From positions 1 to 48,191 of the IMG/VR virus record IMGVR_UViG_3300017964_001331: a stretch of DNA of 48,191 nt. One strand, given 5' to 3'. Below, piece after piece: positions 1-48,191 of the stretch. This DNA is from a virus. The notes below the pieces were generated by a model. It worked only from the letters and a program-made list of their open reading frames with translations. It ran no database searches and had not been told where the DNA came from. A program made the position numbers and the translations under genes. Every line of letters begins with the position of its first letter. Within the stretch, counting starts at the first letter, position 1.

Positions 1-400
1 CTAATCTAAAATCAACACTAACAATGCCGCTATCTATAGAACCGTCTTCATTTGTTTCTGCAACAATTTGTCTTAGTTCATTTATTTTTATAGGGCTCCA
101 TTGATTTGCCCAAACATCGTTTTCGTTCTGTCTATGACTTCTGACTCCAGCAGCTTCTTCTTTATAACAACTATTACAGTACTTGACAGGTTCATTGTTG
201 AGCATCTTTTTGCGAACTTCTTTGTATTGCGGACTATTCCAAATTTCTTCCCAAGTCATATTATTAAGATTTAATTCGTGTATAGGAGAAGCAACACAAC
301 ATAGTTGCACTGCGCCGTTTGTTTGTGTTGCACAATGTATCCACGGCATTATACAAAATTTTTCTGTGGATTTTAATCTATCAAAAAGTGGTTTTGTCAT
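1..400 (-). CDS. Radical SAM/SPASM 'twitch'-type protein, N-terminal part (cut by window edge)
   Basis: The reading frame starts at ATG 400-398 and runs off the left edge after 133 residues. The visible part has the cysteine pattern of the SPASM/twitch module that precedes a radical SAM core in many marine phage proteins: Cys16 in a FCIMPW context, His22, Gly29, paired Cys34-Cys35, then CNSC (Cys75, Cys78) followed by an acidic stretch and a Ser-His-Arg segment. The last residues (VDFRL) sit where family members have the strand leading into the CxxxCxxC iron-sulfur motif, so that motif should lie just outside the window. The ATG is 3 nt past the stop of the upstream glycosyltransferase-like gene, so it belongs to the same operon. 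Known for the family: SPASM/twitch proteins bind auxiliary Fe-S clusters and often modify peptides. The substrate here is unknown; a phage or host polypeptide is only a guess. Confidence 0.75.
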   Translation of the reverse strand, partial: MTKPLFDRLKSTEKFCIMPWIHCATQTNGAVQLCCVASPIHELNLNNMTWEEIWNSPQYKEVRKKMLNNEPVKYCNSCYKEEAAGVRSHRQNENDVWANQWSPIKINELRQIVAETNEDGSIDSGIVSVDFRL

Positions 401-403
401 TAT

Positions 404-1660
404 CTATTCCATAAGTGCATTCATTAAATCTTCTTTGAGATTTTTATATATTGTAACATCGTGTCTTTCTTTTAGCAATCTATAATTATGTTCAAATATA
501 GGTTTCATTTCTATCATAAGTTTGTTTAATTCTTCATGAGTCCTGCTTATAAAAGTGTTTATACTAGTAATAGCCATTTTTAGTCTTGTTTTATCGTCTA
601 GTACATCGTCGTAGGATTCGTCTATATAGTCTCCAAATGTTTTATAGCCTAACTCTTTAAGTAATTTTACTGTTCCAGGGCGAGCAATTGCAACAAAAGG
701 TTGCATAAAAACAATAGGCTTAAACATTTTTTCACTTAAAAATAAAGTATCTTGTCCTTGAGCTTTGTTTTCAAAAAATGTTTCTGTTACAATATACAAA
801 TAACTATCATAATATTTTCTTATTTTTCCCCATTCGTTTGATGCAGGATTTTGAACTTCAGGATTTATTCCATCATTGTATGTTAACGGAATTAACGGCT
901 TTACTTCGTTGATATATTTTTCTTTTAGATCTGGATAGTCTTGGTAAAAACAATCTTCAACCCAATCAGTATAATCTTTGCCGTATCCTGCAGACTTAGC
1001 ACAGGTTAAAATTCCTTGTTTTTTTACATCAAATAAACTCGTTACTGTTGCATATCTATGTATCGAAGGTCTTCTATTTAAACATATAAATTTATGTGTT
1101 CGAGGACGCTCTACAGCATTCATAAATGTGTTATAGTGTGTATCTCCGTTATAGTTTCCGTATATTTGCCGTTCCCAAGTATTAAAAGTTACTGTTTTTA
1201 CAGTAGGATGAGGATTATAATTTCCTGATAAAAAAACAACATGTTTTTCTTTTAGGTCATATTTAGATTTTAATATGTCTAAAAGACTATCCCACCAAGT
1301 CCATGTCCATCCTTCAAATGGACAAAGAAGCAATATTTTACAATTACCTTTTTTAATTTGTTCAATAATTTCAGGTTCTATCTCAACTTGATCAAATACA
1401 GTTTCTATTGACCAAAGACTAAGTGGTATTGGATAATAAAATTTTGGTGCTTTTTTTGTAAACTTATTACGCTTGGGTATTTTAGAAATAGGTTTATAAA
1501 CAAGTTCAAAATCATTACCAAACACTGCATAAAGATGTGTTGTGTCTACTAAATCCACTTGAGGATTAGCTGTATGCTTCCGGTATAACTTTTTAGTAAA
1601 TCCGTTAACATAAGGAAGTTTATTTTTTCGAGGTTTTATGTCTACATAAATTGGAATCAT
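404..1660 (-). CDS. Putative GT-B/fucosyltransferase-like glycosyltransferase
   Basis: A 418-aa protein without signal peptide or membrane segment. Residues about 300-350 hold a block of the type SEKMFKP...PFVAIARPGT...LGYKTF...IDESYD. This block recurs in uncharacterised marine phage and bacterial proteins and resembles the donor-binding C-terminal half of GT-B enzymes such as fucosyltransferases or exostosins. Upstream, about residues 190-200, is a CLNRRP-HR segment, also typical of that uncharacterised family. It lies 1 nt after the stop of a GT2-like gene and 3 nt before a radical SAM gene, so it is translated with other sugar-active genes. The family link is from motif memory; donor and acceptor sugars cannot be read from the sequence. 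A non-catalytic sugar-binding role is possible. Confidence 0.5.
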   Translation of the reverse strand: MIPIYVDIKPRKNKLPYVNGFTKKLYRKHTANPQVDLVDTTHLYAVFGNDFELVYKPISKIPKRNKFTKKAPKFYYPIPLSLWSIETVFDQVEIEPEIIEQIKKGNCKILLLCPFEGWTWTWWDSLLDILKSKYDLKEKHVVFLSGNYNPHPTVKTVTFNTWERQIYGNYNGDTHYNTFMNAVERPRTHKFICLNRRPSIHRYATVTSLFDVKKQGILTCAKSAGYGKDYTDWVEDCFYQDYPDLKEKYINEVKPLIPLTYNDGINPEVQNPASNEWGKIRKYYDSYLYIVTETFFENKAQGQDTLFLSEKMFKPIVFMQPFVAIARPGTVKLLKELGYKTFGDYIDESYDDVLDDKTRLKMAITSINTFISRTHEELNKLMIEMKPIFEHNYRLLKERHDVTIYKNLKEDLMNALME

Positions 1661-1661
1661 A

Positions 1662-2591
1662 TTACAACTTTTCTATAAATCTTTGATGGTCTGTTCTAGC
1701 AGGATGTTCATATACTTCTTTAAAAAATTTACTTTGATCTTTATCAAGTGGTGCTGCTGCTATAGGTAATTTGAGTTCACTTACTAGTTGCTGTCCTAAT
1801 ACTACAGTTTCTTCTAATAATGTATCATTGGTGATTTTCTTTGAAACAGTATTATCCCAATAATTATTAAGATATTCAAAGTCACGAACATTAACATAAT
1901 CCCAGTCTGTACACATAGTTTTATATAACCCTTCTCTAGCACCATATATAGCCCAAAGCCCGTTAGTAACATCAGAACCTACCATACTCCAAATGTACAG
2001 CCAATGTAGGCAACGCCAATGATTATTTTTAAATTCTTCTTTAGCAATTCTTACACCACGATCAGTGGCAAGTTTTACTCCTTCTCTAAATCCTGCTCTC
2101 CAAGCCTGTGCAGGTGTTTCATTATTATATACATCAGAATATGTACTGTTCATTTGTATGTAATGAGCGTCCCAACAAAAGTCTACTTGGGCATGAGCAT
2201 TATTTGGATCTGCATTTTCATGAGTACGCATACGTAAAACATATTGTTTAGGCCAACATTTAAGTCCACCATTGCCATAACGCAACCCGTTGATTTCGTT
2301 TCTGCCGCACCAACTTATTACAGCATTTTCTAAATCCATGTGTTCGTTAAAATCAATTTCTTGGTTTAAAAAATCTTCCCTAATCCTATTGTCGCCGTCA
2401 ACAGTAATAAACCGCTCAGTTTCTGATAATTCAGCACAAGCCTTGTGTGCAGCATCTGAACCTTTTACTCCGTGTACACGCTTTGCCCAGGGCACTTTTG
2501 AACACAAGTCTGCGTAATTTTTTTCTGCATTTGGTTCATCATAACTTAGATAAATTATGTCGTAGTCAATAGGTTTAAAAATTTTTGACAT
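1662..2591 (-). CDS. GT2-like glycosyltransferase
   Basis: A 309-aa protein. The N-terminal half looks like a GT-A nucleotide-sugar-binding fold: an early strand DIIYLSYDEPN (about residues 11-21), an acidic/alanine-rich helix, then ITVDGDNRI with a DxD-type metal-binding pair (Asp65, Asp67). Related proteins with the YLSYDEPNA start occur in marine T4-like phages and are annotated as glycosyltransferases. The C-terminal half is rich in Trp and Tyr and may form the acceptor side. Its ATG overlaps the stop codon of the upstream 434-aa gene by one base (TAATG), which suggests translational coupling. The acceptor is unknown; phage virion proteins or host surface glycans are both reasonable, and DNA modification is not excluded. 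Confidence 0.65.
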   Translation of the reverse strand: MSKIFKPIDYDIIYLSYDEPNAEKNYADLCSKVPWAKRVHGVKGSDAAHKACAELSETERFITVDGDNRIREDFLNQEIDFNEHMDLENAVISWCGRNEINGLRYGNGGLKCWPKQYVLRMRTHENADPNNAHAQVDFCWDAHYIQMNSTYSDVYNNETPAQAWRAGFREGVKLATDRGVRIAKEEFKNNHWRCLHWLYIWSMVGSDVTNGLWAIYGAREGLYKTMCTDWDYVNVRDFEYLNNYWDNTVSKKITNDTLLEETVVLGQQLVSELKLPIAAAPLDKDQSKFFKEVYEHPARTDHQRFIEKL

Positions 2592-3895
2592 TACTCAAGT
2601 ACCTCATGTGTATAATGATTAAAATACTTTGATGTATATACGCTTACTTCATCAGTTTCATAGTCTGATTCAAAATCAAAAGAAACTGTAGATTCCAATA
2701 TTTCTTTTAGTTTAAAAGACAAACTTCTATACAAAACATTAGGATTGCTAGGAGAAGTTACACTAAAATAAAGCATAGAATTAGAATTAGCAAATGAAGT
2801 TTTTAAAAACTTTTTAGTTAATGGATGAAGTGCAATGTTCCACTTTTTGTTTATTTTATTTTGTGTTAGTACAATATCTACATCTATAGCCGACTGTATT
2901 CTATATAATTGTCTTTCTAATAAAACTAAACTTCCGTTTTTAAGTTCTTCAATGTTTGTAAATTTAACATTATCTTTTAAATTTTCCCCGTGTACAATAT
3001 TGTTGTTAGAGGTATAATAAAATTGTGTTATTCTATCAGTTGAGTAATTTTCAAATTCAGTAGTGCTATCTTTTTCGACAAACATATAAAGACTATTATT
3101 ATCTAAAAATAGTTCATAATTATCAACATTTTCAAATTCTAAGTCTTTGTTTTCGTCATCATATAACTTTACATTTTTTTCGACTAAAGTAGCATTGTTT
3201 GTTCTAAACTTACTACCTTTGCGTTGATTCTTTTTAATTTTATAAACTTTGTTGTTTATAAAAATATGCTGACCTTCGTAGTGTTCAACATCGTCGTACC
3301 AAACATCAACATTTACTCCTACATACTGCTGTTCTTTAACAATCATTTTACCAGTATTAATTTCGTGCGTAGGTGTAGGTACGTCTGGAATATATACATC
3401 TTTAATATATATTCTACTGATATTTTCTAAACTAGAAGCAGCCTTTACATCTACATTTAAAATGTAAACATTATTGTCAAACCATACAAAATTACCTTTG
3501 TTATATTTTTCTCCTTGTTTCCAAATAAAAACATCAATACCTTTATACTCTTTTATAAACTTGTATAACGGATTTATATTTGAAAACTCAATCTTAGGAA
3601 GTTCGTAACAAAAATTACCAAGAGAATTTGCTGCTAGTTCAGCATTTATTTTTTTCAAACGAGTTTGCTTTTCGACTATGTCGTAAATTACTGTATATTC
3701 GTCAATATTTGACTCACCATTTAAAATAGGTTTAGCATCATATATAGGAACAGCTAGTACATCATATTCGCTATCTTCTTTTGTGCCACTAACTTTGTGT
3801 ATTTTTCCAGTTGCTTGGTCATAATACACATATGCATCATTTGATGCTGCTTTTACTTTTAAATTAGTTATTAGTTCAGCTAGATTAGACGCCAT
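2591..3895 (-). CDS. Conserved-type protein with carbohydrate-binding-like motifs, function unknown
   Basis: A 434-aa, beta-strand-rich, acidic/lysine-rich protein that I cannot assign to a named family. It contains two short segments shaped like the chitin/cellulose-binding pattern (aromatic, then Y-x-x-G-x-x-V, then an aromatic followed by VY): one around residues 125-150 (IWKQGEKYNKGNFVWF) and one around 185-220 (VWYDDVEHYEG...NNKVYK). The same kind of segment recurs at least five times in the 5153-aa virion protein of this window, which makes a virion or glycan-binding role plausible. It overlaps the upstream GT8-like gene by 11 nt and the downstream GT2-like gene by 1 nt, so it belongs to the sugar-active operon. 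It could instead be a non-enzymatic partner of these enzymes. Confidence 0.5.
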   Translation of the reverse strand: MASNLAELITNLKVKAASNDAYVYYDQATGKIHKVSGTKEDSEYDVLAVPIYDAKPILNGESNIDEYTVIYDIVEKQTRLKKINAELAANSLGNFCYELPKIEFSNINPLYKFIKEYKGIDVFIWKQGEKYNKGNFVWFDNNVYILNVDVKAASSLENISRIYIKDVYIPDVPTPTHEINTGKMIVKEQQYVGVNVDVWYDDVEHYEGQHIFINNKVYKIKKNQRKGSKFRTNNATLVEKNVKLYDDENKDLEFENVDNYELFLDNNSLYMFVEKDSTTEFENYSTDRITQFYYTSNNNIVHGENLKDNVKFTNIEELKNGSLVLLERQLYRIQSAIDVDIVLTQNKINKKWNIALHPLTKKFLKTSFANSNSMLYFSVTSPSNPNVLYRSLSFKLKEILESTVSFDFESDYETDEVSVYTSKYFNHYTHEVLE

Positions 3896-4727
3896 TATAA
3901 CTCCTATAACTTTTTAAAACCGGTGTTTTTTCAATAAAACTATTTTCTGTATAATGAAAAATTCCTGATTGTATATAGTTGCCTATTTGTAATTCGCAGT
4001 TTTCTGTCGTATATACTGGTATCTTATCTTGCCAACTTGATTTAACTTGTTCCCATCCTTGACAATATGGTTTCATATGTACAAATGTTGGAAAACTAGT
4101 TTTAGAATTTGTGATTTCAGTTTCACAGTCTAAAATTTTAGTAACAATTGCTGCACAAACATCGATACTTACATGTTTGGGTCTAGTTTCTGGTGTAAGA
4201 TTTTTTTCGTAAAATGCTTCCCAGTTTTGTATTACAAGTTCTAGCCATGTATAAAATTCTTGTGCAAAATCTGATTTTTTAAAGTAATGAAATCCTGCAA
4301 ACAAATTAGGCAAATTATTATCAATAAATGTTTTTCTATAATAACTAGTGTTTGCAGTGTTTCCTCTATAGTCTAGTACTTTGTTTGTAAAAAATAGCTC
4401 ATAGTTCGATAAGAAGTCCCACCATCTATCAATGTTTTGTAAAACTAGCATATCAGTATCCATTACAATAGTTTCATCATATGGACTAGCATGATAGATT
4501 TTCCAACGATTTTCTACTTTCCATTCACTTTCTTCAGCAGCGTCTCCAAAAGGGATCGGAATAATGTTATCAAAAAACTTTTGGTAATTTAAAGGAACAT
4601 CGTCATCAGTAATAACTGAAATTTTAGTTTCTTTATTGTGTGTTTGTAAACTCATTGCTAACAAACATGCTTGCATTACATAATCTGTTTCGCCGTTTTG
4701 TGCTAGAACAACTATACCTTTACTCAT
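3885..4727 (-). CDS. GT8-like glycosyltransferase (paralogue A)
   Basis: A 280-aa protein with the layout of GT8/glycogenin-type GT-A enzymes: an N-terminal beta strand and helix (GIVVLAQNGETDYVMQA), a conserved SPYDETIVMDTDMLV segment carrying the DxD metal/nucleotide-sugar motif (Asp90, Asp92), and later an F-x-G-x-H-Y-F segment (LFAGFHYFK) where GT8 members have their substrate-binding 'N-G' loop. It overlaps the next upstream gene by ATGA and is clearly paralogous to it (shared SPYDETI-MDTD block and similar length). The full SPYDETI-MDTD wording is common in marine T4-like phage proteins. Sugar and acceptor are not deducible. Confidence 0.7.
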   Translation of the reverse strand: MSKGIVVLAQNGETDYVMQACLLAMSLQTHNKETKISVITDDDVPLNYQKFFDNIIPIPFGDAAEESEWKVENRWKIYHASPYDETIVMDTDMLVLQNIDRWWDFLSNYELFFTNKVLDYRGNTANTSYYRKTFIDNNLPNLFAGFHYFKKSDFAQEFYTWLELVIQNWEAFYEKNLTPETRPKHVSIDVCAAIVTKILDCETEITNSKTSFPTFVHMKPYCQGWEQVKSSWQDKIPVYTTENCELQIGNYIQSGIFHYTENSFIEKTPVLKSYRSYNGV

Positions 4728-5575
4728 AGAGGTACCTCATCAATAATTCTACCTAAACTAAATTTATTCATTACATGAATGTTTTGTCCTTTGGTTTTGA
4801 TTGCAGTGTATTCTCCTAAATAATCTTTCTTTTCAACTAAAAACATCATTTCGTCATCTTGTAGTTTCCAAAGGATATCTTTGTCGGTTGTGTAAAGCAT
4901 AGAACCCGGTAACTGAGATGCAAAACTTCCTGATTCAAAACCATTCATAATATGAATAGCAATACTAAATGCAAAGTCATTTCTAAAAAGTGAAGAATTA
5001 ATTTGGTATGTTCGTTTGTAATGTGTCCATTCTTGCTCTATGTGTTGTACTAAATCAAAGAATATTTTATTAGTTGGTGTTTTTCTAAAAAACACAACAG
5101 TTGCCCAATAAAAATCTACACTAGAATCAGTAATGTATTTGAATTCATTTTCATTTCTAACTTTTGCTATATCATTAGAATTTTTATAAAGAGCAAAATC
5201 TACATCTAGATCAAATACATTTGATAACATATTGTTAGACACAACATAATCAGTGTCCATTATAATAGTTTCGTCATAAGGAGAAAGTTCGTAGACACTT
5301 GCACGATTACTATTCTTAAAACTTGCAGTTCTTTGAGACATAGCACCATCATGGAACAGCCTAGAGTTTGTTCCATCTGTCCAATCTAGTTCAATTACAG
5401 TATCAAATATACTAGAATCAAAAGAACCTTTTAAATAGTCAACGCAATCTGTTGCTACTGTAGTAGGTAAATTTAAATATTTTTTTATTCTTTTTGCTAA
5501 AAAAACAGCCTGCTTAACATAGTCAATTTGTGAATTATTTTTGGCTATTAAAAATACACCTTTAGTCTTGCTCAT
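4724..5575 (-). CDS. GT8-like glycosyltransferase (paralogue B)
   Basis: A 283-aa protein, tandem paralogue of the following gene. It starts with GVFLIAKNNSQIDYVKQAVFLAKRI and has ELSPYDETIIMDTDYVV around residues 96-112, with Asp107 and Asp109 as the DxD pair. A FYWATVVFFRK segment sits at the position equivalent to LFAGFHYFK of the paralogue. The stop overlaps the next ATG as ATGA, and its own start overlaps the end of the small 118-aa gene by 14 nt, so translation of the set is probably coupled. The two copies have diverged strongly outside the DxD block, so they may act on different acceptors or in sequence. Confidence 0.65.
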   Translation of the reverse strand: MSKTKGVFLIAKNNSQIDYVKQAVFLAKRIKKYLNLPTTVATDCVDYLKGSFDSSIFDTVIELDWTDGTNSRLFHDGAMSQRTASFKNSNRASVYELSPYDETIIMDTDYVVSNNMLSNVFDLDVDFALYKNSNDIAKVRNENEFKYITDSSVDFYWATVVFFRKTPTNKIFFDLVQHIEQEWTHYKRTYQINSSLFRNDFAFSIAIHIMNGFESGSFASQLPGSMLYTTDKDILWKLQDDEMMFLVEKKDYLGEYTAIKTKGQNIHVMNKFSLGRIIDEVPL

Positions 5576-5918
5576 ATCCTACTAATTTTTCCACTTTTCT
5601 ATTTTTCTTAAGATTACTATATTCTGAATAATAATCGTTAGATGCACTAGAATACTTTTCAACAATTTCTTCTAAAAAATCTTCTAAGTTATCAATAGAA
5701 GCAGGCAAGCCGTTGTCGTCAATTAATACCGTTGTATCTTGTCCTAGATTCAACATTGTACTACAAAAGGTTATAAGTTCTCTAGTTATGGTAAATTGAC
5801 AGCCGCTAAAAAAATGTATCAAATCGTCATTGTATTTTTCTTTGAGGAGACGCTTTTGATTGTTGAGTGTAGTCATATAGTTGGAAAAGTCAAGTGCTTT
5901 TTCTAAACGTTCATCCAT
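5562..5918 (-). CDS. Small conserved-type phage protein, function unknown
   Basis: A 118-aa, largely helical protein. The start ...LEKALDFSNYMTTLNNQKRLLKEKY is of a kind I recall from conserved hypothetical genes of marine T4-like phages, usually near structural genes; no function is established to my knowledge. The ATG at 5918 is supported by an AGGAGA Shine-Dalgarno 6-7 nt upstream. It is the first gene of the sugar-active operon and follows the only sizeable non-coding gap on this side (5919-6023), which carries promoter-like elements. There is no signal peptide or membrane segment, and the C-terminus is charged. Confidence 0.6.
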   Translation of the reverse strand: MDERLEKALDFSNYMTTLNNQKRLLKEKYNDDLIHFFSGCQFTITRELITFCSTMLNLGQDTTVLIDDNGLPASIDNLEDFLEEIVEKYSSASNDYYSEYSNLKKNRKVEKLVGYEQD

Positions 5919-5962
5919 AGATTTCTCCTGTGTGTATTATATATTGTGTGGAGCAGATTTTT

Positions 5963-5979
5963 AAAGTCAATCTGACTTT
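5963..5979. repeat. 7-bp inverted repeat in the leader of the glycosyltransferase operon
   Basis: AAAGTCA and TGACTTT are separated by 3 nt, a perfect hairpin of 7 bp. On the transcribed (minus) strand it is followed by A residues rather than U, so it does not look like an intrinsic terminator. It lies just downstream of the promoter elements, in the probable 5' leader. Confidence 0.4.
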
Positions 5980-5981
5980 GC

Positions 5982-5989
5982 CATTTATA
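5982..5989 (-). promoter_or_regulatory. Late-promoter-like octamer TATAAATG
   Basis: Matches the T4 late promoter TATAAATA at 7 of 8 positions. It sits 2 nt downstream of a sigma70-type -10 box and 63 nt before the ATG at 5918, further from its gene than the other octamers in this window. Confidence 0.4.
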
Positions 5990-5991
5990 TT

Positions 5992-6020
5992 ATAATAACA
6001 CAGGATTTAAGAAATGTCAA
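5992..6020 (-). promoter_or_regulatory. Sigma70-type promoter for the glycosyltransferase operon
   Basis: Read on the minus strand: TTGACA (6020-6015), a 17-nt spacer, then TATTAT (5997-5992). The -35 is a perfect consensus and the -10 matches 5 of 6. Part of the -35/spacer lies next to the stop of the 1498-aa adhesin gene. It would allow host-polymerase transcription of 5918-1 independently of late fibre genes. Confidence 0.55.
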
Positions 6021-6023
6021 GGA

Positions 6024-9000
6024 TTAAGAAGCCCAATAAATTATGGTACTTGCACTTACTGAATTTCCATCGTTGTGTGTATAAGTAACTGTTAAATTTT
6101 CGTAAAAGCCTTGAGATTTTGTACCGGCTCTCCAAGTTCCAGTTACAGTGCCGTCAGTAACTTGAGATCCATTAACGCTAGTAAGTGTAGTATTTGCGCC
6201 GCTTTCGCTCCACGTTCCTACTCCATTAGATAATGCACTACCACCTGTGTCGTAGGCAGTGAGAGTAATACTAAAGCTACTTCCGCTAGTTACTATAATA
6301 TAACCAGAAGCAGGCAAGCCGCCGATACTACCAATTGTTGGTCCTGTTGCTGCATCAATTGTTGCATTATCTGTATCTAATGTGTCAGTACCGTGTGCTA
6401 GTACTGCTGTAAGTGAACTGCCTGGGTAACCTGCTGTATCAAATACTAATTGACCTGATGTACCATTACCCGATACAACCAATGTATTAAGATCACGATA
6501 CATATATGCTGTTACTGTAGTAGTTGTATTTGATGTTGACCAAATTGCAACTGCTGAATCACCTTCTTGATAAGAACTAGCATCAAAGTATATCTGTCCG
6601 CTGACTGTAGGCGGTGGTGTTGCTGTAACTAGAACACTATCAGTTGCTAAAGTTCCGCTATCATCTATTAATGAAAAACTCCAAGTACCTGCAGAACTAA
6701 GTGTTTGTGATAAACTTGACGGATTTAGCGTTGGGCTGAAGCTACCTTGAGATACTCCGTCTTTGAAATATTCAATATAAACATTGTTAGCATTTGAATA
6801 ACTCCATGCTACTGTAAACGTGGTAGAATTCGCAACACCAGAACTTGGCGAAACTTGAATCGATCCGCTTGGTGGAGGATATCTCACTTGTAGTGTGTTT
6901 GATGTTGTAGAGCCGCCAATTGAACTAGTTCCTGATAAAGTTATATAATAGTCAATCTCACCGGTATGGACTTGATTAGATACGGTATAGTTTCCGCTCG
7001 AGTCAGCATTAAAAGTTACGCTAGTACCTGAAGTACTCCATGGCTGTCCACCTGGATACAATGTGCCATATACAGTAAGGATGTATGTTCCGTTTGGTTC
7101 AGCGTTTGTTAATGATACTGTATATGGCTCGTTAACTTCTACAGAGCTAGGACTTATAGTTAGACTAGGAGCATATGTAACTGTTGTAGAAGCCGAATCA
7201 CTGCCTGCACTGTCAGATATAGATGCTGACCATGTACCGACAACATTCAACGGTCCAACAACCGAACCGGTGGCGTCTGTAGATTGTGCATGGAGGATGC
7301 CGTTTGGTTTATATAATGATGCAACAGTACCAGTACCATAAGAATTCCATGTAAGTGTAAAGTTATCTGAATTAATTGCGCCGCTGCTTGGTGATAAACT
7401 AATAGTCGGCGGGTCTGCTGCAGGTGGATTAATTGTTTGTACAACTGTTATTGAACTAGGAGATCCAACTCCAAACGTAAATACATATGTAAACGTTCCC
7501 CAGTCAGTGTGTACTCCAGATCCAGAAGCTTCTCCATTTGAGTCTAAAATAACGTTATTGTTTCCAGTGAATGGGCCTCTATCGTAAGTCCAACTTATAT
7601 TTACAGTATCTCCTGGAGTTCCCGAAACTGCTATAGTATATGTATCAGACTGCCCTGTTCCTGCTGCACCTGTGAATCCAATAGGATTTGGTGTGATTGA
7701 AGCTGAGTTTGGTCTATATCCGATAGTTGTTTCAACAGTATTTGCTGCTACAGTTCCGCCTGCGCCAGTAGCAGTACCGGATATTGCTACCGTACCTACA
7801 GAATTTTGCGCAGGAATTGTTTGGGTTCCTGACGTAGCTGTTCCTGGAGAGGTTATTGAATTTCCGAGTACACCAACTATTACTCTAGTTGTAGATGTTG
7901 CATTTGTTGCCGACCAACTAAAATCAAATGGGTCACCTATATATGCCGATGACGGTGCTGTAATAGTCATAGTCGGTGATGGTGCTGCTGAGCCAACATT
8001 AACAGTTTGTGAAGTTGTTACACTTCCTGCTCCGTTAGTTGCAGTAAGCGTATATGTAGTATTTGTTGTAGGAGATATTGTTGTAGCACCACTTGAAGCA
8101 TTAACTGATCCAATTCCTTGGTCAATAGTAACAGTATCAGCATATTGTACAACCCAGCTTAGTGTTGTACTATCTCCTGATGTGATAGAACTTGATCCTG
8201 CTGTAAAATATACTATTGAGGGAATATCAATAACAGTAGCACTATCGTTTATATTAACTCCGTCATAACTAGCTGCTCCTGCAATGGAGCCTCTGCCTGA
8301 GACTGTAATCGATACACTATTAGATCCTGTTTTAGAACCAGATGTATTGTTGATAGGACTACCTACTAAAGAATATCCGACTGATGCATTTGTATCGTTT
8401 GGATCAAGTGTCCAATTAAATGTTGCTGTGTCACCTGAATTATATTGTGCTTGATCCCAACTAGCGGCAGTTAATACAGAAGCCTGAGATGTTACTACTA
8501 TTGTGTCTTCTACGTATGTTGCACCTTTTACTGACGTTAGTCCATTAGGATATCCATTTGGTGAAATTCTAACAGTCCATGTGCCTGTGAGTGCCGGAGT
8601 TGACGTAGCCGATCCTATTAAATCAGTACCATTTGGTACTCCGTACGTAATGCCATTAGAACCAATTATACTAACTATTGAACTAGTATATCCTCCAGCA
8701 TTCCACGAATAGGTAACACTATTGTTAACTTCTACTGTACTTGCAGCATATGATATTGACGGTGCTTGAACTCCTTCAAAAGTAGTCGAATACGATCCGT
8801 TGCCCCAAGAGTTAGACGTTGTAATATTTGCTGTGTATGTTCCTGTTCCTGTTGGTGTAATTGTTTCGTTGCCGGATGTAAGGTTACTACTAAAAATAGT
8901 AGTTCCGTTATGGTTAGTTACTGTAACTGTAGTTGTTGTGCCGCCGCCGGAAGTCCAAGAAAGTAACGTTGAACTTCTTGTGTCAACACCACTATCATTA

Positions 9001-10520
9001 AAACTAATACTAGGCGTTGGAGGATCTTGTGTTGCTGCAACGTAGTGAGTTGCACTTACAGTGCCTGCCGCGTTTGATGCTGTTAGTGTATATGTAATGT
9101 TGTTTGAAATAGTTACATTTTCAGTACCTGTTGCGCCTGTAACTGTAACTGATGGCGATCCGTCATCTGCAGAAAGTATCAAAGTTGTTGCATTACTAAC
9201 ATTCCACGATAATCCTATACTACTTCCAATTGTAGCAGAGCTTGCGCCGCCAAACGAATTAATAACAGGGGGTTGTACAACACTAACTGTTGCTGTTGCT
9301 GAGTCTGTTCCGTCACTGTTTGTAGCTGTTAGAGTGTATGTTGTTGATGATGTAGGACCAACAACTGTACTTCCACTAGAAGAATTAACCGTTCCGATGC
9401 CTCTGTTGATACTTGCACTTGTTCCATTTAATATAGTCCAAGATAATGTAGAACTGCTTCCACTTGAAATGCTGCTAGGTAATGCTGTAAAACTTGTAAT
9501 AGTTGGCGGAACTGGAATTGTATTACCTAAAGGAGTAAGTAATGATCCAACCGGCGGAGTTGAAATAACCACAGTGTCATAATCAGTTCCATTAATGTTA
9601 ACTTGTCCATTTGGTAGTGCAACTTCTGCTATACTACTAAAGTCTCCTAGTACAGTTTCGTCAATTCCCCATGTTGTATTATTTGGTGCATCGTCTGTAA
9701 ATGATGCTTTAAATTGTATTGTAGTTGCATTAACTTCTCTAGCAAATAATTCATAATCATTTCTAGTATAAACTGAGCCGCCTGTTTGACGGTATACTTT
9801 TTGATATGCAGAGCCAAGTTGATAGTTTCCTATACTATAACCTGTTCCTGCGCCTGTACTACTAGAAGTTGCATTTGCTTTAAACGAAATAGCACCCATA
9901 GCACTTAGTCTAGTTTGCCAGTCAACTGTTTTAGCTTGAGATCCTGTATATGCAACATTTGCACTACATCTAATTTGTCCGCCGGCATTAAAAAATTCTT
10001 GTCTTGCAATTGCACTTGCAAAAGTAACTTGGAAAATATGGTTAATTGTTCCATTCCAGTTACCACTTACTGTATTATATCTTGTACTAGTTATTACTGC
10101 ATTTTGAGAATCTAGTAGTGCAGAAACACTTAGTTGTGTTGTTGCATCAACTAAAAATTTATCAGTATCAATGTCTGTTGCAAGAGACTCTAAACCTTGC
10201 ATATAAATTTCTTCAACTTTATCAGTATCTTCAAGATTTATATCGTAGTCGCCCACAACAAAGGGATTTATAGTTACACTAGAAGCACCTAATTGGTGTG
10301 CTCTAATACGGATTAAATCAATATAAAGATTTTCGTAATCTTCTGCTGAAATTTTATCAGCATCTAAAGGATCAGTTACTGATCCTGTACCAGTAACACT
10401 TTGAGTAGTAAATGATTGTCCATAACCGTATGTAGGCGTAACAGATGTTGAACTACCAAGAATCAAATTAACTTGATCTCTAAGAGTATTATATCTATTA
10501 GCTAGAATTACAGTTGGCAT
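6024..10520 (-). CDS. Large Ig-repeat adhesin/tail-fibre-like virion protein
   Basis: A 1498-aa protein in two parts. Residues about 1-315 are paralogous to the whole 316-aa product encoded just upstream: both have a start of the type ...ILG...YGQ, an AEDxxNLYxDxIxxRxHQ segment, and FNxGGxIRxxANV...DWxxxxxxxGxIxFKAN. Residues about 330-1498 are about 13 consecutive Ig-like domains of 80-105 aa. The clearest (about 335-415 and again mid-protein) carry the bacterial signature S-x-L-S-W...GIGxVNxSSG...TYTLTATN. Composition is dominated by Ser, Thr, Gly and Val. Ig-like domains on phage virions typically promote weak binding to cell-surface glycans. The conserved head probably docks the protein on the baseplate or tail, and the repeats project outward. 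The region is visibly less AT-rich than the glycosyltransferase genes beside it. Confidence 0.75.
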   Translation of the reverse strand: MPTVILANRYNTLRDQVNLILGSSTSVTPTYGYGQSFTTQSVTGTGSVTDPLDADKISAEDYENLYIDLIRIRAHQLGASSVTINPFVVGDYDINLEDTDKVEEIYMQGLESLATDIDTDKFLVDATTQLSVSALLDSQNAVITSTRYNTVSGNWNGTINHIFQVTFASAIARQEFFNAGGQIRCSANVAYTGSQAKTVDWQTRLSAMGAISFKANATSSSTGAGTGYSIGNYQLGSAYQKVYRQTGGSVYTRNDYELFAREVNATTIQFKASFTDDAPNNTTWGIDETVLGDFSSIAEVALPNGQVNINGTDYDTVVISTPPVGSLLTPLGNTIPVPPTITSFTALPSSISSGSSSTLSWTILNGTSASINRGIGTVNSSSGSTVVGPTSSTTYTLTATNSDGTDSATATVSVVQPPVINSFGGASSATIGSSIGLSWNVSNATTLILSADDGSPSVTVTGATGTENVTISNNITYTLTASNAAGTVSATHYVAATQDPPTPSISFNDSGVDTRSSTLLSWTSGGGTTTTVTVTNHNGTTIFSSNLTSGNETITPTGTGTYTANITTSNSWGNGSYSTTFEGVQAPSISYAASTVEVNNSVTYSWNAGGYTSSIVSIIGSNGITYGVPNGTDLIGSATSTPALTGTWTVRISPNGYPNGLTSVKGATYVEDTIVVTSQASVLTAASWDQAQYNSGDTATFNWTLDPNDTNASVGYSLVGSPINNTSGSKTGSNSVSITVSGRGSIAGAASYDGVNINDSATVIDIPSIVYFTAGSSSITSGDSTTLSWVVQYADTVTIDQGIGSVNASSGATTISPTTNTTYTLTATNGAGSVTTSQTVNVGSAAPSPTMTITAPSSAYIGDPFDFSWSATNATSTTRVIVGVLGNSITSPGTATSGTQTIPAQNSVGTVAISGTATGAGGTVAANTVETTIGYRPNSASITPNPIGFTGAAGTGQSDTYTIAVSGTPGDTVNISWTYDRGPFTGNNNVILDSNGEASGSGVHTDWGTFTYVFTFGVGSPSSITVVQTINPPAADPPTISLSPSSGAINSDNFTLTWNSYGTGTVASLYKPNGILHAQSTDATGSVVGPLNVVGTWSASISDSAGSDSASTTVTYAPSLTISPSSVEVNEPYTVSLTNAEPNGTYILTVYGTLYPGGQPWSTSGTSVTFNADSSGNYTVSNQVHTGEIDYYITLSGTSSIGGSTTSNTLQVRYPPPSGSIQVSPSSGVANSTTFTVAWSYSNANNVYIEYFKDGVSQGSFSPTLNPSSLSQTLSSAGTWSFSLIDDSGTLATDSVLVTATPPPTVSGQIYFDASSYQEGDSAVAIWSTSNTTTTVTAYMYRDLNTLVVSGNGTSGQLVFDTAGYPGSSLTAVLAHGTDTLDTDNATIDAATGPTIGSIGGLPASGYIIVTSGSSFSITLTAYDTGGSALSNGVGTWSESGANTTLTSVNGSQVTDGTVTGTWRAGTKSQGFYENLTVTYTHNDGNSVSASTIIYWAS

Positions 10521-10540
10521 CTACATCTCTCTTTTTTAAT

Positions 10541-10581
10541 TATAGTATTTATTTAGAAAAAAATTCTAATAAATTACTATA
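10541..10581. repeat. Long imperfect inverted repeat between the 316-aa and 1498-aa genes
   Basis: Arms 10541-10558 and 10564-10581 (18 nt each, 15 pairing positions) flank a 5-nt A loop. The element fills most of the 64-nt gap. It contains the late-promoter-like AATAAATA. After the second arm on the minus strand come A-rich bases rather than a U tract, so a classical terminator is unlikely. Confidence 0.5.
10546..10553 (-). promoter_or_regulatory. Late-promoter-like octamer AATAAATA
   Basis: Seven of 8 match to the T4 late promoter TATAAATA, 25 nt before the ATG of the 1498-aa adhesin gene. The same octamer followed by C recurs before two other genes in this window (17706-17714 and 44745-44753). 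Confidence 0.5.
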
Positions 10582-10584
10582 GGA

Positions 10585-11535
10585 TTATGCCAACTCGTGG
10601 TCGTTAAAATAAGTAGGAGCAGGAACAACTACGTCTGAGTCAGCTCTATAATGCTGAACAAAACTTTCAAGTCTTCCGTCTACATTGTTGTCAATATTAT
10701 TATCAAATACAGTATCGTTAAATTCAACTCTAAAAATAATTCTATTTGCTATATCACTTCTAGCTTTAATAGTGTATAAGTTGCCTGCATATATACCACT
10801 GTATGTTCCTGCGCCAACTTTTTGGTAGATTGTTTGATAAGCACTAGTTAAACCATAATTACCAATTGCTTGTGTTACCGTATCTGCATTTGAACCAATT
10901 TTTTGATAAGTTTCGTTTGCTTTAAATTTAATAATTCCAACTTGCGAAGTTAGCTGCGTCCAATCTAACCCTTTTGGCGTTGCTGCGTTAGTTACATTTG
11001 CTGTAAATCTAATTTCTCCGCCTGTGTTAAAAAAGAATCTTCTGTGATTTTCTGACGAAAAAGTAACTGTAAATTCATGATATAATAGACCGTTCCAATT
11101 TGAAGCTCTAGCAGTAGCAATACCATATTCTAAAGATGCTTGTGTGCTATCCATTAACCTCTTATCAGCTTCTACTTGAGTCATTAAACGTTCAAAATCA
11201 GCAATACCTTTTTTATCACCGTCTGGATCTGTACTTGATACACCATCATCATTTACAAAAAAGCTAGTTTCTTCTGCAACTACGTTTAAATTTTGTATTA
11301 CTTCAGCAATACCAGTATCGCCAGGTCCAACTTGGTGAACTCTTGCTTTAATAATATCAGTATAGATGTTGTTTAAATCTTCGGCAGTGATAACATTATT
11401 ATTATCACCCGGCGCACTAGATACTTGATTACTTGACAGTGTTTGTCCATAACCGTTTTGTCCCGAGCCTGTTCCTAAAATTAGTTCTACTCGAGATTGT
11501 AAGTTATTAATTCGTGCTGCTGTAATATCTGCCAT
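10585..11535 (-). CDS. Virion structural protein, fibre-associated (parent of the adhesin head)
   Basis: A 316-aa protein starting MADITAARINNLQSRVELILG, a start familiar from structural proteins of marine T4-like phages that lie among the tail-fibre genes. It is mostly beta, with AEDLNNIYTDIIKARVHQ near residues 50-67 and FNTGGEIRFTANV near residues 168-180. The whole length aligns with residues 1 to about 315 of the neighbouring 1498-aa adhesin, so it probably occupies an equivalent docking site or forms mixed oligomers with it. It follows the 495-aa fibre gene by 9 nt, so both are probably on one transcript. The exact role (neck, whisker or baseplate fibre) is not known. Confidence 0.6.
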   Translation of the reverse strand: MADITAARINNLQSRVELILGTGSGQNGYGQTLSSNQVSSAPGDNNNVITAEDLNNIYTDIIKARVHQVGPGDTGIAEVIQNLNVVAEETSFFVNDDGVSSTDPDGDKKGIADFERLMTQVEADKRLMDSTQASLEYGIATARASNWNGLLYHEFTVTFSSENHRRFFFNTGGEIRFTANVTNAATPKGLDWTQLTSQVGIIKFKANETYQKIGSNADTVTQAIGNYGLTSAYQTIYQKVGAGTYSGIYAGNLYTIKARSDIANRIIFRVEFNDTVFDNNIDNNVDGRLESFVQHYRADSDVVVPAPTYFNDHELA

Positions 11536-11544
11536 GACGATTCC

Positions 11545-13032
11545 TTATACCTTTAGCACACATTCTACTAACTTTTCACCCTCGTCATGATTGCTTTCTA
11601 GTGCAATTCCAACCATTGATCCGCCATTAATTGCAGTACTTGCACAACCATTTTCGTCTACATATACTGCATCACCTTTGCTTACTGGACCAATTACTCT
11701 AACCGGTAAGCGTCCTTTTAAGCCAATGTATTGTCCTTCTGCATCACTGTTCATCATTACAGCAGGCTGAGTTGACACTACACCAATTGCTATACAACCT
11801 CTGCCAGCTGCTTCAACTTCATGATCATCATGTCTGCACACACATACTACTGTACCTGGTGCTAATTCTTCGCCTGTGCTGTATTTTTCTGCTAAGTCAG
11901 CATAACGTGCTGTTGTTGCTGTACCGTCAAATAAATTTGCTGCAATAGTTCCTGTCGCATCTCTAACTGCAACTGTATCTGGATTTGCACTTGTACTTGC
12001 ACTACGGAAATTTGTTCCTACTCTAAGTGTATTTGCCTTAGTAGCTTCACCAACAAATGATGTAGCGTATACATTTGCCCATGTTGCAGAACCTGAACCT
12101 AAATTAAATGTTGCATCTGCTCCAGGAATAAGCGATGTAGAGTTTATTGTTGCAACGTGGGTTAATGTGCCGCCGCTGTCTGTAGTTTTAAACTTAATTA
12201 CACCATTATTTGTAACGTTTTGAATTACGCCATCAAATCCATTAGTATCAATTTTTATGTGTAAATCATTACTATCTCCAACAAAGGCACCAGAGTCAGG
12301 TATTTCAATTGATTCTGTAAAGACAGTATTTTGTCCTTGTGAAATTTGTACAAAATCACTAGCAGGAATACCTCCTAATTTTGCTGCGTTAGACGCTGTA
12401 CCCCAGAAATAGTGATCAGTACTTGTTACACCATTAGTTGCTGCCTTTGTATTTTTAAGGGTAATACCTTTTTTGATTCTATCAAATCCTTGAGCTCTTA
12501 AGTTAACTTCGCTTACATTTAAGTCAAATTCATTTGGGCTAGTTATAAATAGATATTCATCTTCAATAATGGCTGTAATAATGCCTCTTGGAGTACTAGT
12601 AGTATCTAAAACTTCCATACTTTGCATTTGGGTTACGCCTTCGCCTGCATTCTGCGGGCCAATTAGTATGAAGCTAGTTCCGTTGTATACATAAAGCTGA
12701 TCGTTTGCACTATCCCACCAAAAATCTCCTACTGCAAGTCCGCTTGGCTCGCCTGTTGAAATTTCTGCGCCGCCTGTTGTTCGCCATTGTGCGCCGTCAT
12801 AAAATTTTAATTTGCTATTTCCAGTATCAAACCAAATCTGTCCGCTGATTGGTCTTGCTGGCTGATTTGCTCCAGCAAAATTTTCTAGCAAAAACAGGAA
12901 GTTTTCATTCTGGATCTCACCGTAACCTGCATAGTTTTTACCTATAAATTTTAGGTCAGTGGTTTGATCAACAGTTCCGTCTTCGACTGTTGTTAATAAT
13001 GTATTGTTATATCTGTCTATTTGATAAGCCAT
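11545..13032 (-). CDS. Tail-fibre-like protein with 'DLAEKY' C-terminal domain
   Basis: A 495-aa protein. Residues 1 to about 130 are the shared fibre N-terminal module also present in the two genes upstream: NYAGYGE, a helix NFLFLLENFA, then GQIWFDT...LKFYDG..W...GG and GDFWWDS...LYVYNG..F.LIGP. The middle has a fibre-type segment (NLGSGSATWANVYATSFVG). From about residue 376 it has the widespread phage-fibre C-terminal domain YADLAEKY...GTVVCV...IGVVSTQPAVMMN...GRLPVRV.GPVSKGDAVYV. That domain probably caps or trimerises the fibre; related ends are sometimes self-cleaving, but no cleavage residues can be assigned here. A late-type octamer lies 25 nt before its ATG. Confidence 0.7.
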   Translation of the reverse strand: MAYQIDRYNNTLLTTVEDGTVDQTTDLKFIGKNYAGYGEIQNENFLFLLENFAGANQPARPISGQIWFDTGNSKLKFYDGAQWRTTGGAEISTGEPSGLAVGDFWWDSANDQLYVYNGTSFILIGPQNAGEGVTQMQSMEVLDTTSTPRGIITAIIEDEYLFITSPNEFDLNVSEVNLRAQGFDRIKKGITLKNTKAATNGVTSTDHYFWGTASNAAKLGGIPASDFVQISQGQNTVFTESIEIPDSGAFVGDSNDLHIKIDTNGFDGVIQNVTNNGVIKFKTTDSGGTLTHVATINSTSLIPGADATFNLGSGSATWANVYATSFVGEATKANTLRVGTNFRSASTSANPDTVAVRDATGTIAANLFDGTATTARYADLAEKYSTGEELAPGTVVCVCRHDDHEVEAAGRGCIAIGVVSTQPAVMMNSDAEGQYIGLKGRLPVRVIGPVSKGDAVYVDENGCASTAINGGSMVGIALESNHDEGEKLVECVLKV

Positions 13033-13048
13033 TCGTGTAACCCCTAAG

Positions 13049-13065
13049 CATTTATATTATTTATC
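13049..13065 (-). promoter_or_regulatory. Two adjacent late-promoter-like octamers
   Basis: On the minus strand, GATAAATA (13065-13058) is followed by TATAAATG (13056-13049). Each matches the T4 late promoter TATAAATA at 7 of 8 positions. They lie 25 and 16 nt before the ATG at 13032. Confidence 0.5.
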
Positions 13066-13069
13066 GTTT

Positions 13070-15016
13070 TTATGGATATGCGGTTGTTGATACCCACTGC
13101 CAATTTGTTCCGTCACTTTCAAATGTCATTACAGATCTTACTGGCGATAGTACAACACTACCAGATGCACCAGCTGGATCAAATACTACATCTTGCGTAA
13201 CAGTTTCGTTTAATGTTCCTCCTGCATCAACAGCAATATAACTTATTTGTTTTATTGATTCAATATCAACACCCGATACAGTTGCGCCTGAATATGATGT
13301 TGCATGTATTCTAGCTACCTTTCTGTTATGTGTTGTTGTTAAAGGATACAAATCATCTAAATATCCTGCTACAGCATTTTGTAATGCTGTACCAGAACCT
13401 AAACCTGTAATGTCCATAGAAAATACTATAGTTTCTGTTGCAATTTCTTCGTCTACATAGCCTTTGTTTGCAACTGTATCATCTGAATCTTCGCTAACTG
13501 ATAAAATTGCTGCTTGTTTTTCACTAATTGCTTTGCCTGCACCAGTAATTTTTTGATTATCTGTTATATTAATGTCACCTAATGCAGTAATATTGATACC
13601 ATTAGTACCAATAAGATTCATTGCTAACAGATTGTCAGATGCATCGCCTAGTGATATAGCTGCACCTACTTTAATAGTAGTTCCGTCAAGTCTTATATTA
13701 TCAACAGATAATGCTGATAGTGTACCAAGACTTGTTAATTGTGGAGCACTTGTAACATTAACTAAACTGTTGTTTGTTAGTTTGTCTACGCCACCAATTT
13801 TATAAGTTAAATTTGTATTCAATAAGTCTATGTTTACGTTAGATGTGAAGGCATTTGTTGCAAATCTCCAAAGCAAATCTTTACTTCCACTTAGACTATT
13901 AACTCTTAATCCTGATTCGTCTGCTAATCCATCAGTTAAAGCAGTACTATCATTAAGTATACCAATCTCTATGAGTTTATCTTCTACTCTAAGTGTTTGT
14001 ACATCAAGTGCTACACGGTCACCTTCAACAATTAAATCTCCGGTTACTCTCAAGTCACCTTCTACATCTAGTGTATACTCTGGTAATCTATCAGTTGTAA
14101 AGATACCAACTCTTGCTGTACTTGCATCTACATAAACAGCATCAACTGTAACAGCACCAAAAACCGACGACTTAACACGTAAACTTAAATCATGGTCTGT
14201 TAGCTGATTTTCAATGTAAAAACGTGGTCCTACAACTCTTTGAACATTGTTTTGAGATAATCCAATAGTTAAACCACCTGAGTTTTGTATAGTTAATGTT
14301 CCGGTTGTAACACCATTAGCAGTTGACGGGAGGAAACTATCAGCAGTTCTTACAACTCCTGAAGCAGTTACTAGTGCGTTTGCAGAATCAGCAGTTCCTC
14401 TATATTTAAAATTGCTTTTATCGATTATGTTATAGCCTTGATAGATAATACCGTCTGGATTAGTATCTGTAACAAGACTTAAAATTCTTTGACTGTATAT
14501 CGGTGTAAATTCAATATTACTAATAACAGCAGACATTGTACCGCCTATATACAAATAAACAACTGTTCGAGAACGACTTTGTGTATCTAATATACTTCCA
14601 ACTTCAAAACCACTTTTTCCTTGTGCTTCTGTATATTGAGGACCAACAAGTATTAAATCAACACCATCAAAAGCATAAAGTTGATTTGCTAAATTATCAA
14701 TCCATAAGTCTCCAGCAACCATCTGCGGTCTTGTATCTGTTACGCTAGGTCCGCCACTTGCTTTCCATTGCGTTCCATCATAAACTTTTAAACGTTGCTC
14801 TGATGTATCCCACCATATTTGACCAATAATAGGATTGCTAGGAGCAGCAGTATTTGCAAAATTTTCTAAAAGTTTTACAAAGTTCTCGTTAAAGTATTCA
14901 CCATATCCGCTATAGTTTCTACCAACAAGAGTAAGATTGGTGCTATTAGTGTCTAATTGCCCGTCTATAAGATCTATTAGTAAAGTTCCATCTGTCTTGT
15001 TTATTTGGTAGCTCAT
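13070..15016 (-). CDS. Tail-fibre-like protein, middle member of a tandem trio
   Basis: A 648-aa protein with the same N-terminal module as its neighbours (residues 1 to about 130: RNYSGYGE, NFVKLLENFA, GQIWWDT...LKVYDGTQW, GDLWIDN...LYAFDG). The central part has repeats typical of phage fibres, for example YTLDVEGDLRVTGDLIVEGD followed by VQTLRVEDKLIEIGI at about 310-350, where other phages have the 'VDDKNIELG' element. The C-terminus (about 530-648) differs from both neighbours and starts after a KGYVDEEI element; it could be the receptor-facing tip. The ATG is separated by a single base from the stop of the 685-aa gene, which suggests coupled translation. T4 gp10/gp12-like position, but direct homology to a T4 gene is not claimed. 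Confidence 0.65.
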   Translation of the reverse strand: MSYQINKTDGTLLIDLIDGQLDTNSTNLTLVGRNYSGYGEYFNENFVKLLENFANTAAPSNPIIGQIWWDTSEQRLKVYDGTQWKASGGPSVTDTRPQMVAGDLWIDNLANQLYAFDGVDLILVGPQYTEAQGKSGFEVGSILDTQSRSRTVVYLYIGGTMSAVISNIEFTPIYSQRILSLVTDTNPDGIIYQGYNIIDKSNFKYRGTADSANALVTASGVVRTADSFLPSTANGVTTGTLTIQNSGGLTIGLSQNNVQRVVGPRFYIENQLTDHDLSLRVKSSVFGAVTVDAVYVDASTARVGIFTTDRLPEYTLDVEGDLRVTGDLIVEGDRVALDVQTLRVEDKLIEIGILNDSTALTDGLADESGLRVNSLSGSKDLLWRFATNAFTSNVNIDLLNTNLTYKIGGVDKLTNNSLVNVTSAPQLTSLGTLSALSVDNIRLDGTTIKVGAAISLGDASDNLLAMNLIGTNGINITALGDINITDNQKITGAGKAISEKQAAILSVSEDSDDTVANKGYVDEEIATETIVFSMDITGLGSGTALQNAVAGYLDDLYPLTTTHNRKVARIHATSYSGATVSGVDIESIKQISYIAVDAGGTLNETVTQDVVFDPAGASGSVVLSPVRSVMTFESDGTNWQWVSTTAYP

Positions 15017-15017
15017 G

Positions 15018-17075
15018 TTATTGTCCTGTATAAATTATGTAATTAACGGCTAAGTATGGGTTCATTACATTTAATGCTTCGCCTATTGATGTATCAGTCT
15101 TAATACCTCCACTTGTCGCCAATCCTTGTGTTCCGCCGCCGCCTGGTTCAATAGGCAACGTAATAGCATTACTGTCTGAAGCTTCTCCAGCAGCAACTCT
15201 AATACCATAGAATTGACCGTTAGTAACATCGCCTTTTAAATCGTGTTCGTGTTCTGGTAAATTGTCTAATTCAATATTTACACCTTCAGAGCCTCCAGTG
15301 CCGCCCATTGAATCTGCTGCAATATCAGTTACTCTATTTGCGGTTGGGCCTCCCATGTTATCTAAGCCCATTGCAAATCTACCACGTAAGTCAGGTAGTG
15401 TAAATCTGTTAACTCCGTTGTCAGAAACTAGTGTCGGATCTTTAAAATTATGTTGGATTGCTAGCCACAACTCATTATAATCTGTTTTAAGAACTTCCGA
15501 ACCATCGCACAATAACCATCCTTCTGGTGCTTCTTCGCCACCATATGGCATAATTGCTCCTGCAGGAACTAATGGTATTGATTTTAAGAAGTTACGTTTT
15601 GTAATTCTGTAAACACCTGTTGTTCCAGTTGTTCTATTTAAAAGGATTTCGTCTGCATTACCTGCATCATATGTAACATCTTTACTACTAATAAATCCAT
15701 TGGAAATACTCACATTAAAAGTTTTGCTTGTTCCGCCAGTTTGTCCGTCGAATTCAAAACTATTATTTTCTACATCACCTGTAATATTAAATGTAGTTGA
15801 GCTTGCAAGTCTATCTGCTGAGCCTGCTCTCCCTGATACTGTACCGCTTACGTTACCTTGTAGGTTACCAAAAAATGTTGTAGCATAAACTTCATCATAT
15901 TTGTTGTTAGTTGTACCAATATTTCTAGCTGCATTTTCGTCTGGAACTACATTTCCAGTATATAAAATTCCGCCAATATCTACATCGCCTCCGATGTAAG
16001 CGTTTAGTGAAACACCTAAGCCCCCTGTTGTTGTAATACTTCCTGTTCCTATCGATGTAGATTGTTCAGTACTAGCAACTTGAATTACTCCTGTTCCGGG
16101 TTCTCCAGTTTTTGGTGCAACTTTAATATTACCTTTAACATCTAATGCTTCTTCTGGAGCACCATTGTTAATACCTACTGAACCTTCACTATTAATAGTT
16201 ACTATTGTAGGAGACAAGTTACCATTACGCATTCTTACATCAATACTAGAACCATTTGTATTGTGTTGTATTACACCTGTTTCACCGTCAATACCAATAG
16301 TTAATTGTCCGCCAGTACCAATGCTAATTCCGTCATTTGATTTTACACTAAGTTGGTAGTTGGTTGTACTTGCTGCATTGCCTTGTAAAAAATTACTTGC
16401 AGATACAACTTCACCGCCTACAACTAATGCTTCAGCTTTTTCAGCAATACCATAATACTTTAATGTTTGTGTGCCAACTATTGCCTCATTAGCAATGTTC
16501 ATTCCTGCACTAATACCTTGTCTAAATCCTTTGATAGATGTTTTAGGTATAAATGATTGGCTACTAATAATAATTGCAGGTTTGTCTTCAACTTTAATAG
16601 TAAGAACACTATACGTAACATCATCTGTTCCTACTATTGATTCTGCTTGTGCTCCAGTTAAAAGGCCGTCGCTGAAACTTGGGCCAACTAGCACCCAGCC
16701 TGCGCCAGTAAACAAATAAAGCTGTTGACTTTCTGTGTTTACCCAAAGATCACCGGCTGTTGAATTTGCTACAGCAGGTTGCGAAGTTGCTTTTTTAAGT
16801 CCGCCACTAGCAACCCAATTAGTACCATCATATACCTTTAATTGATCAATTCCTGCTGAAGTATCGTACCATAATTGTCCTTCTACTGGACGAGCAGGTG
16901 CTGTATTATTTGCAAAGTTTTCTAATAGATGTAACAGGTCTTCTGCAATTGCTTGTCCGTAACCAGTAGTAAATCTACCAGGAATACTTAAACTAGTTTC
17001 TTGGTTGAGAGTATTGTCTTCAACGGTAATTGTACCTTTGTTTACAGTATCGGTATAGTTTATTGTGTATGCCAT
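15018..17075 (-). CDS. Short-tail-fibre-like protein with phage tail-collar domain
   Basis: A 685-aa protein. It has the shared N-terminal fibre module (residues 1 to about 135: TTGYGQ, LLHLLENFA, GQLWYDT...LKVYDGTNW, GDLWVNT...LYLFTGAGW.LVGP). The central region carries fibre motifs such as SVGINNGAPEEALDVKGNI and NIGTTNNKYDEVYATTFFGN. From about residue 500 it has the tail-collar domain: PAGAIMPYGGEEAPEGWLLC, the DG pair, FTLPDLRGRF (about 557-566), a G-rich EHEHDLKG region and a C-terminal NPYLAVNYIIYTGQ. The same domain ends T4 gp12 and many receptor-binding fibres. It is the best candidate here for a T4 gp12-like short tail fibre. An AAGGGG ribosome-binding site precedes its ATG at 17075. 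Confidence 0.75.
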   Translation of the reverse strand: MAYTINYTDTVNKGTITVEDNTLNQETSLSIPGRFTTGYGQAIAEDLLHLLENFANNTAPARPVEGQLWYDTSAGIDQLKVYDGTNWVASGGLKKATSQPAVANSTAGDLWVNTESQQLYLFTGAGWVLVGPSFSDGLLTGAQAESIVGTDDVTYSVLTIKVEDKPAIIISSQSFIPKTSIKGFRQGISAGMNIANEAIVGTQTLKYYGIAEKAEALVVGGEVVSASNFLQGNAASTTNYQLSVKSNDGISIGTGGQLTIGIDGETGVIQHNTNGSSIDVRMRNGNLSPTIVTINSEGSVGINNGAPEEALDVKGNIKVAPKTGEPGTGVIQVASTEQSTSIGTGSITTTGGLGVSLNAYIGGDVDIGGILYTGNVVPDENAARNIGTTNNKYDEVYATTFFGNLQGNVSGTVSGRAGSADRLASSTTFNITGDVENNSFEFDGQTGGTSKTFNVSISNGFISSKDVTYDAGNADEILLNRTTGTTGVYRITKRNFLKSIPLVPAGAIMPYGGEEAPEGWLLCDGSEVLKTDYNELWLAIQHNFKDPTLVSDNGVNRFTLPDLRGRFAMGLDNMGGPTANRVTDIAADSMGGTGGSEGVNIELDNLPEHEHDLKGDVTNGQFYGIRVAAGEASDSNAITLPIEPGGGGTQGLATSGGIKTDTSIGEALNVMNPYLAVNYIIYTGQ

Positions 17076-17086
17076 TTATATACCCC

Positions 17087-17689
17087 TTACCCTGCTAAAC
17101 TCTGAACTCTTACAGTATAGTCAATTTGTATTAAGCGGTTTAACGATTTTTGCACAGGGTGGAAAATTACATGAGTGATTAATTTACCTTCTCCGTCCTG
17201 TGAATAACTACGTAACCCTAACTCGTCAAATACATATGGACTATCAGTTGCAGATGCAGTATCAAACGCCTCTTGACCGTTTGGCTCGCCATAATCAAGC
17301 AAACAACTTACAACAATATCAGTATAATTTGTACCTGCAACGTGTCTTGTTTCTAACTTATTACGTGCAGGGTCTGTATTGTTTACGCTTCTGTCGTCTA
17401 CAACTTTAGTGTAAGTTTGATTGTACAAACTTGCGTTTGTGCCAGTTGAATTTGGTGTTAGGTATGTAATAATACCAGTTGGATCGACGTTTGTACCGCC
17501 GTTACCAAAACTCATCTGGTAAATGAATCCTTGTCCTTCGTTTGCCAAACTTTCTGCAAGCGCAATACTCATATTTTCATAATGAATTGCGTTGCGTTTG
17601 TCAACGTAGACTTTTTGAGATTCAGGGTCATATATTTTTATATGTCCTTGAACTAGTACTCCGTTTGTATCTTGCATAATGTCACTCAT
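17087..17689 (-). CDS. Conserved-type structural protein next to the fibre trio
   Basis: A 200-aa beta-rich protein starting MSDIMQDTNGVLVQGHIKIYDPES and containing RNAIHYENMSIALAESLAN (about residues 33-51). I recall this pair of segments from conserved structural genes of marine T4-like phages, always close to the baseplate/fibre genes. No enzymatic motif is visible. It sits between the 5153-aa virion gene (20-nt gap) and the collar-domain fibre (11-nt gap), and a late-type octamer lies 17 nt before its ATG. It may act as an adaptor between the baseplate rim and the fibres; this is inferred from position alone. Confidence 0.6.
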   Translation of the reverse strand: MSDIMQDTNGVLVQGHIKIYDPESQKVYVDKRNAIHYENMSIALAESLANEGQGFIYQMSFGNGGTNVDPTGIITYLTPNSTGTNASLYNQTYTKVVDDRSVNNTDPARNKLETRHVAGTNYTDIVVSCLLDYGEPNGQEAFDTASATDSPYVFDELGLRSYSQDGEGKLITHVIFHPVQKSLNRLIQIDYTVRVQSLAG

Positions 17690-17706
17690 CTATTTTTCCT
17701 ATACTG

Positions 17707-17714
17707 TATTTATT
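17707..17714 (-). promoter_or_regulatory. Late-promoter-like octamer AATAAATA
   Basis: Seven of 8 match to TATAAATA, 17 nt before the ATG at 17689. It overlaps the last codons and stop of the 5153-aa gene. The nonamer AATAAATAC is identical to those at 10545-10553 and 44745-44753. Confidence 0.5.
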
Positions 17715-20700
17715 CTGGTAGCTCAGATGTTCCTGCACGTAAGAATCTTGCAATTGAATTTTCTGTATTTCCTAGTGTAGTTCCTTGTGTTGTCCACGCT
17801 CGACCTACTTTTTTAACAACTGTAATTCTAGAATTTTCTGCAGGAGTGTTTAATAAAGTAATACTATTTGTATCTGCATCAAAACTAAAATCTGCACTAA
17901 TTGTTACATCGCCTTCTGGACTATCTAACGCAAGCGTTGGATCAAAAACTTCAATTGTAGTTTTACGCTGTCTTGTGCCGCCAACAAATACTTCAATTTC
18001 ATTTATAGAATTAACATCGTAATCTATTTCAAAATTGTTTGTATTTCCGTCAGCTATTGTGTTATAAGCTAAAGTTGTATCTCTGTATGGAACGGTTTTA
18101 CTTATGTTTTGATCAAATACATTTGTTCCCGCTGAGTGTACTTCTTTAACTCCTGTTCCTAGTGTACCTCTACGTAATTGACGTAATGTATTATCTTCTT
18201 TTACAAAGTACTCTATACGTTCGCCATTTATAAAAATTACACCCGGTAAATTTAAATCTTTGTTAGGGGTTGATAGCGTAGATCCGTCAACAACTTCTAT
18301 ACGTAAATCATAATAATTTAAATCTTGTGCAAGTGTAGTTGCTGCACTATCAAGTCGTTTAAAGTGTGTTCTGTTAAGCATATCTTTAAACTGTCTAAAC
18401 GCAAATTTAGGAACACTTACATTAGCAGCAAAATGTAATATATCTATTACATCGTTTGCTTGTGGTGTAACTGTTAATCTAACTTTTTGTTTATCATCTG
18501 TTATATAATAATCTACACTCGGAGTTAACAATTCTCCATTTAAAGATACCCAAACATACTGTGCATCTACAGCAGGTTTACGTAGTTTTATTTCACCTAG
18601 TGTTAATCTGTTGTATGTTACATACTCTACTTCGCCTGCATATGTAGTAGTTCTTTCAACAACATCATAATTTATTCTTTCTAATTTTAGAATGTCATGA
18701 TTTGTCATTTGAATAATTTCAACAGTTTCTTGATCAGCTGGCGGTGTATCTAATATTACTGTTGATCCAATAACACGATATTCACCATCTGTTATAACAT
18801 AGATATCTAATAAATCTCCAGGGGTACCAATATCATCTGGAAGTACAATACTACTGTTTGCAATATCAAATCTCCATTGTACCGGAGTTTCAATTAATTT
18901 TCCATTTAAATAAACACTAACATCAGAAACATCTAAACTTCCTTGTGGTTGTTGGAAAATTTCTAAAGCATATTCTCTTTGATTGTTTTCTGGAATTTCA
19001 AACTTTGTATTATAACCAGCGTTTAAAATTCTGTTTCCAACTTTTACAAGTATGTTATGTTGAGTTGGAGCAGCATAAAGAGGTGTTGACTGAATATCAT
19101 ACTCTATACTAACACCATCACCTACAAACATACTTGACGACATTTGACTATAATTTACAACATCGCTGTTTCCAAATAGCGTAAAATTAATTACACTATT
19201 AAGATTTGGTGGTGTGTCAAAACGTATAAACGCTCTTGTTGAATCATTAGTGTTATAAACTGTTACGTCTTGCTGTACTCCATTAATATTAGCATAGCCA
19301 GACATTCCTTCTACAAATTCAACATTAGTTTCAAAGTCTGTTTGTTCTCCGTCTCCAGTAAATTTACCATAATCAAGTATACTTTGAACACCTTGTGCAA
19401 CTGCAACTATGTTAAGTTCCTCACCTCCAATTAAAGACGGAATAGTTATAATATTTGAACTCCAGTTAATTGTAAACTCAGAATCTGCAAGTATTACATT
19501 GTCAACTTTTACAATTACTGCTGATATATTGTTAGGAATAACTCCTAGATTATAGTTAAGTGTTCCTGGAACTGCACGATAACTTTGAGAATATATTACG
19601 CCTTGTCCGTCGCTGTCTCTTGTATAAACTTTAATATCAAGTGTATCAAGAATTTGTCCAGGTACTAATTCTTCAGGACCACCACTAGTTGTTGGCGTAA
19701 CAAATCCATCGCCGTCAACAATTATATCCTCAGCATTAAGTCCTGTTGCTGTTGAATATTGTAAGTCGCCGCCTTCTAATTGCGTATCATAACTATCAGG
19801 GTCAATTTTAACACTGCCATCACTAGTAATTTTTCGAATAGCAAGTACGTCTCCGTCTAACATCAAAATATCTCTTGATGCTAGATCAATTGTATCAGTT
19901 ACTCCGTCGCCTGTAATGCTATTTGTAATAGCGTGTACATTTGTCGGTGTGCCTGCATCGTAGTCAGGATCATCAATTCTTACACCATTTTTATATAAGT
20001 TGTAAACAACTCCGTCTTCTAATGGTGCAGAAAGTTGAACCGAAACTGTTGAACCATCTGCTGTAAAAATTTCATCTTCAAATGTATTAACAAAAGAATC
20101 CCAATTATCAGTATACCAAGGTTGACTATCCCATCCTGCAGAACTTGTAAAGTCAAAACTTGTTACTTCAACTCCACCATAGTCAATACCTGTCATTAGC
20201 TGCGCTAAATCTTTACCATACATTCCTGCTGTTGGTGCATATGCTAAATTAATTCTGTCTTGTGCAGTTAGCATACTTAATGGTTTATAATATTCTACAC
20301 GAATACTTGCTCCAAGTGCAGGAGGTGTAGTAAATATAATTTTTCCTTGATGTCTAGTATATGTCTTACTATTGTCAATAATATTTTCGTATGAATATTT
20401 GCTTCTTAATTGTAATACATCATCAACATAAATTTTAACTTTCTTTTTATCAAGGTCCATTGGCCATTCTAAGAAGAAACGTGTTTCAGAATTTGTTCCT
20501 ACAAAAGTCTCGGTTTCTGCTAACGACTCTATAGTAAATGTTTTAGAAACACGGTCAAACTTAACTTTAACTCTTGTAGATCTTACAGATCCGTTGCCTA
20601 ATACCGCAGTTGCTTTAGCAGGAGTTCCGGTATCTAGTTGTGAACCTTCAATTACTACTGTTGGTGCGCTTGTATAGCCTGTTCCAGGATTGGTGATTTC

Positions 20701-23700
20701 AATCTTTGTAATTTTTCCGTAACCTAAGTATGCCTTAGCTGTTGCGCCTGTACCATTGCCGCCTACAAATTTAATTATAGGTTCATAAGTATATCCGCTT
20801 CCTGTATCACCTATATCAACTTTGGTTATTTGATAACCTAAATTATTCTTCCAGTTGTTTCTTGGTGGAGTTTCTAAATCAAAGTTTACATCTTGCAAAC
20901 TGCCATCAACAATAATAGCTTTACTCGGTTCTATTTTTCCAGTCAAACTATTATACTTAGGCGGTAAATCAAAATCAGTTACTACACTGTTGGTTTCTTC
21001 AGTTACAGTATATTGACTTACAAATTCTCTTAATTTAGTTTTATAAGGTTTAAATTCTTCTACAAAATCTTGATAGCTTTGTAAATTATCATTATTGAAT
21101 GTAAGATCTTTTTGTCCTAGATCGCCTCGATTGTGTTTTGCTTTTACAAAACTAGTTTTAAATACCCAATCTGCTGCTGGCTGTTCAGCCAATACATAAC
21201 GTAGTGTAGAAGCAAAAAGTTTATTATATTCTACTTCTAAATCACCAACAAATAATTTATCACGTATAGTGTTAAGAATTATTCTTAGTTCAAATGCAGG
21301 ATTGCTATCATAAAAATAATTGTCAAAACTTCTATTACTATAACCTATAGTATTTTTACTAAAATTATACAATGACTCATTAAATTCTATGGTACCATTT
21401 TGTCTACCAATAGTTTTATAATTAACAGTATAATCTTCTGTATCTTGAGTATCTATTTTTTCAAGTAATAACCAGCCGCCTGAGCCAATATTATTAATTT
21501 TAATAACATCGCCAATGCTATCAGATAGCGTAGGTAACTGATAAGAACCATCAATGTTATGTTTAATGTTTGTAAACTGATTATAACCAGTAGCGTACCA
21601 ATCTTTATAATCCCAATAAAGTTCTACGTTATATCCTTGAACTGATATTCTATTCCATGATTGGCTTTCTATATTCCAGCTATGTAGTGCCCATTTATCC
21701 TGAACTTCACTATCTGCTGTTACAAGTGCAGTAAATGGTCTAACTGTTATAGTAGTGTTATTATCATATCCATAACCGTCATTAGTTATTTTAACATTTG
21801 TTATTTGTCCTAAATTATTAAGAGTAATATCAAAATCTGCATCAAACCCTTTGCCGTTTATTTTAAATGAAGGTGCTACTTTGTAACCTCTTCCAGAATT
21901 AATAATATTAATTCTTGTAATTCTTCCATTTACTATCACAGGCTCTAAAATTGCTTGTGTAATTTTACTTGTACTAATATATTGTAATTCGCTAATAGAG
22001 TCAACTGATATATCGTATTTTTTACTAATTAGCGTTGGCGCTTCGTCTTTTGCTGTTAAATCAGATATGTCATACTCATCAGTAATTAGACTATTGCCTA
22101 ATACAAAATTAACTCTTTCAATTGTTTGTTTAAGAGCTTCGATTCTATTAACAAACATACTTTGTCTAGGACGACTTTGTACACCATAACGATTTTTTAC
22201 TGTTATATCAGGATCTGGAACTAATCTAGAATTTTCATCAAAGCCAATTAAACTATCAAACCATTTGCGCTCAATATCAGCATCAGGTTTAGACGACTTG
22301 TCGTTTTCTGAAAGCAATTTATATTGACTATGTAGATTTTGATTTTCTTTTGGACCAGTTGAATATTTAATGTTAAGAACAACATCATCACCTTCAATAA
22401 CATCGTCGCAGTTGTTTAAAACAAATTTGTTATTTGTTAGTAATGATAAAAACTTATAACCTTGTGTTCTAGGATTTGCAATAAGTGCTGCAATATCAAA
22501 TATTGATAAGAATCTGTCTTCCATTACTGGAACTGTTCGTTTTGATTCTACCCAGTAGTAGTACTTGTTTTTAAAAGTTTTAGAAACATCATCATATATA
22601 ATTCTTGTAGAGAATTTTTCATCTCCATACAAAGATGTACCACTTATATCTTGTGATGCACCTTCTGGAGTATCTGCAAGAGTATCCCAAGAACTTGGTA
22701 GGTAGTCACTTTCAACCCATTCATATATGTTAATAGTTGCGTTAGGTAATAATTTATTCCAGTTATTTTTTTGGAATGTAGTTGAACCTTGGTGTGCATT
22801 AGCAAATTTAGCTGTAGAAATATCCCACCAAACTTTACCAACATATTCGTCTGTCCACACTCTGTCAGGATCAACATTATTATCTGTAAGCTCTCCTGTG
22901 TTATAAAGCGCAGGATCGTATGGTGCTTTAAATGCTATTTCTTGATCAGCTACTCCTGGGATTTTTCCTTGTACAGGGTCTACATAATCAACATAAGTGA
23001 TAATTTCATTCTTTCTTTTATTGTAAAGAAATGCTCCTCTAATTTTAGAAACATCTACAGGAATAACATTTTGACTTATTGCTTCCCAAGCAAATACACC
23101 ATTACCTTTTCTAAAGTCTAACATAATGCCTTTGTAGTCGCCACTGTATTGTTGCGGCATTCCTACATAAACATGATTGTTATTTGAATATACATTTTCG
23201 CCAAACATACGTTGTGACAACGAATATCTAAACTGTTCAGAATATATTAGTGTATCTTCTAAATTTTCGTAAACATAAACAACACCTTTATCAAGTATAA
23301 TATTATTAAATGTAGTAAACTCAGCATCAAATGTTGTAGCAGTTCTTTCTTTAGATGTAGTATCTAATGTATAAGAGTTTTCATCTACTCTATCTGTATA
23401 TGTGTCGAAACGTGTTGGAATTTTTTGATCGCCATTTAAACTTGATATAACAAGATTGTCTTCACCAAAGTTTAAACTGTAACCAAACCCTTCGCTTTCT
23501 TCATTATTTGGCGGCGTTAATGTTTGTGTTTGTACAAATTTTCCGTTAACTTGACTATAGATATAAACAATACCTTGATTAATCTTTTTGTCGTCATTAT
23601 ACGGTGCGCCTATAGCAATTTTTCTGCCATCTGGACTTAGACTAACAACATCTGCAAATCCTTCAGTATTATTAGGAGAAGGTATAACTTGATCTACCAT

Positions 23701-26700
23701 ATACTTGTCATCTACTTCCCTGTAAACTACAATAGATTTGTGTATAGTACTGTCTGTTTCCATTTGCTTACTAGTAACAATTAAAACATTACCATCGTCA
23801 CTAATATCGAACGCCTCACTAAATTGTTCAATATTTTGTATAGGATCAAATACTTCTTCATTATAAAAATGTGTTGATGTAAGATTCGGCAAGTAACCTA
23901 AGTAATCAATCTTAGTGCTTATTTCACTCCATGATGCATTTGAATTTGAAGGTACAGGTGCATTAACATCAATATTAGTATTAGCAGACCAAAGTTTGTT
24001 ATCGTAAACAACTATATTACCAGATTTATAAGTATAAGAATTATCAAAATCTCCTCGATAATTTGTATCTTGGCCGTAACGCCAACTAATGTTAGTCCAA
24101 TATATAGAATCTTGTATTACATTTTGTGTTTCAAGAATTGCTTTGTTTGCACGGTAGTAATTATCTTTATAAATTACAATATCGCCTATGTCATATGCTG
24201 TTAACTGGTACTCTCCTTTGAAATTATCTGACGGTTTTGTACCGTGTCTAACTATTTCAATAGTTCCTGGATATGTGCGTCTGCCTATTGAATCGTCTAA
24301 TAATTCTTCTGTTGTGTCAACGCCCTTAGAGCCAATCATTAATGTATAATAATTATTATTTTGAGTAATTTTTACTAAATTACCAAACTGTCTACCAGCA
24401 TGTCTATATTCTGATACAAATATATTTTGTAAACGATATTCGCCTGCAACTCTTCTAAAAATAGCAACTGCGCCTTCGTTTTCTAGTCCAGTTTTTGCAA
24501 CTCCGTATTTGTCTGCAGGAATATTGTAAACTTGAGTATAATCTTTGTTTAGACTGTAAGGAGGATTAGCTAGACGTTGTATTCCAGATTCAGTATTTTC
24601 GTTGAAGAACCAATATTCTTCGTCAACAACTTCTGGTTGCGTAACAATATTTAAATTGCTATCATTTGCAAATACTAATAATTTACCTACTAAATTTGTA
24701 CCTAGTACAATATCATTATTAATATCTTCAACTGTACCAATTACTCTGTCAACATCGTTAACACCTCTAATGTTTGGATTAACTGTGTTGTTAGTTCCTG
24801 CTTTTCTACGGATTTCGTATCTTCCAATATTTGATAATTCATTCCAATTTCCTGACAACACTTTTACATAAACTCTAATACTATTAAAGTTTCTTCTCAT
24901 AAACACAACTTCGGCACTACTTGTTGTAGTTGAAGTTAGTGCTAGTCCGCCTTGTCCGTCTCTTGGAATTTGTACATCTTCTAAAATATCACCAATTTGT
25001 GGTTCATATGGGAAGCCTTGGAAGTCAAATTCTGTAAGTTCAAAATCTATGTATCCATCCCAAATATCAGTTATTGTATGTTTTTTGTTTAAAAATTCGT
25101 ATGTGAAAGCAGTATTACTTAAATCAATATTTCTATTATCTAAATCATACAATCTAAATTCGTATTCTTCTCCAACTTGTACTATGTTACTAAATTCTTT
25201 TCCTACTCGAGCAATCCATCTATTATCAAGTTGCGGAGAACTAACTCCGCTAGTTCCGTCTGCGCCAGCCGGGTCACCAGTATACGAAAGACTTGACAAG
25301 AAGCTCGCTTGGTTTTTATTAGTAATGTATGGGCCAACGGCTGCAATTGTATTTTGAATATTGTAATAATAGTTTACTGGACGTTGCGAGTCAGCAGGTC
25401 TAACATCTGCATAAACTAGACCTTTACCTGAATCATAATATCTTCCATTGTTTGAATATGTAAATCCAGTTTCAATATACCAGTAACCTGCAACAGCATC
25501 TGTTATAGAGTACGTTGATTCTTCTGTATAATCACCAATTAAATCGCCTTCGGCATTGTAAGCAGTACCAGAAATATCAAATACACCATTTGTGTTTGAA
25601 ACATAAATTACTGCACTATCACGCCTTGTTCCAACATATACAATTTCCGCTGCGCCGGTGTCTGTAGTAAATGTATCGCCTACGTTAGGCAATGTAACAA
25701 ATGTCTCAAGGAAAAATACATGATCTACTTTTTTAGCAATAGTATGTTCTTGATTTAACCAATTAACAGTTATTTCAGCAATTTCATTATCAAACGGATA
25801 TTGAATGTCTGAAGTATTGAATGCATAACTTACTGTATTCCAATATAAGTTTACTAAATCGCCCACTGCTGTACCAAGGTACATATCTTTAGGAGCTCTT
25901 ACTAGAATGTGATCAACAGTATTGTTAGGTAATCCAGGATCGCCTGCAACTAATAAATTTAAACTGGTACTATCAGCATCTTGCTGTGATGCAATATTAA
26001 TATATGTATCAAATGTAGTAAACGGTTGATTGCCTATTTGTGGTAATATTTCTCTATTAGCTTTCCATAGTGTTTCTCTATAACGAACAATATCACCTTT
26101 TACATAAGTCTTATCAGATTGAAAGTCAAAAGTTTGTTCATTTGTATTTGAATCTGTTTTATAAGCCAATTTAGTTTTAATATTACTTGCATTAGGAACA
26201 CCTACTACTAAGTATTCACCATCTGGAGAAACATCTATACTTCTACTAAAGTCTAAATTATCTAATGCAAAATAATCATCATTGTCAAGTTCAATTTCTT
26301 GAGACAAGTTTAAATTAGATGCTTCTCTACTTCTACGGTAGAAATAGACTTTTCCGTTTACATCATTTGGAGAAGCTACAAATACATTGTTGTTATCTTT
26401 AGTTACAGCAAGACTATCTGTAAATCCATGAGTGGTACTATCGTACTCGCTAGGATTGACTATTGTTTGCTCATTATTGTAAACAGAATTATTTTCTAAT
26501 ACTGCCCAAGTGCTATTATAGTCATCTATCCATATTTTTTGATCTTGGTAAAATTCTTGGTTTGTTAAAGAATTAACTCCGTTAAGAGAATCTGTTCTAA
26601 CAGTCCTTAACTTAACAACTGAAAAGTTTTCTTCTTCAAAATCTAAAACATCATCAGTTAGTTCATTACCAGCAAACGGAACTTCAATTTTTATTTTATT

Positions 26701-29700
26701 AAGTTCTGCAGAAATAACTTTGTAAAATCCATTAAGTAAATATTCTTCTGCATGTTGTAATCCAATATAGTCTCCTTCAGTAACAATAGAAGCAGACCAT
26801 CTATCTAGTGTAAGTTCTCCAATTCCGTAACCTGGATCTGCATCTTCAATCAAAGAAACTGTAAATTCAGATGCATATGCTCCTGAACGAACTACTTGCA
26901 TTACTGTCCAGTCATTAGACTCTGTGTTAGTAATCCAAATATTATCTCCTAAATTTAGTCCATTTACATTAACTAAAATTAAATTTGAAATATTACCTAT
27001 AGTTGTTGCAACATCACTTTCTTTAACATATCCGCCTGTTTTAATATATTCAGATTCAATATTTTTTACAGGAAGAGGTGCATGATCGTAATCTTCCGGT
27101 TTGTCATAAACTTCGTTTGGTAAAATTCTATATATCTTGTCATAGTTAGTAGCAGGTAATGTATTCAGCAATTCAAATGCTTGAGGCGATTCTTGAACTT
27201 TTTCTTCTTGAATAATGTATTCTACTTGTTTAATATCATCAACAGAACCATATCTTCCAACTTGTAATGCCCACTCTTCATAAAATTCTAAATTATCTGT
27301 AGTCTTACCTAGAGCATCAAACAATTTAGTAAAGACATTCATAGTTCCTTTTTCTGCTATAGCTCCGCGATAAAACTTAAACTGACTTACATCGTCGTTA
27401 ATAATGTTTGCAAGATACTGACGCTTTTGGTAACCAATTAGATGCTGAGCCATTCTTTGTTGTTCAATATCAAAACTATCGCTATCTAAATCATAAAAGT
27501 CTGTAAACTGAGTAGTTCTGTAATCAAAGTTTGTTAACAACTGAGATTCTGGTTTCTCTGAAAGCAAGTACCAATCATTAGAATTAAAATTTTGTGATCC
27601 CGAAATATTTTTTGATGCAACATAATAATATTGTTTGTATTTTACTATGTCGCCAATTGTATAATCTTTCCATTGTGTCCAGTCAGTAAATGTTCCGTCG
27701 TCATACAAGAATCCCGGAATGTTTAATCCGCCATTCCAGTTATCTGATCTATAGCCACTAACTTTAATTCTTTCTTGTCTATAACCAGTTGATGGTCTAT
27801 ATATGATATCGTTAAACACTGTAGTATTATCTAATAACACAACATGTTCTTTTTGAATCAAAGGTAATGATGCATGGAATAAACCCTCGTCGGTATTTGT
27901 AACTTCAACACCAAAACTGTTTTCGTTTCTAAGTAAACTATTAAATTCTGAATCTAAAAATAAACCGTCTGCTTTCAATATTGAATATCCATAAAACGGA
28001 TCTTTAATATCGTCAACAACATAAAAATCTTTTTGGAATTCTAATATATTTGCAGCAGGACTTAGTGTAATAATACCTCCAGAAGCCCAACCTTGGGTTG
28101 TCCAGAACATAAATTCTTTTGCGCTTTGATTCCAATTGTTTACTTCTCCAAAGCCTTCACTCACATCGTCAAATATAAATCCAATATCTGTTAGTCTTTC
28201 GTTATACCCTAAAATAAAATCTACAACTTCTTGTACTGTTTTTAATCTAGTACCATATTCTAAAGTTTTTACAGATGTTTTATCAAAATTCTTTTTAAAC
28301 TGTGCAACTCTGCCGCCTTCAATTGGCAAGGTTGGTAACTTAGAAAGATTTTCTAAAGTAAAACTTACTCCAGTTTCGAAAGATTTTGTAACTCTATAAT
28401 ACGAATTATTGTGTATTATAATTTCGCCTGCTGTATAAAGTGTATTAGAATCCCAAGGAACAACTGCTTCGTTTATTCCTCCTACCGTTACAGTAGAAGA
28501 AGATGAACCTTCTCTAGCTTCATAATATTCAAAATAAGGTTTTTCTAAATTGTAACCTCTAAGTACATAACCAACTTCGGCTTTTTCTACAATTAATCCA
28601 CTGTATATTGCTAGTTGCGAAGGACTACTTGTGTTTAAGAAAATTTGGTAATTTTCTTGTGGTACAAAAATTCCATCTTGTGTAAGATTTTGTGTAGGTG
28701 ATCTGCTATCAAGTATAAGATTGAATTTTGGTTTACTAGTAAAGCCTCCAATTTTTATACCAATTTGATTTGATATATTTTTAAGATTAGTTTCATAACT
28801 TGAATAAAGTGTTAAAATATTACTTGCTACTAGATTGTAAACATAATTTACTAAACCAGAAGTTAACACTCTTGAATCTGAGTTGTAAGTATTTGGTAAT
28901 AATAAATTTTTTGTTTCGATAGGTTTATTTGTTTCTTTATAAACCCATTGATTAGCTTTGTTTTTATTAATTCTAGATATATCAAAACCTAAGCCCATTA
29001 CTTTTGCAGGCTTGTTTAATAGATAAGATGTTAATAGTGCAAACGGATATTCTGAACTTCTTCTCCATGCATTTTCTGTAGGAGAATAATCTCCAAAACT
29101 AAAGTTTCTAGACGTCTGCTGGATGTTAAATCCGTTAGCATATCCTATTCTAGTAGGAGTTACTAATTTTCCATCACTACCAACAGGAATATGATTAGTT
29201 AGCCCAGGACGAGCATAATCTAAATTTATTCTAACGTTGCCGGGTTCTGCAATCTTACCGGCTTCTAAATCTTTCCACAACACCAAGTTATCACCAGTAT
29301 ACGGCGCAGGACCATATACTTCATCCCACCAACTTGGTTTTATTGTGATGCCTAACATTTCCCACGGGCATGTGTGCGGACGATCTGTATCAAACGCATA
29401 AACAAACAATGATCTCCAAAATCCTGGATTTTTATTTCCGTTTGGTGTTTTAGTATCGGAGTAATTAAATGTCCAAGCATTATTTCTATCGTAGAATGTA
29501 TTGTTTGTATAACTTGTATTAGTTAAACTAGTAGTCAGCCATTGTTGGAAATCTCCAAGTAATGTTCTATTAATTTCATTTCTACTAAATTCAGTTTCTC
29601 TATGATCTCCTGGAATAAAATTATGAATGTCTAATCTATCTGTCGAATAATCAGCTTTAATGTTATTGAATATTCTTTTTTCTAATTCCAGTAATAGTTC

Positions 29701-32700
29701 GTCTCTGTAATCTTTGTATGCTTTAATAAAGCTACCGTCATGTCCTTTAACAAAAGCAACGCCTAAAGGATACTCGTTAATTTCAACATTATCATAATGT
29801 CCGTAAAAAGAACCGGTTGCAGGCATATAGAAAATTTTGTTTAAACCAACAAATGTAATTGTGTTAGCAGTATCATTTGCATCTGCATCTTTAGCAGCTT
29901 TTCTAGTTGTATATATAGGATAAAACCAGCCTCTAGTTCCTTTGTTGCTGCCTGATTCAGCTTGTCCGTAAATTTTAAATGGACCAGTTTCTGAAGGTTC
30001 ATCTACTATAACTGTATCATCAATGTATAGTTCTGGTTCATATTTAGGATAAAGTCCTAACTTTGTAGGTGTTGGAGGAACAAATGATCCGTCAGTATTA
30101 TCATACTCATAAATTTCTATCTTGTCATCTTCGACTTGTCCTGCATCAATACTTACATAACCTGTAGAGTCAAAATTATAATCTCTGCCATGTATTAATT
30201 GTTCTCCGTTCAAGTATACTAAAACACTTTTTACAGACAAACTAGATAGATTAAAAGGAGAACTTAAAGGATATTCTTTTGTTCTAGGATCTAAAACTGT
30301 ATATTCTATAATATTAGTGTTGCTATATGATAGCATATCACTAAAGTAAAACGGCTGAGTTTTTACTTTATCTTTATTAATTTCTTCTAATAATTTATCA
30401 ACATGTACTTTAGTAGTTCCGTCATACCCTAAACTTAGAGCACTTTCTAAAAATACTTTTTTAAATCTTGAATATTCATTTTTAGAATATTTTAAGGCTT
30501 TTATAATATTAGTTTCTTTATTTGTTATATGATATAAAGATAAATTTATCGGTCCGCTGTGTTTTACAAAACGCTTACCAAATCTATCTAAGTTTCCTAA
30601 ATCACGCAAATTACTTGAGCCTAAAAACACACCTTTAAAGTTTGGTAATTCTTCAAGCATAGTGTCAACATGATCAACTACTTCACCTAAGGTAAACTCA
30701 CTTACATCCTCGTTTAGTGGATTGCGTTCTAGGTTATGTGGGAACTCATAATGTCCATTACTATTTTTAGATGTTTTAGATCTTGTTTTTATTTTAACAA
30801 TATCTCCAGAATTTAAATTATCATAAAATCTAACATATGCAATTTTGTTTATTCTGTCAAGTTCATAATCTGTTAATTTAATTTGTATTTTATTATTAAC
30901 ATAAACTACAACATATAAATCATTTAAATCTCCAGAATTATTATAAACATCTATTGCAAAATTATTATTTTTTATGTCTGTTACATCGTATTGTCTAACA
31001 ACATATTGTTTACTTTCTGTAGGAATGTTACTGAAAGCATTTACATAAGTAAAGTCCGAAAGTGTTTTGTATTTTTTTAGGTAGCCAGAACTAATATCTT
31101 GAGATATAATTTCTGTTCCTTCTTGATATTCAAATGTATCGTTTAATAAATCAAAGTTAAAAAGTATATCACTCGAATTTTCAATAGTTCTGTAATTTAA
31201 AGGAAATCCTAGCTCTAAATCATTAGTACCTTCACCTAACTTATATGAAAATAATTTAGTTCCTTTAAAGGTAGTAGATTCATAATAAGTTTCGTCAGCA
31301 AAACTATTATCGTTTACATCACAAACTTCAAATAACGGAGACTGGTTTCTTTGAGTTTTTTCTTGTGCTTCTAGCCAGCTTCCGCCGTGATAGTGATAAC
31401 TTTTTCCTGCATTTTTTACACCACTAGTTACTAGTATAGTTTCTAAATCTTGCGGTTCAGTATCATCAGTTTCAATTAATGCAATTTGTTTATTATTACC
31501 AATTTCAATAAATTTAACTTGATAAATTTTTCCAGATACTAAAATATCAGTATCTGCTACAAAAAGAATGCGCATGCCTTCTGCTAAATCAATACCGTCG
31601 ATATTATACCCTAATGCTCCTTCAATTGTACTAAAAACATCTTTTGTAAAAGTATCAATTAAATCAACATCTTTTTTAGCAAAACTACCAAAGTTGTTTA
31701 ATTTTAGTCCTGCTTCAAATTCAATAATCGGACGTTTAGCTCTTTTGCTTTCGTCAATATTTTCAGGTAAATTATTAAATTTAAAACTATCTTTTAAAAC
31801 ATCTTTATGGAACCATTTATTATAACGACTCCATGCGTTTCTATCTTTACTTGCTCTATTAATAATAATATAATCTGGTTCAGTTGCTGAAGCAGTAGCA
31901 TCAGAAAAAGGTAATGTATCAAATTCTTCACTATCAAATGGAACATAACGTGCTTCTGTATATGCAGCAGGAATAATTAAATCTTGATCTTTGATTAATT
32001 TAATATTTTCTCCTACACCTTCAACATACCAATTATTTTGAGCATAATAAGCAGGTTCAACATCGCCTTGGAACTTAATCTTCATACCGTTGGACAATTC
32101 AACTCCGTTTGCACTTAGATATGTTTTCTTTCCTAAGATTTCGTCAGTAACATTTAAGAAAGCATTTTCTTCAATGTCATAAATTTTAATTAATCCGCTA
32201 GTGTCAATTGAATTCTTGCTAACATAGTATAATCTATTAGGTGCGTTAAATGGAATTGTAAATTCAATTGTACCTTTTTCAACATATGCAACTGCAACTT
32301 CTTCACCTTCTTCACCTAATTTGCGTATTCCGTCAGGATAAAGTGTTGAAACGTTTTCATCATCTTCAAAAGTAACACTGCCGCCGGAAGGAAGAACAAT
32401 AAAGTCTCCTTGATCATATTCATTGCCATATAGATCTGCTCCAAATAGTCCGTCAGCTCTTATTCCTTCTGTTCCTGCTGTTAATATTGCACTACCTGGA
32501 GTAAAACTTCTAGTAATTGCAAATGCTATTGGATGTCCTGGAGTGTCAATATCAAAACGATAAGTTTGTCCTCTATAAAGTTTTAACGATGGATTTCTAG
32601 TCAATCCGTCATTAAAGACATATGCTTTATTATCTCCTTGATCTTCAATAGTTACAGAATACGTACTAACAACTTCTCTACTTTGTCCTCTAACAGGAAT

Positions 32701-33171
32701 GCTAATAGGACCGTGCGGTAACCAATAATACTCACGGAAGTTTACAAACTTATCCCAATCTATACTTGGGTTCCAACTATAAGTTTCTTGATTATTTAAT
32801 CTACTATGGTTTTCTATATTTGCACCAAAAACATTTAGTTGTCCAAGATAGTCATTATAGTCTTTATAAAAAGTAACATTATCATACAGATCTTTAACTA
32901 CTACGCTAGGTTCTAGTTGATAATCTTCTCTTGTTTTATTAACATCAGCAACATAATTGTCAGTTGACTGATGTGCTTTTGCTGTCCTTCTACCATAATA
33001 TCCATTTAATTTTTCAGCAACACCCGGTTGGATCATTTGATCCATTGTAGCTTGTAAAAACTTTTGGTTTGCCGTACTCCTAAAAAATCTAGGTAAAAAA
33101 TCTGCAGAACTAATTTTATTATTTCCGCCTGGAATTGGCAAAGCCGAATCTTGTTGAGTTTTCTTAGCCAT
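17710..33171 (-). CDS. Giant (5153-aa) baseplate/virion structural protein
   Basis: One uninterrupted frame of 15.5 kb. The N-terminal part has a NPSIDWDKFVNFREYYWLP segment (about 130-150) and a cupredoxin-like LYRGQTYRFDIDTPGHPIAF (about 195-220). Around 1275-1420 is a WEMLGITIKPSWWDEVYGPAPY block known from large marine phage virion proteins. Five or more sugar-binding-like W/Y..Y..GdiV.y...Y segments occur (about 1570, 1830, 2350, 2985, 3040). FG-GAP/beta-propeller-type blades (SIDVSPDGEYLVVGVP, SLSPDGRKIAIGAPYNDD) lie at about 2240-2325 and 3110-3260. GTGY-type repeats follow at about 3870-4200, then several 'V-x-L-N-G-x-x-L' beta domains to the end. Its start overlaps the gp6 stop (TAATG). 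In T4 this place is held by gp7 and gp8, so a wedge/rim role is inferred; homology to gp7 is not shown. Confidence 0.75.
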   Translation of the reverse strand: MAKKTQQDSALPIPGGNNKISSADFLPRFFRSTANQKFLQATMDQMIQPGVAEKLNGYYGRRTAKAHQSTDNYVADVNKTREDYQLEPSVVVKDLYDNVTFYKDYNDYLGQLNVFGANIENHSRLNNQETYSWNPSIDWDKFVNFREYYWLPHGPISIPVRGQSREVVSTYSVTIEDQGDNKAYVFNDGLTRNPSLKLYRGQTYRFDIDTPGHPIAFAITRSFTPGSAILTAGTEGIRADGLFGADLYGNEYDQGDFIVLPSGGSVTFEDDENVSTLYPDGIRKLGEEGEEVAVAYVEKGTIEFTIPFNAPNRLYYVSKNSIDTSGLIKIYDIEENAFLNVTDEILGKKTYLSANGVELSNGMKIKFQGDVEPAYYAQNNWYVEGVGENIKLIKDQDLIIPAAYTEARYVPFDSEEFDTLPFSDATASATEPDYIIINRASKDRNAWSRYNKWFHKDVLKDSFKFNNLPENIDESKRAKRPIIEFEAGLKLNNFGSFAKKDVDLIDTFTKDVFSTIEGALGYNIDGIDLAEGMRILFVADTDILVSGKIYQVKFIEIGNNKQIALIETDDTEPQDLETILVTSGVKNAGKSYHYHGGSWLEAQEKTQRNQSPLFEVCDVNDNSFADETYYESTTFKGTKLFSYKLGEGTNDLELGFPLNYRTIENSSDILFNFDLLNDTFEYQEGTEIISQDISSGYLKKYKTLSDFTYVNAFSNIPTESKQYVVRQYDVTDIKNNNFAIDVYNNSGDLNDLYVVVYVNNKIQIKLTDYELDRINKIAYVRFYDNLNSGDIVKIKTRSKTSKNSNGHYEFPHNLERNPLNEDVSEFTLGEVVDHVDTMLEELPNFKGVFLGSSNLRDLGNLDRFGKRFVKHSGPINLSLYHITNKETNIIKALKYSKNEYSRFKKVFLESALSLGYDGTTKVHVDKLLEEINKDKVKTQPFYFSDMLSYSNTNIIEYTVLDPRTKEYPLSSPFNLSSLSVKSVLVYLNGEQLIHGRDYNFDSTGYVSIDAGQVEDDKIEIYEYDNTDGSFVPPTPTKLGLYPKYEPELYIDDTVIVDEPSETGPFKIYGQAESGSNKGTRGWFYPIYTTRKAAKDADANDTANTITFVGLNKIFYMPATGSFYGHYDNVEINEYPLGVAFVKGHDGSFIKAYKDYRDELLLELEKRIFNNIKADYSTDRLDIHNFIPGDHRETEFSRNEINRTLLGDFQQWLTTSLTNTSYTNNTFYDRNNAWTFNYSDTKTPNGNKNPGFWRSLFVYAFDTDRPHTCPWEMLGITIKPSWWDEVYGPAPYTGDNLVLWKDLEAGKIAEPGNVRINLDYARPGLTNHIPVGSDGKLVTPTRIGYANGFNIQQTSRNFSFGDYSPTENAWRRSSEYPFALLTSYLLNKPAKVMGLGFDISRINKNKANQWVYKETNKPIETKNLLLPNTYNSDSRVLTSGLVNYVYNLVASNILTLYSSYETNLKNISNQIGIKIGGFTSKPKFNLILDSRSPTQNLTQDGIFVPQENYQIFLNTSSPSQLAIYSGLIVEKAEVGYVLRGYNLEKPYFEYYEAREGSSSSTVTVGGINEAVVPWDSNTLYTAGEIIIHNNSYYRVTKSFETGVSFTLENLSKLPTLPIEGGRVAQFKKNFDKTSVKTLEYGTRLKTVQEVVDFILGYNERLTDIGFIFDDVSEGFGEVNNWNQSAKEFMFWTTQGWASGGIITLSPAANILEFQKDFYVVDDIKDPFYGYSILKADGLFLDSEFNSLLRNENSFGVEVTNTDEGLFHASLPLIQKEHVVLLDNTTVFNDIIYRPSTGYRQERIKVSGYRSDNWNGGLNIPGFLYDDGTFTDWTQWKDYTIGDIVKYKQYYYVASKNISGSQNFNSNDWYLLSEKPESQLLTNFDYRTTQFTDFYDLDSDSFDIEQQRMAQHLIGYQKRQYLANIINDDVSQFKFYRGAIAEKGTMNVFTKLFDALGKTTDNLEFYEEWALQVGRYGSVDDIKQVEYIIQEEKVQESPQAFELLNTLPATNYDKIYRILPNEVYDKPEDYDHAPLPVKNIESEYIKTGGYVKESDVATTIGNISNLILVNVNGLNLGDNIWITNTESNDWTVMQVVRSGAYASEFTVSLIEDADPGYGIGELTLDRWSASIVTEGDYIGLQHAEEYLLNGFYKVISAELNKIKIEVPFAGNELTDDVLDFEEENFSVVKLRTVRTDSLNGVNSLTNQEFYQDQKIWIDDYNSTWAVLENNSVYNNEQTIVNPSEYDSTTHGFTDSLAVTKDNNNVFVASPNDVNGKVYFYRRSREASNLNLSQEIELDNDDYFALDNLDFSRSIDVSPDGEYLVVGVPNASNIKTKLAYKTDSNTNEQTFDFQSDKTYVKGDIVRYRETLWKANREILPQIGNQPFTTFDTYINIASQQDADSTSLNLLVAGDPGLPNNTVDHILVRAPKDMYLGTAVGDLVNLYWNTVSYAFNTSDIQYPFDNEIAEITVNWLNQEHTIAKKVDHVFFLETFVTLPNVGDTFTTDTGAAEIVYVGTRRDSAVIYVSNTNGVFDISGTAYNAEGDLIGDYTEESTYSITDAVAGYWYIETGFTYSNNGRYYDSGKGLVYADVRPADSQRPVNYYYNIQNTIAAVGPYITNKNQASFLSSLSYTGDPAGADGTSGVSSPQLDNRWIARVGKEFSNIVQVGEEYEFRLYDLDNRNIDLSNTAFTYEFLNKKHTITDIWDGYIDFELTEFDFQGFPYEPQIGDILEDVQIPRDGQGGLALTSTTTSSAEVVFMRRNFNSIRVYVKVLSGNWNELSNIGRYEIRRKAGTNNTVNPNIRGVNDVDRVIGTVEDINNDIVLGTNLVGKLLVFANDSNLNIVTQPEVVDEEYWFFNENTESGIQRLANPPYSLNKDYTQVYNIPADKYGVAKTGLENEGAVAIFRRVAGEYRLQNIFVSEYRHAGRQFGNLVKITQNNNYYTLMIGSKGVDTTEELLDDSIGRRTYPGTIEIVRHGTKPSDNFKGEYQLTAYDIGDIVIYKDNYYRANKAILETQNVIQDSIYWTNISWRYGQDTNYRGDFDNSYTYKSGNIVVYDNKLWSANTNIDVNAPVPSNSNASWSEISTKIDYLGYLPNLTSTHFYNEEVFDPIQNIEQFSEAFDISDDGNVLIVTSKQMETDSTIHKSIVVYREVDDKYMVDQVIPSPNNTEGFADVVSLSPDGRKIAIGAPYNDDKKINQGIVYIYSQVNGKFVQTQTLTPPNNEESEGFGYSLNFGEDNLVISSLNGDQKIPTRFDTYTDRVDENSYTLDTTSKERTATTFDAEFTTFNNIILDKGVVYVYENLEDTLIYSEQFRYSLSQRMFGENVYSNNNHVYVGMPQQYSGDYKGIMLDFRKGNGVFAWEAISQNVIPVDVSKIRGAFLYNKRKNEIITYVDYVDPVQGKIPGVADQEIAFKAPYDPALYNTGELTDNNVDPDRVWTDEYVGKVWWDISTAKFANAHQGSTTFQKNNWNKLLPNATINIYEWVESDYLPSSWDTLADTPEGASQDISGTSLYGDEKFSTRIIYDDVSKTFKNKYYYWVESKRTVPVMEDRFLSIFDIAALIANPRTQGYKFLSLLTNNKFVLNNCDDVIEGDDVVLNIKYSTGPKENQNLHSQYKLLSENDKSSKPDADIERKWFDSLIGFDENSRLVPDPDITVKNRYGVQSRPRQSMFVNRIEALKQTIERVNFVLGNSLITDEYDISDLTAKDEAPTLISKKYDISVDSISELQYISTSKITQAILEPVIVNGRITRINIINSGRGYKVAPSFKINGKGFDADFDITLNNLGQITNVKITNDGYGYDNNTTITVRPFTALVTADSEVQDKWALHSWNIESQSWNRISVQGYNVELYWDYKDWYATGYNQFTNIKHNIDGSYQLPTLSDSIGDVIKINNIGSGGWLLLEKIDTQDTEDYTVNYKTIGRQNGTIEFNESLYNFSKNTIGYSNRSFDNYFYDSNPAFELRIILNTIRDKLFVGDLEVEYNKLFASTLRYVLAEQPAADWVFKTSFVKAKHNRGDLGQKDLTFNNDNLQSYQDFVEEFKPYKTKLREFVSQYTVTEETNSVVTDFDLPPKYNSLTGKIEPSKAIIVDGSLQDVNFDLETPPRNNWKNNLGYQITKVDIGDTGSGYTYEPIIKFVGGNGTGATAKAYLGYGKITKIEITNPGTGYTSAPTVVIEGSQLDTGTPAKATAVLGNGSVRSTRVKVKFDRVSKTFTIESLAETETFVGTNSETRFFLEWPMDLDKKKVKIYVDDVLQLRSKYSYENIIDNSKTYTRHQGKIIFTTPPALGASIRVEYYKPLSMLTAQDRINLAYAPTAGMYGKDLAQLMTGIDYGGVEVTSFDFTSSAGWDSQPWYTDNWDSFVNTFEDEIFTADGSTVSVQLSAPLEDGVVYNLYKNGVRIDDPDYDAGTPTNVHAITNSITGDGVTDTIDLASRDILMLDGDVLAIRKITSDGSVKIDPDSYDTQLEGGDLQYSTATGLNAEDIIVDGDGFVTPTTSGGPEELVPGQILDTLDIKVYTRDSDGQGVIYSQSYRAVPGTLNYNLGVIPNNISAVIVKVDNVILADSEFTINWSSNIITIPSLIGGEELNIVAVAQGVQSILDYGKFTGDGEQTDFETNVEFVEGMSGYANINGVQQDVTVYNTNDSTRAFIRFDTPPNLNSVINFTLFGNSDVVNYSQMSSSMFVGDGVSIEYDIQSTPLYAAPTQHNILVKVGNRILNAGYNTKFEIPENNQREYALEIFQQPQGSLDVSDVSVYLNGKLIETPVQWRFDIANSSIVLPDDIGTPGDLLDIYVITDGEYRVIGSTVILDTPPADQETVEIIQMTNHDILKLERINYDVVERTTTYAGEVEYVTYNRLTLGEIKLRKPAVDAQYVWVSLNGELLTPSVDYYITDDKQKVRLTVTPQANDVIDILHFAANVSVPKFAFRQFKDMLNRTHFKRLDSAATTLAQDLNYYDLRIEVVDGSTLSTPNKDLNLPGVIFINGERIEYFVKEDNTLRQLRRGTLGTGVKEVHSAGTNVFDQNISKTVPYRDTTLAYNTIADGNTNNFEIDYDVNSINEIEVFVGGTRQRKTTIEVFDPTLALDSPEGDVTISADFSFDADTNSITLLNTPAENSRITVVKKVGRAWTTQGTTLGNTENSIARFLRAGTSELPE

Positions 33172-36100
33172 TAGTAACTATAACCTCCGCCTGTAGAGCT
33201 TGATGTAGATGATGCACTACTTGTTATTTGATTAGATGTTGTGCTTGTTGAACTTGTAATTACATTGCCGCTTGCTTGTAAATTAGTTGCTGTAATTTCG
33301 TCTATTGTTTCTATGTCAGATACTTTTGCGCCGCTGGCAAAAATTTCATCTGCTTCAGATTTTATTTCAAATAAACTACCAAAACTTTGTGTAGTTTGTC
33401 TAGGTACAATTAATATACTAACTAATTTTGGCGATAACTGACTCATAATATAAGAACTTAGCTCTTGGAAATAAAATGTTTCACCAAAATCCCAATTTTC
33501 AATATCAAAGAAACGATTTATTGATTCAATAATATCAGATTTAAGTTCATTATCATTAATTACTAAGTTAGGATTTTTTACAATTTTAAATTTAACTTGT
33601 AAATCTGCAGGTGCTTTGTCGCCAAATAAAATTTTATATTTTACTGGATGATATATAATTTCATCACTTATACTTTTAATTTCATTAATTGAACTTCCAT
33701 AAGATCTAAAAAGCTCATCATTACTTGGCGGCTTTGGTTTTACAGAAAGTGTTCCATCAATATATTGTTTGACTTGATCGTCATATGTTTTTGATAAAAT
33801 ATATGTATCAATAATATTTGATGCACTAGGATCTATTCTGTATCCACTGTCTGCAACATGAACATAATGAAGTTTTAATCCTGCTCTACCATAGTATGCT
33901 TTGTAGTTTACATCAAGTGTAGTATTGTTTAATGTTTTATTAAGTTTCTTAAAAACACCTTCGTCTATCAAGTAAAAAATTTGTCCGTTATTGTCCCATT
34001 GGGTATACGGAGCAATACTAGATTCATTTTGCACTAAAACAACTTCACTTGTTGAATTATCAAGATATTTAAAATCTTCGACGCCATCTGTAGTAGTATA
34101 TTTCTTTTGGAATATAATTTTTTCTTCTGTAGAAATTGAAGTATCTTCTTCTCCAACTATTTGTTCAAAGATATCCGGATCATCAACTACCCCGTCATCA
34201 TCTAAATCAATAAATTGTACTTGTATTTTACGACTATCTAAGTAACCTTCAGAATCTTTATAAGCATCAGTTATGGTCCAAGTAAAATCTTTTGTAAATG
34301 GTGTTAATTGTCCAGGTTGAGTATTGATGTTTAGCACATCAATTCTATCTCTAACAACTTGTCCAGTTGACGGATCGTAAATTTTATCAGCACTATCAAA
34401 GAAAAATCTTATTTCGTCTGCACTTTCAAAAACATATCTTAACTGTCTATATGTTATTGTGTATTTTTCACCGTCTGTTTTAAAATACAACATCCAACTA
34501 GAATCTAAGTTTTCTCCAGTTGTGTCTCCTGCTTTACCAGTTGCAAAATCGCTAATAGTATTAATATCTTCTGCTAATACTATTTTCCAAATTCTGTCTG
34601 TTATATCGTATCTTAAAGCAAAATCTTTATATTCAAATGTTTGATCAATGATTTCTGTTTTAAGATCGTCTACTAATGATTTAGAATAGTTAGGAATAAC
34701 TTGTGAAATTAATGCACCGTCAGGAATAATATCATTTAATATAACCGGACCAGTTCCGTCATCTTCAACATCAACACCTGTGTTAGAAACTGCAATAACT
34801 TTTGCCCATTTATATGTAGATTGACCTTTTTTAATAGTTCCTGTTTCGTTCCATGTGCCGTTTGGCATGAAGGTTTTTGTATCCGGAGACGTAAATTTAA
34901 TTAAGGATCCAGGTTCTACAAAACGGAGTGCATTAACTGTAAAGTCACCTAAAGGATATGTTTGATTTGAAGAATCTTTAAACAAGCCTGTACAAATATT
35001 TGTGCCTTTAGTTGACTGTGTCCACGTTGCATTAAGGTCACTTACTATTGTTTTAGGATATTTTGCTAAAAAGAAATTTTTAGAATTTATATTACCAATA
35101 ATACGCTCAACTGTATTGTAAATAATACCTTCAATGTCAGTTTGAGTTGTAAATGTAAAAGATTGTTTTTCTACAAATTCTTCTTTGTATAATATTCCGT
35201 CATCTGCAAACAAACTTGTATTTGAATATTTTCCACTAGCATCTTTTAAATCAAAAAATCTGCTTATTCCGCTTGATATTCTATTTGAACTTTTTGTTTT
35301 AATAATATCTTGGCTTATAGCAAGAGGTCCAACATTGTAATCTTCGCCTGTAACTAGTCTATTTTGTGTATAATAAGTTGCTGGAGCATTTGCTTTTATT
35401 TCTTCATTAGATTCTGTTGCAGTTCCATTTGTTACTGTGTAATTTAATTTTAATCCAATTGTAAGTGTTTGCTTAGTACCATTTCTAGCTTGGTAAGGAA
35501 TATCAATACTAACTGTATTAATTGCTCCAGGAGTTATAACACTTTTTAAACCATTACTAGTTCTATAATATACTTTAAAATCTCCTGCTGGTAAATTACC
35601 AAAAACACCATCACTAAAAACTAAATTAATTCTATCACCTATTCTTGTAGTGACTGCAAAAACATCTCTTGTTTGATTAAACAAACTATTATAGATAACA
35701 TTATTTCCTTCTGTAGAAGAAACTTTTGTCCACTGTTTATTTTCTATTCCTAAACTATTAACTTCATATAACCAAACATCGGTATCATTAATATTTCTTG
35801 AATCGATTGCCACTGATTGGTTTGGTATCGGATTTGACATGTTAAACGAGCCGTTTTCAAGACGTCCTTGACGGAAGTGCATAAAAAATCCTGTATTATT
35901 AGATCCTGCGCCTTGTCCATCATCACGGAAAAGAAATGCTGGACTATTGCCAGGCAACGGTGGTTCTTCTACAATACTTCCAGAAGAAATGTCTGAACTT
36001 ACAATTTCAAATCTAGTTGTAACACCTTCTATTTGTTTTGTAAACGGATATACTGCACTACCTGTGTTTAGTGCGTTTATACGATATTTTTGAGTTTGTA

Positions 36101-36644
36101 CATCTGCAACCTGTTCTGATTTTAGTGGATTTCCAATTGAGTTTGCAAGCGGCATTGCAGAATTTAAAATTTTAACAAATTGTTCAAAATAGTTTGTATT
36201 TGCTTGGTCATTCCATTTTACAGTAATGCCAGCTAGATTTAACCCGTTACTATCTATAATACTCTCAGTTGTTGATAATGTATCAATTTTTAATAATCCG
36301 TTGGCTGCTTGATTTCTGCGTGGATTATAAGAAAGCATACGTGCAAGACGTAAAACACTTTCTCTACGTTCTGCTGTTTCAAGGAAGTTTTCACGAGCAT
36401 TTAGATCTACACGGAATGATAAGTTTTGCCCAAGGAAAGCAATCATATCAATCAGTGCAAGATATTCGCTTGACTCAATGTAATCGTTAAAATCTTCTGG
36501 ATAGTTTTGACGCAGATAATTAATCATTGTTCTGCGTAGGTTATCAAAATCATAGCTTTGGAAATCTGCGTTCCTAAAGCTCTGGTAAATTCTTTTCCAA
36601 TCTTCGGCTACAAGTAGCCTAGACTGTCTATCGGTTGCAGCCAT
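33171..36644 (-). CDS. 6: Baseplate wedge protein gp6-like
   Basis: A 1157-aa protein, longer than T4 gp6 (about 660 aa). The N-terminal 120 residues are strongly gp6-like: LVAEDWKRIYQSFRNADFQSYDF, then MINYLRQNYPEDFNDYIESSE, ALIDMIAFLGQNLSFRVDLN and AERRESVLRLARMLSYNPRRN. In T4, gp6 dimers form the backbone ring of the baseplate together with gp7 and gp53. Direct linkage to gp25 upstream supports the assignment. The middle (about 600-1000) holds extra beta-rich material not expected from T4. The C-terminal 40 residues are almost only Ser, Thr, Gly and Ala and look like a flexible tail. An AAGGAA ribosome-binding site lies 8 nt before the ATG. The stop shares a base with the ATG of the 5153-aa gene. 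Confidence 0.9.
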   Translation of the reverse strand: MAATDRQSRLLVAEDWKRIYQSFRNADFQSYDFDNLRRTMINYLRQNYPEDFNDYIESSEYLALIDMIAFLGQNLSFRVDLNARENFLETAERRESVLRLARMLSYNPRRNQAANGLLKIDTLSTTESIIDSNGLNLAGITVKWNDQANTNYFEQFVKILNSAMPLANSIGNPLKSEQVADVQTQKYRINALNTGSAVYPFTKQIEGVTTRFEIVSSDISSGSIVEEPPLPGNSPAFLFRDDGQGAGSNNTGFFMHFRQGRLENGSFNMSNPIPNQSVAIDSRNINDTDVWLYEVNSLGIENKQWTKVSSTEGNNVIYNSLFNQTRDVFAVTTRIGDRINLVFSDGVFGNLPAGDFKVYYRTSNGLKSVITPGAINTVSIDIPYQARNGTKQTLTIGLKLNYTVTNGTATESNEEIKANAPATYYTQNRLVTGEDYNVGPLAISQDIIKTKSSNRISSGISRFFDLKDASGKYSNTSLFADDGILYKEEFVEKQSFTFTTQTDIEGIIYNTVERIIGNINSKNFFLAKYPKTIVSDLNATWTQSTKGTNICTGLFKDSSNQTYPLGDFTVNALRFVEPGSLIKFTSPDTKTFMPNGTWNETGTIKKGQSTYKWAKVIAVSNTGVDVEDDGTGPVILNDIIPDGALISQVIPNYSKSLVDDLKTEIIDQTFEYKDFALRYDITDRIWKIVLAEDINTISDFATGKAGDTTGENLDSSWMLYFKTDGEKYTITYRQLRYVFESADEIRFFFDSADKIYDPSTGQVVRDRIDVLNINTQPGQLTPFTKDFTWTITDAYKDSEGYLDSRKIQVQFIDLDDDGVVDDPDIFEQIVGEEDTSISTEEKIIFQKKYTTTDGVEDFKYLDNSTSEVVLVQNESSIAPYTQWDNNGQIFYLIDEGVFKKLNKTLNNTTLDVNYKAYYGRAGLKLHYVHVADSGYRIDPSASNIIDTYILSKTYDDQVKQYIDGTLSVKPKPPSNDELFRSYGSSINEIKSISDEIIYHPVKYKILFGDKAPADLQVKFKIVKNPNLVINDNELKSDIIESINRFFDIENWDFGETFYFQELSSYIMSQLSPKLVSILIVPRQTTQSFGSLFEIKSEADEIFASGAKVSDIETIDEITATNLQASGNVITSSTSTTSNQITSSASSTSSSTGGGYSY

Positions 36645-36668
36645 ATTAGTATTCCTTGTTTACTATGA

Positions 36669-36676
36669 TATTTATC
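36669..36676 (-). promoter_or_regulatory. Late-promoter-like octamer GATAAATA
   Basis: Seven of 8 match to the T4 late promoter TATAAATA, in the 60-nt gap between gp25 and gp6, 24 nt before the gp6 ATG. Confidence 0.5.
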
Positions 36677-36704
36677 TGATATTGAAAAGTGCGTGTTTAA
36701 TTGT

Positions 36705-37142
36705 TTACGAAAGTAAACCGTTTTCTTTGTCAAATTTAAATCGTAATTGGTCTACAATTTGGTATGGTAAAAATGTTATTGTACACTCTACTTGTAATCC
36801 TTGCTCATACGTGTCAACGATAATTTCTTCTGCACGTACTCTTGGATCATAGTTGATAATTGTAGTTACATCTTCAATTACAAGTTCTTGTACTTCGTTT
36901 GTAAATGGCTCATATAATATATCCCATATTATTGTGCCAAATGTAGGATCACTAAGTTTTTCAGTTTGTCTAATATGAAAGTGGTTGATTATATCTTGTT
37001 TTATTAGATCGAAATCATATAAACTAAAACTTTTAGCGTCTGAGATCGTAGAAAAACCTCTATAAGCTCTGCCTGAAGAAGCATCACGCATTGTTTGTTT
37101 AACAGTTACACGATTATATAAATTTTTTTCTAATTCGCTCAT
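36705..37142 (-). CDS. 25: Baseplate wedge protein gp25-like
   Basis: A 145-aa protein, close to T4 gp25 (132 aa). It has the family segments YRGFSTISDAKSFSLYDFDLIKQDI (in parts about 27-51), NHFHIRQTEKLSDPTFGTII (about 53-72), WDILYEPF, and DPRVRAEE (Asp99-Pro100-Arg101), the conserved turn of the GpW/Gp25 family. gp25 sits at the inner baseplate and contacts the first sheath ring; homologues are found in contractile systems including type VI secretion. It lies 12 nt after the gp5-like gene and 60 nt before gp6, the usual company in marine T4-like phages. Confidence 0.92.
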   Translation of the reverse strand: MSELEKNLYNRVTVKQTMRDASSGRAYRGFSTISDAKSFSLYDFDLIKQDIINHFHIRQTEKLSDPTFGTIIWDILYEPFTNEVQELVIEDVTTIINYDPRVRAEEIIVDTYEQGLQVECTITFLPYQIVDQLRFKFDKENGLLS

Positions 37143-37154
37143 ACTATATTTACC

Positions 37155-39629
37155 CTATTGTACTGTACGTGGAACTTCTTCAACTGTTGAAACACTGTCT
37201 TTACCACTAATTGTTGGTGGTGTAGTTGTTTTTGACAATTCTTGTTCTAAACTTTTTAGAGCGTCAGCTTTTTCATTTTTAAATCTATTTACAACACCAG
37301 CTCTAACATTTGGTTTACTTTTTCCAAAATATCGTTGTCCATTGTTTGCACCACGTTCATCATATACTGCACGAATTAATGCATCGTCGCTTGGATTAGA
37401 ACTACCAGTACGCTCTACTGCTTTCTTAAATATTTTAGATGCTCCTCCGTTGCCGTGTTGAATAGCTGTGGACCATAAAACATCTTGTACAGTTTTAGAT
37501 CTAGTAGTTACATCAATACCTGTATTACGTTTAACTTTAGCTGCTGCTGGAGTAAAATAAAGTTGTACACCAAATCCGTGTTGTGCTTTATTTCCTGCTG
37601 CGGTACCCATTACACTTTTCCAAGTTTGCTTAAATGTATCAGTTCCTTGTTTAGCGGCTGCTGCGCCGCCTGCTGCTTGTAATTTACTGTGTATATCAGG
37701 ATGTGCAGATTTAGCATAGTTCATAAAGTCGTCCATTGCACCTGTTTTTGCTGCAATTTGGTACGTACCGTAACTCCAACCGCCTGTAGTATCATAACCA
37801 ATAGCACCTGGATTTCCTCTAGACTCGTACTTTGAACTTAGCGATCCAAGTTCATCACTAAATTTAAAATTACTATTTTTTGGAGTAACATTTGGATCTG
37901 GTACTGCGCCTGTTCCTGTTGATGTTCCTCCTCCAGAGTTTATAACACCAGAATTTATTCCGCCGCCTGATCCTCCTACAAATGCGCTAGATTTCCTTCC
38001 TCCTAGATTTTTAAAGAAAGTATCAGGTGTTAACACTCTGTCTGCACTAGTTAATGCTCCTGGAGATTCTCTATCAGTTTCACCTTTTTTAAATGCTAAA
38101 GGATCTAAGTTTTCATGATGTAACCAAGGTTCGTGCTGTGGTGCTCTTCCAAGTATAGTTTCAAACGGTTGAACTACGTTTCCTGGTTTTGTTTGAGGTA
38201 ATGTAATTGTACTCAAAGGTGTAACTTCAGTTGCAGGATTTGCTAATGCTGCACCAGGTCCATTCATATGTATGTATTTTGCAGTTTCTCTATGCTCTGC
38301 TCCACTGTTAATGTGTGTATATTGTTTAGCAGTTAAAAAGTTATTTTGTCCTGTATTAACATGTAGAGATTTTGCTGTTTCAATATATTGTGATTCGTTA
38401 ACTTTTGTATGTTGATTTTTTGCTACTGTAATTTTGCTATCTTTGCCAACATTTAAATTATAATTAAAAGCAGATTCAAATTGAATTCTACCAGATTCTA
38501 AACCTTCTTCGTCTGTTGCACCACCACTACTATAACGTGCTGATGCTTTCATATTAATATTACGCCCGGCTTCTACATTAAAGTCTCTATCAGCAGTAAA
38601 ATTAATGTCAGCTTCAGATCTAACACTTATACTATCGTATCCATAAATGTCAATTTTTCCATCAGACGATAGTTCTACCCAAGCAGTACCTCTTGAGTTG
38701 CTAATATAAATTAAATCTTCACTATTGTGTAAAAGTATCTGATGCCCGGTTCTAGTTCTAAGCCTCATTAATTCATTTTGAGGAATAGTGTTATCGCCTG
38801 TTTCACCTTCTTTTATATTTTTATAAATTGGTGGACCGTCTTCTGCATGGGTTGATCTAACAAATCTATCATCACCGTCGTCCATTACAAAACTAGAACC
38901 ACCTAAACGGTTACTTGGAACATTTATTTTTTGACCTGCTGTACCGATCGGTGCTTGCGGTGCACCAGATCTGTAATCTTTTGGACCAGGTGTACTAATA
39001 CCAAATACCATACTTGGTATTTCTCTTCTAGCACTCGAAGTTGTTGTTCCTCTAGCTTCGTCTCTTAAAAGTCCTTGGACTTCTAAAACTTCTGTAAAAT
39101 CTTTATTGTAAGGTTTGTTAAACAACGTAGGATCAACTAACGAACCATCTTCAACAGTTTTGTTATATTCTCCTACAGGAAGTTTATAACCTTTTAAGTT
39201 TTCCGGAGTATGGTCTGTTGTTTTTTCTGTTGATGCTCTACCATCTGGTACCATAAAATTCATATAATCTGCAGGTACGCAACCTATCCAATATCCAAAG
39301 TTTGGATTTCCTTCAGCAAAAATTACAAGTACACGAGTTCCTATATCTGGAGGTACCATCCACATTCCATATGATTTTTGTGTATGTTCAAAACCGTCAT
39401 TTGCTGTAAGAGCAGTTTGCGGTGTTATTCCATAAAATGGACTTAAATATCTTACATTTAATAATTGTCCTGTACGCTCCGGAGTGCCGCCTGCGCTAGT
39501 ATATTTTAACAATTCTACCGTTAAGCCGCCCATATAACGTGTGTCTAAATTATTAACAACAATTGCTTCGTAGGGTCCCGAATCTTTAATGTTAGTAAGT
39601 GCGTCTCTAGTTCTAGTATAGTTTGCCAT
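37155..39629 (-). CDS. 5: gp5-like baseplate spike with C-terminal peptidoglycan-degrading domain
   Basis: An 824-aa protein. Residues 1 to about 130 form the gp5/VgrG OB-fold (GGLTVELLKY...LSPFYG...SYGMWMVPPDIGTRVLVIF...GYWIGCVP). Residues about 285-460 form the repetitive spike helix (LRTRTGHQILLHNSEDLIYI, ELSSDGKIDIYGYDSISVRS, DRDFNVEAGRNINMKA). A Gly/Ser linker at about 545-580 leads into a lysozyme-like domain at about 590-760, SKYESRGNPGAIG...SYGTYQIAAKTG, with Glu602 as the probable catalytic acid. In T4 gp5 the lysozyme domain sits between the OB-fold and the helix; here it follows the helix and is of a different (chitosanase/VgrG-associated-like) type. The tail (760-824) is Lys/Thr-rich. 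It should pierce and locally digest the host wall during injection. Confidence 0.85.
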   Translation of the reverse strand: MANYTRTRDALTNIKDSGPYEAIVVNNLDTRYMGGLTVELLKYTSAGGTPERTGQLLNVRYLSPFYGITPQTALTANDGFEHTQKSYGMWMVPPDIGTRVLVIFAEGNPNFGYWIGCVPADYMNFMVPDGRASTEKTTDHTPENLKGYKLPVGEYNKTVEDGSLVDPTLFNKPYNKDFTEVLEVQGLLRDEARGTTTSSARREIPSMVFGISTPGPKDYRSGAPQAPIGTAGQKINVPSNRLGGSSFVMDDGDDRFVRSTHAEDGPPIYKNIKEGETGDNTIPQNELMRLRTRTGHQILLHNSEDLIYISNSRGTAWVELSSDGKIDIYGYDSISVRSEADINFTADRDFNVEAGRNINMKASARYSSGGATDEEGLESGRIQFESAFNYNLNVGKDSKITVAKNQHTKVNESQYIETAKSLHVNTGQNNFLTAKQYTHINSGAEHRETAKYIHMNGPGAALANPATEVTPLSTITLPQTKPGNVVQPFETILGRAPQHEPWLHHENLDPLAFKKGETDRESPGALTSADRVLTPDTFFKNLGGRKSSAFVGGSGGGINSGVINSGGGTSTGTGAVPDPNVTPKNSNFKFSDELGSLSSKYESRGNPGAIGYDTTGGWSYGTYQIAAKTGAMDDFMNYAKSAHPDIHSKLQAAGGAAAAKQGTDTFKQTWKSVMGTAAGNKAQHGFGVQLYFTPAAAKVKRNTGIDVTTRSKTVQDVLWSTAIQHGNGGASKIFKKAVERTGSSNPSDDALIRAVYDERGANNGQRYFGKSKPNVRAGVVNRFKNEKADALKSLEQELSKTTTPPTISGKDSVSTVEEVPRTVQ

Positions 39630-39638
39630 TTTGACTCC

Positions 39639-40568
39639 TTACTGTGGTCCTACTCGATTTGGATCTCTTTCGCGATCTTGACGTTGTCTTAATAAACTAG
39701 GCCCTCCAGTTGTTGTACCAACAGCAATGCCGCCGTCAATTGCAGTTTTATTTGATTCTGCTACTTTTGCAGGAGGAGTAGGCTCATTGCTTCCTGCATA
39801 TGTTTGCAAACTGCCGCCTGTGTCTGGTGTAAAAACTTTTTTACCTAAATTAAAATCGTATCTATCAAACCCAGGACGTATAGGTTCGTATACATATGCG
39901 TTACCTGTTGATTTAGTTGCAACTGGGTCTGTTCTAGATACAGTTTTTGGAGATACTTTGCTATCAGTTTTTGTTTTACTAATAACATCCTTGTCTGTTT
40001 TTGTAGAAGTGTTTTCTGTGTCTGTTGTACTTTCTGTTTTAGTTGTAGTTGAGTTCGATTTACTAGTTGTAGTTGTAGTTGTAACTCCGGTTGATTTGCT
40101 AACAGTTTTTCCTGTATTTGTACCTGGCTTTTCATTGCTACTTTTTGGATCAGCTTGAAAAATTGGAACTCCTTGTAGTTCATCAATTTGAACTGCTCCT
40201 GGTGGAACAAAAGGTTTGCCGCCTGCTTCAATTCTTTGTTTGTTAGTAGCTGCTAAAGATTTAAAAGTAGTTTCACCTTCTGCTTCTGATGGACTGAATA
40301 CTACCCAAAAGAAATTACTATCTGCATAATTTGGAGCACCATCAACTACTCTCACTAACTGTCCTGTAGGTGCCGGTTTACCTATATTATCTTTATCAGC
40401 TTCAAATTCTCCAAATGTTTCGTAAGTAAGAATTCCGTTTTCGTCTCGCCACGGTTTACCGTCTTCAACAATTTCAGCAGACTGATCTGCGCCTCCTTGA
40501 GAGGCGCCAACTGAATCGTCTTCTATATCGTTGTCATCAAGTTTTGGATCTAAATCTTGAAATGGCAT
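39639..40568 (-). CDS. Thr/Ser-rich linker-containing structural protein, function unknown
   Basis: A 309-aa protein. The N-terminal 140 residues are acidic and look folded around residues 80-100 (NFFWVVFSPSE). Residues about 155-220 are a low-complexity run of Thr, Ser and Lys. The C-terminus (about 220-309) has an RPGFDRYDFNLGKKVFTPDTG segment and ends in a charged Arg/Asp stretch. It starts MPF, as do the two genes with hub/tube-like products just upstream. Its place between the 994-aa hub-like gene and the gp5 spike (gaps 13 and 9 nt) argues for a baseplate hub or spike-associated part, or a chaperone for one. No family recognised. Confidence 0.55.
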   Translation of the reverse strand: MPFQDLDPKLDDNDIEDDSVGASQGGADQSAEIVEDGKPWRDENGILTYETFGEFEADKDNIGKPAPTGQLVRVVDGAPNYADSNFFWVVFSPSEAEGETTFKSLAATNKQRIEAGGKPFVPPGAVQIDELQGVPIFQADPKSSNEKPGTNTGKTVSKSTGVTTTTTTSKSNSTTTKTESTTDTENTSTKTDKDVISKTKTDSKVSPKTVSRTDPVATKSTGNAYVYEPIRPGFDRYDFNLGKKVFTPDTGGSLQTYAGSNEPTPPAKVAESNKTAIDGGIAVGTTTGGPSLLRQRQDRERDPNRVGPQ

Positions 40569-40581
40569 ATTTTAAAATCCT

Positions 40582-43566
40582 TTATCCAAATAAACTGTTT
40601 ATTTTTGAACTTGCAGTTTTAGTAATGCTATCTATTTGCGCGGAAGCATCTGCTACTGCTGTATTTAATTGTGTTTTTGCTCCAGCAAGATCACTTTCGA
40701 ATTGTTTAACTGCACTTGCTGCTTGAGCATTAATTTTTGTAAGATCAGGCAATTTTGCTAGTCCTATATCAACTCCAGGTATAGAAAGTTTTATATCAGC
40801 TACTGCTGTATCAATAATATCTGGAATAATATTATCTACAGCAGGTAACAAATTTGTAATATCATCTTTAACTGTTTTTTCTAATGAGTTTGCATAATCT
40901 TTCCATTTAGAAGACATAGTATTCTTTGCTTGAGCTGCTGTTTGATTTGACGATCCGCTACCAACTGTTCCTTTTGAACTTTCTTGTTGTTTGTTAATTT
41001 TTGAATCTTCGTCTACCTTAATAAATGCATTTGAGTTTGTAGTTGGCGGATCATCTTGCCCTCTACGCCTGGTCATTTTTAATCTTTGAACAAACTGACC
41101 GTTTGAAAAAGAATTAGTAACTGCCCAGACACTATACAATCCACTAAAGCCTCTAACAATTGACGGCATCTCCATTGTTGCTCCTTTAACTTGATAATCA
41201 AAAGGAGTTAAAAAGTTTACAACAATTAAAACTTGCGATTGTTGATATGTCATTGTTCCGTCAGCAGTAATTGTAGGCGTTGCTCCTCTTTTTGCAGCGT
41301 AGTTTCCTGTTTCTTGTGGTAAGAAATAAGGATCGCCAATTATTTCCATTTCTGCTGTAATCATATCAATGGGTAAATTAGTAATTCTATCATGAAACTG
41401 CTCAGCAATTCTTACTCTAATGTCTGAACTTCTAGATCCCGAAGAAACAAGATTATCTGTTTTAAAATCTAGTGTTCCACCAGGTTCGCTCTTGTTAGCT
41501 AAATCATTAGTATCATCTGCTTTAGCACCTTGTGCTTGATTTTCAATTGCTGTTGCAGTTTTTTGCCCATCTAGTCCTGCTGCTTGACCACCGCTGTTCA
41601 TACCAAAATTTGAAAGAGCTGTTGTTAAAAACGCTTGATTAAAATTAATATTAAAATCTAATACATCTTCATTTTTTCCAGTATAAATGTAATTGTATTC
41701 TTTTACGGCAGCGGCTTTTAATCCTTTCGTATTTCCTGCTTTTTGATTTGTACCTAGTGTTACTGCTTCATCTACTTCATACGGTACAACACTATACACA
41801 TAAACTTTTGGAGGTCGTCCAGTTTGTGCTTCTGTTCCAGGATTTGGTTCTATAAAAACTTGAGTATCAATTCTAAACCATTTGTTAAGTCCGTTTTTTG
41901 GACCTTCAGTAGATTTTTCAGCAGCATATTGACTTTCTAAAATAACTTTTTCAATTATTCTAGTAATTTTTTCTTTTTGTGAAAATTGATAATCTCTAGC
42001 CTTTTCTGTTTGTTGAGTTTGTTTTGCTGTTGCATCAACTTTTCCTGTTCTTGGATCTATAACAGAAGAAGGTTCTGCTTCTGATGCATTACCGCCCGAA
42101 TTCGTATCTACGTTAATTGCACTTAGTCCAATAGGATTCATTAAATTTTCATTTTCTGCAAAAGATTTTAGTACAGCATAAGTTGCAAACGTAGGCTTAA
42201 CTACAACTTCTTTTACAGTTGTACCAAAGTCATAAACTTCTCCTGTTTTTCTAGCACCTTTTTGAATAATTATTTCTTTGTCTGCTTCTGTTGTAAGTGC
42301 TTCATCAGTAACTACACCCGATTCAAGTGCTTCAACTAACGCTGTTCTTGATTTAGGAAAAGCAATTACATATCTATCGTAAGGTGCCAGCGATCCACTT
42401 TCTTCTAGTTTTTCTATTTGCGAATTTACTCCTGCTGTAACCGAAGTTGCAGCAGTTTCAAGAACTTCATGAACTATAGTTCCTGTTGCTTTTATAGGTG
42501 TTTTTATTTTATTCACGTTATCCGCTAATCCTGATTCGCTCATAGGTATTGCTTTAACCTGATACTCGCTTCCGCCAGCGTTAACTTCAAATTCCATATT
42601 AATAAATTTAATTGGAATAAAAATTGGACGTTTAATAAAGTTTGCATTATATTGACCGTCTTCGTTCCATCCTTTAAAATCTATTCTTAAACAAAATGGT
42701 GCTTCAACATAATTTTTATATCCAGCAGTAGATGCTGCGCCAATTACTGCCTGTACAAAGTTTCCCATGCTGTAAGGTTCAATCACTCTAAAACTAAGTG
42801 TAGTTCCTAGTGTAACTCCTGTATTTTTATTAGGAGCAATTACTGCATCTAAGTCAAGATCTTCAATATAATATTCTGCATCGCCGCCGCCAAAGCCGGT
42901 GCTTGAAGCTCCCATTTCATCAAGTGTTCTATACCTTTTAGCATATTCTCCGCCGCCACTGCGAATTATATAATTTTTAAAACCGCCTGCGGCTCTATAA
43001 ACTGCTGGATTGTTATATTCTTCAGGACTTAATACTCCAAGAGTAATAATATAGTTGTAACTGTTATGGTTTCTTAAAGGATTAGGGATTTTACTCGATG
43101 ATTTTCCAGCATGTTTTACAGTTCCAAAACTTGGGTATAAAACTGCGCCTGGTTGAAGCCAATCATCAAATGCACTATCTGCTGTTCTGTCTCTGTAGAG
43201 CTGTGTTACTTGAGAAAATTCTTCATCTGCTAGACCAAATAATTCAGCCGCTCCTTTTTCAATTAAACGTAAAGGTTGATTAATTAAGCCTTGGATTTCT
43301 TCTGAGTTAGCTATTAATGCTCCAAGAGGTCCTAAACCTCTTATTTTGTTCGTAATCGAATATCTTAAAGAACCAGTAATTCCTGCTGTAATATTACCTA
43401 GTGCTCCTTGAGCTGCACTTCCTAACAATTGCGAATTAAATTTTCCTGAAGATAGTTGTTTAGAAGCATCGTTTATAAATGAATTTGTTTCAGCTGAAAC
43501 TTGTTTAAAAGTAGCCGTTGCCTGTGATGCTACAGATGACACTGCTTTTTTAAAGTTAAATGGCAT
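40582..43566 (-). CDS. Large baseplate hub-like structural protein
   Basis: A 994-aa protein. The N-terminal about 110 residues are an Ala/Gly/Ser-rich helical leader containing GLGPLGALI, similar to the leader of the 274-aa gene upstream. The middle has conserved-type segments: NSYNYIITLGVLSPEEYNNP (about 170-190), IEPYSMGNFVQAVIGAA...GYKNYVEAPFCLRIDFKG (about 260-305), KEYNYIYTGKNEDVLDFNIN (about 630-650) and EMEIIGDPYFLPQ (about 735-748). The last two resemble elements of hub/tail-tube-adaptor proteins in marine T4-like phages. Residues 890-994 are helical, probably coiled coil. The assignment to the hub is from motifs and position between gp53 and gp5; it cannot be equated with a single T4 gene. 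Confidence 0.6.
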   Translation of the reverse strand: MPFNFKKAVSSVASQATATFKQVSAETNSFINDASKQLSSGKFNSQLLGSAAQGALGNITAGITGSLRYSITNKIRGLGPLGALIANSEEIQGLINQPLRLIEKGAAELFGLADEEFSQVTQLYRDRTADSAFDDWLQPGAVLYPSFGTVKHAGKSSSKIPNPLRNHNSYNYIITLGVLSPEEYNNPAVYRAAGGFKNYIIRSGGGEYAKRYRTLDEMGASSTGFGGGDAEYYIEDLDLDAVIAPNKNTGVTLGTTLSFRVIEPYSMGNFVQAVIGAASTAGYKNYVEAPFCLRIDFKGWNEDGQYNANFIKRPIFIPIKFINMEFEVNAGGSEYQVKAIPMSESGLADNVNKIKTPIKATGTIVHEVLETAATSVTAGVNSQIEKLEESGSLAPYDRYVIAFPKSRTALVEALESGVVTDEALTTEADKEIIIQKGARKTGEVYDFGTTVKEVVVKPTFATYAVLKSFAENENLMNPIGLSAINVDTNSGGNASEAEPSSVIDPRTGKVDATAKQTQQTEKARDYQFSQKEKITRIIEKVILESQYAAEKSTEGPKNGLNKWFRIDTQVFIEPNPGTEAQTGRPPKVYVYSVVPYEVDEAVTLGTNQKAGNTKGLKAAAVKEYNYIYTGKNEDVLDFNINFNQAFLTTALSNFGMNSGGQAAGLDGQKTATAIENQAQGAKADDTNDLANKSEPGGTLDFKTDNLVSSGSRSSDIRVRIAEQFHDRITNLPIDMITAEMEIIGDPYFLPQETGNYAAKRGATPTITADGTMTYQQSQVLIVVNFLTPFDYQVKGATMEMPSIVRGFSGLYSVWAVTNSFSNGQFVQRLKMTRRRGQDDPPTTNSNAFIKVDEDSKINKQQESSKGTVGSGSSNQTAAQAKNTMSSKWKDYANSLEKTVKDDITNLLPAVDNIIPDIIDTAVADIKLSIPGVDIGLAKLPDLTKINAQAASAVKQFESDLAGAKTQLNTAVADASAQIDSITKTASSKINSLFG

Positions 43567-43567
43567 T

Positions 43568-43867
43568 TTATGTTCCTAGCTGCTCTCGTAAATACTTTTC
43601 TTGCGGCAGATATATTTTTGTACCTGCAATAAAATCAAATACAGGATCTTTAAGTATATCCATATTCCTTTGTGCAAAAACCCACCATAACTCTCTGTTT
43701 CCATACATAATATGTGCTAACAAATCTGGTCTATATGTATATTCTGGTGTTATTTCAAAAAGTATATCGTCTTTTGCAACTGGAATAGGACGAGGTTTTA
43801 GAATATCTAAATATCCTGCATTAGTAATTTGTGTATTTGCATAAGGACTTGAAATTGAAATTGACAT
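43568..43867 (-). CDS. 53: Baseplate wedge protein gp53-like
   Basis: A 99-aa protein, roughly half the length of T4 gp53. It keeps the diagnostic core: TPEYTYRPDLLAHIMYGNRE, LWWVFAQRN, DILKDPVFDFIAGTKIYLP. The second half is LysM-like, as noted for gp53 of T4. In T4, gp53 joins neighbouring wedges around the hub, so it is needed for the six wedges to close. Its start overlaps the last base of the 274-aa gene's stop region, and the 994-aa gene begins 1 nt after its stop, so the three are probably translated together. Confidence 0.85.
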   Translation of the reverse strand: MSISISSPYANTQITNAGYLDILKPRPIPVAKDDILFEITPEYTYRPDLLAHIMYGNRELWWVFAQRNMDILKDPVFDFIAGTKIYLPQEKYLREQLGT

Positions 43868-44691
43868 TAGATAAATCCTTCATCACCGCCTACGTGATTT
43901 CCTTTTGCAAAATCATTAAGACTAAATCTTGATTGTGAACGTCTTGCATACTGCGGTTGTACTGTAACTGTAATTGTACTTTGTACTGGTACCATGTTAG
44001 TTTGTCCGTCTACTATACATTCTATGTAATCAACATCTGCCGGCATGTCTGTTGTAAAGTTTGTTATAATAACTGGAACATTATTAATTACATGAGGACC
44101 ATAACCATTTAACCGGCAAACAGGTGGCGGATTTCCTAACGGATCACTGTAACCATAAAACATTTTAGTAGCAGTTCTTAAAAAATGAATTGCTGCTATC
44201 CAATATTGTGCATCTCTATAGTTTTCTTGGAAGAATTCGCCAGTAATTGTCATTGCATCCACAACACTGTTTTGGTAAGCATAATATGGATAATTAGTAT
44301 GTGTAGGTTGTACAGAATTATAATTTGCACTATGACTAAAAAGTATTGTAGGGTTAAAAGGAAATACTAATCTATTTCCAGTGTTAAATGCTGCACTTGA
44401 TCCTTCTTTTAATGGATCTAATACAGGACCATTTAACAAAATTTCAGGAATGCTAATACTGACTCTCCAATCACTTGCATCTGATACGCTAATATCTTTA
44501 GATATTATTGCTCTTGTGATTGTTCTGTCATTAATAGCAGTAGTGCTAATAAATTTTGAAGCAAGTTTTCCAAGAGGACCTAAGCCGCCAAGTTTTTGTT
44601 GCACTACATCAAGTGCAGCATTCTTTAAGGCCTTCTTTCCGTCGTTTACTATGCTTTCTACAAAACTAGAAGCGTTAAATTTAAATGGCAT
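43867..44691 (-). CDS. Tail-tube/baseplate-like structural protein
   Basis: A 274-aa protein. Residues 1-50 are a helical leader (MPFKFNASSFVESIVNDGKK, then GGLGPLGKL). The rest is beta-rich with segments NSVVDAMTITGEFFQENYRDAQYW (in parts about 140-163), FLRTATKMFYGYSDPLGNPPP and RLNGYG...NVPVIITNF...PADVDYIE. This wording recurs in tail-tube-terminator/baseplate proteins of marine T4-like phages that resemble the tube fold used by T4 gp48 and gp54. I infer a link between tail tube and baseplate hub. It is the first gene of the leftward cluster, 80 nt from the divergent gp55 gene, with a TAGGAGA ribosome-binding site before its ATG. Confidence 0.6.
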   Translation of the reverse strand: MPFKFNASSFVESIVNDGKKALKNAALDVVQQKLGGLGPLGKLASKFISTTAINDRTITRAIISKDISVSDASDWRVSISIPEILLNGPVLDPLKEGSSAAFNTGNRLVFPFNPTILFSHSANYNSVQPTHTNYPYYAYQNSVVDAMTITGEFFQENYRDAQYWIAAIHFLRTATKMFYGYSDPLGNPPPVCRLNGYGPHVINNVPVIITNFTTDMPADVDYIECIVDGQTNMVPVQSTITVTVQPQYARRSQSRFSLNDFAKGNHVGGDEGFI

Positions 44692-44711
44692 AAATGTTTC
44701 TCCTACACTAC

Positions 44712-44719
44712 TATTTAGT
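44712..44719 (-). promoter_or_regulatory. Weak late-promoter-like octamer ACTAAATA
   Basis: Six of 8 match to TATAAATA, 20 nt before the ATG at 44691. Listed because its spacing fits the other octamers; it overlaps the -35 box of the divergent promoter. Confidence 0.3.
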
Positions 44720-44747
44720 TGACAAAATTATGTATGTATATTATAAT
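44719..44747 (+). promoter_or_regulatory. Consensus sigma70 promoter before gp55
   Basis: TTGACA (44719-44724), exactly 17 nt, TATAAT (44742-44747): both hexamers are perfect consensus. The start codon of gp55 is 24 nt downstream of the -10 box, with GGAG at 44762-44765 as ribosome-binding site. Confidence 0.8.
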
Positions 44748-44753
44748 AAATAC
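44745..44753 (+). promoter_or_regulatory. Late-promoter-like AATAAATAC overlapping the gp55 -10 box
   Basis: The octamer AATAAATA shares its first 3 bases with the sigma70 -10 hexamer and ends 19 nt before the gp55 ATG. It is identical to the nonamers before the adhesin gene and the 200-aa gene. Confidence 0.45.
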
Positions 44754-44771
44754 AATTAACTGGAGCAATAG

Positions 44772-45611
44772 ATGAGACCTAAGAACTATCTTAACAACAA
44801 AGACATTTTAAAAGAAATTCACAAATCAAAAAATACGTTTAATAGCTATGTTGAACAAGATTACGCAAATTATGATATCATACTAGATAGCGTAGAAAAA
44901 ATCAATATAAGAACTATTGCAGATGCAAAAAGAAATAAAGCAAAAAAACTAAGTCAACAAGATTACGAACAAAGAAAACTTGCAGGCGAACGGGTAAAAC
45001 AAGCAGACTGCGAAGTTGACTACAAAAAAATCACAAAAGAAGAACTAATCTTTCGTATTATGACGTTTGATCATATTCCAGACGAACCCGGACGCAAGAA
45101 AAATCCAAAAACAGTAGCAGATAAAAAAACTAAACTAAATTTTCCTCCTTTCCAACACTACAAGTTTAACGAAAACGACGAATTAGTTTGTGTAGGTAAA
45201 AGTCACTGGCAAGGTGGCATGGAAAATGGGTATTTTTCAAAAGATCACGGAAAGGCTACTAATAAATTAGCAATGATGTGGCTAAAATTGGTAGATCGCT
45301 ATGCAACTCGTGGAAATGTGAGAGGATATACTTACAATGACGAAATGAAAGGACAAGCAATACTGCAACTTGCTCAAATTGGTTTACAGTTTGATGAATC
45401 GAAGAGCGACAACCCGTTTGCTTACTACACAGCGGCAGTTACAAACTCATTTGTACGTGTTATCAACCTTGAAAAACGCAATCAAAACATTAGAGACGAC
45501 ATCCTTGAAATGAATGACTTAACACCAAGTTATACAAGACAACATCAAGGGGAATGGGAAGCTGCTATTAGACGCAACGAGGAAGCCTCACAGTCACCTT
45601 ATTCAAAATAA
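44772..45611 (+). CDS. 55: Late-transcription sigma factor gp55-like
   Basis: A 279-aa protein, longer than T4 gp55 (185 aa) because of a Lys/Asp-rich N-terminal extension of about 130 residues. The C-terminal half carries the gp55 core: LAMMWLKLVDRYATRGNVRGY (about 173-193), ILQLAQIGLQFDESKSDNPF (about 197-216), then AYYTAAVTNSFVRVINLEKRNQNI, the sigma region-2-like stretch that contacts core polymerase and the -10-like late promoter, followed by a PSYTRQ end. gp55 redirects host RNA polymerase to late promoters (TATAAATA in T4), working with the sliding clamp and gp33. It is preceded by a perfect sigma70 promoter overlapped by a late-type octamer, which would allow early expression and later self-expression. 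Confidence 0.9.
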   Translation: MRPKNYLNNKDILKEIHKSKNTFNSYVEQDYANYDIILDSVEKINIRTIADAKRNKAKKLSQQDYEQRKLAGERVKQADCEVDYKKITKEELIFRIMTFDHIPDEPGRKKNPKTVADKKTKLNFPPFQHYKFNENDELVCVGKSHWQGGMENGYFSKDHGKATNKLAMMWLKLVDRYATRGNVRGYTYNDEMKGQAILQLAQIGLQFDESKSDNPFAYYTAAVTNSFVRVINLEKRNQNIRDDILEMNDLTPSYTRQHQGEWEAAIRRNEEASQSPYSK

Positions 45612-45614
45612 CGG

Positions 45615-45643
45615 TTGACTAGTGTATATTTTTAGTATATACT
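45615..45643 (+). promoter_or_regulatory. Sigma70-type promoter before gp47
   Basis: TTGACT (45615-45620), 17 nt, TATACT (45638-45643); each hexamer matches consensus at 5 of 6 positions. It occupies the 60-nt gap between gp55 and gp47. Confidence 0.6.
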
Positions 45644-45671
45644 TGTACAAGTAACTATGAGGTAACTAGAC

Positions 45672-46694
45672 TTGTTTAAAAAAGCTGCCGTATTTACGGA
45701 CATACACTTTGGCCTTAAAGGCAACAGTCGTGTACACAACGACGACTGTGAAGAATTTATAGATTGGTTTATTAATACTGCAAAAGAACACGGTTGTGAA
45801 ACTGCTATCTTTTGTGGAGACTGGCATCACAACCGAAATTCGCTCAATCTTACCACAATGGACGCAACTATCCGCAGTTTAGAAAAACTAGGTAAAGCGT
45901 TTGACAAATTTTATATGTTTGTAGGCAATCACGACTTGTATTACAAAGACAAGCGAGAAGTAAGTTCTACAATATTTGGTAAACATATTCCAGGTGTAAC
46001 ATTTGTTGACGAAATATATGAAGAAGAAGATGTAGCACTTGTTCCGTGGCTAGTAGGCGACGAATGGAAAAAAATGGGCAGTGTTAAGTCTAAATATTTG
46101 TTTGGTCACTTTGAACTTCCTAGTTTTTACATGAATGCTATGGTACAAATGCCAGATCATGGTGATTTAAAACCTGAACACTTTAAAAATCAAGAGTATG
46201 TATTCTCAGGACATTTCCATAAACGCCAAGTACAAGGTAAAATTCATTATATTGGTAATGCGTTTCCGCACAACTATGCAGATGCTTGGGACGACGAACG
46301 TGGTATGATGATTCTTGACAAAGAAAACAATGCGGAACCAGAGTATATCAACTGGTGGAACTGTCCTAAATATCGAACAGTTAAACTTTCTGAACTTTTA
46401 GACAAGACTGACGAACTTATTAAACCAAAAATGTATCTAAGAGTTACATTAGATTTGCCTATTTCATACGAAGAAGCAAATTTTATCAAAGAAACATTTA
46501 TTACACAATATGGTTGTAGAGAAATTACACTAATTCCGCAAAAACAAATTGAAGAAATTACAACAGATTTAGATATTGCACAATTTGAAAGTGTAGATCA
46601 AATTGTAGCCAGTGAAATTGCAGAATTAGACACAGAAAACTATAATAAAAAAACATTACTAGACATTTATAACGGGTTAGAACATCACACATGA
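45672..46694 (+). CDS. 47: Recombination nuclease subunit gp47 (Mre11/SbcD-like)
   Basis: A 340-aa protein, the length of T4 gp47 (339 aa). It has the five calcineurin-type phosphoesterase motifs that bind two metals: DIH (Asp10, His12), GDWHH (Asp50), GNHD (Asn86-His87), GHFE (His146) and GHFH (His181, His183). With gp46 it forms the nuclease that resects DNA ends for recombination-dependent replication and helps degrade host DNA. The start codon is TTG at 45672: the nearest upstream in-frame ATG is followed two codons later by a stop, the first motif begins at residue 10, and GAGG lies 9 nt upstream. The stop overlaps the gp46 ATG as ATGA. Confidence 0.92.
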   Translation: MFKKAAVFTDIHFGLKGNSRVHNDDCEEFIDWFINTAKEHGCETAIFCGDWHHNRNSLNLTTMDATIRSLEKLGKAFDKFYMFVGNHDLYYKDKREVSSTIFGKHIPGVTFVDEIYEEEDVALVPWLVGDEWKKMGSVKSKYLFGHFELPSFYMNAMVQMPDHGDLKPEHFKNQEYVFSGHFHKRQVQGKIHYIGNAFPHNYADAWDDERGMMILDKENNAEPEYINWWNCPKYRTVKLSELLDKTDELIKPKMYLRVTLDLPISYEEANFIKETFITQYGCREITLIPQKQIEEITTDLDIAQFESVDQIVASEIAELDTENYNKKTLLDIYNGLEHHT

Positions 46695-48191
46695 TAAAAA
46701 TTAAAGATTTAACCGTAAAAAACTTTATGAGTGTGGGCAATCAAACCCAAGCTGTTGACTTTAACCGTGAACAGCTTACTTTAGTGCTTGGCGAAAACTT
46801 AGACCAAGGAGGTGACGATTCTGGATCACGCAACGGTACAGGCAAAACTACGATAATCAATGCATTATCCTACGCTCTGTACGGTCAAGCACTGACCAAC
46901 ATTAAGAGAAACAATCTTATCAACAAGACAAACTCTAAAGGAATGTTGGTCACCCTACATTTTGAAAAAGACGGACAGGATTATAGGATCGAGCGTGGAA
47001 GATCTCCTAATATACTCAAGTTTTTTATCAATGATCACGAGCAAGAACTAACAGACGAAAGCCAAGGCGATAGTCGTAAGACACAAGAAAGCATTAGTGA
47101 CTTACTTGGTATGAGTCATGATATGTTTAAGCATGTTGTTGCACTTAATACATACTCAGAACCTTTTTTAAGTATGCGAGCAAACGATCAACGTGCTATT
47201 ATTGAACAGTTATTAGGTATAACACTTCTAACTGAAAAAGCGGAATTACTGAAAGAACAAGTTCGTGTTACTAAAGATTCTATTACAGAAGAAACATTAA
47301 AAATAGAAGCAATAAAAACTGCAAATAGTAAAATTGAAGAAAGCATTACTAGTTTAGAAAGTAGACAACGTGCATGGCATGCTAAAAAAGAGCAAGATTG
47401 TGCTAAATTACAGCACGGTATTACAGAATTAGAACATTTAAACATTGATGAAGAACTAGAAAAACACGAAGCGTTGTCTAATTGGACTGAAATGAACAAT
47501 GCTATTTTGGCTCTTAATAAAGAAAAAAGTACACTAGAAGCAGCACTATTACGTGCTACTAAATCTGTTGAAAAGGCTGAAAAAGACATCGCAAATCTCG
47601 AAGATGCTACTTGTTATACTTGTGGTCAAGCACTACATGACGATAAAAAAGCAGAAATCGAAGCACGAAAAACTAAAGAATTAAATGATGCATTAGCATA
47701 TCAGACTGAAGTTGCTGGAAAATTACAAGACGTTCTTGAAGGACTTGACGGAATTGGTAACATCAACGGTAAACCTAATACATTTTATGAAACTGCTAAA
47801 GAAGCATACGATCATAGAAACAATGTAGATAATTTAAAGCAAGCATTGCTAAGTAAAGAGCAAGAAGATGATCCATACCAAGCACAAATTGACGATTTAA
47901 AAACTACAGCATTACAAGAAATTGATTGGGAGCCAGTAAACGAACTTACTAGCTTAAAAGAACATCAAGAGTTTTTGTTAAAACTGCTAACAAACAAAGA
48001 TTCGTTTATTCGTAAGAAGATTATTGATCAGAATCTTGCATATTTGAACAACAGGCTCACATATTACCTTGATAAACTAGGCTTACCACACCAAGTAGTA
48101 TTCCAAAACGACCTAAATGTAGAAATTACCCAACTAGGACAGGATTTAGACTTTGACAAATTGTTAAGCGGTGAACGCAACCGCTTGATAC
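46691..48191 (+). CDS. 46: Recombination ATPase subunit gp46 (Rad50/SbcC-like), C-terminus cut by window edge
   Basis: Five hundred residues are visible before the right edge; T4 gp46 has 560. The N-terminal lobe has the Rad50-type ATP site beginning at GEN (about residue 33), with a spacer rich in Gly/Asp before NGTGKTT (about 47-53), then ALYGQAL. Two coiled-coil arms follow (about 175-300 and 320-440), separated by the zinc hook CYTCGQ (Cys308, Cys311). The ABC signature LLSGERNRL begins at about residue 490, so Walker B and the D-loop should follow outside the window. It partners gp47 in DNA end processing. ATGA overlap with gp47 indicates coupled translation. Confidence 0.93.
   Translation, partial: MIKIKDLTVKNFMSVGNQTQAVDFNREQLTLVLGENLDQGGDDSGSRNGTGKTTIINALSYALYGQALTNIKRNNLINKTNSKGMLVTLHFEKDGQDYRIERGRSPNILKFFINDHEQELTDESQGDSRKTQESISDLLGMSHDMFKHVVALNTYSEPFLSMRANDQRAIIEQLLGITLLTEKAELLKEQVRVTKDSITEETLKIEAIKTANSKIEESITSLESRQRAWHAKKEQDCAKLQHGITELEHLNIDEELEKHEALSNWTEMNNAILALNKEKSTLEAALLRATKSVEKAEKDIANLEDATCYTCGQALHDDKKAEIEARKTKELNDALAYQTEVAGKLQDVLEGLDGIGNINGKPNTFYETAKEAYDHRNNVDNLKQALLSKEQEDDPYQAQIDDLKTTALQEIDWEPVNELTSLKEHQEFLLKLLTNKDSFIRKKIIDQNLAYLNNRLTYYLDKLGLPHQVVFQNDLNVEITQLGQDLDFDKLLSGERNRLI

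Follow-up and report, generated by a model that had tools for sequence, protein, structure and literature searches.

The window, a virus sequence of 48,191 bases, carries on its minus strand an open reading frame (37155..39629) that starts with ATG and encodes a protein of 824 amino acids. In the best overall explanation of the locus, this protein serves a T4-like phage with a contractile tail as its central spike, the equivalent of gp5. The spike gene and its neighbours are as follows:

40582..43566, minus strand: hub-position structural gene, 994 aa (phrog_11190)
39639..40568, minus strand: companion gene, 309 aa, directly upstream of the spike (DRYDF element in common with M15-type companions)
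37155..39629, minus strand: gp5-type central spike protein, 824 aa (phrog_13211, baseplate hub subunit and tail lysozyme, E 4.8e-46)
36705..37142, minus strand: gp25-like baseplate wedge protein (PF04965 at cut-off; phrog_261/43)
33171..36644, minus strand: gp6-like baseplate wedge protein (phrog_10646, “baseplate wedge subunit”, E 2.4e-297; named gp6 by position)

The gene order runs from a late sigma factor on the opposite strand through a 274-aa protein, a gp53-like protein, the 994-aa hub-position protein, the 309-aa companion and the spike to the gp25-like and gp6-like proteins. RaK2-like phages have the same gp55/gp53/gp25/gp6 order, and the arrangement in RaK2 and GAP32 is similar, but lacks the companion, a gene that exists directly upstream of the spike in this branch only.

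Spike body, tip segment and linker

The spike body comprises an OB-fold and a beta-helix, followed by a conserved segment at the tip and a linker:

39255..39572, minus strand: OB-fold region, residues ~20-125 (Phage_base_V at 85-118; aligned to the PA5oct, Atu_ph07, RaK2 and GAP32 spikes)
38220..38774, minus strand: spike beta-helix, residues ~286-470 (Pfam, profile search, model and Foldseek)
37995..38147, minus strand: conserved tip segment, residues 495-545, with the motif [TQ]xEP[WYFC]xxH
37854..37994, minus strand: Gly/Ser-rich linker, residues 546-592, where relatives diverge (drop in identity; low pLDDT)

In the spike itself the Phage_base_V match reaches 22.2 bits, slightly below the cut-off of 23.8. 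The family is above cut-off in five of ten relatives and other proteins scanned, namely PA5oct (40.3 bits), Atu_ph07 (38.5), RaK2 (33.1), Vibrio phage 2.275 (30.5) and Munch (25.5). Together, the phrog_13211 match and the matches above cut-off in aligned relatives identify the OB-fold as gp5-type. The structural model of the spike is a monomer, and its confidence is poor across the OB-fold. Since the OB-fold match is below cut-off and the model poor in this region, the trimer and the location of the tip are proposed by analogy with T4 gp5 and VgrG.

For the helix, the Pfam matches to DUF2345 and Gp5_trimer_C are weak. A profile built from 36 relatives finds the spikes of contractile injection systems (CIS) and VgrG, as well as solved beta-helix fragments of T4 gp5, at E values of 3.6e-5 to 0.1 that are singly weak, and Foldseek with the full spike model retrieves VgrG, CIS and T4 gp5 spikes. 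These profile and Foldseek matches identify a triple-stranded beta-helix, the model being that of a single chain.

In T4 gp5 the OB-fold spans residues 1-129, the lysozyme 174-339 and the helix 389-575, and a separate PAAR protein, gp5.4, is described as the tip (PMC4576200). Both T4 gp5 and the protein studied here are central spikes built from an OB-fold and a triple beta-helix. The T4 lysozyme, however, lies between these two elements, whereas the present spike has no middle lysozyme and is in this strict sense not a T4-type gp5. Pfam finds no enzyme family between OB-fold and helix (residues 126-285), and this stretch aligns to spikes that carry no enzyme at all (PA5oct, SCTP-2). A lysozyme hidden there was considered and rejected on both counts.

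Within the tip segment E500, P501 and H505 are invariant in 45 of 45 rows. Among the matches listed, the motif [TQ]xEP[WYFC]xxH occurs in 101 of 116 non-redundant relatives, bare spikes included, and its final His is kept in 98 of these 101. A metal-binding tip with two histidines, HEPWxxH, was discarded as a candidate: the first His varies (TAEP, TREP and TKEP occur), and only the broader motif holds. PF05488 (PAAR) was found in none of six related records at E <= 1, records that are perhaps fragments and were searched with no T4 gp5.4 control. The linker that follows is partly disordered in the model, with pLDDT < 50 at residues 555-577.

The muramidase-fold domain behind the tip

Beyond the linker lies a single domain with two candidate catalytic residues:

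37269..37850, minus strand: tip muramidase-fold domain (PF21277, VgrG3-like; GH46-like fold), residues 594-787 (Pfam, sequence and fold comparison)
37824..37826, minus strand: codon of E602, predicted catalytic acid (invariant in 24/24; aligned with the KYES Glu of VgrG3)
37791..37793, minus strand: codon of D613, predicted second catalytic residue (invariant in 24/24)

PF21277 is matched over its entire length (positions 1-183 of 183) with 116.6 bits against a cut-off of 27, and at E 1.6e-33 the match is not due to chance. By sequence the domain matches the solved structures 4noo (E 3.2e-7) and 4nso (E 5.4e-7). Its model has a pLDDT of 91.1 and a pTM of 0.86, and the likeness to 4nso/4noo amounts to Z 19.1/18.6 in the full model and 19.4/19.1 in the domain model. 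The best solved relative is 4nso, the C-terminal domain of Vibrio cholerae VgrG3 (Z 19.4, rmsd 2.8 over 189 residues), followed by GH46 chitosanases such as 7c6d (Z 15.8, rmsd 3.3 over 194 residues), 4olt and 1chk; pesticin and T4-type lysozymes are more distant. Sequence, Foldseek and VIA-align concur on the ranking of VgrG3 before the chitosanases. The likeness to GH46 is one of fold and not of Pfam membership, since PF01374 scores 21.3 of the 27 bits set as its cut-off.

E602 and D613, like parts of the SYG.YQ and QHG motifs, do not vary in any of the 24 sequences compared, in which the relatives are 61-68% identical to the spike. If the starts of the domains align ungapped, E602 corresponds to residue 827 of 4nso and to Glu19 of the GH46 chitosanases 7c6d and 6lwu, whose structure titles name E19A mutants with substrate. 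Glu827 we take to be the catalytic residue of VgrG3. Among the matches listed, D613 stands three residues ahead of two consecutive glycines (GG) in 25 of 26 GH46-type representatives; the remaining one could not be read. In the bacterial domains an Asp is three residues before GG in 9 of 79 and two before in 65, with no readable motif in five; the second catalytic Asp is thus shifted by one relative to most of them. The tip domain is a predicted muramidase, with E602 as the acid and D613 as its likely partner.

An earlier note on this DNA had described an OB-fold and helix of gp5/VgrG type with no lysozyme between them, a Gly/Ser linker, and the motif SKYESRGNPG...SYGTYQIA with its Glu at residue 602, and all of these are borne out. 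The note placed the lytic domain at residues 585-765, which is about right, though the real extent reaches to ~790. Its view of the domain as enzymatic agrees with the muramidase/chitosanase fold, no non-enzymatic fold having been found, and the resemblance that it saw to effector-tipped “evolved VgrG” proteins proves close. Such proteins have an effector domain behind the beta-helix, which is where PF21277 lies here.

Could the locus, then, encode a VgrG of a type VI secretion system (T6SS) or of an extracellular contractile injection system on a mobile element, with an antibacterial effector at the tip? VgrG3 provides the closest solved domain and is itself a spike ending in a PF21277 domain, and CIS and VgrG spikes are among the Foldseek matches. 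Yet VgrG is a fusion of gp27 and gp5, and no gp27-like family was found in front of the OB-fold of the spike, which starts near residue 20. VgrG3 is a T6SS member that kills rivals and comes with an immunity protein, whereas the present spike sits among phage baseplate genes, flanked by gp25-, gp6- and gp53-like genes and a late sigma factor in a RaK2-like order. Furthermore, a 335-kb contig in a MAG that bears the name Candidatus Neomarinimicrobiota encodes a spike of the same kind, 66% identical, and, at a distance of about 25 kb, a major capsid protein of T4 type (PF07068, E 4.4e-97). This contig is most naturally read as that of a jumbo T4-like phage, whose host the MAG bin does not settle. 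An injection system on a mobile element is therefore extremely improbable, and the reading as a phage spike is retained.

The origin of the domain was traced in a tree of the spike domains with 79 bacterial and five other phage domains. In it the domains from spikes group as a single clade (99) whose neighbours are bacterial proteins from Sphaerotilaceae, Syntrophobacteraceae and other groups. Descent from the T6SS protein VgrG3 was considered but found no support in this tree, of which VgrG3 itself was not a member: the nearest rows are bacterial, and the near bacterial relatives that were scanned gave no match to a VgrG family. A T6SS donor is therefore not shown, although a T6SS link may exist. 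PF21277 also occurs in large tail proteins of the phages PBS1, BpSp, PaBG, Alexandra and YerA41. In the four of these that were scanned (BpSp, Alexandra, YerA41 and PaBG) no OB-fold or spike family accompanies it, and there it does not stand behind a recognisable spike tip.

An exchangeable enzyme on a conserved spike body

Relatives were collected in four IMG/VR scans with chosen queries (best 80 kept in three, two in the fourth), to which seven annotated big phages were added. These gave 249 loci with a spike, and the locus studied here (L001) and PaBG bring the set to 251. Nine of the 251 were dropped for lack of a usable 3' end or of a spike match, and the 242 loci with a 3' end yielded 116 representatives at 85% identity. 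Since the queries were chosen and the best 80 per scan kept, the frequencies of tail classes are not those of nature.

Among the matches listed, the part behind the tip is of GH46 type in 26 of the 116 representatives, a GH24 lysozyme in 15, an M15 peptidase in 11, M23 plus GH24 in four, GH19 in two and transglycosylase-like in two; the remaining ones carry nothing or something unclassified, apart from the single trypsin-like tail, that of Atu_ph07, whose spike also has a lambda-lysozyme-like stretch at about residues 515-650. Labels other than GH46 derive from Pfam for scanned seeds and from our own profiles for the remainder. The “RPF/transglycosylase-like” label is based on the motif and a single Pfam match below threshold (17.6 of 27 bits), and the tails of L100 and L103, in which Pfam finds no family, were likened to M15-type peptidases by eye. 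PDB searches with the L081 and L103 tails returned nothing useful.

In ten relatives with another tip domain (M15, M15-like or transglycosylase type), each compared with the spike studied here, the body is 52-82% identical and the variable part of the helix 33-47%. The OB region shows 54-74% identity and residues 471-545, which include the tip segment, 52-63%, but in the linker the values fall to 19-38%. Compared with the tip domain, two M15 tails, one RPF-like and one GH19 tail score no better than shuffled tails, and the scores of the GH24 and trypsin-type tails were equalled by five and seven of 100 shuffles, respectively. The enzyme is thus an exchangeable module behind the tip motif on a conserved body: a glycosidase, a peptidase, both or nothing. 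The common body with unrelated C-terminal domains supports the idea of the earlier note that the lytic module was acquired separately. Its expression “moved” is misleading, as the domain is not the relocated T4 lysozyme, and in this lineage, also among RaK2-like phages, the C-terminus is the usual place.

The bare spikes bear on the question whether the C-terminal domain still cuts. In a body tree of 110 rows, from which six 5'-truncated representatives were excluded, 41 rows are labelled “none”, which means fewer than 100 residues behind the tip. An enzyme is hence dispensable in many relatives, and the domain might merely bind peptidoglycan or cap the needle, penetration being mechanical or due to another enzyme. 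The shifted position of the catalytic Asp D613 relative to most bacterial domains fits this idea as well. A mere binder, however, would not need a catalytic pair, and E602 and D613 are invariant along with the motif parts around them. We consider the loss of cutting activity very unlikely, and favour an active muramidase.

In the body tree the GH46-type rows form one clade (SH-aLRT 99), which is recovered with 100/100 in a careful tree of 34 rows. M15 rows lie around this clade. An M15 tip as proven ancestral state was discarded, as a single M15 clade is not rejected (p-AU 0.126) and the exchange may have run in either direction. The tail labels need at least 21 changes over the 110 rows, with many singletons, where the minimum for 18 labels is 17.

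The tip type is mirrored in the two adjacent upstream genes. Among the matches listed, the companion with its DRYDF element is found in 59/59 GH46-type and 11/11 transglycosylase-type loci with a readable upstream ORF, in 15/16 M15-type loci (the sixteenth is cut by the contig end) and in L100 (1/1), and in none of 90 bare loci. The N-terminus of the M15-type companions is a lambda-lysozyme-like domain (15 of 16 loci among the matches listed, the sixteenth again cut by the contig end), which was found in none of the 59 GH46-type and 11 transglycosylase-type companions listed and is absent from the 309-aa companion studied here. The best GH46-type companion scores 1.5 bits for this domain vs 276-308 for the M15 type. 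Four M15-type companions that were scanned match the endolysin family phrog_90 at E 1e-20 to 9e-26, and L100 does so at 1.4e-11. The domain profile finds lambda lysozyme (1am7 and 3d3d) at E about 1e-3, a 66 kDa protein (11mn) scoring slightly better, and Glu20 is invariant in the domain; Pfam gave one match in ten companion proteins (E 0.035). In transglycosylase-type loci, an M15 domain stands at the C-terminus of the hub-position gene (10 of 11 among the matches listed, the eleventh being cut), and in the single record of this type that was searched it is above the Pfam cut-off. Glycan- and peptide-cutting domains are thus split differently among the three adjacent genes according to tip type.

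The GH46-type loci depart from such a scheme. With seven profiles no second wall enzyme was found, and 61 of 61 loci show only the GH46-type domain on the spike. The candidate of an M15 peptidase elsewhere in these phages was rejected, three records showing no PF13539 and the 61 loci none either. Because no adjoining peptidase was found, a pairing of glycosidase and peptidase does not hold for this type on present data.

The module pattern could also go back to a small number of ancient changes that were passed on by inheritance, in which case spike, companion and hub-position genes would not be functionally paired. GH46 and transglycosylase types form one clade each, and the single M15 clade that the topology test does not reject fits such a history; many loci were compared, but the independent changes may number only two or three. 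Against this, both glycosidase-tipped clades lack the lysozyme-like domain of the companion, whereas each M15-tipped lineage with a readable companion has it, as does L100. We regard descent alone as plausible, although not as the probable case. Less likely still is a more far-reaching proposal, in which the three genes would constitute a relocatable two-enzyme kit for opening the wall, with one enzyme for glycans and one for peptides, whose parts hop between them, driven by periplasmic inhibitors of resident phages or hosts, as a phage counterpart of effector-immunity turnover in the T6SS; this we hold to be doubtful.

Proposed mode of action and significance

Taken together, the locus very probably encodes a phage spike with an exchangeable, predicted tip muramidase on a conserved body, which would cut peptidoglycan ahead of the tube. 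This explanation builds on the observed architecture, predicted fold, candidate catalytic residues, module exchange and neighbour pattern; trimer geometry, virion location, activity and timing we infer. By analogy with known spikes, three copies would assemble into a collar of OB-folds and a beta-helix needle, from whose far end three muramidase-fold domains would hang by flexible Gly/Ser linkers. Upon sheath contraction the needle would cross the outer membrane tip first, and, given that the C-terminal end of the helix is the leading tip in T4 gp5 and VgrG, the three enzymes on their tethers would arrive in the periplasm before the tube. There, E602 and D613 may cut the glycan backbone of peptidoglycan, which would let the tube pass. 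In the phage family the slot behind the tip motif is filled in various ways, and in the lineage studied here the complementary enzyme is on, or missing from, the companion and hub-position genes.

The arrangement is a variant of a known one, as both a C-terminal lysozyme on a phage gp5 and the exchange of T6SS warheads are already published. A C-terminal lysozyme was described for RaK2 gp5 in 2013 (PMC3622015), and for CBB gp5, with a possible M23 domain, in 2017 (PMC5259590). The RaK2-like spikes (RaK2 gp078, CBB_240 and GAP32_234) likewise consist of OB-fold, beta-helix and C-terminal lytic domain, but theirs is an M23-like peptidase plus a GH24 lysozyme, whereas the present spike ends in a single GH46-fold domain of muramidase type. 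Warhead exchange is reported for V. cholerae VgrG3, which is lysozyme-like in one strain and pesticin-like in another (PMC9927483). In the open literature, subscription journals and preprints aside, we found no paper in which phage spikes are said to exchange their lytic domains, either with one another or with the companion and hub genes. New here is a spike body that is common to 116 relatives while the part behind the tip motif is exchangeable.

A candidate reason for the exchange comes from T4, where the protein Spackle is described to block the phage's own gp5 lysozyme and thereby to exclude superinfection (PMC7677548); unrelated warheads would escape an inhibitor of this kind. Whether the exchange of enzymes is an escape from superinfection-blocking inhibitors can be tested, as can the question whether a tip-borne enzyme acts before the tube arrives. 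T4 gp5, with its lysozyme beside the needle, is the textbook picture of how a contractile-tailed phage breaches the cell wall. In the large family of uncultured T4-like phages considered here, the enzyme lies behind the tip and is exchanged while the needle remains constant, as in T6SS spikes. The family is also a source of numerous natural heads, glycosidases as well as peptidases, that already fit a single delivery spike.

Spike tip motif and companion gene

The segment at the tip of the gp5-type central spike protein carries a motif, [TQ]xEP[WYFC]xxH, for which trimer locking, metal coordination or partner binding may be considered as candidate roles.

37995-38147, minus strand: spike tip segment (residues 495-545) with the motif
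39639-40568, minus strand: companion gene directly upstream of the spike (309 aa), its middle a long low-complexity Thr/Ser/Lys stretch

The motif is kept even in spikes that stop directly after it, and the DRYDF element of the companion is kept throughout the lineage.

Unusual tails of related spikes

Behind the tip motif, some tails of the GH24 lysozyme type (L179, L190 and relatives) align to the lysozyme profile only from position 45-46 onward. The catalytic N-terminal part may thus be absent from these tails, which are possibly pseudo-enzymes mounted on spikes. The spike of Agrobacterium phage Atu_ph07 combines a lambda-lysozyme-like stretch with a subsequent trypsin-like protease domain.

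L083:3956-6550: Atu_ph07 spike, protease domain at its extreme end (PF13365, E 6.1e-17)

Two further spikes, L202 and L249, comprise 1033 and 946 aa, respectively; by eye, both appear to contain a long insertion within the GH24-type region.

A very long ORF and likely paralogous ORFs

17710-33171, minus strand: single ORF of 5153 aa, downstream of the gp6-like baseplate wedge gene
11545-17075, minus strand: three consecutive ORFs sharing the N-terminal families phrog_15511 and phrog_14394

The three consecutive ORFs, the C-terminal ends of which differ, are likely tail-fibre paralogues. The 5153-aa ORF, which matches the carbohydrate-binding family CBM_5_12 and the FG-GAP repeat, probably encodes a giant tail or adhesion protein.
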